NCBI GenBank assembly: GCA_002422375.1
Contig: DIUQ01000007.1
Location: forward strand, 1 to 48,120
Length of the DNA: 48,120 bases
Direction: 5' to 3'
Origin: a bacterium UBA6154
GTDB taxonomy: Bacteria > Actinomycetota > Actinomycetes > S36-B12
Position numbers and translations under genes: made by a program. Positions 1 to 48,120 of the stretch are shown one piece after another. The number at the start of each line of letters is the position of its first letter. The first letter of the stretch is position 1. Below the pieces are notes generated by a model, which searched no databases, was not told where the DNA came from, and was given only the letters and a program-made list of their open reading frames with translations.

Positions 1-986
1 TAGGGACGGGGACAGGAAATATGTGTTTCTACTTCCGCAGCTGCCGAGTCTCCATAGCTTTGTGCCATTCGCTCGAGGAAATGGCGTTGGGCTAATTCAT
101 ACTCCTGCGTACCGACGGTCTCAATCACGTAGGTTGCCAGCAGCGAGCCAATCTGCGCTGAGCGCTCGTCGGATAAACCCCACGCCTGACCGGAGAGGAA
201 ACCGGCACGGAATGCATCGCCCACGCCGGTGGGGTCTGCCTTACGTAATTCCTCGGCAATAGGCACAGAAACTGATGGTTCACCCCGACGTTCGATACGA
301 GCGCCTTTCGCTCCCAAAGTCGTGACTCGAACGTTGACCATTGAAGCGATATCGCTGGTGTTCCACCCCGTCTTTTGCTCAATCAGCGCCGACTCGTATT
401 CATTGGTAAAGAGGTACTCCGCGCCCTCAATGAGGGGTTTGACCTCGTCTCCGCTCATTCGGGCTAATTGCTGTGAGGGGTCAGCGGCGAAGGGATAGCC
501 GCGGAAACGACATTCGTCGGTGTGGCGCTGCATGGCGAGCGGATCGTTGGCACCAATCAGCACAATGTCAGCGGACCCCGCTTGGTCAATGATGGGCTTC
601 AACTCAATATTGCGAGCCTCGGTCATGGCTCCGGCATAGAAAGTAGCAATCTGGTTTTGCTCTGCATCCGTGGTACACACGAATCGAGCCGTGTGCGCAG
701 AATCGGACACGTGAACGCCACTGGTGTCCACTCCATGTCGATTGAGCCAGCTTTCATAGTCAGCAAAATCAGGACCGACTGCACCGACGAGCACCGGACT
801 CAAACCCAGGCAGCCCATGCCGAAGGCAATATTTGGTGCCACTCCCCCACGCCGAATCTCTAATTCGTCCACCAAGAAAGACAGTGAGACCTTGTCGAGT
901 TTTCCTTCCACGAGGGAATCGACAAAGTTGCCGGGAAAGGTCATTAGATGATCGGTCGCAATGGACCCAGTAATCAGAATCGCCAC
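1..986 (-). CDS. adoK: PfkB-family kinase, probable adenosine kinase (3' end at window edge)
   Basis: Ribokinase/PfkB-family sugar or nucleoside kinase, most likely adenosine kinase, phosphorylating adenosine to AMP in purine salvage in the cytoplasm. From the GTG at 986 the frame is open for 328 codons and leaves the window on a codon beginning TA, so the stop may be exactly at the edge. The N-terminus VAILITGSIATDHLMTFPG is typical of actinobacterial AdoK and fixes the start; an in-frame TAA lies a few codons upstream. PfkB signature 1 (RGGVAPNIAFG) begins near residue 46, and the anion-hole/catalytic motif DPTGVGDAF lies near residue 250, its GVGD Asp being the expected base. TAGGCT (1000-995) precedes the GTG by 8 bases. 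Substrate is inferred from similarity and from synteny with Rv2202c; another PfkB sugar kinase is possible. Confidence 0.82.
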   Translation of the reverse strand, partial: MAILITGSIATDHLMTFPGNFVDSLVEGKLDKVSLSFLVDELEIRRGGVAPNIAFGMGCLGLSPVLVGAVGPDFADYESWLNRHGVDTSGVHVSDSAHTARFVCTTDAEQNQIATFYAGAMTEARNIELKPIIDQAGSADIVLIGANDPLAMQRHTDECRFRGYPFAADPSQQLARMSGDEVKPLIEGAEYLFTNEYESALIEQKTGWNTSDIASMVNVRVTTLGAKGARIERRGEPSVSVPIAEELRKADPTGVGDAFRAGFLSGQAWGLSDERSAQIGSLLATYVIETVGTQEYELAQRHFLERMAQSYGDSAAAEVETHISCPRP

Positions 987-1084
987 GTTGCGAGAGCCTA
1001 CCCGTTACCGTGCACAACCCGCACGACAATGCGGCGAGCCGAATGTGTTTGCACTCGTTACATTCTCAGTGGCACAAGGGGAAT

Positions 1085-1447
1085 TTAGTGGAATGAATCG
1101 CCGCACGCGCACGAACCAGTCGCGTTCGGGTTATCAATCGTGAATCCCTGCTTCTCAATGGTGTCCACGAAATCAATGGTGGCACCGCTGAGGTAGGGCG
1201 CACTCATGCGGTCAGTGACCACATGTACACCATTGAAATCCTTAACGACATCGCCGTCGAGATTCCGGTCATCGAAGAACAACTGGTACCGAAGTCCAGA
1301 ACAACCGCCTGGTTGAACGGCGATACGAAGCGCAAGATCGTCGCGTCCCTCAGATTCAAGGAGAACTTTGACCTTGTCAGCGGCGGCGTCACTGAGTAAG
1401 AGACCGTCGGTCAGTGTGATTTCCGAAACGTGGGATTCCGTTGACAT
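1085..1447 (-). CDS. erpA: A-type iron-sulfur carrier / insertion protein ErpA
   Basis: A-type Fe-S carrier of the HesB/IscA/ErpA family (120 aa), which passes iron-sulfur clusters to apo-enzymes. The three cluster-ligand cysteines are present: C49 in PGGCSG and C113/C115 in the C-terminal GSCACGDSFH, the form usual in actinobacteria. Length is normal. The ATG at 1447 has a purine-rich AAGTGAG upstream and a TAGAAA hexamer about 10 bases away. It is divergent from nadA, whose product is a [4Fe-4S] enzyme, and LipA elsewhere in the window is another likely client; the client link is inference. The 98 bases to the kinase start hold no further gene. Confidence 0.93.
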   Translation of the reverse strand: MSTESHVSEITLTDGLLLSDAAADKVKVLLESEGRDDLALRIAVQPGGCSGLRYQLFFDDRNLDGDVVKDFNGVHVVTDRMSAPYLSGATIDFVDTIEKQGFTIDNPNATGSCACGDSFH

Positions 1448-1586
1448 GTGCGCTCACTTTCTAGGAAAAAACGATGAAGCTACCGTAGTAGGCAACCCTA
1501 TGCGTATAAGACTAAGCCCCATCGACATTTTCCGCACCTCCCGCCCCACGCATCCTTGATGTGTCGGTCGCGTGCACAATATGTAA

Positions 1587-2777
1587 ATGGCCGGAACCTT
1601 CGTTGATCCCGCTCCAACGCCCCTTGCCCTACTCCTCCTGGGCACTAATGCTGATTCATCCAGCGAGAGGGGTGTCGAGTGTCCCGGTGACTTGCCGCCG
1701 GCTTCTGATCCCGATCTGATCGAACGGGCAGAGAGAGCAAGAGCAGCTCTCGGCGACAGACTATTTATCCTGGGCCACCACTACCAGCGGGATGAAGTCA
1801 TTCAATTCGCCGACGTCACCGGTGACTCCTTCAAATTAGCCCAACAGGCTGCCGCTCGACCTGCTGCCGAGTTCATTGTTTTCTGTGGAGTTCACTTCAT
1901 GGCGGAAAGCGCCGACATATTGACCTCCGATAGTCAGAAAGTCGTTTTGCCAGACCTCGCCGCCGGATGCTCCATGGCAGACATGGCTGAGATTTCCCAG
2001 GTCGAGCAGTGTTGGGCTGACCTCACCGCCGCTGGAATCGCCGATACCACCATTCCCATTACGTACATGAACTCGACTGCCGCCATCAAGGCCTTTACCG
2101 GCCTTCACGGAGGATCAATCTGTACATCCAGCAATGCACACAGCAGCATGCAATGGGCATTTGACCAGGGAGAAAAAATCCTCTTTCTGCCCGATCAACA
2201 CTTGGGTCGCAACACGGCGGTGCGAGATCTGGGACTGAGCCTGGACGATTGTGTGGTGTATAACCCCAACCGTCCCCTCGGCGGCTTAACAATTGATCAA
2301 TTACGTAATGCCAAGGTGATCCTGTGGAAGGGGCACTGCAGCGTCCATGGCCGTTTTACAGCGGAGTGCGTTGACGACGTACGAGCCAAAGTTCCAGGTA
2401 TCACGGTGATTGTGCATCCAGAGTGCACCTATGAAGTCGTAGAGAAAGCAGACATGGTCGGATCCACCGAAAAAATCATTGCCGCTATTGATGCAGCCCC
2501 GGCTGGATCTGCCTGGGCAATTGGAACCGAATTGAACCTCGTCAAACGCTTAGCCCTAGCGCATCCTGACAAGGAGATCGTTTATCTCGACAAGACAGTC
2601 TGTTTCTGCTCCACCATGAATCGCATTGATTTGCCCCACCTGGTGTGGTCCCTCGAGCAATTGGTCACCGGCAATGTTGTGAATCAGATCACCGTCGAGC
2701 CTGAGACAGCACGCTGGGCCGCCGTGGCACTTGATCGCATGCTCGCTCTGCCTGGCGCATCCCCTGCCGCCGATTAG
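1587..2777 (+). CDS. nadA: Quinolinate synthase NadA
   Basis: Quinolinate synthase condenses iminoaspartate with dihydroxyacetone phosphate in de novo NAD synthesis, using a [4Fe-4S] cluster. The 396-aa protein matches the long streptomycete type: ALGDRLFILGHHYQRDEV at 54-71, FCGVHFMAESADIL at 99-112, and candidate cluster cysteines C128 (AAGCSM), C251 (GHCSVH) and C339 or C341 (TVCFCS). The ATG at 1587 is chosen because the N-terminal TPLALLLLG...SERGVECPGDLP block is conserved in the family; no Shine-Dalgarno is visible and an AT-rich stretch (1576-1586) abuts the ATG, so the mRNA may be leaderless. nadB and nadC are not adjacent in the window. A perfect hairpin (2773-2815) ends the gene. 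Confidence 0.95.
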   Translation: MAGTFVDPAPTPLALLLLGTNADSSSERGVECPGDLPPASDPDLIERAERARAALGDRLFILGHHYQRDEVIQFADVTGDSFKLAQQAAARPAAEFIVFCGVHFMAESADILTSDSQKVVLPDLAAGCSMADMAEISQVEQCWADLTAAGIADTTIPITYMNSTAAIKAFTGLHGGSICTSSNAHSSMQWAFDQGEKILFLPDQHLGRNTAVRDLGLSLDDCVVYNPNRPLGGLTIDQLRNAKVILWKGHCSVHGRFTAECVDDVRAKVPGITVIVHPECTYEVVEKADMVGSTEKIIAAIDAAPAGSAWAIGTELNLVKRLALAHPDKEIVYLDKTVCFCSTMNRIDLPHLVWSLEQLVTGNVVNQITVEPETARWAAVALDRMLALPGASPAAD

Positions 2778-2815
2778 AGAGCGCCCATGAACAACATTCG
2801 CGGGCGCTCTCTAAT
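2773..2815. terminator. Bidirectional hairpin terminator between nadA and the secreted protein gene
   Basis: Arms 2773-2786 and 2802-2815 are a perfect 14-bp inverted repeat with a 15-base loop; the left arm includes the nadA stop codon. It lies between two convergent genes, and both flanks are only weakly T-rich. Confidence 0.75.
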
Positions 2816-2823
2816 CTTGGATA

Positions 2824-3342
2824 TCAGGTTGTTTTCAGCAACAGTGCTTTATCGCCCTTGCCATAAACACCGATCAGTCCGGGATCGCCATCTCCACAGA
2901 GCGCTTTGGAGCCGCGGCATGGTCCCATTTCGAGACCGTAGTAATAGGAACCTTTGCGACCGAATTCAGCGTTGATGGTGAATTCACCATTCTTCCTGAC
3001 CGTGGTGCATGCAGCTTCCAGGTACTGCCATGGCCAGCTGCCATCAGCTTCGGGCTTTGTTTTGTAGCGCGTCAAACAAACAACATTGTCGCCCTTTGTC
3101 CATTGCTTGAGGTACTTGGACGCAACACTCGAAATCTTCCCAGTAAAGGTGACAGTGTCCCCCGAGGGAACTTTCTGCTTATTCACTTCCATGCATGCGT
3201 AGTTCGAATTGTTATTTCCTTCGCTGCACACGGAATTAGATGGAGTGGGTAGATCGAGAGCACTAGCGCTTGAAACAGCCACGAACGGAAGCGATGTTGC
3301 GACCAAGGTAGCCGACGCAAGAATCATTGTTATTTTTCTCAT
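2824..3342 (-). CDS. Secreted cysteine-containing protein of unknown function
   Basis: Not recognised as a named family. The 172-aa product starts with a classical Sec signal peptide (MRKITMILASATLVATSLPF..., predicted cleavage after SSASA near residue 28). The mature part of about 144 residues has six cysteines (VCSEG, YACME, VVCLT, AACTT, GPCRG, ALCGD), suggesting three disulfides, and aromatic/Thr-rich stretches such as SGDTVTFTG that suggest a beta-sandwich. There is no lipobox and no C-terminal anchor. No Shine-Dalgarno is seen before the ATG at 3342. It is convergent with nadA and tail-to-head with the SOUL gene, whose stop is 38 bases upstream of this start. An extracellular role is inferred only from the signal peptide. 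Confidence 0.8.
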   Translation of the reverse strand: MRKITMILASATLVATSLPFVAVSSASALDLPTPSNSVCSEGNNNSNYACMEVNKQKVPSGDTVTFTGKISSVASKYLKQWTKGDNVVCLTRYKTKPEADGSWPWQYLEAACTTVRKNGEFTINAEFGRKGSYYYGLEMGPCRGSKALCGDGDPGLIGVYGKGDKALLLKTT

Positions 3343-3380
3343 GGCTGCATGTTTGCACAGTGGAAACGAAATAGCGGTAT

Positions 3381-3881
3381 TCAGCGTGAAATCGGCAGGA
3401 TGACTTCATTGCGGCGGGCAAACCATGGTTTCCACGGTGGGTCGTAGCGAGCCCACCGAGGCACCCCGGCGGCATGAAATCCCCATTGGCGGATTCTCTG
3501 TTCCAGTGTCACCAAACGTTTTTCTACTTCACTGTACTTCCAGGAACCTGACCACCTAATTGCTGCACATAGCTGCCCTGGCACCTGCCGCAAAGTCACC
3601 CGAGGATTCTGTGGATCAGGCAATTGATCCAGATCTTGTCCATGCGGGAGAACAAAAGCCACAGTCCACTCGCCACTCTCAGTGCCGCGTTCTTGAATCA
3701 CGGGAGACGTCATGTCGATCTGGTTCTTACTGATATAACCAACAAGCGGACCAAAGGCTCTCGTGCCTACTCGACTCGCGTCACCCGACATTGTGATCTC
3801 CGCGACCACACAGGGCTCGTACTCCCGAATCTCCACACCCTCCCGGATTTCCACGACTCGGTACTTCTGCTCCTGCGTCAC
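3381..3881 (-). CDS. SOUL-family heme-binding protein
   Basis: SOUL/HBP-family protein (166 aa); relatives bind heme or other tetrapyrroles. The family features are the start YRVVEIREGVEIREYEP, a middle block (ISKNQIDMTSPVIQE, the usual I-x-MT-PV motif) and WSGSW...VEKRLVTLEQRIRQWGF, followed by ARYDPPWKPWFARRNEVI. A longer frame from 3920 exists, but the GTG at 3881 is preferred: it overlaps the stop of the upstream pspAB in a 4-base GTGA and has GGAG at the right distance. It is therefore translationally coupled to the htpX-pspAB unit. Its link to the phage-shock genes is contextual; the bound ligand cannot be read from sequence. Confidence 0.88.
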   Translation of the reverse strand: MTQEQKYRVVEIREGVEIREYEPCVVAEITMSGDASRVGTRAFGPLVGYISKNQIDMTSPVIQERGTESGEWTVAFVLPHGQDLDQLPDPQNPRVTLRQVPGQLCAAIRWSGSWKYSEVEKRLVTLEQRIRQWGFHAAGVPRWARYDPPWKPWFARRNEVILPISR

Positions 3882-4459
3882 AGCAGCTCCAACCCAGGTG
3901 CATCCCACAGGGCGAACCACCGCGATACATCCTTTTCCACCGGTAATTCTCCGTGGAGTTTGTCACGCATTTTCAGTTCAGCAACGTTGTCGCGCGTCTT
4001 ATCTCCCCTCGCGGGCACGAATGGGTAGAAAGTGCCTCGCTTAAAGAGGTACACCAAAGTGGAAATATCGCCATCACCATTGGCAAAATAAAACAGCGAA
4101 CACAACAATTGCGGGCCAAAACCTGCTTGAACCAGAGAGACATTGACAGCATGCGCGTCAGTGACAACCGCCGAAAGGTCCGGTGGGTCAGTGCGGATCG
4201 TCAGCCAATCAAATCCGTATTCATCGGCGCTAGCTTCGACTTTGGGACCACCATCAGCGTCAAGAAGCTGTCGGATCTCACATTCCACGTCAGCGAAAGC
4301 CGTACCTTCCGGCGCCCGAAAGCACACGGCACCCACCCCAGTGGGTGTTAGCCCCAGGTCAACCTGCATGGTGATCGCTGCAGATGGCAGCGCGAACAGT
4401 GCATCAAGGTTCGGCCGAACTGGATCCTTACGCCCGCGCAGGGCATCGAAAAATCCCAC
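3878..4459 (-). CDS. pspAB: PspA-associated protein PspAB
   Basis: 193-aa protein of the PspAB family, found in actinobacteria beside HtpX and PspA. The N-terminus MGFFDALRGRKDPVRPNLDALFALPSAA is characteristic, as is the C-terminal half with LLCSLFYFANGDG, VYLFKRGTFYPFVP and KMRDKLHGELPVEKDVSRWFALWD. No membrane segment is seen, so it is likely cytoplasmic. The start is a GTG at 4459, two bases after the htpX stop, and the stop overlaps the SOUL start in GTGA, so the three genes form one coupled unit. Biochemical function is unknown; participation in the PspA envelope-stress response is inferred from conserved context. Confidence 0.85.
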   Translation of the reverse strand: MGFFDALRGRKDPVRPNLDALFALPSAAITMQVDLGLTPTGVGAVCFRAPEGTAFADVECEIRQLLDADGGPKVEASADEYGFDWLTIRTDPPDLSAVVTDAHAVNVSLVQAGFGPQLLCSLFYFANGDGDISTLVYLFKRGTFYPFVPARGDKTRDNVAELKMRDKLHGELPVEKDVSRWFALWDAPGLELL

Positions 4460-4461
4460 GA

Positions 4462-5379
4462 TCAGCGATCACCTAACTGAGCAGAGATTTTGGCGAGTTG
4501 CTCGAGTCGCTTGTCCAATGATGGGTGGGTGGCAAAAATCGCCTCCATGCCAAGTCCCTTATTTCCCTTAAATGCAGGCGCAAAGGCAAATGCACTCACA
4601 GGTTCCATGGCACGTAGGTCTTTGTCTGGAATTGCGCTCATTTCTCCACTGATTTTCACGAGAGCGCTCGCGAGGGCGCTGGGGCGGCCTGTCAGAAGGG
4701 CAGCGCCACGATCGGCACCCAACTCACGGTATCTGGAGAGTGCACGGATAAGGAGGAAGGAAATGAAGTAGACGAGAATCGACACCACCATGACAGCCAT
4801 AAAGACCACCGCCGTGTTTTGATCCCGACGGTCGCGCATCATGGATCCCCACATGGCGCTACGGGTGAGGAATCCGGCAAGGATGGATGTGAACGAAGCG
4901 ATTGTCATGACGGTGACATCGCGATGTGCCACATGTGAGAGCTCGTGAGCTAATACGCCTTCTAACTCTGCTTCATCCAGTTTCTTGAGGATCCCCGTGG
5001 TGACCACAACAACGGACCGATTCGGGCTCCGACCCGTGGCAAAGGCATTCGGCACGGGGGAATCAGAAATTCCGACTCGTGGTTTCTTCATATCTGCCAT
5101 GGCACAAATCCGGTCCACCAGTGCATGAAGTTGCGGGGCTTGCTCAGGGGTCACCTCAACTGCCCGCATGGCTTTCATGGAGAGCGTGTCAGAAAACCAC
5201 CATTGGAAGAACAGAAATCCTCCCGATAAGACCAAAACAAATACCGCATTAATGCCCACGGCGATCAGCACTGCCGCCAACACCACATACAAAAGACCCA
5301 AGCCAAAGAGGGTGCCAAACATTCGGGCGGTTAAACCTGAATCTTTGCCGTACCGAGTTTGTGCCATCGCTTTATTCAC
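4462..5379 (-). CDS. htpX: Membrane zinc metalloprotease HtpX
   Basis: M48-family membrane protease for quality control of damaged membrane proteins. Two N-terminal membrane segments (about residues 20-62) precede the zinc site HELSH (H145, E146, H149); two more segments follow (about 160-180 and 190-212), then the third zinc-ligand region RELGADRGAA. Length (305 aa) is normal. The frame opens with a GTG at 5379; the ATG at 5367 gives the usual MAQTRYGKDSGL start and may be the true one (GAGAGG lies 14 bases upstream of it but only 2 bases before the GTG). Downstream genes are pspAB and the SOUL protein; upstream on the same strand are the hydrolase and pspA. Confidence 0.93.
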   Translation of the reverse strand: MNKAMAQTRYGKDSGLTARMFGTLFGLGLLYVVLAAVLIAVGINAVFVLVLSGGFLFFQWWFSDTLSMKAMRAVEVTPEQAPQLHALVDRICAMADMKKPRVGISDSPVPNAFATGRSPNRSVVVVTTGILKKLDEAELEGVLAHELSHVAHRDVTVMTIASFTSILAGFLTRSAMWGSMMRDRRDQNTAVVFMAVMVVSILVYFISFLLIRALSRYRELGADRGAALLTGRPSALASALVKISGEMSAIPDKDLRAMEPVSAFAFAPAFKGNKGLGMEAIFATHPSLDKRLEQLAKISAQLGDR

Positions 5380-5423
5380 TGCCTCTCATGCTTGGCCACG
5401 TCACCACATGGCTCGTGGCCAAT

Positions 5424-6161
5424 CTATGTCGCCCAGTCTCTCCGTGCATAGTGCGCTAATTTCTCAGCCAACGCAAATGGATCAGAGAGCATGACGCAAT
5501 GGTCCCCCGCCATTCGGTCTGGCACGACACCCGCTTTGCTGGCAAAGCCTTCAGCGACCGGGGGCTTGAACGTTGCATCCTGTTCTAGCAATAGATAAAC
5601 CGACGGAATGACAACGGAATCAACTCCGCGGGCGACCTCGCTCAAGTACGGTTCAAAAGGCTGTGGTGTGAGTTGGGCGTATGCCTCCTGTGCCGCCGCT
5701 AACTCCAAATGTGAAAAGAACCGAGTTTGAGCATTCTCAAAGCTGGGCAGAATGGTGTAGTCCTCCGATTCCTGAGCCATGTCGAAATAGGTAGCTCTCC
5801 TGTCCTCAGGAATGGAATCAATTCCCCGTTCCCCAGAGTTCAACACCACACTGGCCACAAAAACCAATGCCGCAATTTTCTCTGGTCGAGCGGCTGCTAC
5901 CACAGGAAGAATGATTCCCGCCAGTGAATGACCAACGAGCACAACTCGCGCCGCATCCGTGTCATCAATCTGCTGGATAGTGGCAGTGATGTAGTCCTGC
6001 AACGTGACATCCCGCCGCGGAGTGGTGTCACTCCCTGAACCAGGGAGGTTAAATGCTGTTGCCGGCACCCCTAGCGTGTCTAGCTCTTGGATAACGCCAG
6101 ACCAGCACCAAGCGCCATGTGACGCTCCATGCACCAGAAGTAAATGAGCCGGCGAATTCAC
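5424..6161 (-). CDS. Alpha/beta hydrolase (esterase-like)
   Basis: Alpha/beta-hydrolase-fold protein (245 aa) resembling the plant methylesterase/hydroxynitrile-lyase group and its bacterial relatives. Visible elements are the oxyanion motif LLVHGASHGAWCW (8-20), the nucleophile elbow VGHSLAG with S79, and the terminal GDHCVMLSDP carrying the likely catalytic His. The third triad residue is not assigned. The GTG at 6161 is the start; pspA ends 35 bases upstream and htpX begins 44 bases downstream, so it is probably co-transcribed with the phage-shock genes. No signal peptide, so cytoplasmic. The substrate is unknown. Confidence 0.85.
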   Translation of the reverse strand: MNSPAHLLLVHGASHGAWCWSGVIQELDTLGVPATAFNLPGSGSDTTPRRDVTLQDYITATIQQIDDTDAARVVLVGHSLAGIILPVVAAARPEKIAALVFVASVVLNSGERGIDSIPEDRRATYFDMAQESEDYTILPSFENAQTRFFSHLELAAAQEAYAQLTPQPFEPYLSEVARGVDSVVIPSVYLLLEQDATFKPPVAEGFASKAGVVPDRMAGDHCVMLSDPFALAEKLAHYARRDWAT

Positions 6162-6196
6162 GCTAGGAAACCATTTTGCCTTTTATCTCAGGTGCC

Positions 6197-6922
6197 TTAT
6201 TCCTCGATGGCTTTTTTCTCTGCCGAGCCCAATTGATTCTTGAGTGCAGCAAGTTGAGCTTCAACTTCCGTTTCACTAGCCATGCGCTCAAGTTCCACGG
6301 TGATGCTGTCCTTGCTCATCCCAGACGGATCATTCAGCGCACCTGAAGCCATGAGCTCGTCGATCGCACCGGCGCGAGCTTGCATCTCCGCTGTTTTGTC
6401 TTCAGCGCGCTGCACAGCTAATCCAACGTCACCGAGTTCCGAAGAGATACCAGTAAATGCCTCATTGATTTTCGTTTGAGCCTCAGCTGCAGAGTACGTC
6501 GCCTTAATTGTTTCCTTGCGCGTGCGAAATGCCTCCACCTTGCTCTGTAACTGCTGGGAAGCAACAATCAGTTTTTCCTCTTGCTCCTGGAGTTGTGCAA
6601 GTTGACCGTTGAGGTCAGCAATTTGCTGATGCAGTCCACTACGACGAACCAGTGCTTCACGCGCGAGATCTTCGCGGTTTCCGGCTAAAGCCGCACGTGC
6701 CTGCTCCTCAAGTTTGACCTCTTGCTTCTGCAGCCCCTGTACCTGGAGCTCAATCCGCTTACGGCTGGTGGCAACGTCTGCAACACCGCGACGAACCTTT
6801 TGCAGCAGTTCCAACTGCTTTTCATAGGAATAGTCCAAAACCTCGCGAGGATCCTCAGCCTTGTTCAGAGCCTTATTCGCCTTGGACTTGAAAATTAGAG
6901 TGAAGCGCTGCCAGAGACCCAT
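6197..6922 (-). CDS. pspA: Phage shock protein A (PspA/IM30 family)
   Basis: PspA/Vipp1/IM30 family, ESCRT-III-like coiled-coil protein that binds and stabilises the inner membrane under envelope stress. The start ATG at 6922 gives MGLWQRFTLIFKSKANKAL, the amphipathic membrane-binding helix of the family, with AAGGGA just upstream; a longer open frame to 7399 is spurious because it overlaps the divergent DUF3043 gene. EDPREVLDYSYEKQLELLQ and the long Gln/Glu/Ala-rich helices follow (241 aa). It is the first gene of the leftward group pspA-hydrolase-htpX-pspAB-SOUL. The C-terminal half (DELMASGALND) matches actinobacterial PspA. Confidence 0.93.
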   Translation of the reverse strand: MGLWQRFTLIFKSKANKALNKAEDPREVLDYSYEKQLELLQKVRRGVADVATSRKRIELQVQGLQKQEVKLEEQARAALAGNREDLAREALVRRSGLHQQIADLNGQLAQLQEQEEKLIVASQQLQSKVEAFRTRKETIKATYSAAEAQTKINEAFTGISSELGDVGLAVQRAEDKTAEMQARAGAIDELMASGALNDPSGMSKDSITVELERMASETEVEAQLAALKNQLGSAEKKAIEE

Positions 6923-7027
6923 GCCATTTCCCTTCGATTGCCGATCGGTACCTGACCGGAATGTCCCTCTAGAGTAAATGGAGCAAGTAAACTGCGCACA
7001 CAGGAGTAGGGATAGTCTGAGCACATC

Positions 7028-7618
7028 ATGTTTGGACAGAAGAAAACCACCCCATCGGCCGACGTGGCACCCGCGGATTCCACCCCTTCCCAGGGAAAGG
7101 GCCGCCCCACGCCTTCCCGTAAGGAAGCGGAAGCGGCACGCAAAACAACCATCCGCGCCCCTCGGGGCACCAAAGAGGGCAAAAAGGCTGCCCGCGAGGC
7201 GGATCGGCTGGCTCGCGCCCGGCAGCGAGAAGGCATGCTGGCTGGAGACCCGCGTTACCTGCCAGCTCGAGACCAGGGCCCGGTTCGAGCATACGTCCGT
7301 GATTTTGTTGACGGGCGATACACGGTCGCCGAGTACTTCATTTTCATGGCTCTCGTGGTGCTTGTACTTGGCTTTGTTCCCAATGTTGCGGTCCAGCAAT
7401 TTGTCTCTCTGGCATTCTTCATGGTGGCTGCGCTCATTGTGCTAGACACCACGATTCTGATCATTCAATTGAATATCCGTGTCAAGAAACAATTCCCCGA
7501 TAAATCAGAGCGCAAGGGCGTGACTCTGTATGCATTAATGCGGGTGCTCCAGTATCGGCGTCTTCGCATGCCCAAGCCGCGGGTAACGCGCGGTGGTCGT
7601 TCCAAGAAAAAAGATTAA
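7028..7618 (+). CDS. DUF3043 membrane protein
   Basis: Actinobacterial DUF3043 protein (196 aa), function unknown. A long basic, Ala/Lys-rich N-terminal cytoplasmic part (residues 1-90, with TPSRKEAEAARK) leads to the conserved DPRYLPARDQGPVRAYVRDFVDGRYTVAEYF, two membrane helices (about 100-118 and 121-142) and a basic tail ending GRSKKKD. The ATG at 7028 is preceded by TAGTCT (7013-7018) with 9 bases between, so the leader is very short or absent. It is divergent from pspA across a 105-base region and is followed 9 bases later by the aldo/keto reductase, probably in one transcript. Confidence 0.88.
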   Translation: MFGQKKTTPSADVAPADSTPSQGKGRPTPSRKEAEAARKTTIRAPRGTKEGKKAAREADRLARARQREGMLAGDPRYLPARDQGPVRAYVRDFVDGRYTVAEYFIFMALVVLVLGFVPNVAVQQFVSLAFFMVAALIVLDTTILIIQLNIRVKKQFPDKSERKGVTLYALMRVLQYRRLRMPKPRVTRGGRSKKKD

Positions 7619-7627
7619 GGACAGCCC

Positions 7628-8629
7628 ATGGACTATCGACTTCTTGGTCGCAGTGGCCTCAAAATCAGCGAAATAACATATGGAAACTGGGTCACACACG
7701 GCTCCCAAGTTGCCGATCACCTTGCCATAGAGACCATGCATGCGGCCCTGGACGCGGGCATTACAACCTTTGACACCGCTGATGTTTACGCGGCGACCAA
7801 GGCGGAAGTTGTTATGGGCAACGCGCTCAAGGGTCAACGTCGTGAAGGTCTGGAGATTTTCACCAAGGTGTACTGGCCAACCGGACCGGGGGTCAATGAT
7901 CGCGGGCTTTCCCGAAAACACATCATGGAGTCCTGTGAGGGATCGCTTCGCCGACTCCAGACCGATTACATCGACCTGTACCAAGCGCATCGCTACGACT
8001 ACGAGACACCGCTGGAAGAAACTCTGCGTGCCTTTGATGACCTCGTTCGTCAAGGAAAAGTTCTCTACGTTGGTGTCAGTGAGTGGAATGCTCAGCAAAT
8101 CCGCGATGCCATTCGGATAGCGAGTGACATGGGGTTCGATCGAATAATCAGCAATCAGCCGCAGTACAACATGCTGTGGCGTGTAATTGAAACTGAAGTT
8201 GTTCCCACGTGCGAGGAACTGGGAATCGGTCAGATTGTCTGGTCCCCCATTGCTCAAGGCGTGCTCACTGGGAAATACAAAGCCGGTGAACCGGTCCCTG
8301 AGGGCAGTCGCGCAACGGATACCAATGGCGGTGCCGATTTCGTCACTCGGTGGTTGCGCGATGACATTTTGCAGGCAGTAGCCAAACTTCAACCGATTGC
8401 TGCCGACATGAAACTCACACCGGCACAACTGGCCATTGCCTGGGTTCTGAGTAATCCCAATGTCTCTTCGGCCATTGTGGGTGCCTCACGACCCGAACAA
8501 ATAGCGGAGAACGCCCAAGCTTCAGGTATAACGCTGCCCGAAGATGTCTTGAGCGCTATCGATTACGCACTCGGTGATCTCGTTCTTACCGACCCCGCCT
8601 TGACTGTCTCCCCTGAAGTTCGTCCGTAA
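7628..8629 (+). CDS. Aldo/keto reductase (Kv-beta-like subgroup)
   Basis: NADPH-dependent aldo/keto reductase (333 aa) of the subgroup related to voltage-gated potassium channel beta subunits. The catalytic tetrad is readable: D49 (TFDTAD), Y54, K80 (IFTKVYW) and H121 (YQAHRYD). The C-terminal cofactor region is present (QIVWSPIAQGVLTGKY and SSAIVGASRPEQI). The ATG at 7628 has AAGGACA upstream and lies 9 bases after the DUF3043 stop. The physiological substrate is not evident; general carbonyl detoxification is the usual assumption for this subgroup. Confidence 0.92.
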   Translation: MDYRLLGRSGLKISEITYGNWVTHGSQVADHLAIETMHAALDAGITTFDTADVYAATKAEVVMGNALKGQRREGLEIFTKVYWPTGPGVNDRGLSRKHIMESCEGSLRRLQTDYIDLYQAHRYDYETPLEETLRAFDDLVRQGKVLYVGVSEWNAQQIRDAIRIASDMGFDRIISNQPQYNMLWRVIETEVVPTCEELGIGQIVWSPIAQGVLTGKYKAGEPVPEGSRATDTNGGADFVTRWLRDDILQAVAKLQPIAADMKLTPAQLAIAWVLSNPNVSSAIVGASRPEQIAENAQASGITLPEDVLSAIDYALGDLVLTDPALTVSPEVRP

Positions 8630-8680
8630 TCAACACCGCTCCCTAGAATTGACCAAGACAGACACTCAAGGAGGAAACAC

Positions 8681-8893
8681 ATGGCCTGGTCCTGGAATTA
8701 TTTTGACCTAGATGGCAACGCGATTGACACTCCAGTCGAGCCGTGTGTCACCACTGGGTTCCCTACACAGGCTGATGCGGAAGCATTTGTCAGCGATACC
8801 TGGCGAGCCATGCTGGCATCCGGTGTTGGTTATGTCACGCTCATGGATGGAGACCGCGAGGTTTACGGGCCCATGAACCTCCGACCCGAATAA
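8681..8893 (+). CDS. Small conserved actinobacterial protein
   Basis: 70-aa acidic protein that I recognise only as a short family found in many actinobacteria (pattern WSWNYFD...DAEAFVSDTWRAMLASGVGYVTL...YGPMNLRP). No membrane segment, signal or metal motif. The ATG at 8681 has a strong AAGGAGG (8668-8674), and a separate TAGAAT (8644-8649) suggests its own promoter between the reductase stop and this gene. Function unknown. It is the last gene before the riboswitch leader. Confidence 0.85.
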   Translation: MAWSWNYFDLDGNAIDTPVEPCVTTGFPTQADAEAFVSDTWRAMLASGVGYVTLMDGDREVYGPMNLRPE

Positions 8894-8914
8894 CACCACC
8901 CATAACAGACAATC

Positions 8915-8959
8915 CGTGTTCACGGGTTTCGATCAGTGAACCCAAAATACGTGTTCACG
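8915..8959. repeat. Alternating GTTCAC/GTGAAC repeat array upstream of the riboswitch
   Basis: GTTCAC occurs at 8918-8923 and 8953-8958 with its exact inverse GTGAAC at 8936-8941, centre spacing 17-18 bases; the outer copies sit in the 10-mer CGTGTTCACG (8915-8924 and 8950-8959). It could be a terminator-like hairpin for the small gene or a protein-binding array near the promoter of the B12 operon. TTGACA (8960-8965) follows directly and could be a -35 box, though I see no well-spaced -10. Confidence 0.45.
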
Positions 8960-9002
8960 TTGACATGGACCCCTTCCCCGTGGTGAGGTTCGTCTACAAC
9001 TG

Positions 9003-9122
9003 AATCGACGTATGTGAATCTAGGGGAAGTTCGGTGTGAATCCGTCGCTGTCCCGCAACCGTATTTCAGGATCATTCTGATAAGTCGGAGCACCTAGCGC
9101 ATACGAGCGGTCATCCGTCGAG
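9003..9122 (+). ncRNA. Cobalamin riboswitch aptamer
   Basis: B12-sensing RNA leader. The conserved core is readable: a GGGGAAGTTCGGTGTGAATCC block (9023-9043), CTGTCCCGCAACCG (9048-9061) and a B12 box AAGTCGGAGCACCTAG (9082-9097). The closing helix is supported by two complementary pairs: TCGACG (9005-9010) with CGTCGA (9116-9121) and CGTATG (9009-9014) with CATACG (9100-9105). The aptamer looks compact compared with the long gram-negative type. It precedes the transporter operon starting at 9251 and predicts shut-off when cobalamin is abundant. Confidence 0.9.
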
Positions 9123-9138
9123 GTAACGGGACGAGCGC

Positions 9139-9154
9139 TCAAGCGAAAGCTTGA
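9139..9154 (+). promoter_or_regulatory. GAAA-tetraloop hairpin between aptamer and terminator
   Basis: TCAAGC (9139-9144) pairs with GCTTGA (9149-9154) around a GAAA tetraloop. It sits between the B12 aptamer and the terminator, the place where an expression-platform switch helix is expected. That role is inferred. Confidence 0.5.
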
Positions 9155-9159
9155 CCCCT

Positions 9160-9187
9160 CCCTTGCTGCTGTTTGGCAAGGGTTTTT
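9160..9187 (+). terminator. Riboswitch-controlled intrinsic terminator
   Basis: CCCTTGC (9160-9166) pairs with GCAAGGG (9176-9182), followed by TTTTT (9183-9187). It lies about 40 bases after the aptamer and 64 bases before the first gene, so B12 binding most likely acts on transcription termination. Confidence 0.82.
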
Positions 9188-9211
9188 ATGTGGGTTGGCT
9201 TAGCGCAGGGC

Positions 9212-9250
9212 GTGGTCCAGGGACCACTCACCTGAAAGGACCCTAGGGTC
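9212..9250. repeat. Two consecutive palindromes before the transcobalamin-like gene
   Basis: GTGGTCC/GGACCAC (9212-9218 and 9221-9227, 2-base gap) and the perfect 12-mer GACCCTAGGGTC (9239-9250), which touches the ATG at 9251 and overlaps the region of the GAAAGGA ribosome site (9234-9240). They could fold over the ribosome site or bind a protein; nothing in the sequence decides between these. Confidence 0.4.
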
Positions 9251-10303
9251 ATGAAAAGTTCCATCACCACACAACGATTACGCGCAATCGCCCTCAGTAT
9301 CGGCGCATTGGCACTGGTTGCCAACTCCGCCTCATCCCCCGCTATCGCGGCAACATCCAACAAGGGCCTCTACGGGGCACCGAATGAATATTCGTCGGTA
9401 CAGCTGCAGTCGCAGGCGATTCTTGGACTTGTTTCTGCTCGCATTACTCCCAGCGCAAGTGCCGTGAACTGGCTACTTAAGCAGCAATGCGCCAATGGCT
9501 CATTTCAGGGATATCGGGCCGATAGTTCCGTGCCATGCGGCACATCCGATCCGGTGAACTTCAGTGGTCCATCCGCGGATCAAACTGCGTGGGCAGTCAT
9601 GGCTCTCGAATCGGTTGGTCGGGAGAAGGCAGCGGAAAAGGCTGCCCGGTGGCTGGTGTCGATTGCTCAAGAGCAACCCAATGGAACTCTTGGTATCCCT
9701 TCCTATGCAGGAGGAACACCGGATGCGAACTCGAGCGGATTAAGTTTGGCCGCCCTTCGGGGGCTGGGAGTGAGCCAAACCGCAACCAAAAAAATACAAC
9801 GATTCCTCGGGTCCCTGGTCATTCCATGTGATGAATCGCGAGGAGGAGCGGCTCAATTCCAAACTGCGGTGCCCGGTGCAAATAACGCCGCCAGCGCGCA
9901 AGCGTATTTTGGAATTACAACGTCGCTTCCGGTGTACTCACCACCGAATAAAGGAAAGAACCCTGCATGCGGAAAGAACGCGACCAATAAACTGGGGAGT
10001 TACCTCGCCAAGCAGCTCACCGCGAATTCGCTTTTGAGCTACTACCCCTACGACGGAAATGACCTTGGAAACACTGCTCTCACGGTGATTGCCATGTCGG
10101 GCAAATCAGTTGCACAGCGCGCTGTAGCCAATGCAACGACTAGCCTAAAAAGCAATGCCCGGGACTGGGCGCTGAAAGATGGGCAGCCAAATGCTGGTGC
10201 CTTGGGATCCCTGCTGATGGTTAGTGTGGCGACTAACTCCAATGCCAAGAACTTTGGCGGCGTGAATCTCATTTCCGCACTGCAGTCGTCTGAAACCAAG
10301 TAG
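9251..10303 (+). CDS. Secreted alpha/alpha-barrel protein, transcobalamin-like candidate
   Basis: 350-aa exported protein with a Sec signal (cleavage near residue 34, after SPAIAA) and five to six helical repeats of the terpenoid-cyclase/prenyltransferase barrel type: AVNWLLKQQCANGSFQGY, SADQTAWAVMALESVGR..AARWLVS, DANSSGLSLAALRGLGVS, NNAASAQAYFGI, DLGNTALTVIAMSG and GALGSLLMVSVAT. Animal intrinsic factor and transcobalamin bind B12 with the same fold. Four Cys-containing spots (C80, C96, PCDES, PACGK) could form disulfides. No cyclase DxDD motif was seen, arguing against an enzyme. GAAAGGA precedes the ATG. As first gene behind the B12 riboswitch and upstream of an ECF importer it is best read as an extracellular cobalamin-binding protein; that role is inference. 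Confidence 0.78.
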   Translation: MKSSITTQRLRAIALSIGALALVANSASSPAIAATSNKGLYGAPNEYSSVQLQSQAILGLVSARITPSASAVNWLLKQQCANGSFQGYRADSSVPCGTSDPVNFSGPSADQTAWAVMALESVGREKAAEKAARWLVSIAQEQPNGTLGIPSYAGGTPDANSSGLSLAALRGLGVSQTATKKIQRFLGSLVIPCDESRGGAAQFQTAVPGANNAASAQAYFGITTSLPVYSPPNKGKNPACGKNATNKLGSYLAKQLTANSLLSYYPYDGNDLGNTALTVIAMSGKSVAQRAVANATTSLKSNARDWALKDGQPNAGALGSLLMVSVATNSNAKNFGGVNLISALQSSETK

Positions 10304-10978
10304 ATGCCTACTGCGCCCATCTGCCGCATGGCACAGCGAACTGCACTGACACTTCTTGCAGTGATCATCGTTCTCTTTGCCATGCCCGGATGGGCGCAGG
10401 CAAGCACCTATCGATTTTGGAACTTCTGGGTCGTTGAATCCGGACAATGGGTGTATTCACCACTCGGTCCAGCGAGCACGTTCCCCGCAGACGGCTCAGT
10501 ACAAGGCTGGGTATTTGCTGCGACGGATGCTGATTCCGCATCCGTCGCTCCGTCCATGGATCCGGCTGCGATTTTTGATTCAGCCTGCAGTGCTACCCCC
10601 AATGATCCTGAGCTCAAGCGAGTGGTTTTTGTGATCGATTCCGGTTCCCTCGATATTGCCCCTGACGGCGAGGTTCCCCCCACCGTGACCGTCCTCTGCG
10701 CTACTGGAGCCCTCGATGCAAACGGCTACGAATTACTCAATTCAGTCGTCGATTTACGCACAGAAAATGGCTTTATCTGCGCCATGAACTCCTACCCGGC
10801 CATGGAGTGTTCCGCGGAGTTCGACCCTCGAGCCACGCAGGAATCAACAGCGGTATCTGAGGGCGAGCCCCAGCAGACACCTCCACCGTCTTCGAGCGTG
10901 GCTCCGTTAGGAACGGCAGTCGCCATTGGTCTAGCCGCTGTAGCTGGCTTCTTTTTCTGGCGCCGGCGGACAGCATGA
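10304..10978 (+). CDS. Exported membrane-anchored protein, SCO2322 family
   Basis: 224-aa protein matching, from memory, the SCO2322 family found in actinobacterial ECF loci. It has an N-terminal signal peptide (about to residue 33, AQAS), an extracellular domain beginning YRFWNFWVVESGQWVYSPLG with PADGSVQGWVFA, four cysteines (DSACSA, VLCAT, FICAM, MECSA), a Pro/Ser/Thr-rich linker (QQTPPPSSS) and a C-terminal membrane helix (about 199-217) with the stop-transfer RRRTA. The ATG directly abuts the preceding stop; MAQRTALT at 10328 is an alternative start. The aromatic-rich domain may cooperate with the preceding barrel protein in holding B12 at the membrane (inference). Confidence 0.8.
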   Translation: MPTAPICRMAQRTALTLLAVIIVLFAMPGWAQASTYRFWNFWVVESGQWVYSPLGPASTFPADGSVQGWVFAATDADSASVAPSMDPAAIFDSACSATPNDPELKRVVFVIDSGSLDIAPDGEVPPTVTVLCATGALDANGYELLNSVVDLRTENGFICAMNSYPAMECSAEFDPRATQESTAVSEGEPQQTPPPSSSVAPLGTAVAIGLAAVAGFFFWRRRTA

Positions 10979-12117
10979 GTAATTTTTCTATCCTGACACG
11001 GCGCCGTTGGCTTCATCCCGTTGCCTGGTGGATATGGGCACTGTCCCTTGCTGCGGCGGCTACTCGCGTGACAAACCCACTGCTCCTCATGCTCCTCATT
11101 TCCGCAGCAGCAATCGTGGTCTCAGCCCGCAAACCAGATGCTCCTTGGGGTAAGTCCTTTGAGTTCTTTCTGGCACTCGGGGTCATGATCATTGTCATTC
11201 GCGTTGTCTTTCAAGTTATTTTCGGTGCCGCAACAGGCAATCATGAACTGTTTATCCTTCCTGGATTCGCACTGCCGACCTGGATGAGTGGACTACGTAT
11301 CGGTGGACCGGTCATGGTGGAATCCCTGCTCGCCGCGTTGTACGACGGACTTCGATTAGCAACAATCGCCATAGTTGTTGGCGCCGCAAATTCACTGGCT
11401 TCACCGTCACGATTGCTAAAGGCCATGCCTTCCGCTCTCTATGAGTTAGGGGTGAGCGTGGTCGTAGCGCTGAGTTTTATTCCGCAACTCATTACCGATG
11501 CCGTTCGCATCCGCGAGATGCGGCGTTTGAGGGGACGTCGCGTCCATGGCGTTAGGGCATACACCAGCCTCGCCATGCCCGTCCTTGCTGGTGCCCTGGA
11601 CAGATCCATCAATATCGCGGCATCTATGGACTCACGCGGCTACGGGCGAGTAGGCGACACATCACCGCGACTGCGCCGGATGATCACCGCGTCACTCGTC
11701 GTGGCAACCATCCTGGTAATCATTGGTCTCTATGGACTGTTTACTTCCGATGCACACCCACTACTGGGGCTTCCGGCCTTAACCCTGGGGGTTGGGGTGG
11801 CCCTTTTTGCCATGTGGCAATCGGGACGCAGCCATCAGCGAACCGTGTACCGGCCGGATACATGGTCGCTGCCGGAGTATGCGGTTGTCGCATCCGGGCT
11901 GCTCACCCTCGGCATCTACGTGTGGGCTGACATGCGAGTCGGAAACTCGCTGACCCTATGGGAACAGCTTCACCCCGCACTCGATCAATGGCCGACCCTT
12001 CCAATCTGGGGGGTTATGGCATTCCTGATCTCGATAACACCTGCGGTCACTACGCCGCCACCGCCATCAACACTCATGTCAACACCACCCCGCGAGAAAG
12101 TAGGTTCATTAGCATGA
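10975..12117 (+). CDS. ECF transporter transmembrane subunit EcfT (CbiQ family)
   Basis: Energy-coupling-factor T subunit (380 aa), which links the S component to the ATPases. It has five or more hydrophobic segments, the cytoplasmic coupling helices EMRRLRGRRVHGVRAY (around 180-195) and AASMDSRGYGR (around 215-225), the second being the ARG-type signature of EcfT. The C-terminal third adds further membrane segments and a Pro-rich tail (TPPPPSTLMSTPP), longer than the usual 260-270 aa. The start ATG overlaps the preceding TGA (ATGA, 10975-10978), and its own stop overlaps the ATPase start, so translation is coupled throughout the operon. Confidence 0.9.
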   Translation: MSNFSILTRRRWLHPVAWWIWALSLAAAATRVTNPLLLMLLISAAAIVVSARKPDAPWGKSFEFFLALGVMIIVIRVVFQVIFGAATGNHELFILPGFALPTWMSGLRIGGPVMVESLLAALYDGLRLATIAIVVGAANSLASPSRLLKAMPSALYELGVSVVVALSFIPQLITDAVRIREMRRLRGRRVHGVRAYTSLAMPVLAGALDRSINIAASMDSRGYGRVGDTSPRLRRMITASLVVATILVIIGLYGLFTSDAHPLLGLPALTLGVGVALFAMWQSGRSHQRTVYRPDTWSLPEYAVVASGLLTLGIYVWADMRVGNSLTLWEQLHPALDQWPTLPIWGVMAFLISITPAVTTPPPPSTLMSTPPREKVGSLA

Positions 12118-13751
12118 TCACATTCGACCGGGTCACATTTACTTATCCGGAAACAGATGACTGTGAATCCCCTGAGCCGGTTCTCCGAGACATCTCGGTG
12201 CATATCGCCGACGGGGAACTCGCACTTCTCGTGGGAGCGACCGGTAGCGGCAAGACAACATTTCTCCGGGCAATTAACGGTCTGGTCCCCCACTTCTCCG
12301 GCGGGTTTCTTCAGGGTCGAATCGAGATCAAAGGGCGCAGCACCCAGGACTATCCTCCCCGCGAGCTTGCTGATCTCGTGGGGTTTGTCCCCCAGGACCC
12401 CGTCACTGGGTTTGTCACGGATCTCGTCGAGGACGAGCTCGCCTATTCCATGGAGAGTCTGGGGATCGAACCCCAGATAATGCGCCGCCGTGTTGAGGAA
12501 ACGCTAGACCTCCTGGGGCTGGCCGATTTACGGAATAGGCCATTGCGTTCATTGAGCGGTGGGCAGCAACAACGTGTGGCGATTGGCTCTGTGTTAACGG
12601 CGCACCCAGAAGTTTTAGTGCTGGATGAGCCAACGTCGGCACTTGATCCCGGTGCCGCGGAGGAAGTCCTCGCCGCCCTTCACCGGTTGGTACACGATCT
12701 CGGTGTGACCGTGGTCATGGCGGAACATCGCCTGGAACGAGTGGTGCAGTATGCCGACTCCATTGTCATGCTGGAGAACGGGCAGATTCATAACGGAACA
12801 CCCAGCGCCATGATGCAAAGCTCCCCCATTGCTCCACCCGTCATCCACCTCGGTCGCCTTGCGGGATGGGATCCGCTCCCGGTATCCATCCGCGACGCTC
12901 GGCGAAACGCCGGACCACTACGAAGTAGCTTGGCTGGCCAGCGCCCGCGGCTTCGTGTCGTCGCAGAATCAACACCCGTGATTGCCCAGGTGCGCGATCT
13001 TGATGTCGGGTACGGCCATTCCGTTGTTTTGCGGGATATCACCTTGAATGCCAGTTCCGGCGAGATCATTGCCTTAATGGGACGCAATGGCGCAGGGAAG
13101 ACAACATTGCTACGAACCCTGATCGGACTACACACACCCACGTCAGGTCTTGTGCGCGTGAACGAGCTCGATCCGATCAAAATTCCAAATCGGGACCTGC
13201 TTCACCATGTTGGACTCGTGCCCCAAGAACCTAGCGACCTTTTTGAGGCACAGAGCATTGCTATTGAATGTCGTAACTCGGATGCGGATGCCGGATGCGA
13301 ACCCGGCACCACACGTGCGCTCCTCGCGTTATTGGCACCTGAAGTTATTGACTCGACACATCCGCGGGACCTCTCTGAGGGACAACAAATGATTTTGGCC
13401 CTCTGCATGATCGTGGCATCAAAGCCGCCATTGATCTTGCTAGATGAACCAACCCGCGGGCTGGATTACCCCACAAAAACCAGACTCGCTGACATATTGC
13501 GGGGGCTGGCGGAAACGGGACACTGCGTCATTTTGGCAACACATGACGTAGAGCTGGTCGCTGACATGGCAACCCGTGTTGTTATGTTGGGCGACGCTGA
13601 AGTTGTGGCGGACGGTGCCACGGGGAATGTCATAACCGGATCACCCATGTTCGCGCCACAGGTCGCCAAGATCTTGGCGCCTTCGCAATGGTTGACCGTC
13701 ACTGAAGTAGAGGAAGCACTCCACAATCACGATCACGTGGAAACCTTGTGA
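12114..13751 (+). CDS. Fused double ABC ATPase EcfA-EcfA'
   Basis: 545-aa protein with two ABC nucleotide-binding domains in one chain, replacing the separate EcfA1/EcfA2 pair. Domain 1: Walker A GATGSGKTT (41-49), signature LSGGQQQR, Walker B VLVLDEPTSALD, switch His in AEHR. Domain 2: Walker A GRNGAGKTT (about 323-331), signature LSEGQQ, Walker B LILLDEPTRGLD, switch ATHD. Both sites look competent. The ATG at 12114 (MITFDRVTFTYPE) overlaps the EcfT stop as ATGA; an open frame reaching back to 11958 is inside ecfT and rejected. It energises import of the operon's substrate. Confidence 0.93.
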   Translation: MITFDRVTFTYPETDDCESPEPVLRDISVHIADGELALLVGATGSGKTTFLRAINGLVPHFSGGFLQGRIEIKGRSTQDYPPRELADLVGFVPQDPVTGFVTDLVEDELAYSMESLGIEPQIMRRRVEETLDLLGLADLRNRPLRSLSGGQQQRVAIGSVLTAHPEVLVLDEPTSALDPGAAEEVLAALHRLVHDLGVTVVMAEHRLERVVQYADSIVMLENGQIHNGTPSAMMQSSPIAPPVIHLGRLAGWDPLPVSIRDARRNAGPLRSSLAGQRPRLRVVAESTPVIAQVRDLDVGYGHSVVLRDITLNASSGEIIALMGRNGAGKTTLLRTLIGLHTPTSGLVRVNELDPIKIPNRDLLHHVGLVPQEPSDLFEAQSIAIECRNSDADAGCEPGTTRALLALLAPEVIDSTHPRDLSEGQQMILALCMIVASKPPLILLDEPTRGLDYPTKTRLADILRGLAETGHCVILATHDVELVADMATRVVMLGDAEVVADGATGNVITGSPMFAPQVAKILAPSQWLTVTEVEEALHNHDHVETL

Positions 13752-14566
13752 AGCACGCTATCCCCGTAGGTAGAACGTCTGCCGTCGCCATTGGCGTGAT
13801 TTCCATTATTGGGGTGGCGAGTTTTTTGTGGCCATTTTTCGCACCGTCGGATTCATTTGTTGTCGCTCATTCCACCGATGCACCTATTCTCTTTGCAGCA
13901 CTCATTCCCCTCCTGCTCGTTGTTGTTCTGGCGCAACTCTCGGATGGCGGAATGAACGCCAAATCAATAGCCCTACTCGGAGTTCTTGCTGCCGTCATTG
14001 CCGCACTTCGACCACTGGGGGCTGGGCTCGGAGGCATTGAGCCTATTTGGGTCATAGTCATTCTGGCCGGGCGTGCGCTCGGGCCTGGATTCGGCTTTGT
14101 CCTCGGTTCGGTTTCCCTTTTTGTGTCCGCCATGTTCACCGGAGGTGTTGGCCCGTGGCTGCCATTCCAAATGTTGGCTGCTGCCTGGGTTGGCCTGGGC
14201 GCAGGTTTGCTGCCGAAGGCACGGGGTGGACGGGAGATTCTGCTTCTTGGCATGTATTCCACCGCCGCCATGGTCGCCTACGGATTTATCTTGAACCTGT
14301 GGTTCTGGCCGTTTTCGATTAATTTGCCGGAACAGATCGCATTCGTCCCCGGCGCAGGGCTCGCAGAAAATCTCGGGGCCTGGATTCGTTTCAATATTGC
14401 AACCTCGTTGGGATTTGATATTCCTCGCGCAGTTCTGACAGTGCTTCTCATTGTGGTTGCCGGCAGACCGATTCTCTTCCTCCTCCGGCGAGCATCCCGA
14501 CAGGCTGCGTTCGGGGCCCCCGTTACATTCGATCCGCTGAACCAACGCGCACCGGCTAGTTCCTGA
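13748..14566 (+). CDS. ECF transporter S component, probable cobalamin-specific
   Basis: 272-aa integral membrane protein with about six to seven hydrophobic segments and the look of an ECF S component (LGVLAAVIAALRPLGAGLGGIEPIWVIVILAGRALGPGFGF, then FTGGVGPWLPFQMLAAAWVG). The S component fixes substrate specificity. No ligand motif can be read with certainty; cobalamin is inferred from the riboswitch, the transcobalamin-like protein and the CobT-like gene. The GTG at 13748 overlaps the ATPase stop (GTGA). The Arg-rich C-terminal tail is cytoplasmic. Confidence 0.85.
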   Translation: MKHAIPVGRTSAVAIGVISIIGVASFLWPFFAPSDSFVVAHSTDAPILFAALIPLLLVVVLAQLSDGGMNAKSIALLGVLAAVIAALRPLGAGLGGIEPIWVIVILAGRALGPGFGFVLGSVSLFVSAMFTGGVGPWLPFQMLAAAWVGLGAGLLPKARGGREILLLGMYSTAAMVAYGFILNLWFWPFSINLPEQIAFVPGAGLAENLGAWIRFNIATSLGFDIPRAVLTVLLIVVAGRPILFLLRRASRQAAFGAPVTFDPLNQRAPASS

Positions 14567-14574
14567 ATGCACAC

Positions 14575-14580
14575 TATTCT
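14575..14580 (+). promoter_or_regulatory. -10 hexamer for a leaderless CobT-like transcript
   Basis: TATTCT ends 6 bases before the GTG at 14587, the spacing expected if transcription starts at the start codon. It would allow expression of this gene apart from the riboswitch. No clear -35 box. Confidence 0.45.
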
Positions 14581-14586
14581 GGGCAG

Positions 14587-15315
14587 GTGATGCATTCCAC
14601 GCCCGAGTCTCTCGTTGAGCGGATAGCGTCATTTACTCCTCGCGAATCCATGCCACTCAATCCGCTCGTGACCGGCTCACTTGCCGAATTGGGCACATGG
14701 GTTACTGCACGCGTCGACACTCCCGTAACTGTCGCTCGAATCGATACAGATGCCATGGAAGTTACCGGGTTCCGGGCCGGGTCAGACTCCGCGAACGCGG
14801 CCATTGACTCTGGAGCAACCATCATCTTTCTCACCGCGTCAAGCAACACATGCTCCCATCTTGCACGGGCGATCATTGGCCTCCTGACTCGTAAAGATGC
14901 CTTCTCCGTGTATTTCCAAGAGCACGGTGTTACCGACCAACAGGCAATGGAATCTCTCCAAGTTATTCGCCAGCACATCAGCACATTGATCCCCCAGCGT
15001 GGTGAACCCATGCAGGTAGCAGCATCCTCACCTGCTTGCGAATACACCGTAGGTCTGTTGTTGACAGCAAGTGCACGCATGACACCGGTCATCACCGGAA
15101 CAACCGAACACCTAGCGGCCGCATTGATCGCCCAACGGCTCAGCATGAAAGCCACGAGTTGGTGGCGACATGGGTCCACGTCACCGGACCCCGCAGTCGC
15201 AGGTGCCGTTGATCGACTGGGAATACCAGCCGGCTTACCACTTGACCTTGCTGACAACTCTGGAGTCGGGGCGATTATTAGCTCTGAATTACTTGTTCAA
15301 TTTATTGCCCCGTAG
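14587..15315 (+). CDS. Shortened CobT-like protein (DMB phosphoribosyltransferase family)
   Basis: 242-aa protein related to CobT, which makes alpha-ribazole phosphate for the lower ligand of B12; normal CobT is about 350 aa. The N-terminal TGSLAELGTWVTARV matches the CobT start, then roughly 100 residues are missing, and the remainder matches the C-terminal half (SPACEYTVGLLLTASARMTPVITGT, then the LPLDLADNSGVGAI block). By hand alignment the usual GNTT region reads ASSNTC, one catalytic Glu is retained (E in ACEYT) and the second, in GEGTGA, is Asp. It could be a reduced enzyme or a B12/base-binding regulator. GTG 14587 or ATG 14590 may start it; it follows the S gene by 20 bases. Confidence 0.72.
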   Translation: MMHSTPESLVERIASFTPRESMPLNPLVTGSLAELGTWVTARVDTPVTVARIDTDAMEVTGFRAGSDSANAAIDSGATIIFLTASSNTCSHLARAIIGLLTRKDAFSVYFQEHGVTDQQAMESLQVIRQHISTLIPQRGEPMQVAASSPACEYTVGLLLTASARMTPVITGTTEHLAAALIAQRLSMKATSWWRHGSTSPDPAVAGAVDRLGIPAGLPLDLADNSGVGAIISSELLVQFIAP

Positions 15316-15325
15316 CCCACGAAAT

Positions 15326-16432
15326 CTATTTTGGGCTAGCGGCAACAAAGGGAAGTGCGGTCCGCTCACAATCAAGTGCTTTGCCCCGCGCATCAACATA
15401 AAACCCAGACGGGTCACTGTCCAATGCCGAGGACTCAACGAGTGCCAAGGCAATCCCCTGCTTCAACAACGGTGAATACGTGCCGCTGGTGACTTCTCCC
15501 ACGCGGTGGGTTAGTTCCGGGTCGGTATACACGCCCATGTGTGCGCGGGGAATTCCCCGGCCAACAACCCGTAACGCTACGCGCTTGCGTGGCGCCCCCG
15601 ACTCGCGCATGTCGAGCAGGGCGGCTTTGCCATGGAACTCAGGCTTGGCCCAGCCCACCGACCAGGCGAGTAATGCCTCAACCGGTGAGATCTCTGGGGA
15701 AATATCCTGTCCATGAAGCGGATAGCCCATTTCAGTTCTCAAGATGTCACGAGCACCGAGTCCAGCAGGGGCACCGCCGAGCGCTGTCGTAGCCTCCATC
15801 AGGGCCTCCCACAGTGCAGGCAGGACACCGGACGGTGCCACGATTTCATAACCCACTTCACCCGTATATCCAGTTCGGCACACAGTGATGGGGCAATTAC
15901 CGAACTCGCTAGATGTGAAGCTCATGTAGTCCAGATCCGTCGGTAGTCCAACGGAGTTCAGCACCTCTGCCGAGCGAGGACCTTGCACCGCGACAATGCC
16001 TAGGTCAGTGTGAAGATTTTCCAGAGTGATATTTCCGGGGAGTGCACTGGCCAATGCAGCGGCGACGGTGTCCGCATTCGTGGCGTTAGGAATAATGAAC
16101 ACGCTGTCGTCAGACTCGCGGTAGACAATAAAGTCGTCTGTTACGCCACCTGAGTCATTTAACAACATGGAGTACTGCGCCTGACCCGCCGTGATTTTGC
16201 CTAATTCGCTCGTCACAATTGCATTGAGCGCGGCGACCGCGCCCGGTCCAGTAACTCGGAGTTTGCCCATATGGGAAACATCAAAAAGTCCCACACTGGA
16301 TCTCACTGCCTGGTGCTCCGCGACCGCTCCGGAATATTCAATCGGCATTTCCCATCCCCCGAAATCCGCCATTTTGGCTCCCTTTTCTTGGTGAGCCGAA
16401 AAGAGTGGGGTTCGCTGGAGATCCGTTGCCAT
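15326..16432 (-). CDS. gcvT: Glycine cleavage system T protein (aminomethyltransferase)
   Basis: Aminomethyltransferase of the glycine cleavage system; it transfers the aminomethyl carbon from lipoylated GcvH to tetrahydrofolate. The 368-aa protein has the family blocks TPLFSAHQEKGAKMADFGGWEMPIEY, VGLFDVSHMGKLRVTGPGA, the folate-site stretch CRTGYTGEVGYEI, and GLGARDILRTEMGYPLHGQDI. The ATG at 16432 (MATDLQRTPL) is preferred over a start 9 bases upstream because AAGGTGG lies 5 bases before it. It is convergent with the CobT-like gene and divergent from pepA across only 35 bases. gcvH and gcvP are not in the window. Confidence 0.95.
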   Translation of the reverse strand: MATDLQRTPLFSAHQEKGAKMADFGGWEMPIEYSGAVAEHQAVRSSVGLFDVSHMGKLRVTGPGAVAALNAIVTSELGKITAGQAQYSMLLNDSGGVTDDFIVYRESDDSVFIIPNATNADTVAAALASALPGNITLENLHTDLGIVAVQGPRSAEVLNSVGLPTDLDYMSFTSSEFGNCPITVCRTGYTGEVGYEIVAPSGVLPALWEALMEATTALGGAPAGLGARDILRTEMGYPLHGQDISPEISPVEALLAWSVGWAKPEFHGKAALLDMRESGAPRKRVALRVVGRGIPRAHMGVYTDPELTHRVGEVTSGTYSPLLKQGIALALVESSALDSDPSGFYVDARGKALDCERTALPFVAASPK

Positions 16433-16455
16433 GCACACCACCTTAGACGCATGAT

Positions 16456-16461
16456 TAGATT
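16456..16461 (+). promoter_or_regulatory. -10 hexamer for leaderless pepA
   Basis: TAGATT ends 6 bases before the pepA ATG, with no Shine-Dalgarno sequence between. It lies in the short gcvT-pepA divergent region, so the two promoters must overlap. Confidence 0.6.
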
Positions 16462-16467
16462 GTTGAC

Positions 16468-17991
16468 ATGCCTACTCTGTCAGCGGATTACACCGCCACC
16501 CCATCCTTCACTCTGACCACCACCAAGCCCAAGGACATATCCGCAGATGTCCTCCTGGTCAACACAACGCCACTCTCCGGCAAAGCCAAAGGCGTGGAAT
16601 TAGTGGCACATGGGTTTACTCCTGCCCAGGCAAAGAAAATGCAGACAGACATTGCTGCCCTGGGTGGAACTGGCAAGGCCGGAGAGGTGATCACCCTCTC
16701 CGGCGTGACGGGCGTCAAGGCACCCATGGTGATCGCGGTTGGTCTCGGCGACTTTCGCAAGAAGTTTGACCTTGAGGAATTTCGTCGCGCACTAGGCAAC
16801 GGAATTCGGTCGCTCAGCGGAAAGAAAAAGGTGGCGATCTCCGCCGGTCACGCACCGGAGCACATTTATGCCACCGTCGTTGCGGTTGGCCTCGCGTCTT
16901 ATTCGTTTACTGCATACCGAGGGAAATCGGGCACTAAGGCCGGGACTCTTCCCTCGACTTTCGTCCTGTCTATCCCAGGGCAGATCACACCTGATTTCCG
17001 TACTGCAGTTACCGACGCATCGATCATTGTGAATTCGATATTCCTCACCCGGGACCTGATCAACACTCCGCCTAATGACCTGCCGCCCGCTGAACTCGCG
17101 TCCCGGGCCAAAAAGTCACTGAGCGCCCTTCCTGTGACCGTCAAAATATGGGACGAGAAGGCGCTGGCCACGGCTGGCTGCGGTGGGATCCTCGGTGTGG
17201 GCTTGGGTTCCTCACGGCCACCGCGCTTGGTCAAAATGACTTATGCACCCAAGGGTGCCCGTCAGCACCTCGCGTTGGTGGGTAAAGGCATCACATTCGA
17301 CACAGGTGGCATTTCCATTAAACCCGCCGCAAAGATGCACGAAATGAAGGCGGACATGTCCGGAGCGGCCGCGGTGGTCGGCGCCATGCAAGCCATTGCA
17401 GCGCTCGGGCTCAATGTCAATGTGACCGGTTGGATTGCTGTTGCTGAAAACATGCCCAGTGGCACGGCCCAACGCCCTGGTGATGTGCTCACCACTGTCG
17501 ACGGCACCACCGTCGAGGTACTCAACACGGATGCTGAAGGTCGATTGGTCTTGGCCGATGCCCTGGGCATGGCGGTGGCCGAGAAACCAGATGTCCTCAT
17601 CGATGTCGCGACGTTGACCGGCGCTCAGCGGATTGCCCTCGGTCGCCGGATTGCTGGAGTCATGAGCAACACAGATTCCACCCGTGAACTGGTCGTGGCA
17701 GCTGCGACCGAGGTTGGCGAGGAGGCGTGGCCCATGCCCCTTCCCAGTGATCTGCGCGAAACGTTGAATTCCGACACCGCCGATATTGCCAATATTGGCG
17801 ATGGCCTCGCCGGCATGCTGTCAGCAGGTGTTTTCCTCCGCGAATTTGTGCCAGATTCCCAGAAGTGGGTACATATTGACGTGGCAGGCCCTGCTTACAA
17901 CGATGCCGCCCCTTATGGCTACACCCCCAAGGGCGGAACTGGAGCCATGGTCCGGACATTTGTCCAGATTGCCGCGGATCTCGCCGAGTAG
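16468..17991 (+). CDS. pepA: Leucyl aminopeptidase (M17 family)
   Basis: Cytosolic M17 leucyl aminopeptidase (507 aa, normal length), a two-metal hexameric enzyme releasing N-terminal residues in peptide turnover. The catalytic domain shows the metal-binding motifs VGKGITFDTGGISIKP (about 271-286, with metal-ligand K273 and D278) and the signature NTDAEGRLVLADAL starting at 353, with the catalytic Arg. The N-terminal macro-like domain is more variable. No Shine-Dalgarno precedes the ATG, and a -10 hexamer sits 6 bases upstream. Next is lpd, 77 bases downstream. Confidence 0.96.
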   Translation: MPTLSADYTATPSFTLTTTKPKDISADVLLVNTTPLSGKAKGVELVAHGFTPAQAKKMQTDIAALGGTGKAGEVITLSGVTGVKAPMVIAVGLGDFRKKFDLEEFRRALGNGIRSLSGKKKVAISAGHAPEHIYATVVAVGLASYSFTAYRGKSGTKAGTLPSTFVLSIPGQITPDFRTAVTDASIIVNSIFLTRDLINTPPNDLPPAELASRAKKSLSALPVTVKIWDEKALATAGCGGILGVGLGSSRPPRLVKMTYAPKGARQHLALVGKGITFDTGGISIKPAAKMHEMKADMSGAAAVVGAMQAIAALGLNVNVTGWIAVAENMPSGTAQRPGDVLTTVDGTTVEVLNTDAEGRLVLADALGMAVAEKPDVLIDVATLTGAQRIALGRRIAGVMSNTDSTRELVVAAATEVGEEAWPMPLPSDLRETLNSDTADIANIGDGLAGMLSAGVFLREFVPDSQKWVHIDVAGPAYNDAAPYGYTPKGGTGAMVRTFVQIAADLAE

Positions 17992-18068
17992 CCCACCCTC
18001 AGCAATTCGGCAATTCCCTCTCATTGCCCCCCATGTGCTGATTCCTAGCGCGGTGGAAGGATAGGGGT

Positions 18069-18113
18069 ATGACTTCTGCTGACATGACTTCTGCTGATAC
18101 GACTTCTGTTGAT
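18069..18113 (+). repeat. Three tandem 15-bp units at the lpd 5' end
   Basis: Units 18069-18083, 18084-18098 and 18099-18113 differ at one to three positions each and encode MTSAD, MTSAD and TTSVD. The first two both begin with ATG, so the duplication has created an extra in-frame start codon. Confidence 0.9.
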
Positions 18114-19466
18114 GTAGTAATTCTTGGCGGAGGTAGTGGTGGCTATGCCTGCGCGCTGCGATCTGCTGAACTAGGGCTCAGTGTCGTCTTGATCGACAAA
18201 GACAAGTTGGGTGGCACCTGCCTGCACCGTGGTTGCATTCCGACCAAAGCCCTCCTCCATGCGGCGGAGGTTGCTGATTCGAGTCGTGAGTCAGCTCAAT
18301 TCGGGGTCACAACCACGTTGCACGGCATTGATATGCCAAAAGTCAATGAATACCGCGACGGCGTGGTGGGTCGCCTATATAAAGGGTTGCAAGGCCTGGT
18401 CAAGAGTCGAAATGTGACATTCGTAGAAGGTGAAGGAAAGCTCACTGGACCACATAGCGTCACGGTCAACGGACATACCTACATTGGTAAAAATATCGTG
18501 CTGGCGACAGGCTCCTATGCGCGCACGATTCCCGGTCTCGAGATTAACGGCAAGATCATGACATCCGACCAAGCCTTGACGTTGGACTACGTCCCCGCGA
18601 GCGTCATTGTGCTGGGTGGTGGCGTGATCGGTGTCGAGTTTGCCAGTGTGTGGAAATCCTTTGGTGCGGACGTCACCATTGTTGAGGGACTCCCCCACCT
18701 CGTGCCCAATGAAGAGGAAGCAATATCTAAGGCCCTTGAGCGCGCCTATCGCAAGCGCGGAATCAATTTCATACTTGGAAAGAAATTCGCATCCGCCACC
18801 CAGGACGCCGCTGGTGTCCACGTGACACTGGAAGATGGCACAACACTCGATGCTGACGTGCTCTTAGTTGCCATTGGGCGCGGACCGAACACACAGGGCA
18901 TGGGGTACGAGGAACAAGGTGTTGGCATGGATCGTGGCTGGGTCCTAGTTGACGAGCGTCTGCGCACCAACCTTCCGGGTGTTTACGCCGTTGGCGACAT
19001 AACACCTGGTTTGCAATTGGCACATCGCGGCTTCCAACATGGCATTTTCGTTGCCGAAGAGATCGCGGGAATGAATCCCGTCATCATCGAGGACATCAAT
19101 ATTCCCAAGGTCACCTACTGTGAGCCGGAAGTAGCCAGTGTCGGCATGACGGAGGCCCAAGCAAAGGCAGCCTTCGGGGACAACATCGTGTCCTACGAAT
19201 ACAACCTCGGCGGCAATGGAAAGAGTCAAATTCTCGGAACATCAGGATTCATTAAATTGGTTCAACGCAAGGACGGACCTGTTGTCGGAATTCATATGGT
19301 CGGTTCCCGAGTGGGAGAGCAAATCGGCGAAGCCCAGCTGATTGTCAACTGGGAAGCTACTCCAGCGGATGTTGCCACGTTGATCCACGCACATCCCACT
19401 CAAAATGAAGCCATGGGAGAAGCCCACCTCGCACTGGCCGGAAAGCCCCTGCACGCCCACGCGTAA
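18069..19466 (+). CDS. lpd: Dihydrolipoyl dehydrogenase (E3)
   Basis: FAD-dependent E3 subunit that reoxidises dihydrolipoyl groups of 2-oxo-acid dehydrogenases and the glycine cleavage system. The redox disulfide is GGTCLHRGCIPTKALL (C51, C56); the FAD motif (VVILGGGSGGYACA) and NAD motif (VIVLGGGVIGVEFASVW) are intact, and the catalytic HAHPTQNEAMGEA is near the C-terminus. The first 15 codons are three copies of a 15-bp unit giving MTSAD-MTSAD-TTSVD, so the second ATG (18084) is an alternative start. It lies 34 bases before sucB and probably shares its transcript. Confidence 0.95.
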   Translation: MTSADMTSADTTSVDVVILGGGSGGYACALRSAELGLSVVLIDKDKLGGTCLHRGCIPTKALLHAAEVADSSRESAQFGVTTTLHGIDMPKVNEYRDGVVGRLYKGLQGLVKSRNVTFVEGEGKLTGPHSVTVNGHTYIGKNIVLATGSYARTIPGLEINGKIMTSDQALTLDYVPASVIVLGGGVIGVEFASVWKSFGADVTIVEGLPHLVPNEEEAISKALERAYRKRGINFILGKKFASATQDAAGVHVTLEDGTTLDADVLLVAIGRGPNTQGMGYEEQGVGMDRGWVLVDERLRTNLPGVYAVGDITPGLQLAHRGFQHGIFVAEEIAGMNPVIIEDINIPKVTYCEPEVASVGMTEAQAKAAFGDNIVSYEYNLGGNGKSQILGTSGFIKLVQRKDGPVVGIHMVGSRVGEQIGEAQLIVNWEATPADVATLIHAHPTQNEAMGEAHLALAGKPLHAHA

Positions 19467-19500
19467 CTCATTCACGTAGCCACACAACAAGGAGAGCCAC

Positions 19501-21243
19501 ATGTCCGTCTCGGTGAAAATGCCACAACTCGGCGAAAGCGTTACCGAAGGGACCATTACCCGCTGGTTGAAAAATGTCGGGGACCACGTAACCGCCGACG
19601 AACCCTTAGTTGAGGTGTCAACGGACAAGGTCGACACTGAAATCCCTTCACCGGCAACAGGCATTCTGCTCTCACTCACCGCCAACGAAGACGACGTCGT
19701 TGAGGTGGGGTCTGAACTGGCCGTGATCGGTGAGGAATCCGAGGCCGCTGCACCAGCTCCCGCTGCAGAACCGTCAGCGCCTGCTCCAGCTGTCGCTGTT
19801 GAGACAGTCGTGTCCGAGCCCGTTGTCGCAGAGACAGTCATTGCAGAGACAGTCATTGCAGAGACACCAGCCGTGGTCGAACAGACTGTCGCTGCAACTG
19901 GTAACGAGACCGTCATCACTTTGCCCGCACTCGGCGAAAGCGTGACGGAGGGCACCATTACCCGTTGGCTTAAGGCAGTCGGTGACACGGTTGCCGCTGA
20001 TGAACCACTCGTGGAAATCTCAACCGACAAAGTTGACACAGAAATCCCCTCACCCGCAGCGGGTGTGCTCCTCTCCATTGCCGCGCCGGAAGACGCCGTC
20101 ATTGCTGTCGGTGCTGAACTCGGACGCATTGGATCCGCAGCTGCCGCTACTGCTCCGCCGGCGCCCCCAACACCGGCGCCCACACCTGCTGCACCCGTAC
20201 CTGCATCTGTCACAACCCCTGCACCCACGCCTGCTGCACCGACACCAGCTACACCGGCAGAGCCCGCGTCAACCGATGACGTCGGTTACGTCACACCACT
20301 TGTCCGCCGCCTAGCCGCGGACACCGGAGTGGATTTGTCCCGCATTGCCGGAACAGGTGCTGGTGGGCGAATCACCAAAGCAGACGTCCTTGGCGCTGTG
20401 GGAAATCAGCCGGTTGCCAGCACACCAGCTGCACCTGCGCCCACAACACCAGCAACTCCTGCACCTGCGACGCCTGCGACTCCTGCTCGTGCCGCCGCCC
20501 CAGCAACACCCACCGGTCCTGTTCCTGGGACTACAGAGTCGCTGTCACGGTTGCGCAAAGTCATTGCCGAGCGCATGGTGGAATCGCTCCAGGTATCCGC
20601 GCAATTAACCACCGTCATTGAAGTTGATGTCACCAAAATTGCAGCACTACGCAATCGTGTCAAGAAGTCATTTGAACTGCGTGAAGGAGTCAAACTCACC
20701 TTCATGCCATTCTTTGTTAAGGCGGCCGTTGAAGCGCTCAAGCAGTACCCCCAGGTCAACGCGTCCATTGACATGACCGCCGGGACGGTGACGTACTACA
20801 GCGCGGAAAACATAGGAATTGCTGTCGACACCGAGCGCGGACTTCTCGTTCCTGTTGTTCATAACGCTGGTGAACTCAATATTGCCGGCATCAGCCGGAG
20901 AATTGCTGACCTAGCAGAGCGCACCCGTACCGGCAAAGTCTCGCCCGATGACCTATCAGGCGGCACATTTACCGTGACAAACACAGGTAGCCGCGGAGCC
21001 TTGTTTGACACACCAATTGTCAATCAACCCCAGGTGGCAATTTTGGGTACCGGTGCCGTGGTCAAACGCCCTGTTGTCGTGACAGATGACGGTGGCCAGG
21101 ATGTCATTGCCATTCGTTCCATGGTGTACCTCGCGCTGTCTTATGACCACCGGTTAGTTGATGGTGCCGATGCGGCTCGATTCCTCACCACCATGAAGAG
21201 TCGACTCGAAGATGCCGCATTTGATGCTGAACTAGGTATCTGA
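19501..21243 (+). CDS. sucB: 2-oxo-acid dehydrogenase E2, SucB type (dihydrolipoamide acyltransferase)
   Basis: E2 core of a 2-oxo-acid dehydrogenase complex (actinobacterial SucB/DlaT type, 580 aa). Two lipoyl domains carry the modified lysines K43 and K177, both in [13 protein letters not shown]. Long Ala/Pro/Thr-rich linkers flank a peripheral-subunit-binding domain ([23 protein letters not shown]...). The catalytic domain ends with [11 protein letters not shown]550 being the active-site His. Linker codons include a 15-bp duplication (19828-19857). GGAGAG precedes the ATG. E1 is not in the window; lpd is just upstream, and lipB/lipA, which lipoylate this protein, are about 2.2 kb downstream. 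Confidence 0.95.
19828..19866 (+). repeat. 15-bp tandem duplication in the sucB linker
   Basis: Unit GCAGAGACAGTCATT at 19828-19842 and 19843-19857, with a partial third copy to 19866. It encodes AETVI twice in the flexible linker between the two lipoyl domains. Confidence 0.9.
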
Positions 21244-21245
21244 CC

Positions 21246-22136
21246 GTGAAGATCGCGGTTACCGGTGCATCTGGGCTCATTGGCACACTCCTAGTTGCCG
21301 AACTGCGTTCACGTGGTCATGACGTATTCCGCCTTGTGCGACGAGCAGCGGTGGCACCTGATGAAATCACCTGGAATCCGACTTCTGGCTTTGTCGACCT
21401 TGCCGCTCTAGCCGGTACCGAGGTGGTCTTTCACCTCGCCGGGGCTGGGGTCGGTGATCACCGCTGGACCGATGCCTATAAGCAAGAGATCCGCGATAGC
21501 CGCGTTATGGGTACAGACACCATCTCCCGAGCCATGGCGCAATTGGATCCCCGCCCGGCAGTATTGGTGAGCGCATCCGCTATTGGGTTCTACGGGGATA
21601 CCGGTGATCGCGCTGTTACCGAGGTTGATCCTGCGGGCCACGGATTCCTCGCCGATGTCGTTGTCGCTTGGGAAGCTGCAGCTAATCCAGCCCGCGAGGC
21701 CGGAATCCGCGTTGTCCACCCAAGAACGGGGTTGGTTGTCTCCGCCGATGGGGGCGCCTGGGGTCGCATGTTCCCTCTGTTCAAGGCCGGAATCGGTGGG
21801 AAGTTAGGCAACGGTAAGCAATATTGGTCATGGATTTCATTGCGCGACGAAATTTCAGCACTGATATTCCTGATGGAAAATTCCGCACTGTCAGGTCCGG
21901 TCAATCTCACCGGCCCTACACCGGATACGAATGCTGAAATAACCGCAATCATGGGGAAAGTTCTCCGTCGACCCACGCTGCTCCCCGTGCCACGAATCGC
22001 GCTCACTACCGTTCTCGGGGAATTCTCCACTGAAGTCCTCAGCAGCTCGCGGGTTCTTCCCGCGGTGTTGGAACAACAGGGGTTTGTGTTTAAGGACTCC
22101 ACCGTTGAATCTGCCATCCGCCAGGCACTTGGCTAA
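21246..22136 (+). CDS. TIGR01777-family NAD-dependent epimerase/SDR protein
   Basis: Extended short-chain dehydrogenase-like protein of the TIGR01777 (SulA/YfcH-like) family, 296 aa. The Rossmann motif [15 protein letters not shown] (7-21), the [14 protein letters not shown] segment, the active-site neighbourhood [13 protein letters not shown], and the C-terminal domain ([20 protein letters not shown]) are all characteristic. The substrate is unknown for the family. The GTG at 21246 follows the sucB stop by two bases, so it is translationally coupled. The same order, sucB then this family then lipB-lipA, is what I recall for Rv2215-Rv2218. Confidence 0.92.
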
Positions 22137-22159
22137 GTGCCCCCCTCCCGTGGTTGATC

Positions 22160-23464
22160 ATGAAAACTGACGTCGTCATTGTGGGCGCCGGCTTATCAGG
22201 GCTAGCGGCGGCACGGCAACTGTCGATATTCGGATTCGATGTCACCGTCCTAGAGTCCGCACGTCGCGTCGGTGGACGGGTGCAGACTGATCTGCACGAG
22301 TCCGGTGCCCTCCTCGATCGTGGATTTCAGCTCTATAACCCCGCTTATCCGGAGGCGGCCCGAGTACTCGACCATGAAGCTCTCGATCTCCGCCCATTTA
22401 GCGCAGCCGTTATTGCAGCGACGCCCCACGGGCACGTCAAACTGGCGGACCCACGCACTATTCCTGGCTGGGCGCTGCCATCCGCATCGTGGTCGTCTGG
22501 TTCCCCGATCTCCAAACTTGCATTTGTCCGGTACGCCCTCGCTCAAAGCAAGCGCTCAGCCGCGGATATTTCCCGCCACAACGACCAGAGTGCGCTTAAC
22601 GCATTGCGCAATGCCGGCGTCAGCGGATCATTTCTGAAAGAGGTGATTCAACCTTTTCTCGCCGGAGTCTTTCTAGAGCCTGAACTCAACACTTCCTCTC
22701 GTTTCCTCGATGTTGTTCTCAAGAGTTTTGTGCGAGGGACACCGGCAGTTCCTGCTCGGGGTATGCAATCTATTCCCGACCAATTGGCCGCTGCATTGCC
22801 GGCAGGTTGCCTGCACCTCAACACGACAGTGACGTCAGTGACCAACGACTCCGTCATTGCTGACGGAAAAACTTGGAATGCCAAGGCGGTGATCCTTGCC
22901 ACGGACTCCTCGACCGCAGCGTCGCTCACCGATATCTCGGTTCCAGCCTGGAATTCCGTCACCACCTGGTATCACCTGGCACCGCTCGCCGAGGCCTCCG
23001 AGCTAACAGACGGCAGACCCGTACTCGTTGTAAATGGTGGCGGAGTTGAACCGATCGGACCTCAATCAATCATTAACAGTGTGGTCATGACCCATGCTGC
23101 ACCGGAATACGCACCGGGGCACACACTCATTGCCACATCCGCCTTGGGGATCCATCCAGCGAATCGACCATTGCTCCCCGCCCTGGCCACCCTTTATTCC
23201 ACCGACACCTCGACATGGGAACTGATCGGTCACTATCCGATCCCGCACGCACTCCCGACCATGTCACCACCGTGGACGTTAAATCAGCCCACGACAATCC
23301 AATCCACCACCAACGGTTCGGTTTACCTCGCGGGCGACTACCGTGCCACATCAAGCATCCAAGGTGCCATGGTCAGTGGGCGCCGCGCTGCCGATTCCGT
23401 GATTGCCGCACTTCATGGGATACGCGATACTGGAATCCCCTACGAAGGTCGTGTCCGTGGCTGA
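22160..23464 (+). CDS. FAD-dependent amine oxidase/phytoene-desaturase-like oxidoreductase
   Basis: 434-aa flavoprotein of the amine oxidase/protoporphyrinogen oxidase/phytoene desaturase superfamily. The N-terminal dinucleotide motif [17 protein letters not shown] and the [12 protein letters not shown] loop bind FAD; the C-terminal [28 protein letters not shown] closes the FAD site. The substrate is not evident. The ATG at 22160 is chosen over the in-frame TTG at 22154. It lies 23 bases after the epimerase gene and overlaps lipB by 8 bases, so it belongs to the same transcript. I do not recall it at this position in the mycobacterial locus, so it may be an insertion into a conserved block. 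Confidence 0.85.
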
Positions 23465-24104
23465 ACTAGAAGTATTGGAACTCGGTTCTGACGTGGAGTA
23501 CCACCACGCCTGGGAACTCCAGCGGGAAATACACGCTGAAGTAGTGAGCGGTCAGCGACCGGACACCGTTCTGCTTCTCGAACATCGATCCGTGTATACG
23601 GCTGGTAAGCGCACCGAATTAGGTGAACGGCCACTCGACGGTACACCGGTAGTGGACGTTGATCGCGGTGGAAAAATCACCTGGCATGGCCCCGGACAAA
23701 TAGTTGGGTACCCCATTGTGAAGTTGAGCGACCCCATTGATGTCGTGGCACATGTTCGCCGGATAGAGAACATGCTAATTGGTGTGTGCGCAGAGTTTGG
23801 TGTGGAATCGGACCAAGTGGAAGGGCGAAGTGGGGTGTGGGTCACACGGCCACTGCCCGCCCGCAAAGTGGCCGCGATTGGAATTCGAGTGTCACACGGG
23901 GTTACCCTGCATGGGTTTGCCCTGAATTGTGACAACTCCCTTGATGCTTACCACTCGATTGTGCCCTGCGGTATCCGCGATGCCACCGTCACCACGCTCA
24001 CGGAAGAATACGGATCAACAATTAGTACTGCTCAGGTTCTCCCCGTTCTCCGATCACGTCTCCCCGAATTAATCCATGCCTCGACATTACAAGGACGCAC
24101 ATGA
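23457..24104 (+). CDS. lipB: Octanoyl-[ACP]:protein N-octanoyltransferase LipB
   Basis: Transfers octanoate from acyl carrier protein to lipoyl domains, first step of lipoate assembly. The 215-aa protein has [18 protein letters not shown] (70-87), the catalytic lysine in [10 protein letters not shown] (K137) and the catalytic cysteine in YHSIVPCGI (C171). The GTG at 23457 is preferred: GAAGG lies 8 bases upstream, whereas the GTG at 23451 is too close and the ATG at 23403 gives a long non-family extension. It overlaps the upstream oxidoreductase by 8 bases and lipA by 4 (ATGA). Confidence 0.94.
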
Positions 24105-25057
24105 GTTCTGACACGATATTTTCCGGAACAAACCCTGAGGGTCGCAAATTACTGCGTATTGAGGCGCGTAATGCCGAGGTCCCGATCGAACGTAAACCGC
24201 CGTGGATTCGCACCACCATGAAAACCGGACCCGAGTACACCGAAATACGAAACCTGGTGGCTCGGGAAGGACTTCACACCGTGTGCCAAGAGGCAGGGTG
24301 CCCCAATATTTACGAATGCTGGGAGGATCGGGAAGCCACCTTCCTTATTGGCGGCGAGCAGTGCACCCGTCGATGTGACTTCTGTCAGATCGACACCGGC
24401 AAACCTGATCCGCTGGACCGGGATGAACCACGACGCGTGGCCGAATCAGTGCGCACCATGGGGCTGCGCTACGCAACAGTCACCGGCGTCGCTCGTGACG
24501 ACCTCCCTGATGAAGGATCCTGGCTATATGCGGAAACTATCCGCCTGATCAAGGAACTCAATCCGACGACCGGCGTTGAAGTCCTCATTCCTGACTTCTC
24601 GGCCAATCCAGAACTGCTCAAGGTCGTCTTTGATACCCGACCAGAGGTACTCGCGCACAATGTTGAAACCGTGCCTCGAATATTCAAGCGGATTCGCCCT
24701 GCATTCAAATACGACCGCAGTCTCAATGTCATTACCCAAGCGCGTGAAGCTGACTTGGTAACAAAAAGTAACCTCATTCTGGGCATGGGTGAGGAAGAGT
24801 CAGAAATTGATCAAGCGCTCGTGGATCTTTACAACGCCGGTTGTGAGTTGATCACCATTACCCAATACCTCCGCCCGTCCAAGCGGCACCACCCGGTGAC
24901 CAGATGGGCACCCCCGGAGGAATTTGTGCGGTGGGAACAGCGCGCACTGGAGATTGGATTCGCCGGTGTCATGAGTGGGCCACTGGTCCGCTCCAGTTAC
25001 CGAGCCGGACGCCTCTACGCCCAGGCTCAAGCAGCCCGTGGACAGGTTGCCCCTTAA
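24101..25057 (+). CDS. lipA: Lipoyl synthase LipA (radical SAM)
   Basis: Radical-SAM enzyme that inserts two sulfurs into protein-bound octanoate. All cluster ligands are present: auxiliary cluster C62, C67 and C73 ([12 protein letters not shown]), radical-SAM cluster C88, C92 and C95 (CTRRCDFC), and the C-terminal serine motif VRSSYRAG. Length is 318 aa, normal. The ATG overlaps the lipB stop as ATGA, and the stop TAA overlaps the next ATG (TAATG). Products of sucB and of gcvT's partner GcvH are the expected substrates; ErpA is a plausible Fe-S donor. Confidence 0.97.
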
Positions 25058-25584
25058 TGCCCAGCATCACTGCTCTGCATATCTGGACACTCGAGGAGGA
25101 ATATCCACATCCGGTAACGGATATTGATCTGGAGTGGGGCGGGATTCCCGGGGACCGCCACTTCGGCGAGCACATGATTTCCGCAACGCGAGAAAAGCAT
25201 GCCTTTGCGCGAGGAACGGCCATTCGCAACTATCGCCAAGTATCGATCGTGGATACCGCGGAACTCGCCCAGATCGCACAACATTTGGGGCTGAATGAAC
25301 TAGCTCCTGGAACGATTGCTGACAACATCTGTGTTGAAGGTTTGGCGGATCTCACCGCACTCCCACTCATGACCCGCCTGATTTTTCCCAGCGGTGCGAG
25401 CATTATGACCGGGGGCGAGAACAATCCATGCACAATTGCTGGCCGGTTGGTCCAAGATCGCTATGGAACCTCAGCTCACTCGTTCCCCAAGGCTGCCATG
25501 CATCGTCGAGGGATCACTGGTTGGGTTGAACGCCCAGGTCGAATAACTGTCGGTGACGCTATCCAGGTGGTTAGCCTGCATTAG
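25057..25584 (+). CDS. MOSC-domain protein
   Basis: 175-aa stand-alone MOSC domain, the sulfur-carrier fold shared with molybdenum-cofactor sulfurases and YiiM-type reductases. The conserved cysteine is C125 in GENNPCTIAG, with GIPGDRHFG (29-37) and the RRGITGWVERPGRI terminal block. It shares one base with the lipA stop (TAATG), so it is translated from the lipoate transcript. Its partner and substrate are unknown; a role in persulfide or cofactor sulfur handling is family-based inference. Confidence 0.87.
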   Translation: MPSITALHIWTLEEEYPHPVTDIDLEWGGIPGDRHFGEHMISATREKHAFARGTAIRNYRQVSIVDTAELAQIAQHLGLNELAPGTIADNICVEGLADLTALPLMTRLIFPSGASIMTGGENNPCTIAGRLVQDRYGTSAHSFPKAAMHRRGITGWVERPGRITVGDAIQVVSLH

Positions 25585-25590
25585 TTGCAG

Positions 25591-25620
25591 GTGCACGGGC
25601 CACACGTGCACGGACCACAA
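25591..25620 (+). repeat. Two tandem 15-bp units after the MOSC gene
   Basis: 25591-25605 and 25606-25620 share GTGCACGG-CCACA with one internal difference and a different last base. The units lie between the MOSC stop and the -10 of the DUF4191 gene and could overlap its -35 region. Confidence 0.8.
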
Positions 25621-25630
25621 CGCTTTCCTC

Positions 25631-25636
25631 TAGGCT
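25631..25636 (+). promoter_or_regulatory. -10 hexamer for the leaderless DUF4191 gene
   Basis: TAGGCT, 6 bases before the GTG at 25643, with no ribosome site in between. Confidence 0.55.
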
Positions 25637-25642
25637 GAGTCC

Positions 25643-26320
25643 GTGGCTAAGGGCAGAATCAGACAAAGTCTTTCATCGATTGCGCAGAACTGGCGCATGA
25701 CCGCGCAATCTTTCCCCTATCTCTGGGCTGAGGTTCTCGGGATAGTGGTGGTCACCGGTGTAATCATTGCAACGCCGGTCTGGATTCTTGTCAACCCGAT
25801 CACCGCCATACTGATCGCTCTCCCGGTAGCCCTACTCGCCGCCACCTATTGGTTTAGCCGTCGCGCCATGACCGCGGCTTACGCCTCCATTGAAGGTCAG
25901 CCCGGGGCCGCAGCAGCGGTCATTCAGTCGATCCGGGGAAATAAGTGGGCAGTTACCCCGGCTGTCGCGATCAACAAGAGTCAGGACATGGTGAGCCGAG
26001 TTGTCGGACGCCCCGGTGTGATCTTGATATCTGAGGGCCCGGGTAACCGTGTCACCTCACTACTGATCAACGAACGCAAAAAGACAGCGCGGTGGGTACC
26101 GGATATTCCCATTTATGAAATTCAGGTGGGTACCTCCGATGATCAAGTCTCCCTCAAGAAATTACAAAAGACCTTGAGCAAACTGCCGCGTAACCTGCGA
26201 GGCGGGGAAGTAACCGAAGTCCGACGCCGGCTCGATGCATTGGGCAATGCGGCGAATGCGTTGCCCATTCCCAAAGGACCCATGCCGACCAGCGCTCGCG
26301 CCGTTCGGCGTCCCCGCTAG
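25643..26320 (+). CDS. DUF4191 membrane protein
   Basis: Actinobacterial DUF4191 protein (225 aa), conserved next to lipA (Rv2219 in M. tuberculosis, from memory). Two adjacent membrane helices (about 28-48 and 50-68) are followed by a soluble domain (AAAAVIQSIRGNKWAVTPAVAINKSQDMVSRVVGRPGVILISEG) and a basic tail. Function unknown. The GTG at 25643 is leaderless-type. The stop TAG overlaps the stop of the convergent RDD gene in a shared CTAG (26317-26320). Confidence 0.9.
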   Translation: MAKGRIRQSLSSIAQNWRMTAQSFPYLWAEVLGIVVVTGVIIATPVWILVNPITAILIALPVALLAATYWFSRRAMTAAYASIEGQPGAAAAVIQSIRGNKWAVTPAVAINKSQDMVSRVVGRPGVILISEGPGNRVTSLLINERKKTARWVPDIPIYEIQVGTSDDQVSLKKLQKTLSKLPRNLRGGEVTEVRRRLDALGNAANALPIPKGPMPTSARAVRRPR

Positions 26321-26709
26321 GACACGCGCACAACCTGGGAGCCCAGTAAGCGGTCATGAAGGCCTCGGCCATCTGAGTCCAGCACCAGTGCAGGAATGAC
26401 CAACAGAATCAAGAAGGTGCGCGCCGCAATTCGCCACAGCGGTAAACGTCCGCCCTGAACACTCACGACCCGTAGACCAAGAATTTTTTGACCAAAGGAC
26501 GCTCCCAGCAGGAAAGTGAAGAGCACTATTTCCGCATAAAACACCACAACTGTGGCGATCATGGAATCCGCCGAACCGTAGGTATATTGCCGGAAAACAA
26601 GGACGGCAACACCCAGACTGGCAAACCAGTCAATGGACAGCGCGGCTAAACGTCGGCCAAAACCCGCAGACACCTGGTCAGGAAACATGAGCGGCCGCGG
26701 AGCACTCAC
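26317..26709 (-). CDS. RDD-family membrane protein
   Basis: 130-aa RDD-domain membrane protein with three hydrophobic segments; the naming Arg and Asp residues are seen in AGFGRRLAALSIDW and DGRGLHDRLLGSQVV. RDD proteins are small membrane proteins, some acting as ion transporters; its role here is unknown. The GTG at 26709 overlaps the permease stop as GTGA; an ATG at 26688 (MFPDQVSAG) is the alternative start. It is coupled to the ABC-2 permease, so it may work with that exporter. Confidence 0.85.
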   Translation of the reverse strand: MSAPRPLMFPDQVSAGFGRRLAALSIDWFASLGVAVLVFRQYTYGSADSMIATVVVFYAEIVLFTFLLGASFGQKILGLRVVSVQGGRLPLWRIAARTFLILLVIPALVLDSDGRGLHDRLLGSQVVRVS

Positions 26710-27476
26710 GTAATGTCTTTGCGATTGGTGGTGACCACCGCGGCTATCCCTAAAACAGCGGTGTAGACGATCAGCACCAATGCTGCCGCTGGAACACTCA
26801 ATGCATCCGTGCCACCGATTCCCGATGTGTTCGTAGCCTGAAGTATGGAATTCAGGGCACCTCCGGGCAGCCACTTTCCGATCCAGTCCACAAACACCGT
26901 CAGCAGTGCTTCGACAACGAAAATCCAGACGAGCGCGATAACAACAGCGGCCACTTGATTGGTGATGAGTGCGCCAATAGCCACGCCCAAAATGGAATAC
27001 AAGACGAGGCCAAGCAAGGTGCCACCCAAGATTTCGATCACCGAAGTCCACTCAATCGGTGCATGCTCGACGGTGGTCAACAAAATGGTTGCCACCACCA
27101 CTGTGGCCACCCACATGATGAATGCAATGACGAGCGCCAGGAGTGAGTACGTGATCATTTTCGCCAGAATCACTCGTTGGCGCACGGGCGCAGCGAGGAA
27201 CGTGGATGTGATCGTCTGATTCCGGTACTCCCCGCTCATGGCAATAATGCCCAAAATCAACACGAATACGGAGGCACCGCCGGCGGACGAAAAGATGTTG
27301 GTGACTGCGGCCTGGTTGCTCAGAACGTCAAGATCCTCCTGCCCCGGTGGGCCAGGGGTGAGATACACACCGAGCACCACGGTGAGCAACACAAAGCCGA
27401 GGGCAGACAGTGTCAAAATCCAGAGGAGCTTGGTGCTAAATGCCTTGCGAAACTCTGCCGTAATGAGCGCTTTCAT
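26706..27476 (-). CDS. ABC-2 type transporter permease
   Basis: 256-aa integral membrane subunit with six hydrophobic segments typical of the ABC-2 exporter class: an N-terminal cytoplasmic start (MKALITAEFRKAFSTKLLWIL), the SGEYRNQTITSTFLAAPVRQRVILAK coupling region between the second and third helices, and Ala/Val-rich helices. The ATG at 27476 overlaps the ATPase stop (ATGA). Substrate unknown; related two-gene systems export drugs, peptides or lipids. Confidence 0.88.
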   Translation of the reverse strand: MKALITAEFRKAFSTKLLWILTLSALGFVLLTVVLGVYLTPGPPGQEDLDVLSNQAAVTNIFSSAGGASVFVLILGIIAMSGEYRNQTITSTFLAAPVRQRVILAKMITYSLLALVIAFIMWVATVVVATILLTTVEHAPIEWTSVIEILGGTLLGLVLYSILGVAIGALITNQVAAVVIALVWIFVVEALLTVFVDWIGKWLPGGALNSILQATNTSGIGGTDALSVPAAALVLIVYTAVLGIAAVVTTNRKDIT

Positions 27477-28363
27477 GATGCTGCTCCTTCATCCTGTGTG
27501 AGCCCGAGGAACAGCGCTTCAAGGTCGGGTGTTTTTTCACGTAATTCGTGCAATTCAAGACCCTCCGAAAAGGCGCGGTGCCCGATCTCCGCAGCACTGA
27601 CGCCAGAGATAACGAGGGAGCCGCCTTCGCCAGGTCGAGCCGTCCATCCGGGGGTGGAGGCCAGCCTGTCCACGTGAGGGCCACGGACAACAACTTCCAC
27701 CGGTCCGCCGTTGGATAGCGCCGCCAGGGATCCTTGATAGACCAAGGAGCCGCTGCGAATAATGATGACGTCGTCCACCGTCTGCTGGACTTCAGAGAGC
27801 ACATGGCTGGACACAAGCACCGTGACGCCCTGAGCAGCCTGGTGCCGGAGAAACTGCCGCAGCCAGGAAATACCTTCGGGGTCGAGGCCATTCGCCGGTT
27901 CATCGAGAATGAGGACCTGCGGATTACCCAACAGTGCAACGGCCAGCGCCAGTCTTTGCCTCATGCCGAGAGAAAAGCCACCAACTTTCCGATGAGCTGA
28001 CTCGGTGAGACCCACCGTATGCAGTACCTCGTCCACCCGAGAGTCGGACACCCCAGCAACAGCGGCTAGCACGCGGAGGTGATTGCGAGCTGTGCGAGCC
28101 GGATGAAAGCCGCTGGCTTCCAAGGAGGCCCCGACGATGGTGATGGGGTTGGTCACATCCCGATATCGCTGCCCATCAATGGTGGCGGTACCGGATGTGG
28201 GGCTGACCAGTCCCAACAGACACCGCAGGGTGGTGGTCTTGCCTGCCCCATTAGGCCCTAGGAAGCCGGTCACTTTCCCCGGAGCAATGGAAAAACTCAG
28301 ATTTCGGACGGCGGTCACCCCGGAGCCAAAACTTTTGGTCAGATCGTGCACCTCAATAGCCAT
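27473..28363 (-). CDS. ABC transporter ATP-binding protein (ABC-2 exporter)
   Basis: 296-aa ATPase for the adjacent permease. Walker A GPNGAGKTTT (about 36-45), signature LGMRQRLALA, Walker B VLILDEPANGLDPEG and switch SSHVLSEVQQ are intact; a C-terminal extension of about 80 residues follows, as in drug-efflux ATPases. The signature reads SLGMRQR rather than LSGGQ, as is normal for this subfamily. The ATG at 28363 is leaderless-type. The exporter lies between DUF4191 and glnA, which are closer together in the mycobacterial locus. Confidence 0.92.
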   Translation of the reverse strand: MAIEVHDLTKSFGSGVTAVRNLSFSIAPGKVTGFLGPNGAGKTTTLRCLLGLVSPTSGTATIDGQRYRDVTNPITIVGASLEASGFHPARTARNHLRVLAAVAGVSDSRVDEVLHTVGLTESAHRKVGGFSLGMRQRLALAVALLGNPQVLILDEPANGLDPEGISWLRQFLRHQAAQGVTVLVSSHVLSEVQQTVDDVIIIRSGSLVYQGSLAALSNGGPVEVVVRGPHVDRLASTPGWTARPGEGGSLVISGVSAAEIGHRAFSEGLELHELREKTPDLEALFLGLTQDEGAAS

Positions 28364-28369
28364 ACCGCC

Positions 28370-28375
28370 ATCCTA
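28370..28375 (-). promoter_or_regulatory. -10 hexamer for the leaderless ABC exporter operon
   Basis: TAGGAT on the minus strand, 6 bases before the ATG at 28363; no ribosome site is present. Confidence 0.6.
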
Positions 28376-28470
28376 GGGGGCTATCCAAAACCCGGTTGAC
28401 CCTCTTTTCACCGAGGATGGTGCCCGTCTGCCACCCGAGCGAATCACCCCTGTGCAGCATGTGTCAGTCG

Positions 28471-28508
28471 TTAACACGACGGAAACAGACGGGATACAAG
28501 TAGGACAC
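28471..28508 (+). promoter_or_regulatory. GlnR-type operator upstream of glnA
   Basis: Four half-sites at exact 11-bp spacing: TTAAC (28471-28475), GAAAC (28482-28486), GATAC (28493-28497) and GACAC (28504-28508), each separated by six bases. This fits the actinobacterial GlnR pattern gTnAC-n6-GaAAC repeated. TAGTCT (28519-28524) is a possible -10, placing the sites over and upstream of -35, consistent with nitrogen control of glnA. The regulator gene is not in the window. Confidence 0.68.
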
Positions 28509-28576
28509 CCCTGACACCTAGTCTTGGGGCATAACCGGGAGTGCCCGGGGAGCATGGGTGAACACAGGAGGAACGA

Positions 28577-30001
28577 ATGTTCAAGGACAGTTCAGAGGTA
28601 CTGGACTTTATTAAGAAGGAAAACGTCGAATTTGTCGATGTTCGATTCATGGACTTGCCAGGCGTCATGCAACATTTCAATGTGCCGGTTGGTTCCTTCA
28701 GCGCGGACGCCTTCGAAGAAGGCTTGATGTTTGATGGATCGTCTATCCGCGGTTTCCAGGCCATTCACGAGTCAGATATGAAACTTGTTCCAGACCCCAC
28801 CACGGCCTATCTCGACCCATTCCGTCCCGCAAAGACCCTTGTCATGAATTTCTCCATTCTTGACCCCTTCACTGATGAGCCTTACTCCCGTGACCCACGC
28901 AATGTGGCATCGCGCGCCGAGGCGTATCTCACATCCACCGGTATTGCAGACACGGTGTATTTCGGACCTGAGGCAGAGTTCTACGTCTTTGACGACGTTC
29001 GATTCGAAACCAATCAGCATTCGGGCTACTACTACATCGACTCCGTAGAAGGAGCATGGAACACGGGGCGCGTCGAAGAAGGTGGTAACCGCGGGTACAA
29101 GACTCGTTATAAAGGTGGCTACTTCCCCGTTCCGCCCGTGGATCACTTTGCCGATATCCGCGACGACATGGTGCGGTCCCTCCAACAGGTGGGCTTGAAG
29201 GTTGAACGATCCCACCATGAAGTGGGTACCGCAGGCCAGGGTGAGATCAACTACACCTTCAATACTCTGCGCAGTTCCGCAGACGACCTCATGAAGTTCA
29301 AGTACGTGATCAAGAATGTTGCCTGGGCACATGGCAAAACGGCAACCTTCATGCCGAAGCCGCTCTTTGGCGACAATGGATCTGGCATGCACTGCCACCA
29401 ATCACTCTGGATGGACGGTAAGCCACTGTTCTATGACGAGAACGGTTACGGCGGTCTGTCAGACATTGCTCGTTGGTATATCGGTGGCTTGCTCGCTCAT
29501 GCACCGTCCCTCTTGGCATTCACCAACCCCACAGTAAATAGCTACCACCGCCTGGTTCCTGGCTTTGAAGCTCCGGTGAATCTGGTGTATTCGGCTCGGA
29601 ACCGTTCCGCGTGTATCCGTATTCCGGTGACTGGTAGCTCCCCCAAGGCCAAGCGCATTGAGTTCCGCGTGCCTGACCCTTCCAGCAATCCCTACCTCGC
29701 CTTTGCCGCACAGCTCATGGCCGGTCTCGATGGCATTAAGAACAAGATCGAACCTATGGCTCCCGTGGATAAGGACCTATATGAATTGCCACCGGAAGAG
29801 TTGGCCAATATTCCCCAATTGCCCGCCTCCTTGGAAGCGGCGTTGGACGCGCTCGAGGCAGACAACGAGTACCTGCAAGCAGGTGGAGTCTTCCCTGCCG
29901 ATCTGATCGAAACGTGGATCGACTACAAGCGCAACAACGAAATTGCTCCCATTCGTTTGCGGCCACATCCACATGAATTCGAAATGTATTACGACCTGTA
30001 G
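28577..30001 (+). CDS. glnA: Glutamine synthetase type I (adenylylatable)
   Basis: Ammonia-assimilating enzyme making glutamine from glutamate, NH3 and ATP (474 aa). Family blocks are [19 protein letters not shown], the metal-binding [24 protein letters not shown], the ATP signature [25 protein letters not shown] and [17 protein letters not shown]. The adenylylation target Tyr is present in [10 protein letters not shown] (Y402), so the nearby GlnE can regulate it. AGGAGG (28567-28572) precedes the ATG. A GlnR-like operator lies about 70-105 bases upstream. Confidence 0.97.
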
Positions 30002-30051
30002 GAACACCGCCTCCTGACAAGCCGGGAACGAGCAGTTACCCTCTGGGAATC

Positions 30052-30525
30052 ATGACCAACGATTCCGCACGAGGGTGGCTGCTCGTTCTTATTCAAGTCG
30101 TCATTTTCCTTGTGTACGCGTTTCTTCCCACTCGCAGCACAACACTTATCCCCTCAGTCGCGGGAGGCATCCTGTTGGCGGTTGGCGGAGTGGTCGTTGC
30201 CATGGCATTTCTGTCCCTGGGAAACGCACTGACTGCCAACCCCGTTCCACTGGCTCATGCACATCTGCGAACAAGCGGGATATTTTCTGTAGTTCGGCAT
30301 CCGATCTACACCGGAATCCTGATTGGTCTCGCCGGCTATGTCATTCTTCGAGGAACCTGGTGGACGCTCGCCTGGTGGGTAATAACCGTGCTCTTCTTTC
30401 GTGCAAAATCACGATGGGAGGACTCGCTCCTGGCTGCTAAGCACGGAGCCGAATGGACTGCGTGGGCACACAACACTCCCGCACTCATGCCCTTTAGTCC
30501 TTTCCGTAGAAAATCCGCTCCATAA
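30052..30525 (+). CDS. Isoprenylcysteine carboxyl methyltransferase-like membrane protein
   Basis: 157-aa membrane protein of the ICMT/phospholipid methyltransferase-like group, with four to five hydrophobic segments and the cofactor-site motif SVVRHPIYTGILIGLAGY, followed by the acidic/aromatic RWEDSLLAAKHGAEWTAW. The methyl acceptor is unknown. ATG at 30052 with TACCCT (30037-30042) 9 bases upstream. It is convergent with glnE and overlaps it by 32 bases at the 3' ends. Confidence 0.82.
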   Translation: MTNDSARGWLLVLIQVVIFLVYAFLPTRSTTLIPSVAGGILLAVGGVVVAMAFLSLGNALTANPVPLAHAHLRTSGIFSVVRHPIYTGILIGLAGYVILRGTWWTLAWWVITVLFFRAKSRWEDSLLAAKHGAEWTAWAHNTPALMPFSPFRRKSAP

Positions 30526-33445
30526 CGGTTCGCGCACGCCGAGTCGCCCGGAGATAGCTCTCCTCTAGTTCCCCGGCTTTGTCACTTCGGTAACCCATCA
30601 AGTAGGTAACGGCAGACAACTCGGTGTAATCGGCTGGTAACAGATCGCTCATGGAGCCTCGAGCCAACATGATGGCATCGCGAATGCTGCTAGCCAATTT
30701 CCAGGCAGTTGTCAGTATGTCGGCATCTTGTGCATCCATGAGTCCATCGCGCTGTTCAGCTTCCATCGCAGAGATAGTGGCGGTGGTCTGTAGTGACGGA
30801 TGACCGTGGGCATGCTGCAGTTGGAGCAGCTGCGCAACCCACTCGACATCACTCAATCCCCCGCGACCCAACTTGGTATGCCGAGTCGGATCGGCTCCCC
30901 GAGGTAGACGTTCGGCTTCCATCCGAGCTTTCAACTTTCGCATTTCCAGCAGGGCACCCTGGTCAAGACCGTGTTCTGGGTAACGGAGTGGGTTAATCAT
31001 GGTGATAAAAGCTGCACCGAGATCAGGATCGCCCGCGGCAGGTCGAGCACGCAATAAGGCCTGGGCCTCCCATGGGGACGACCACTTGGCGTAGTAGGCC
31101 CTGGTTGATTCCATGCTTCGAACCAGCGGACCGGCTTTGCCCTCGGGGCGTAAATCCGCATCGATCTGGAGTGCTGGTTCATCTGCCGGTGCACTCAGCA
31201 GCGCCATGACTTCATTGATGATCTTGAAAGCCTGTTTACCTGCTTCCAGTGAGTCGACCCCAGGAAGGGGTTCGTATATAAACATCACGTCCGCATCACT
31301 GCCGAAACTCAACTCGGTGCCGCCATAGCGACCCATGGCAATGATGGACAGTTTCGCCAGTGGGTCGCTGGGCATGACGGCGGCTAATGCCCCTTCGAGC
31401 ACGGAGTCAGTGACATGACTGATTGCTGCCCCAGTTTCTTCAATCGTGGCCAGGCCTAGAGCCGCGGCTGCACCAGCTCGGAATAGTTCGCGCCGACGCA
31501 TGGCTCGCAGAGCAGTGACCGCTTTACCTGGATCGTCGTGGCGTTTCACAATAGAGCGCACCTCGGAGGTGAGGTCCACCGGTTGCAATTCTTCGTCGTG
31601 TGCCAGCATGGCAATCGATTCGGGAGCGCGGCGAATGAGATCGGTGAGATAACGACTGGAGGCCAGCAGGTGAGCCAACCGCTCTGCGGCCAGTGATTCG
31701 TCCCGTAGTAAGCGTAAATACCAGTGACTTGATCCCACTTGATCACTCACTTGCCGAAATGCGAGCAAACCCGCATCTGGATACGGCGCTTGCGAAAACC
31801 AAGAGAGCAGAACCGGCAAGAGAGTGCGCTGAATGATTGCTCGACGACTGACACCACTGGACAATGCATCAATATGCCGTAGCGCACCTTCAGGATCAGT
31901 GAATCCCAGTGCCCGAAGTCGATCCACCGCCGCGGCCGTGGATAAGCGAGCCTCGGTCGCGTCCAAACCCGCCACCGCGTTGAGCAGCGGACGGTAAAAC
32001 AACTTTTCGTGGATTCTCCGGACGTCCTTGGCATGGTCTTTCCACTGCTTCAGGAGCGACTCAACAGGATCACTACGCATGCCCATGCTTCGCGCGAGGA
32101 TCTGTAATTCCTGCTGATCATCAGGGAGTGTGTGCGTCCTTCGTAACTGCCGCAATTGCACACGGTGCTCCAGCGACCGTAGGAACCGATAACTTTGTTC
32201 GAGCTTGTTCGCCTCTTCGCGACCGACATAACCCCACGTGGCTAGTGCACGCAGAGCGTCAATCGTGTTACTACTGCGGAGGAGGACATCGCTACGACCA
32301 TGAACCAATTGCAGGAGTTGGACGGAAAATTCAATATCCCGTAGTCCCCCCGGCCCTAACTTCAGTTCACGAGCCGCGACGGCTGGGTCAACATTGTCTT
32401 CCACTCTCCGACGCATGGCTTGAACATCTGCCACAAAGTTTGGTCGATCGGCCGCAGCCCAGACAAAGGGCTGAATGCGGGACATGTAGTCCTCCCCTAC
32501 TACTGGGTCGCCAGCAACAAATCGCGCCTTGAGTAATGCTTGGAATTCCCAGGTGCTTGCCCACCGTTCGTAGTAGCCCGCGTGGGATTCCACCGTTCGC
32601 ACCAGTGCACCCTGTTTCCCTTCGGGTCGCAGAGCCGTATCAACTTCCCAGATCATTCCTTCCGAGGTCACCGCACTGCACGCATTGATCACGCCCCGAG
32701 CGAGCGCGGTCGCCATGTCCACGGACTCGGTTGAATCGGTGGCAAAGATCACGTCAACATCGCTGACATAGTTCAGTTCGCGCCCACCTGTTTTTCCCAT
32801 GGCAATGATGGCGATCGGACAGAATGGGTCGGCGACGGCGGAACGTGCAACCGCTAAGGCCGCCGCGAGGACGGCATCGGCTAAGTCGCTGAGCCACCCC
32901 GCAATCACCTCCATAGGAAAACCGCCACTGAGATCTCTACTCGCAATCGCCAACAGCTCGCGTCGATACACCACCCGCAGTCGATTGAGGGTCTCCTCCG
33001 AATTGTCGCGGGCAATCGGTGCAACAGATTCCGGATCTGCACCCACAGATGTGAGCAGCCGCTCCCGTAAACCACGGGGAGGTTCCGCCAGTGTCTCGGA
33101 ATCCATCAGGGATTCACAATCGGTGTGGCGCACTAGAAACTCCCCGAAACCTGTGGACAGTCCGAGCACGTGCATGAGGCGACCTAGTACATACGGGTCG
33201 GCGGATAGGGAACTCACTAACCGGAGTCGGTCCGACTCCTCGGCTGATTCCACAATGCGCACCAACTGCGTGAGAGCGGCATCCGGATCCGCTGCACCCG
33301 ATAGCGCCTCGGAGATATCGCTCACTTGCAGTCGACCAACCGTCAGTTCCGTCAGTCGCTCCAAGGCGGCTATTGCAGGTGCCGAGTCCTGAACGCCAGC
33401 GCGAACCACCATGGCACGCAACGACTCACCGCGGGTTGACGCCAT
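30494..33445 (-). CDS. glnE: Bifunctional glutamine synthetase adenylyltransferase/deadenylase GlnE
   Basis: 983-aa enzyme that adds and removes AMP on the glutamine synthetase tyrosine according to nitrogen status. It contains two nucleotidyltransferase halves: the N-terminal deadenylase with GGRELNYVSDVDVIFATD (around residue 225) and the C-terminal adenylyltransferase with GGTELSFGSDADVMFIYE (around 715), each followed by LRPEGKQGALVR / LRPEGKAGPLVR. Length is usual. The ATG at 33445 is leaderless-type. It lies between glnA and glnA2, as in mycobacteria. Confidence 0.96.
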   Translation of the reverse strand: MASTRGESLRAMVVRAGVQDSAPAIAALERLTELTVGRLQVSDISEALSGAADPDAALTQLVRIVESAEESDRLRLVSSLSADPYVLGRLMHVLGLSTGFGEFLVRHTDCESLMDSETLAEPPRGLRERLLTSVGADPESVAPIARDNSEETLNRLRVVYRRELLAIASRDLSGGFPMEVIAGWLSDLADAVLAAALAVARSAVADPFCPIAIIAMGKTGGRELNYVSDVDVIFATDSTESVDMATALARGVINACSAVTSEGMIWEVDTALRPEGKQGALVRTVESHAGYYERWASTWEFQALLKARFVAGDPVVGEDYMSRIQPFVWAAADRPNFVADVQAMRRRVEDNVDPAVAARELKLGPGGLRDIEFSVQLLQLVHGRSDVLLRSSNTIDALRALATWGYVGREEANKLEQSYRFLRSLEHRVQLRQLRRTHTLPDDQQELQILARSMGMRSDPVESLLKQWKDHAKDVRRIHEKLFYRPLLNAVAGLDATEARLSTAAAVDRLRALGFTDPEGALRHIDALSSGVSRRAIIQRTLLPVLLSWFSQAPYPDAGLLAFRQVSDQVGSSHWYLRLLRDESLAAERLAHLLASSRYLTDLIRRAPESIAMLAHDEELQPVDLTSEVRSIVKRHDDPGKAVTALRAMRRRELFRAGAAAALGLATIEETGAAISHVTDSVLEGALAAVMPSDPLAKLSIIAMGRYGGTELSFGSDADVMFIYEPLPGVDSLEAGKQAFKIINEVMALLSAPADEPALQIDADLRPEGKAGPLVRSMESTRAYYAKWSSPWEAQALLRARPAAGDPDLGAAFITMINPLRYPEHGLDQGALLEMRKLKARMEAERLPRGADPTRHTKLGRGGLSDVEWVAQLLQLQHAHGHPSLQTTATISAMEAEQRDGLMDAQDADILTTAWKLASSIRDAIMLARGSMSDLLPADYTELSAVTYLMGYRSDKAGELEESYLRATRRARTVMERIFYGKD

Positions 33446-33451
33446 GTGGCA

Positions 33452-33457
33452 AACCTA
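33452..33457 (-). promoter_or_regulatory. -10 hexamer for leaderless glnE
   Basis: TAGGTT on the minus strand, 6 bases before the ATG at 33445; it lies in the 28-base gap after glnA2, showing that glnE need not depend on the glnA2 promoter. Confidence 0.58.
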
Positions 33458-33473
33458 CTCTGCGACTGCTCGC

Positions 33474-34811
33474 TTACAGGGAAGGCAAATACCTATTCAT
33501 TTCCCACTGGGTCACCTGCTGGCGATATTCCTCCCACTCAGCACGTTTATTGCGCAGGAAGAAATCAAAAACATGCTCTCCCAGCGTCTCGGCAACAAGC
33601 TCGCTCTTCTCCATGGCAATGATCGCTTGATTGAGACTTCCCGGCAGCGGCTTCATGCCCAATGCGTTGCGCTCTCCTTCAGTGAGTGACCAGACATCGT
33701 CTTCTGCCTCAGGTGGCAGTTCATAGCCCTCTTCAATTCCCTTCAGGCCAGCAGCGAGGAGAACGGCAAAGGCAAGATACGGATTAGCAGCGCTGTCCAT
33801 GGCGCGATATTCGATGCGAGCGCTGTTCGCCTTATCCGGCTTATACAACGGAACCCGCAATAATGCGGATCGATTATGCCGCCCCCAACACACCCACGCG
33901 GGAGCTTCTGCCCCTCCAGCGAGTCGCTTATAGGAGTTCACCCATTGGTTCGTTACAGCCGTGAACTCAGGCGCATGGACGAGTAGACCGGCAATGAATG
34001 AGCGGGCCACTTTGGACAGTTGGTGTGGTGCACCAGGTTCGTAAAAGGCATTGGTGTCGCCTTCAAAAAGGGACAGGTGAGTATGCATTCCACTTCCTGG
34101 ATATTGCATAAACGGCTTGGGCATAAAGGAGGCAAATATTCCTTGGTCGAGCGCTACTTCTTTGATCGCCAAACGAAATGTCATGAGATTGTCAGCAGTG
34201 GACAGCGCATCGGCGTAACGCAAATCAATTTCCTGCTGCCCTGGACCGCCTTCATGGTGACTGTACTCAACGGAAATTCCCATGGATTCCAGCATGGTGA
34301 TTGCCTGTCGCCTGAAATCATGCGCCACGCCATTAGGGGCATTGTCGAAGTAGCCATATCGGTCCACAGGAACTGGTTCACGCCCCTGTTCTGGCTCACC
34401 TTTGAACAGATAAAACTCAACTTCCGGGTGTGTGTAGAAAGTGAAACCCATGTCGGCGGCTTTGGTCAAGGCACGCTTCAGCACATGACGTGGGTCAGCG
34501 AATGACGGTGATCCATCTGGCATCTGGATATCACAGAAGATCCGAGCGACGCCCGGACCTTCTTCTCGCCAGGGCAAGATATTGAAAGTACTGGCATCCG
34601 GCTTGGCCAACATGTCAGATTCATATACGCGAGCAAAGCCTTCGATAGCGGACCCGTCGAAACCAATACCTTCGCTAAAAGCGCCTTCTAACTCGGCAGG
34701 GGCAATCGCCACCGACTTCAACGCCCCAAGAACATCGGTGAACCAGAGGCGAACAAAGCGAATATCTCGCTCCTCCACCGTGCGCAATACAAATTCAGCT
34801 TGCTTGTCCAC
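33474..34811 (-). CDS. glnA2: Glutamine synthetase GlnA2-type, apparently not adenylylatable
   Basis: Second type I glutamine synthetase (445 aa). Signature blocks are GIGFDGSAIEGFARVYESDM, THPEVEFYLFKG, HHEGGPGQQEIDLRY, the ATP site KPFMQYPGSGMHTHLS and NRSALLRVP. At the site of the adenylylated Tyr it reads DDVWSLTEGER, with Trp (W374), so GlnE should not modify it. The start is taken as the GTG at 34811, giving MDKQAEFVLRTVEERDIRF with GGAGG five bases upstream; the frame reaches back to 34844. Whether it makes glutamine or acts on another amine cannot be told. Confidence 0.94.
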   Translation of the reverse strand: MDKQAEFVLRTVEERDIRFVRLWFTDVLGALKSVAIAPAELEGAFSEGIGFDGSAIEGFARVYESDMLAKPDASTFNILPWREEGPGVARIFCDIQMPDGSPSFADPRHVLKRALTKAADMGFTFYTHPEVEFYLFKGEPEQGREPVPVDRYGYFDNAPNGVAHDFRRQAITMLESMGISVEYSHHEGGPGQQEIDLRYADALSTADNLMTFRLAIKEVALDQGIFASFMPKPFMQYPGSGMHTHLSLFEGDTNAFYEPGAPHQLSKVARSFIAGLLVHAPEFTAVTNQWVNSYKRLAGGAEAPAWVCWGRHNRSALLRVPLYKPDKANSARIEYRAMDSAANPYLAFAVLLAAGLKGIEEGYELPPEAEDDVWSLTEGERNALGMKPLPGSLNQAIIAMEKSELVAETLGEHVFDFFLRNKRAEWEEYRQQVTQWEMNRYLPSL

Positions 34812-34926
34812 CACTACCTCCACAATCGTTGGGGTCGCCGGCACTGCCGGATCGTGACCTCCGACTCACACCTTAGAGTCCCAGGCTCCATGGTGCTCCC
34901 TCTCGTGTTACAGAGCGGTTAACAAG

Positions 34927-34932
34927 TACCCT
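34927..34932 (+). promoter_or_regulatory. -10 hexamer for leaderless nadE
   Basis: TACCCT, 7 bases before the GTG at 34940, with no ribosome site. The rest of the 128-base glnA2-nadE divergent gap shows nothing clear. Confidence 0.5.
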
Positions 34933-34939
34933 CGCACCT

Positions 34940-36595
34940 GTGACCCTCTCGGTGGCATTAGCCCAGTTCAACCCCATTGTGGGGGACCTGGCGGGCAATT
35001 CCATGAAAATTCGACAAGCCGCTACCCACGCGGCCCACGAGGGTGCCCATCTAGTCCTGTGCGGTGAAATGTCGCTCACGGGTTATCCGGTTGAGGACCT
35101 TGCCCTGCGCACCGACTTCCAACAGGCGTCTAAGGCAGCCATTACTGAACTGGCTCGGGATATTGCTGCTGACGGTCATGGCGATCTGACCGTGATCGTC
35201 GGTTTCCTTGACTCTACGTCTGATACCCCCTCCACAACGAGCCACCTGCGTGGTGAGCCGCGAAATGCGGCAGCGGTAATTCATGACGGAGTTGTGACCG
35301 CCCGCTACTTCAAGCATTTTCTGCCCAACTATGGCGTCTTTGACGAGGCTCGGTATTTCGTTCCGGGGTCCGAGCCACTGATTATTAATGTTCACGGCCA
35401 TACAGTCTGTCTCGCCATTTGCGAGGACCTGTGGCGGCCAGGAGGTCCAGTGGAGTGGGCTCGGCAAGGCAAGGCCGAGTTTCTTGCGGTGCTGAACGCC
35501 TCGCCCTATGAGATGAATAAAGACGATACTCGCCTGGCATTGTGCCGGGAGCGTGCGGCGGAATCGGGCGCGATCATTCTCTACACGAATATCGTGGGTG
35601 GACAAGACGAATTAGTTTTCGATGGCGGATCCATGATCGTGAACCCATCAGGTGAAGTGCTGGCTCGAGCTGAGCAATTTAACGACAGCACAACACTCGC
35701 TCACCTGGATCCTGATACGAATGCACAGGCGGGCAGCATTGCTCCACCTCTTGATGAATTAGCCGAAGTCTGGGCTGCCCTTGTCCTCTCACTTCGCGAC
35801 TATGTCACTAAAAATGGATTTCGTTCCGTTTTATTCGGGGCCAGCGGTGGGATTGACTCCGCGGTCGTGGGTGCTCTGGCATCAGACGCATTAGGGCCAG
35901 ATCGCGTTTTTGCCGTTGCCCTTCCCAGCCCTTATTCATCTGAACACTCCGTGGCCGATGCCTATGAATTAGCGGACAGAACGGGCCTTTCCATTCGAAC
36001 GATCCCCATCAAGCCAATTTTTGATGCTTACATGTCCTCCCTAGAGCTCACCGGACTCGCTGAGGAAAATCTGCAAGCGCGCATTCGCGGAACAACCTTG
36101 ATGGGCCTGTCCAATGCCGAGGGTCACCTGGTTCTCGCCACAGGTAACAAGAGTGAATTATCGGTGGGCTACTCCACGATCTACGGTGACGCGGTTGGCG
36201 GCTTTGCGCCAATCAAGGACATACCCAAGTCTTTGGTGTGGGAGTTGGCCCGCTGGCGTAATCACCAGGCAGAAGAACATGGTGAAACCCCACCCATTCC
36301 GCCGGCGAGCATCAGCAAAGAGCCAAGTGCTGAATTACGCCCGGACCAGCTCGACACCGACACACTGCCGGATTATCAGACCCTAGACGCCATCCTTGAA
36401 GCGTATGTCCATCACGATAACTCTGCGGACTACGTGATCTCCTTAGGCTTCGACCCGGACCTGGTCCGTCGAATAATTCGGCTGACCGACCTTGCCGAGT
36501 ACAAGCGACGCCAGTATCCACCTGGGACGAAAATTACGCTGAAGTCGTTCGGGCGGGACCGACGCCTCCCTATCACTAACCAGTGGCGCGGTTAG
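34940..36595 (+). CDS. nadE: Glutamine-dependent NAD+ synthetase
   Basis: Converts nicotinate adenine dinucleotide to NAD+ using glutamine nitrogen (551 aa). An N-terminal nitrilase-type glutaminase domain has the catalytic Glu in GEMSLTGYP, a Lys near FKHFLPNYGVFDE and Cys161 in AICEDLW; the C-terminal synthetase domain has the ATP-loop FGASGGIDSAVVGALA (about 300-314) and ATGNKSELSVGYSTIYGD. The GTG at 34940 starts the family N-terminus VTLSVALAQFNPIVGDL. Its stop overlaps the convergent tetR stop by four bases. It is a glutamine consumer beside the glutamine synthetase genes. Confidence 0.95.
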   Translation: MTLSVALAQFNPIVGDLAGNSMKIRQAATHAAHEGAHLVLCGEMSLTGYPVEDLALRTDFQQASKAAITELARDIAADGHGDLTVIVGFLDSTSDTPSTTSHLRGEPRNAAAVIHDGVVTARYFKHFLPNYGVFDEARYFVPGSEPLIINVHGHTVCLAICEDLWRPGGPVEWARQGKAEFLAVLNASPYEMNKDDTRLALCRERAAESGAIILYTNIVGGQDELVFDGGSMIVNPSGEVLARAEQFNDSTTLAHLDPDTNAQAGSIAPPLDELAEVWAALVLSLRDYVTKNGFRSVLFGASGGIDSAVVGALASDALGPDRVFAVALPSPYSSEHSVADAYELADRTGLSIRTIPIKPIFDAYMSSLELTGLAEENLQARIRGTTLMGLSNAEGHLVLATGNKSELSVGYSTIYGDAVGGFAPIKDIPKSLVWELARWRNHQAEEHGETPPIPPASISKEPSAELRPDQLDTDTLPDYQTLDAILEAYVHHDNSADYVISLGFDPDLVRRIIRLTDLAEYKRRQYPPGTKITLKSFGRDRRLPITNQWRG

Positions 36596-37227
36596 CCCGA
36601 GGATTTTCCTAGGACAAGTTCCACTACGTCCTCTGTGGACGTGCCACCGGGCGCGTCTAGGGACGACCACATGGCGAGATAGATAGATGAACCGACGAGC
36701 GCAGACACCACTGGTTCAACATTGTCGTGGTGAACAAACTCACCAGCAGACATACCCTCGAGCACGATCGCCTCAACGGTAGATCGACGGAACTTCACAA
36801 TTCTCTCGTACACCAGAGATGACAACTGCGGATTATCCTGGCCGGAACTTAGGACGGCTAACATGATGCGTCCATCTCTGGTGTCCGCCAGACTGTGACG
36901 CAGCGCGTCTAGCAGTGAAACCAGTCGTTCCCGAACGCTTCCTCGATCGGAGACACGTGGATGCTGTTCCCGCATATGCACAAGTGCGGAGAGAATCAAC
37001 TCTTCCTTCGAATCAAAGCGCCGATAGATACTTGCTTTACCCACTCCGGCACGGGCGGCGATTCCTTCAATACACACTGCGGCCATGCCTTGCTCAGCGA
37101 TTATGTCCAAAACTGCTTCAAGAATCCCGTTATCAACCTCGGCACTGCGCGGTCGACCGGCAGACCGAATCTCAGTGCCGGCTTCCTCGACCTTCTTTCC
37201 CTCGACCTTCTTTCCCTCGGAGTTCAT
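36592..37227 (-). CDS. TetR-family regulator of the MFS pump
   Basis: 211-aa TetR-type repressor. The DNA-binding helices are in GILEAVLDIIAEQGMAAVCIEGIAARAGVGKASIYRRFDSKEEL (about 33-76); the ligand-binding C-terminal part is variable. The N-terminus has a tandem GKKVE duplication from a 15-bp repeat. The ATG at 37227 overlaps the MFS stop as ATGA, so pump and regulator are one transcript and the regulator probably represses its own operon. A palindrome at 39087-39108 upstream of the pump is the likely operator. Confidence 0.9.
   Translation of the reverse strand: MNSEGKKVEGKKVEEAGTEIRSAGRPRSAEVDNGILEAVLDIIAEQGMAAVCIEGIAARAGVGKASIYRRFDSKEELILSALVHMREQHPRVSDRGSVRERLVSLLDALRHSLADTRDGRIMLAVLSSGQDNPQLSSLVYERIVKFRRSTVEAIVLEGMSAGEFVHHDNVEPVVSALVGSSIYLAMWSSLDAPGGTSTEDVVELVLGKSSG
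37187..37219 (-). repeat. 15-bp tandem duplication at the tetR 5' end
   Basis: The unit GAGGGAAAGAAGGTC occurs twice in direct succession on the minus strand and is followed by GAGG, encoding EGKKV-EGKKV-EE in the N-terminal arm of the regulator. Confidence 0.85.
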
Positions 37228-39008
37228 GATCTCCGTAGGCCCGGCTCTGTTGAGTCCTGCTCAGTTGATGTTCCGATTTCACCGGAAATCTCTTCCGGGT
37301 AGTTAGCGAATTCGGCCGCGATGACAGCATCGGTGGATGAATGTGCGGGGTCGGGAACAACGACGGGTTCACCGGTTACATCCGGAGAGATAGACATTTT
37401 TTGTGGTGGCGTGATGAGCGGAAGACCCAGCACAACAACGAGGAACGCAATCACAATAATTCCCGTGGAAATCCAGGCCGTAATGTGGCTGGCATTGAGA
37501 AATGCTTCAAATGCACCTGTTCGCAATAGATCAACCGTGGAGGTCGGGAGTGCCGTGGCCTGATCTAGCACGCTGACGGTTCCGACAATCGACTCAGCCG
37601 CAATGTCCTTGGCCTTGTCCGGGATCTCCGCCGGCAGGTCAGCCAAGTAGGGGTCGACATTCGCTGCATAGCGGGTCGCCAAAATTGTGCCAATCACGGC
37701 AACACCCAGTGCGCCTCCCACCTGGCGAACGGTGTTCTGCACCGCGGAACCGGCTCCTGCGCGCGCTAAAGGCAAAACATTTTGCATGACGGTCGATGCA
37801 GGTGCGATCACATTTCCCATTCCGAACCCAAAAACAAAGAAGATCACAAGGACAAACCACAACGGTGTATCTATCTGCAGGAACGCGAGTGCGGCCAACG
37901 AGAATCCGACGGCACCGAGACCCACGGACATGACAGCTTTGTATCCGAATCTATTGACCATGGCTGCTGATCTTGGTGCGGCAATAATCTGCCCGATCGC
38001 AAACGGCATAAAGCATAAACCGGCGGTGAGCGTGTCAAACCCTCGGAGAATTTGAAGATAAAAAGGAAGTACAAATGTGATCCCCGACAGGGCGAAAAAG
38101 GCCAACGTCACTGCGATCAGGCTGACGGCATATCCACGGTTCTTGAACAGGGCAACATCGAAGGATGCGTGATCGCTCCGGGATTCAATCCATAGAAACA
38201 AGGCAATGATTGCGAGACCGAGGAGCACCGGTACGAGAACAGATGGTGTGATCCATTCTCGCGTTTCGGAGGCGTGAATGATTCCATAGATCAACAAACC
38301 CAGCCCCGTGAAGGAGATCAGTAGGCCCGGTATGTCGAGGGCCCGCGGATGCGGATTCTTAGTTTCTGGTACGACCTTCCAAATAGCAATGAGTCCTATC
38401 GCAACAATGGGCACGTTGATAAGGAACACAGAACCCCATGAGTTCCCCAGCAGCCATTCAAAGAGTTGGGGGTTTTGTAGTAGGGCGCCGCCCAGCACCG
38501 GACCCAATGCAACCGCAGCGCCCACCGCTCCCGCCCAGGCACCAATCGCCTTTCCACGTTCATGCGGAGGGAACACCACCGTGATAATCGCGAGCGTTGT
38601 GGGAAGAACGGCAGCTCCACCAATTCCCATCACAGCACGCATCCCAATCAGCATGCCGGCATTAACGGAGAAAGCAGCAATGAGAGAAGCGATCGCGAAG
38701 ATCGACAATCCCATAATCAACACCCGCTTGCGCCCGATGCGATCACCCAGAACACCCCAGGTGAACAACAAGGCGGCAAAGACCAGAACATACGAGTCCA
38801 CGGCCCAGACCAGTTCACTCTGGGAGGCTTCGAGATCACGCTGAATGGTGGGGAGCGCGATATTCAGAATGGTGTTGTCCAGCACCACAACCAACAGACT
38901 GACCACCAACACTGCCAGAATAGGCCAACGCCGCGGATGGCCCTCTGATCCAAATGCGCCGAATTGATCGGCGGCTGGATTCGCGGGGGTGGGCTCGGCA
39001 GGGGACAT
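37224..39008 (-). CDS. MFS multidrug exporter, EmrB/QacA (DHA2) type
   Basis: 594-aa, about 14-helix drug:proton antiporter. Motif D1 LDNTILNIALPTIQRDL (near 47-63), motif A GVLGDRIGRKRVLI, motif C GAAVALGPVLGGALL and the DHA2 features around FVLPFYLQILRGF are clear. The acidic C-terminal tail (about 70 residues) is cytoplasmic. The ATG at 39008 (MSPAEPTPANP) has GGAG five bases upstream; the open frame further upstream to 39164 is non-coding. It is followed without a gap by its TetR regulator. Substrates unknown. Confidence 0.93.
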   Translation of the reverse strand: MSPAEPTPANPAADQFGAFGSEGHPRRWPILAVLVVSLLVVVLDNTILNIALPTIQRDLEASQSELVWAVDSYVLVFAALLFTWGVLGDRIGRKRVLIMGLSIFAIASLIAAFSVNAGMLIGMRAVMGIGGAAVLPTTLAIITVVFPPHERGKAIGAWAGAVGAAVALGPVLGGALLQNPQLFEWLLGNSWGSVFLINVPIVAIGLIAIWKVVPETKNPHPRALDIPGLLISFTGLGLLIYGIIHASETREWITPSVLVPVLLGLAIIALFLWIESRSDHASFDVALFKNRGYAVSLIAVTLAFFALSGITFVLPFYLQILRGFDTLTAGLCFMPFAIGQIIAAPRSAAMVNRFGYKAVMSVGLGAVGFSLAALAFLQIDTPLWFVLVIFFVFGFGMGNVIAPASTVMQNVLPLARAGAGSAVQNTVRQVGGALGVAVIGTILATRYAANVDPYLADLPAEIPDKAKDIAAESIVGTVSVLDQATALPTSTVDLLRTGAFEAFLNASHITAWISTGIIVIAFLVVVLGLPLITPPQKMSISPDVTGEPVVVPDPAHSSTDAVIAAEFANYPEEISGEIGTSTEQDSTEPGLRRS

Positions 39009-39086
39009 CGGGACTCCATATATAGGTGCGGTTGACGGTATAGGTCTTATAGAAGCGGCGGGGTTGGGGTTGGACGCCGCCCGTAT

Positions 39087-39108
39087 TACGAAACGCATGC
39101 GTATCGTA
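39087..39108. promoter_or_regulatory. Palindromic operator candidate for the TetR/MFS operon
   Basis: A 22-bp palindrome: TACGA (39087-39091) and TCGTA (39104-39108) flank the perfect 10-mer ACGCATGCGT (39093-39102), the only mismatch being the A:A pair at 39092/39103. It lies 79 bases before the MFS start with TAATAC hexamers at each end on the minus strand. Size and symmetry fit a TetR dimer site; binding is inferred. Confidence 0.6.
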
Positions 39109-39216
39109 TTAGAGCCTGTCCTTGCTCTCCACACACCGCCATGCCATGATGGTGGAGCACGCATTTCTCAACATGGTCCGGGGACTCCGCGAGGAGCCTC
39201 GAGATTGGAGAACAAG

Positions 39217-40050
39217 ATGTCTGTTCACGCGCCCAGCACGCCCGGAACTTCTATTCGGCGGCATACCCTCCGTGATCTGTCGGAACTCTCTCACGAGGGT
39301 ACGCACTGGTCCATGATCACGGCATACGACTACATCACCGCCGGGATTTTTGAACAAGCCGGTGCGCACTCCCTGCTCGTGGGTGACTCCGCGGCCATGG
39401 TGGTCTACGGCTACGACACCACTATCCCCGTCACTATCGAGGAACTTGTTCCGCTGGTGCGAGCTGTCGTTCGGGGGTCGCAGCGAGCGCTCGTGGTGGG
39501 AGATCTCCCCTTCGGCAGTTATCACGCGTCCGTCGCCCAAGCCATTGAAACCGCCTCAGCATTTATGAAAGATGGTGGCGCCCAAGCAGTCAAGGTGGAG
39601 GGTGGCCGATCCGTTCTGCCTCAGGTCGAGGCCCTCGCTAGTGCCGGTGTTCCCGTCATTGGACACCTGGGACTCACCCCGCAAGCTGTTCACGCCCTCG
39701 GCGGCTATCGGGTTCAAGGACGGGGCGAATCAGGTGACATGCTCTTACAGGATGCGAAAGCACTGCAATCAGCGGGTGCCATGGCACTTGTCTTGGAGGC
39801 TATTCCTTCGGACTTAGCCGCACGAGTCACCGACATGCTCGATATTCCTACTATTGGAATTGGAGCTGGAAACTCTACGAACGCCCAAGTGATTGTGTGG
39901 CAAGACCTGCTCGGTATGACTGAACATCAGCCTCCGAAATTCGTCAAGCAGTACGCACAACTTCGACTACCTATTCGCGACGCAGTTGCCGCATGGATAA
40001 CCGATGTCGCCTCGGGAGATTTTCCTGGACCGGAACACACCTACCACTAA
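39217..40050 (+). CDS. panB: 3-methyl-2-oxobutanoate hydroxymethyltransferase PanB
   Basis: First enzyme of pantothenate synthesis, adding a hydroxymethyl group from methylene-tetrahydrofolate to 2-oxoisovalerate (277 aa). Family blocks are MITAYDYITAGIFEQAG, LLVGDSAAMVVYGYDTTIPVTIEEL (metal-ligand Asp), DLPFGSY, VKVEGG, HLGLTPQ and the catalytic Glu in LVLEAIPSDLA. The ATG at 39217 (MSVHAPSTPG) has GGAG six bases upstream; a longer frame to 38989 overlaps the MFS promoter and is rejected. panC and panD are not in the window. Confidence 0.95.
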   Translation: MSVHAPSTPGTSIRRHTLRDLSELSHEGTHWSMITAYDYITAGIFEQAGAHSLLVGDSAAMVVYGYDTTIPVTIEELVPLVRAVVRGSQRALVVGDLPFGSYHASVAQAIETASAFMKDGGAQAVKVEGGRSVLPQVEALASAGVPVIGHLGLTPQAVHALGGYRVQGRGESGDMLLQDAKALQSAGAMALVLEAIPSDLAARVTDMLDIPTIGIGAGNSTNAQVIVWQDLLGMTEHQPPKFVKQYAQLRLPIRDAVAAWITDVASGDFPGPEHTYH

Positions 40051-40063
40051 CGCCCGTCGCAGA

Positions 40064-40759
40064 CTAGCCAATGTCAGTGATGTGCACTCCTGCGTGACCC
40101 TTGTAACGACGATTCATGGAAATCAAATTCGCGGTGAATGCCTCAATTTGACCGGCATTGCGTAGCTTTCCAGCATAAACACCGCGCATGCCCGGAATTC
40201 GTCCGGCGAGTTTTTCCACTGCATCGGTCGCGGCACGGGAATCACCCACCACGAGGACATCACCTTCAATGCTGGCGACATTCGGATCGAGCAGCAACTT
40301 CGCCGAAATATGATGGAAGGCGGCGACCACTGTTGACTCTGGTAAAACGGCCTGAGCCTGTTCGGCTGCTGAACCTTCCGGGACATCGAGACCGAAGGCA
40401 CCCCCTTTATCGAATCCCAATGGGTTCACGCAATCAACAACAATTTTCCCAGTAAGTGACGGCGCTAAACTCTCGAGTAATTCTTTATGCCCGTCCCAGG
40501 GCACAGCCACAATGACAATGTGGCTCGATAACGCAGTGTCGTCATTCGACATACCGCGCACAGTCTCACCAATCTCACGAGCCACATCCGACGCACGTTC
40601 CGCTGTCCGCGAGCCGATAATTACCGACAAGCCTGATTGCGAAAGCCGGGTTGCTAATCCACGCCCCTGTTCGCCGGTACCTCCCAGCACGCCAATTACT
40701 GCGTTATCTACATTGATTTCAGCTGGCGTTTCCGACAATGCGTTAACAGGTTGTGTCAT
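40064..40759 (-). CDS. npdG: NADPH:F420 oxidoreductase (F420-dependent NADP reductase)
   Basis: 231-aa enzyme moving hydride between NADPH and coenzyme F420. The NADP Rossmann motif is IGVLGGTGEQGRGLATRL with SRT downstream, followed by VIVAVPWDGHKELL, VDCVNPLGFDKGG, VVAAFHHISAKLL and VLVVGDSRAATDAV, the order of the NpdG family. It implies that the organism makes F420. The start is uncertain: ATG 40759 (MTQPVNALSE) is chosen, ATG 40783 is possible, and neither has a clear ribosome site. It is convergent with panB and divergent from the H1-like gene. Confidence 0.88.
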   Translation of the reverse strand: MTQPVNALSETPAEINVDNAVIGVLGGTGEQGRGLATRLSQSGLSVIIGSRTAERASDVAREIGETVRGMSNDDTALSSHIVIVAVPWDGHKELLESLAPSLTGKIVVDCVNPLGFDKGGAFGLDVPEGSAAEQAQAVLPESTVVAAFHHISAKLLLDPNVASIEGDVLVVGDSRAATDAVEKLAGRIPGMRGVYAGKLRNAGQIEAFTANLISMNRRYKGHAGVHITDIG

Positions 40760-40945
40760 GGTGTGAATAGTGCCAGATCCCATCAACTCGCGCACTTTCA
40801 GTGCACCTTTCGGGTGACATTGCATAGCACGCGCGCGACACGACATTTATGATTGACGCGAATATCTTTGTATTTTTCCTTATGCTCTGTCACAGTTCTA
40901 CTTGAACTCTGCAAAGCGCAGAGATCAAACGACACGGGAGGCAAC

Positions 40946-41254
40946 GTGGCGGTCGCAAAGAAGACTGCACGCAAGGCGTCTGCTAAGAAGGCAGCACCTC
41001 GCAAGGCAGCAAAGAAGCCCGCAAAGCGCACTGTCAAGAAGGCAGCAGCGAAGCGGACAGTCAAGAAGGCAACGAAGCGGACTGCCAAGAAGGCAACCGC
41101 TAAGAAGGCCGTCAAGCGGACTGTTAAGAAGGCAGCCAAGAAGGCAGCTCCTCGCAAGGCAGCCAAGAAGGCAGCTCCTCGCAAGGCAGCCAAGAAGGCA
41201 GCTCCTCGCAAGGCAGCCAAGAAGGCTACCAAGCGCACAGCACGCAAGAAGTAG
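40946..41254 (+). CDS. Histone H1-like Lys/Ala-rich DNA-binding protein
   Basis: 102-aa extremely basic protein made almost only of Lys, Ala, Arg, Thr, Val and Pro, built from AAKK, KRTVKKA and AAPRK units, like the H1-like C-terminal tails of actinobacterial HupB. It has no folded HU domain and probably coats DNA or RNA nonspecifically. The GTG at 40946 has GGGAGG just upstream; the frame reaches back to 40853 but that part is unlike the rest. It ends with three exact 27-bp repeats and a strong terminator. Codon use is uniform and unlike its neighbours because of the repeats. Confidence 0.85.
   Translation: MAVAKKTARKASAKKAAPRKAAKKPAKRTVKKAAAKRTVKKATKRTAKKATAKKAVKRTVKKAAKKAAPRKAAKKAAPRKAAKKAAPRKAAKKATKRTARKK
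41144..41224 (+). repeat. Three exact 27-bp tandem repeats in the H1-like gene
   Basis: Copies begin at 41144, 41171 and 41198 and each encodes AAPRKAAKK. The copies appear identical at the nucleotide level, so the array is recent or homogenised and its length may vary between strains. Confidence 0.93.
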
Positions 41255-41279
41255 TCTTTATAAGTATTTCTACTTCACG

Positions 41280-41310
41280 AAAAGGGCCCACACAGAGTGT
41301 GGGCCCTTTT
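41280..41310. terminator. Strong bidirectional terminator
   Basis: Perfect 14-bp arms 41280-41293 and 41297-41310 with a 3-base loop: GGGCCCACAC paired with its complement, flanked by AAAA and TTTT, which provides a U-tract on both strands. It serves the H1-like gene (+) and the small gene at 41334 (-). Confidence 0.92.
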
Positions 41311-41333
41311 CCAATTGTTGATTTTCCCTGTAA

Positions 41334-41492
41334 TTACTCGTCGTCCGCGTCAAAGGCAGCGTTTCGCTCTGCTGCTAATTCCATGGCATGCGTGGCCTCG
41401 GTCTCCGTTTCATAAGGACCCATTCGCTCCGAATTCGGGCATCCGTCTTCCGGCTCAACCCGTTGATGTTCGAGGCAGTAGTACCAGCTCAT
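41334..41492 (-). CDS. Small conserved acidic protein
   Basis: 52-aa protein I recognise as a short actinobacterial family (MSWYYCLEHQRVEPEDGCPNSERMGPYETETEATHAMEL...). Two cysteines (YYCLEH and DGCPN) with a nearby His could bind a metal, but this is not a full zinc ribbon. The ATG at 41492 has GGGAG four bases upstream; the frame reaches back to 41528, but that start lacks a ribosome site. Function unknown. Confidence 0.82.
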   Translation of the reverse strand: MSWYYCLEHQRVEPEDGCPNSERMGPYETETEATHAMELAAERNAAFDADDE

Positions 41493-41591
41493 GTCGCTCC
41501 CATTCCCAATGTATGACGTAATGACCACAGCCTAATCATTCGAGATAGTGATTGGTGAGACTCTCCCCCACCCCATGAATTCCTTCATCCC

Positions 41592-41597
41592 TAGAAT
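41592..41597 (+). promoter_or_regulatory. -10 hexamer for leaderless map
   Basis: TAGAAT, a near-consensus -10, ends 6 bases before the map ATG at 41604; there is no ribosome site. Confidence 0.68.
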
Positions 41598-41603
41598 TCG
41601 ACC

Positions 41604-42479
41604 ATGACACCGACCACGCGAACCGCACTCACCCCCGGTCGGATCAGCGCCACTCGTTCCGTTCCCTCACCTATTCCGCGCCCGGAGTATGTGGGCAAGC
41701 CCGGCCCGAGTCCATTTGGTGGAACCGATGTGCAAACCGAGGAAACTATTGAACGGATGCGGATCGCCGGGCGCATTGCTGCCAACGCATTAGCTACGGT
41801 GGGCGCAGAGGTTACGCCTGGGGTGACCACCGACATGCTGGACAAGATTGGCCACGAGTACCTCTGTGATCACGGCGCTTACCCGTCAACGCTCGGCTAT
41901 CGGGGATACCCCAAGAGTCTGTGCTCATCCCTGAACGAAGTGATCTGCCATGGAATCCCTGACTCCACCGTCCTCGAAGATGGAGATATTTGCAATATCG
42001 ATATCACCGCCTTTATTGGTGGAGTGCACGGTGACACGAACGCCACCTTTCTTTGCGGCAATGTCGCGCAGGAAGCTCAACTTCTCGTGGAACGGACCCA
42101 TGAGGCAACCATGCGGGCCATTGCCGCCGTCAAACCCGGTCGGACGGTGAACGTCATTGGCCGAGTAATTGAGAGTTTTGCCAAGAGGTTCAACTACGGA
42201 GTTGTCCGAGATTTCACTGGTCACGGAATCAGCACGTCATTTCATAGTGGGCTGATCATTCCCCATTTCGACGATCCGAATGCAACCCAGGAGCTACTCC
42301 CTGGCATGACATTCACAATTGAGCCCATGTTGACCCTAGGCACCATTGCATTTGACATGTGGGAGGACGGTTGGACGGCAACCACCAAGGACAAATTATG
42401 GACGGCACAGTTTGAGCACACTCTGGTTGTGACCGACGATGGTGCCGAAATACTCACACTCGCCGACCCGAGCGTCTAA
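41604..42479 (+). CDS. map: Methionine aminopeptidase, type I with N-terminal extension
   Basis: Removes initiator Met from new proteins. The 291-aa protein has a 40-residue N-terminal extension with the PxxP motif ([18 protein letters not shown]) of the SH3-binding actinobacterial class. The five metal ligands are visible: Asp in [10 protein letters not shown], Asp in HGDTNATF, His in TGHGIS, Glu in FTIEPM and Glu in AQFEHT. Start chosen because the extension is conserved from its first residues ([11 protein letters not shown]) and the -10 lies 6 bases upstream. ppgK begins 11 bases after the stop. Confidence 0.96.
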
Positions 42480-42489
42480 GTTTCTCTCA

Positions 42490-43242
42490 ATGACCTCTGA
42501 CCTCACTCCGGTATCGACCCTGGCCATTGACGTCGGCGGCAGCGGCATTAAAGCCCTTGTTCTCAACCAATTCGGGCAGCCCCTCAACGAACGGGCTCGG
42601 ATCGATACTCCATACCCATGCCCCCCCGAACTTTTCCTCAGCGTGGTGTCCGATCTCGTACAGGGGTCTCCTGCATTTGATCGGGTGTCGATTGGCTTTC
42701 CCGCTATGGTCCGCGATGGCAAGACCCTACGAGTGGTTGCCTTTGCCCGAGCAGTCAAGGACGGTCCACGGGATCCCGAATTATTCGCATTGTGGGATGG
42801 CTTTCCGCTCGAGAAGAAAATATCCCGCCTCTTTGGAGTTCCAACATTGCTCGCCAACGACGCTGATGTGCAAGGGTGCGCGGTGGTCTCAGGTAAAGGC
42901 ACCGAATTTGTCATGACCCTCGGAACCGGCGTAGGTACGTCTCTGTTTCATCACGGGCACTTACTCCCCCACATGGAGTTATCACACGGCACATTCGCTG
43001 GGGAGAGCATTGATATTGCTCTTGGTAATGCCAACCGAAAGGTCATCGGAAATAAGCGATGGGCGAAACTTGTAGCACGGGCTGTGGATGACTTTGACGC
43101 TAAATTATTTCCTGACAGAATTTATATCGGCGGCGGTAACTCAAAGCTGCTGGGCGACATGGATCTCGGCCCGCTCGTGGAAATAGTGCCCAATACGGCA
43201 GGACTCATTGGTGGGGTCAAACTGTGGGAGTTCAGCGAATGA
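42490..43242 (+). CDS. ppgK: Polyphosphate glucokinase (ROK family)
   Basis: Phosphorylates glucose using polyphosphate or ATP (250 aa). Motifs: phosphate-1 LAIDVGGSGIKALV (11-24), SIGFPAMV, the catalytic LLANDADVQGCAVV and phosphate-2 LGTGVGTSLF. The PpgK-type KDGPRDPELFALWDGFPL segment separates it from ordinary ROK glucokinases. ATG at 42490 with no clear ribosome site, 11 bases after map. Its stop overlaps the marR start as ATGA. Donor preference is inferred from family. Confidence 0.9.
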   Translation: MTSDLTPVSTLAIDVGGSGIKALVLNQFGQPLNERARIDTPYPCPPELFLSVVSDLVQGSPAFDRVSIGFPAMVRDGKTLRVVAFARAVKDGPRDPELFALWDGFPLEKKISRLFGVPTLLANDADVQGCAVVSGKGTEFVMTLGTGVGTSLFHHGHLLPHMELSHGTFAGESIDIALGNANRKVIGNKRWAKLVARAVDDFDAKLFPDRIYIGGGNSKLLGDMDLGPLVEIVPNTAGLIGGVKLWEFSE

Positions 43243-43712
43243 CCCAGTGGTTAAGTGAATCAGAGCAGAATTCGTGGCGGGCTTGGCTAGATGCCTCGCG
43301 ACTACTCATGGCGGAAACCAATCGAGAACTCCTCGAAGGTCACGGACTCTCCATCGCCGATTATGAAATTCTGGTGCAGCTCTCGGAAAATCCTGAACGG
43401 CGAATGCGCATGAGTGAGCTCGCCGAACGCACTTTTAGTTCACGGAGCCGACTCTCCCACCAGATCGATCGCATGGAGAAAGCAGGTTTGGTGGAACGGG
43501 AGGCTTGCACGGTCGATGCTCGCGGTCTCTGGGCCGTGCTCACCGAGCAGGGGTGGGCGAAAATAGTGGAGGCCGCTCCAGACCATGTTGCAAGTGTGCG
43601 GCGCCACCTCGTTGATTTATTGAGTGCAGAGGAATTCCTGGCACTAGGAGCCGCCTGCCGGAAAGTTGTCGATCACCTCGATGCAGATGGCGAAAAATCC
43701 TTTCCGCACTAG
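43239..43712 (+). CDS. MarR-family transcriptional regulator
   Basis: 157-aa winged-helix regulator. The DNA-binding region reads LSIADYEILVQLSENPERRMRMSELAERTFSSRSRLSHQIDRMEKAGLVEREACTVDARG, then WAVLTEQG, the standard MarR layout (helices about 40-105). The ATG at 43239 overlaps the ppgK stop (ATGA). Its target is unknown. It faces the heme-type ABC operon tail to tail with 29 bases between. Confidence 0.9.
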   Translation: MTQWLSESEQNSWRAWLDASRLLMAETNRELLEGHGLSIADYEILVQLSENPERRMRMSELAERTFSSRSRLSHQIDRMEKAGLVEREACTVDARGLWAVLTEQGWAKIVEAAPDHVASVRRHLVDLLSAEEFLALGAACRKVVDHLDADGEKSFPH

Positions 43713-43741
43713 GACGGTTCCCACACATGCACGGTAGGTCT

Positions 43742-44512
43742 TTACTGATCAGCTCGAAGGTCTGTCATGCCTTCTTGATCCCAGGTCACGCTGACCGACG
43801 TCCCATATGCCTGACTTAATGTTTCCGCTGACAGGACCTCGCGTGCCGTGCCGTGCGCCACTACCCTGTGGTGGGCGATCAGCACAACGTGATCGGCTAT
43901 CCGCGACACTCTTCGAAGATCGTGGGAGGTCATGATTACCGCCGTTCCCTTATTTCGAAGATCTTGAAGAACTGCATCAAGGGTGGCGAGGCCGCTGAGG
44001 TCAAGATCAGAATCCGGTTCATCCATCATGACAATCGGAGTTGCTTGAGCAATGACCCTTGCGAGATGAACTCGCTTGCGCTCACCGCCGGATAATTCGT
44101 TGATTGGCCGGTCACTGACATGTGTCAAACGGACCCGATTCACTGACTCCTGCACGATCACTTGATCACGTTTCTGATTTTCTGTCCTTCGCCACGGTGT
44201 ACGCCCCCACCCCACGACATCTGTAACAGTAAATCCAAAGGAAACAGTCTGATCTTGGGTCAGTACTGCCCGCTGTTGAGCAAGTTCCCGGGCATCCATG
44301 TGGGCAATGTCCTGACCCCCAATATGCACAGATCCAGAGGTAGGTCTCAGCGTTCCAGCGGCCATGGCCAACAATGTTGATTTCCCGGCACCGTTGGGGC
44401 CAACTATCGCCGTGATCGCTCCGGGTTCACATTCCAAGGTTGTCGGGGCTAGACGGACGCGACCCTGGGATCCCATAAATGCAGATTCCGATAACGCAAT
44501 AGCAGAAGCCAT
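43742..44512 (-). CDS. hmuV: Heme-type ABC importer ATPase (HmuV)
   Basis: 256-aa ATPase of a FecCD-type importer. Walker A GPNGAGKSTLL (about 38-48), Q-loop LTQDQTVSFGFTVTDVVGWGRTPWRRT (the GRTPW block is HmuV-like), signature LSGGERKRVHLARV, Walker B VMMDEPDSDLD and switch TSHDLRRV. Walker B ends DEPDSDLD rather than DEPTSALD. The ATG at 44512 shares one base with the permease stop (TAATG); the frame extending upstream lies inside hmuU and is rejected. Confidence 0.88.
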   Translation of the reverse strand: MASAIALSESAFMGSQGRVRLAPTTLECEPGAITAIVGPNGAGKSTLLAMAAGTLRPTSGSVHIGGQDIAHMDARELAQQRAVLTQDQTVSFGFTVTDVVGWGRTPWRRTENQKRDQVIVQESVNRVRLTHVSDRPINELSGGERKRVHLARVIAQATPIVMMDEPDSDLDLSGLATLDAVLQDLRNKGTAVIMTSHDLRRVSRIADHVVLIAHHRVVAHGTAREVLSAETLSQAYGTSVSVTWDQEGMTDLRADQ

Positions 44513-45483
44513 TAGACCCACCCACCTTGCTGATTGCGAAGTCGAACAAGCAATGCAATAAAGAGTGGCGCACCCACGATCGCGGTAACGGCACCAACGG
44601 GCAACTCGACGGGGCTCAGGGCAAGCCGGGCTACGGTGTCGGCCACAAGCACTACCAATGCACCGGCGATCGCGCTCACCACCATGAGACTGCGGTGGCT
44701 CGGGCCAATGATCAAGCGAATGGCGTGGGGCACGAGAAGACCAATAAAAGCAATAACGCCGACAACCGCAACCCCGGCTCCCGTCAGAAGCACGGCCGCG
44801 AGGAGCGCCCACACCCGGGTGCGCGTGACGTCAACTCCGCTGGCAAAGGCTGCGTCGTCACCGAGCGCCAGGACATTCAGCGATGTGGCAATACTCACGG
44901 CGATCACTAAGCCAATAACCATGGCGGGAGCTACGGACACCACTCCGCTCCAGTTGCTCAGGGCGAAAGACCCGGTGGACCAAAAACTCACCGGTCGAAC
45001 CCCGGCTAGGTCATTCGTAGATATGACTACTGACAGAACTGCGGATGCAAATGCCGTAACGGCAATACCACCAAGCAGCACGGTGACGACTTCAATACGA
45101 CCGTGGTTCCGCGCTATCCACACCACAAGGCCCATGGCCACCCCGGCACCGAGAAGTGCAAAGACAGCGGCAAACAGTGAGTTATAGGTTGCACCGAGTG
45201 CCGCACCCGAAACCGCACCGAGTGCCGCACCCGCCGAGACTCCTAATAAAGCTGGGTCAGCTAGCGGATTACGCAAAGCCCCTTGCAAGAGAACCCCCCC
45301 TACCGCAAGTCCGGCTCCAATGATTATCGCGGTAATAATCCGTGGAGCGCGAATGTTCCATACAATCACGTTGTCAGTGGCTGCGGCACCGTTCATCACC
45401 GACACCACAATGACGCCGAGCAGGACAACTATCAGAATAAGGCTGAGCCAACCGGCATTAACTCGTTTTCCGGCCCACTTCAT
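44512..45483 (-). CDS. hmuU: Heme-type ABC importer permease (HmuU, FecCD family)
   Basis: 323-aa permease with about nine to ten membrane helices. FecCD blocks are visible: RAPRIITAIIIGAGLAVGGVLLQGALRNPLADPALLGVSAGA, GVIAFIGLLVPHAIRLIIGPSHRSLMVVSA and the end ELPVGAVTAIVGAPLFIALLVR. A 24-bp repeat (45191-45238) lies within it. The ATG at 45483 is 7 bases after the binding-protein stop. Heme rather than siderophore is inferred from the HmuV and HmuT features and from the neighbouring secreted proteins. Confidence 0.88.
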   Translation of the reverse strand: MKWAGKRVNAGWLSLILIVVLLGVIVVSVMNGAAATDNVIVWNIRAPRIITAIIIGAGLAVGGVLLQGALRNPLADPALLGVSAGAALGAVSGAALGATYNSLFAAVFALLGAGVAMGLVVWIARNHGRIEVVTVLLGGIAVTAFASAVLSVVISTNDLAGVRPVSFWSTGSFALSNWSGVVSVAPAMVIGLVIAVSIATSLNVLALGDDAAFASGVDVTRTRVWALLAAVLLTGAGVAVVGVIAFIGLLVPHAIRLIIGPSHRSLMVVSAIAGALVVLVADTVARLALSPVELPVGAVTAIVGAPLFIALLVRLRNQQGGWV

Positions 45484-45490
45484 GCGGTGA

Positions 45491-46435
45491 TCACTTGAGT
45501 TGCTGCCACGCCGAGTTGAGTGCTGCAAGAAGCGCACCAGTCCGAGCGCCAAAGGACAACAGCAGGGTGTCGTCAACCGCGACAACATGACGGGTTTGAG
45601 CAGCCTCTGTCTGTGCCAGGCCAGGAAGACTAAATAATCCGTCCACTCCTCCGACGGACTCCAGCCCTTCCGTCATGACCAAAATGGTGTCCGGGTTGAG
45701 ATTCACCAGCTCCTCGGCTGTCATAGGGGTGAACGCCTCGAGACCGGCTTCCGCGCCTACATCTATTGCACCTGAGTCAGCAATTAAGGAATCCGCGCCG
45801 GAACCAACACCCCCCACCAGGTAGATGGCAGATGTCCCTCGCAGATACAAGAAGGCGACACGATGACTCGTTTCCGGCAGTTCACCGGCACTGCCCAGCG
45901 CCTGATCTTTGACATATACAACTGAATTCGTTGGAGCACCGATTGCTGCGCCGATCGATTGGACTTTCTCAACCGTTTCCATTCGCGACCACGCCTCGGG
46001 GATTTCCACAACAGTGATTCCGGAGTCCTTGATCTGGGCAATCGCTTCTGGCGGGGACGTGGAGGAATCGACCAAGACAACGTCCGGGTTGAGTGCAATC
46101 ACTTGCTCAGCATTGACTGCATGTGCTGCCGTCACCACCGGCACCGACTCAATCTCAGGAGCATTACTCGTTTCATCGCGACCGACAATCCGATCAGCCC
46201 CGCCCAGCGCGGTAACGATTTCACCGGATCCTGTTGCCAGCGTGACAATTCTTTGCGCTGAATTGGCATCCCATGGTTGCCCCGCGGGTATGGGATACGA
46301 GACATCCTCGTTTGTAATCACGATCGGAGCGGCGTTCTCCACCGATGTCTTAGATGATTCCGCTCCATCACTGGAACACGAAACGAGACCAACCAAGGCA
46401 ATAGCAACGAGGGCCGCTGCAATTCGTTTGCTCAC
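45491..46435 (-). CDS. hmuT: Heme-type ABC substrate-binding lipoprotein (HmuT)
   Basis: 314-aa lipoprotein of the type III periplasmic-binding fold. The signal ends in a lipobox (LVGLVSC; Cys near residue 20), and the mature protein shows RIVTLATGSGEIVTALGGADRIVGRDE, VIALNPDVVLVDSS and LPGLAQTEAAQTRHVVAVDD. The GTG at 46435 is chosen: CATAAT lies exactly 6 bases upstream and the signal peptide starts properly (VSKRIAAALVAIAL); the frame extends to 46456. It captures the ligand for HmuUV. Confidence 0.86.
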   Translation of the reverse strand: MSKRIAAALVAIALVGLVSCSSDGAESSKTSVENAAPIVITNEDVSYPIPAGQPWDANSAQRIVTLATGSGEIVTALGGADRIVGRDETSNAPEIESVPVVTAAHAVNAEQVIALNPDVVLVDSSTSPPEAIAQIKDSGITVVEIPEAWSRMETVEKVQSIGAAIGAPTNSVVYVKDQALGSAGELPETSHRVAFLYLRGTSAIYLVGGVGSGADSLIADSGAIDVGAEAGLEAFTPMTAEELVNLNPDTILVMTEGLESVGGVDGLFSLPGLAQTEAAQTRHVVAVDDTLLLSFGARTGALLAALNSAWQQLK

Positions 46436-46441
46436 CGGGTC

Positions 46442-46447
46442 ATTATG
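46442..46447 (-). promoter_or_regulatory. -10 hexamer for leaderless hmuT
   Basis: CATAAT on the minus strand, 6 bases before the GTG at 46435. The inverted repeats at 46470-46495 begin at about position -35 of this transcript. Confidence 0.55.
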
Positions 46448-46469
46448 GGCGTCCACGCTGTCAACTTCC

Positions 46470-46495
46470 CGATACCTTGTCGGTATCGACCGACA
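46470..46495. promoter_or_regulatory. Overlapping inverted repeats, operator candidate of the heme locus
   Basis: CGATACC (46470-46476) and GGTATCG (46482-46488) form a perfect 7-bp inverted repeat with 5 bases between. TGTCGGT (46478-46484) and ACCGACA (46489-46495) form a second one with 4 bases between, interleaved with the first. They sit in the divergent gap between hmuT and the secreted-protein operon. They do not match the usual DtxR/IdeR iron box. Confidence 0.55.
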
Positions 46496-46525
46496 GAGTG
46501 TCAGGCAGAGTCACCAAGGTATGCC

Positions 46526-46531
46526 TACGTT
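46526..46531 (+). promoter_or_regulatory. -10 hexamer for the first secreted protein
   Basis: TACGTT, 6 bases before the ATG at 46538, with no ribosome site. Confidence 0.45.
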
Positions 46532-46537
46532 GCATCC

Positions 46538-47080
46538 ATGCCTGATGTCCAGCATCAAAGGAGCACCACCGATAAGCGGCGAGCCCTATTCGGCATGATC
46601 GCTATTGCGCTGGCCGCCCTGACACTGACATACATGCTGTCCACCCCTGCAGTCGCCGCCACGAGAAAGAGCGGGCCGACCTCGCTGACGGTGACACCTG
46701 CAAAGAATCTTTCGAGTTCCGGTGCCACGGTGCGCGTCTCGGGTAAGGGCTTCAATCCTCAGGTGGGCATTTACGTGGCGCTCTGCGTTACTCCAAGCAA
46801 GAATTCACGAGTCGCGCCCGGTCCCTGCGGTGGTGGCGTCAACCTCGAGGGAACCAACCCGGCCTCGGCGTGGATCTCCTCCAACCCGCCCGGGTACGGC
46901 AAGACCCTCGCCACCCCGTTCACAGCCGGTGGGAAATTTTCGGTCCGCATCAGCGTGTCCCCCCTGATTGGCGACATTGATTGCCGAGTCACCTCCTGTT
47001 CGATCGTGACACGCGCCGACCACACTCGAAGTTTCGACCGACAATCTGATCTTTTTGTCCCCGTCAAGTTCGCGAAATAA
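46538..47080 (+). CDS. Secreted neocarzinostatin-like protein
   Basis: 180-aa exported protein: signal/anchor helix (about 15-40, ending STPAVAA), then one Ig-like domain resembling the neocarzinostatin apoprotein fold (TSLTVTPAKNLSSSGATVRVSGKGFNPQVGIYVALCV..., with IDCRVTSCSIVTRADHT near the end). Four cysteines (ALCVT, GPCGG, IDCRV, TSCSI) suit two disulfides. The C-terminus (SFDRQSDLFVPVKFA) resembles exported proteins I recall from actinobacterial heme-uptake loci. The start is the ATG at 46538, leaderless-type. It is divergent from hmuTUV; a heme-binding role is inference. Confidence 0.8.
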   Translation: MPDVQHQRSTTDKRRALFGMIAIALAALTLTYMLSTPAVAATRKSGPTSLTVTPAKNLSSSGATVRVSGKGFNPQVGIYVALCVTPSKNSRVAPGPCGGGVNLEGTNPASAWISSNPPGYGKTLATPFTAGGKFSVRISVSPLIGDIDCRVTSCSIVTRADHTRSFDRQSDLFVPVKFAK

Positions 47081-47099
47081 CAAACCCATGAGGAGAACA

Positions 47100-47882
47100 A
47101 TGAAAAACGCATTACGCCTTGGTCGAGTGGCACTTATCGGCGCCGCAAGCCTGGTGATTGTTGGGTCCGCAATCGGCACCAGCGCTTCTGCCGTCGGCTC
47201 CTACAACGCGACTGTGGCTGGTTTCGGCAATATGACACCACTCACCGCCTTGGCCACCAGCTCGGAGCAACCAGTGGTAGTGACCAACCTTCCCGCGAAT
47301 GTTGGTGTCTATGCCTTGCACTGTGCCGTGCCGTCCAATCCGCGCAGTGCACCCACCCTGTGCGATAGCTCTGCTGGGTCAGCGGTCTACATTCCTGCGA
47401 CGCCTCAGGCTCGCGACTCGGTGAGTGCAGACATCAAACTCAATGGCGAGTTTTATGGAACAAACCCCAACCCGCAATCAGGCGCGACAACTCCCGCCTC
47501 CGTGGATTGTCGTGCGACTACAGCACCGGGCATGAGCACCTGTGCGGTGTACATCTTGGGTGCCGGACGGGAAAGCGCTAATCCTGCCTATATGAGGGTA
47601 TTCCCCACCGTGTTCTCTCCGGTGAAGGCTGACCGCAAGAACGACAGCGTCACCGTCACCCCAAAGTCAGGTGGCACTATCACGTCAACACCTATAGCGT
47701 TCAAGGTCAAAACCGCGTCAGGACTTACTCCGACCATCACATCCACCGAGTGCACAGTGAGTGACAACGACACCAAGATTGCCGCGAATGCAGCTACCGG
47801 AACCTGCGACGTGCTGATCACGACCACCGGTGGCAAGAACTACAAACCACTAGTCACGACCGTGACCTACACGCTGGGTTAA
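47100..47882 (+). CDS. Secreted protein, paralogue of the preceding gene, with an extra C-terminal domain
   Basis: 260-aa exported protein. Signal peptide to about residue 32 (GTSASA), then a domain sharing landmarks with the preceding protein: VGVYALHCAVPSNPRSAP..C against VGIYVALCVTPSKNSRVAP..C, and VDCRATT..STCAVYILGAG against IDCRVTSCSIVTRADH. A second C-terminal domain (DSVTVTPKSGGTITSTPIAFKVKTASG to the end) has Ig-like Thr/Val strands and two more cysteines. AGGAGAAC precedes the ATG at 47100; the gap to the preceding stop is 19 bases. Probably one operon; ligand unknown. Confidence 0.82.
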   Translation: MKNALRLGRVALIGAASLVIVGSAIGTSASAVGSYNATVAGFGNMTPLTALATSSEQPVVVTNLPANVGVYALHCAVPSNPRSAPTLCDSSAGSAVYIPATPQARDSVSADIKLNGEFYGTNPNPQSGATTPASVDCRATTAPGMSTCAVYILGAGRESANPAYMRVFPTVFSPVKADRKNDSVTVTPKSGGTITSTPIAFKVKTASGLTPTITSTECTVSDNDTKIAANAATGTCDVLITTTGGKNYKPLVTTVTYTLG

Positions 47883-47979
47883 CAACCCGCAATTAATGGC
47901 ACGCTTCTCATTCAGGCTGCGCCGTCCCGTACAGGGTGCGCCATCTCACTGGGGTCAGTGGATGGTGCACCTTGTTCGT

Positions 47980-48120
47980 TTACGCGGTGATGCCCGCGCG
48001 AATGAATGCCATCACGGCATCAGCTTCGGACCGTGAGTCACAGTTCTGCGACTCCACGCGCGTGATCGACGCGTCTAGCACTCCCCACACGAATGCAGAC
48101 ATTTGTCGAACGTCTGAGAC
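47980..48120 (-). CDS. C-terminus of a probable TetR-family regulator (5' part outside window)
   Basis: Reading leftwards from the window edge, 46 codons and a TAA form a frame ending with residues such as MSAFVWGVLDASITRVES, then EADAVMAFIRAGITA. The WGVLDASITR and AFIRAGI segments resemble the last two helices of TetR-family regulators. The gene begins beyond the window. The 97 bases between it and the secreted-protein gene show no clear terminator. Confidence 0.5.
   Translation of the reverse strand, partial: VSDVRQMSAFVWGVLDASITRVESQNCDSRSEADAVMAFIRAGITA

Follow-up and report, generated by a model that had tools for sequence, protein, structure and literature searches.

We found that the window, by which we mean the whole 48,120-nucleotide stretch of DNA analysed, contains a six-gene operon that probably encodes a B12-regulated importer of the ECF-CbrT type with a split, two-part, transcobalamin-like extracellular capture module. 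Transcobalamin and intrinsic factor hold cobalamin between their two domains. In many actinobacteria, the presence of two exported proteins, each like one half of transcobalamin, beside a B12 importer suggests an undescribed way to catch B12. The secreted alpha protein and the membrane-anchored beta protein would enclose a molecule of cobalamin or other corrinoid, and from its tether at the membrane beta would hand the corrinoid to the S component related to CbrT. Animal carriers, as single chains, depend on proteolysis for release; in the window, where alpha and beta are two chains, either half-site could bind weakly and the clasp could open again, which would provide another solution to the problem of release. 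The riboswitch, the gene order, the kinship of S to CbrT, the predicted toroid fold, the permutation and DUF4430 likeness of beta, the linkage and the fusions were all read or predicted from sequence, and from them we infer the corrinoid binding, the alpha-beta sandwich and the hand-over to S.

The riboswitch and the importer genes

The first-pass annotation had proposed a B12 riboswitch heading a six-gene operon, and both parts of this proposal were borne out. A covariance-model match to the AdoCbl/cobalamin riboswitch aptamer (RF01482) occupies positions 8996..9141 of the plus strand with 56.8 bits (E 6.7e-08), above the gathering score of 50. A hairpin resembling an intrinsic terminator, with nine pairs followed by TTTTT (9160..9187, plus strand; stem and T tail at 9160-9182 in the terminator scan), is the probable expression platform of the riboswitch; its folding gave a z-score of only −1.43, an equally good fold being found in 19 of 200 shuffles, and terminator-like sites in the region numbered 13 against 6.0 ± 2.6 in shuffles. 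Then follow, all on the plus strand, the genes for alpha (9251..10303), beta (10304..10978), EcfT (10975..12117), a double EcfA ATPase (12114..13751), the S component (13748..14566) and a shortened CobT-like protein (14587..15315). The genes for alpha and beta lie end to end, each of the three boundaries that follow is a 4-base overlap, and a gap of 20 bases precedes the sixth gene. Regulation of the operon by B12 is supported.

The proposal of a CbrT-type ECF importer also held. EcfT scored 24.3 bits against PF02361 (CbiQ), just below the cut-off of 25, and its place is conserved in synteny. EcfA contains two ABC_tran stretches, with matches to TIGR04521 and TIGR04520, and S exceeded the cut-off of PF12822 (ECF_trnsprt; 32.6 versus 30.7 bits), so that EcfT, EcfA and S, the gene set of ECF-CbrT, are all encoded in the operon. 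The profile of window-type S components (A6) alone had no meaningful match in the PDB. It aligned with a profile of sister S components (A7) at an hhalign value of 99.8%, and A7 matched the CbrT structure (6FNP chain A) with an E value of 9.6e-25. Homology of the window S component to CbrT is therefore supported indirectly, via the sister components, and cobalamin is the predicted transport substrate. The S component is regarded as the substrate-binding part of ECF importers.

Comparison with known B12 importers revealed both likenesses and differences. The ECF-CbrT system of Lactobacillus delbrueckii (6FNP) shares the profile-linked S family, EcfT and EcfA, and the B12 substrate class, whereas the window has a dedicated T and a fused A in one operon, a cobalamin riboswitch and two extracellular proteins. 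The part of PMC5997447 available to us mentions no such extracellular partners for the L. delbrueckii system, and gives its gene cluster as nrdJ-cbrS-cbrT-pduO and the Kd of CbrT for CN-Cbl as about 9 nM. BtuCDF likewise uses an extracytoplasmic protein (BtuF) to feed a B12 ABC importer, but the folds differ, and the window importer is of the ECF class whereas BtuCDF is of type II; family searches with the first two gene products reported no BtuF-type domain.

The two exported proteins

Alpha had been described as an exported alpha/alpha toroid, and its AlphaFold2 model, with 12 main helices (pLDDT 89.8, pTM 0.87), agrees with this. It is related to SCO2321_fam (NF053823, an equivalog family) over residues 15-346, but the score of 154.9 bits is below the cut-off of 300 and alpha is not filed as an equivalog; its match to the squalene-cyclase/prenyltransferase toroid PF13243 is sub-threshold (22.5 bits, cut-off 26.1). 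Structure comparison (Foldseek, VIA) ranked class II terpene cyclases first, and transcobalamin was absent among the best 50 matches listed. No alpha sequence profile reached transcobalamin in the PDB, and the family search with alpha gave no match to PF01122 (Cobalamin_bind), which two of eight fused alpha-beta relatives match below threshold. Of the earlier expectation for this protein, the toroid stands, and a specific kinship to the transcobalamin alpha domain was not supported by these comparisons; the model points to kinship with the transcobalamin alpha domain at the level of fold only. The C-terminal hydropathy of the window alpha is low, without an anchor, and differs in this from 19 loci where the alpha C-terminus is a hydrophobic stretch with basic residues. 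The window alpha was aligned with 86 of 93 homologues (A1; P0026, P0028, P0087, P0089, P0095, P0097 and P0099 omitted). Conserved Q, N, T and D stand at the N-termini of the inner helices.

Beta is an exported protein with a C-terminal membrane anchor and passes SCO2322_fam (NF040672) with 123.9 bits against a cut-off of 85. Both family names derive from Streptomyces coelicolor genes and give no function; they fit the SCO2321-SCO2325 region that the first-pass annotation had named as a similar gene set. Judged from sequence comparison, the window beta is a circular permutation of a domain that fills the same operon slot, unpermuted, in other Actinomycetota. Permuted two-piece matches join it to these relatives, and in a rotation scan its core (P0002) scored 72.3 bits rotated and 41.3 bits as encoded. 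The unpermuted domain in turn resembles DUF4430 (hhalign 81%, five controls at or below 0.7%), which is the C-terminal, or beta, domain of animal transcobalamin; the available part of PMC4350170 places DUF4430 in the C-terminal region of animal TCN proteins. Since SCO2322 and DUF4430 compared directly gave a weak result (34-51% over 59-67 columns, with no gain from rotation), the link between them passes through the unpermuted intermediate. In family searches P0002 did not match PF14478 (DUF4430), and one of 23 unpermuted relatives did (E 0.019). In the PDB, the DUF4430 profile found only 5 sequences, with a putative metal-binding protein, 3u7z, first (E 0.0019), and transcobalamin-1 (E 0.053) and the beta domain of transcobalamin-2 (E 0.8) among the others.

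Because beta is a permuted DUF4430-like domain, the parallel with transcobalamin comprises two domains and not one. As predicted, the window module resembles animal transcobalamin, intrinsic factor and haptocorrin in its toroid and its DUF4430-like beta domain, both extracellular. In contrast to these carriers, which are single chains, the window module is split over two genes and is fused in relatives only, its beta is permuted and membrane-anchored, its alpha is akin at fold level only, and it is coupled to an ECF importer instead of endocytosis.

Linkage and fusions among relatives

The first-pass annotation had raised the question whether the exported pair always accompanies S and the riboswitch. 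Frequent linkage was found, and universality was not. An upstream RF00174 match on the same strand within 6.5 kb was present for 41 of 43 SCO2322-type beta genes, 18 of these matches exceeding the Rfam cut-off and 23 falling below it, some as low as 14.8 bits. These 43 places, together with 28 DUF4430 places, are part of all profile matches, and 34 of the 69 genomes were searched for riboswitches a second time. In the 23 SCO2322 loci in the window's order, which include two close relatives of the window, alpha occurred in 21, EcfT and EcfA in 23 and S in 22, counts that hold partly by construction because some of the counted loci had gone into profiles A3, A4, A5 and A7 (L050, which is without beta, was excluded, and L127 was counted with the DUF4430 loci although a SCO2322-like beta is also present). 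Counting from the S side used loci that took no part in building the profiles applied to them: among 39 further S loci, 29 have beta next to S, and a contig end cuts 7 of the 10 lacking beta. The three complete S loci without beta (L141, L167 and L170) speak against the proposed module.

Genuine DUF4430 genes occupy the same kind of operon, with the order DUF4430-EcfT-EcfA-EcfS-alpha in 10 of 28 fetched loci. DUF4430 also occurs outside the system, 5 of these loci being without an ECF gene and 14 without alpha; eight had no upstream riboswitch match, two of them ending at a contig end. Alpha and beta are fused in 21 of 167 proteins and in 6 locus frames, making 25 distinct chains because P0126 and P0129 are the frames of L052 and L038, and 14 of the 21 have alpha N-terminal and beta C-terminal. 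Alpha is fused to S in two of the 167. The beta match of the protein P0166 is weak (16 bits), and some fused relatives carry CWB2 cell-wall-binding repeats.

A wider reading, which we hold tentatively and place a little short of an even chance, is that transcobalamin-type carriers, as one chain, two chains or with a permuted beta, are the usual outer module of actinobacterial CbrT importers and are ancestral to, or share ancestry with, the animal carriers, the split form being a reversible clasp that needs no proteolysis. A conserved pair of this kind would be a second layer of B12 capture beyond the S component in many actinobacteria and, if true, a possible source of the animal carriers. Functions would follow for two unnamed protein families and part of bacterial DUF4430, the split would make release of B12 from a transcobalamin-like clasp to an importer testable, and the permutation within one operon slot would be a clear example from nature of how a fold is rewired. 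The parts of PMC5997447, PMC6072759 and PMC2667541 available to us describe no such bacterial pair, and the founding ECF survey (Rodionov 2009) may say more; in the literature text available on SCO2321-SCO2325, mention is confined to work on a transdermal peptide.

Alternative roles for alpha and beta

It is less probable, though worth weighing, that alpha and beta are parts for assembly or tethering, such as cell-wall docking or CbrT gating, and that CbrT alone captures B12. According to the available text of PMC5997447, L. delbrueckii CbrT with its ECF module bound and transported B12 in vitro without extracellular partners; the CWB2 repeats favour the same role, with which the alpha-S fusions are compatible too. 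The alpha-beta fusions, most of which arrange their domains as transcobalamin does, and the DUF4430 likeness of beta point instead to a ligand-clasping pair. An enzymatic role appears very improbable, with alpha as a secreted enzyme from the squalene-cyclase/prenyltransferase superfamily, a ligand or lipid as the molecule modified, and the neighbourhood of beta as secondary. Class II terpene cyclases have the catalytic motif DxDD(TA), they are the nearest structures, and a D-x-D-D string reminiscent of cyclase catalysis is present in 31 of 87 alpha relatives. However, this string mostly reads DGDDFGNT, and the window alpha has DGND at 268-271, which together with the sub-threshold PF13243 match sets it outside the class II cyclases. 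Its export, the conserved inner-helix residues and the frequent linkage or fusion of alpha to B12 importer parts also speak against an enzyme.

A capture module is retained in the remaining alternative, which we consider unlikely, where the ligand is another corrinoid or precursor (cobinamide, other cobamides) and cobalamin just one of several. CbrT takes cobinamide as well, according to the same partial source (PMC5997447), and a CobT-like gene ends the operon of the window; however, riboswitch presence does not distinguish between the ligands, and the CobT-like gene, besides being shortened, shows no conservation alongside the system. Its DBI_PRT match (61.3 bits) spans only positions 136-311 of the 329 in the profile, hence the designation as shortened. 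Outside the window, two close relatives (L075 and L076) are the only ones among the 43 loci compared that have such a gene beside the operon, and the earlier inclusion of this protein in the system gives way to that of a passenger local to the window's lineage. A further locus, L074, has a weak CobT-like gene farther from the operon.

The B12 riboswitch operon and its closest relatives

An AdoCbl riboswitch at 8996-9141 is the sole Rfam match in the window. It is followed by a terminator-like hairpin and six packed plus-strand genes, which family searches identified, in order, as a SCO2321-like toroid (alpha, 9251-10303), a member of the SCO2322 family (beta, 10304-10978), EcfT, a double EcfA, an S component (13748-14566) and a shortened CobT-like protein. 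The first-pass annotation had claimed a B12 riboswitch with terminator and six tightly packed genes, and the Rfam match, hairpin, gene calls and family searches bore this out. The riboswitch supports the view that the operon would be regulated by B12. The alpha fold was assigned computationally, and export of both alpha and beta, with anchoring of beta, is predicted; the C-terminal hydrophobic stretch of beta, followed by arginines, agrees with its earlier description as an anchored exported protein. Weak matches to sorting signals were seen at the C-terminus of beta (GVDTG, E 0.0024, below the cut-off) and in its relative at locus L073 (CoaP_CTERM).

The identical gene set and order, with a riboswitch upstream, is present in both relatives from genome contigs, a Candidatus Nanopelagicales MAG (L001) and an uncultured bacterium (L002). 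The CobT-like gene adjoins the operon in the window and in two close relatives; its product (14587-15315) has no counterpart to the N-terminal portion of DBI_PRT, and is possibly inactive or altered. Ten neighbouring proteins were scanned (1587-7399 and 15326-33445), among them ordinary chromosomal ones: NadA, M48 peptidase, alpha/beta hydrolase, PspA/IM30, GcvT, epimerase, glutamine synthetase, GlnE, and a pyridine nucleotide-disulphide oxidoreductase with a 2-oxoacid dehydrogenase acyltransferase.

Circular permutation of beta and its probable link to transcobalamin

Searching 396 genomes of the phylum with the SCO2322 family matched 58, 22 above the cut-off and 36 with partial matches. Five genomes (G308, G296, G131, G249, G340) gave two-piece matches in swapped order, where, for example, profile positions 70-141 come first and 3-66 second. 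Local frame searches also placed the C-terminal half of SCO2322 ahead of its N-terminal half at six loci (L034, L035, L036, L037, L039, L041); all 23 loci L054-L076 were collinear with the SCO2322 profile. Against a profile of the unpermuted domain (A3), the core of the window's beta scored 41.3 bits (positions 75-130) as encoded and 72.3 bits (8-130) when rotated, the scan peaking at core position 60 with a plateau from 55 to 70. Rotation raised the mean score of all 27 family members from 43.7 to 78.9; the profile-profile probability was 98.5% over 71 columns before it and 99.7% over 116 after it. The swapped-order matches and the gain on rotation therefore indicate, as a computed result, that SCO2322-type beta is a circular permutation of the unpermuted domain. 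Independent support came from precomputed Pfam assignments, since PF28005 is on all 26 SCO2322 homologues collected and on 9 of 42 matches of another search, some of which are fused proteins whose order is unpermuted.

The unpermuted domain matched DUF4430 at 81% probability (E 1.2e-05) over 92 columns, most of the domain length; a reversed control and the four unrelated profiles tried gave no more than 0.7%. Only five PDB sequences matched a profile of 28 actinobacterial DUF4430 domains at E <=10: the putative metal-binding protein 3u7z (E 0.0019), transcobalamin-1 (E 0.053), the transcobalamin-2 beta domain (E 0.8) and two apparently unrelated ones. Directly compared, SCO2322 and DUF4430 reached 34-51% over 59-67 columns, rotated or not. 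Because of the profile comparison, the PDB matches and a passage placing DUF4430 in the C-terminus region of animal TCN proteins (PMC4350170), a chain from SCO2322 through its unpermuted relative and DUF4430 to transcobalamin is supported link by link, its ends not meeting directly.

Association with CbrT-related ECF importers

DUF4430 genes are present in 91 of the 396 genomes. Ten of 28 loci fetched (L115, L116, L119-L122, L124, L125, L132, L133) have the order DUF4430-EcfT-EcfA-EcfS-alpha; the remainder lack alpha or ECF genes or differ in order. A profile of eleven S components from DUF4430 operons matched CbrT of L. delbrueckii (6FNP chain A) at E 9.6e-25, and window-type S components matched that profile at 99.8%. 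CbrT is described in a passage of PMC5997447 as binding CN-Cbl with a Kd of 9.2 nM, and cobinamide also.

Cobalamin-riboswitch matches no more than 6.5 kb upstream of the beta or DUF4430 gene, and on its strand, were found at 41 of 43 SCO2322-type places (18 above the Rfam cut-off) and 20 of 28 DUF4430 places (14 above), sub-threshold matches being counted solely for their position. Linkage with the importer was counted at 23 SCO2322-order loci (EcfT and EcfA in 23, S in 22, alpha in 21), 19 unpermuted-beta loci (EcfT, EcfA and S in 17, alpha in 14) and 29 DUF4430 loci, L127 included (EcfT in 17, EcfA in 24, S in 22, alpha in 15); these beta-side counts are partly by construction, the profiles having been built from some counted loci. 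From the S side, 94 of 396 genomes matched at E <=1e-20. Among 39 further S loci, picked mainly for an absent or weak SCO2322-family match, beta was found in 29 (14 of 22 without any match, 15 of 17 with a weak one) and alpha in 24; of the ten without beta, seven run into, or nearly into, a contig end next to the ECF genes. The pairing of alpha and beta with S component and riboswitch is frequent; three complete S loci (L141, L167, L170) lack beta, and two SCO2322-type places (G106:C5, G184) gave no riboswitch match in that range. Operons at L043:8134-15137 and L127:2171-4474 carry an unpermuted SCO2322-like beta, a DUF4430 protein and alpha.

Fused proteins and a possible capture mechanism

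Alpha and beta share one chain in 21 of 167 proteins compared and in single frames at six loci (L038, L042, L052, L136, L140, L153), 25 distinct chains as two proteins are identical to two locus frames. Most fused proteins (14 of 21) keep the alpha-then-beta order of transcobalamin, six have the reverse and one is beta-alpha-beta; several fusions, Euzebya proteins among them, bear cell-wall-binding CWB2 repeats. The window's alpha family matched the alpha part of the fused proteins at 99.8%. S and alpha are joined in a 678-aa frame in L131 and in P0167, a database protein that JGI annotates as an ECF substrate-specific component. The alpha-beta and alpha-S fusions argue for one physical assembly, which alpha, beta and S would form.

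In transcobalamin and intrinsic factor, B12 is sandwiched by two domains. According to a passage of PMC5997447, human carriers bind it so tightly that proteolysis is needed for release. A two-chain bacterial clasp, with one chain membrane-anchored, could open at the S component. We infer that B12 may be bound, sandwiched between alpha and beta and handed over to S. Importer class and carrier fold are each known; searches of open-licence papers turned up nothing on the two together, on what SCO2321 and SCO2322 do, or on the beta permutation.

Single open frames of 1006-1134 aa at L137, L148, L150 and L171 match EcfT, EcfA and S, apparently one-chain importers, though frame errors are possible; a beta gene adjoins or overlaps their start. 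In L116 the riboswitch and the DUF4430 gene are separated by a large exported-looking protein (L116:4573-7254). At L109, L111 and L114, large proteins adjoining DUF4430 genes show DUF4430 together with matches to beta-propeller families (PQQ_2, Beta-prop), some of which fall below cut-off. Bacteroides has a beta-propeller protein, BtuG, that binds B12. In the alpha alignment (A1), 31 of 87 relatives have D-x-D-D, 22 of them as YDGDDFGNT; residues 268-271 of the window alpha are DGND.
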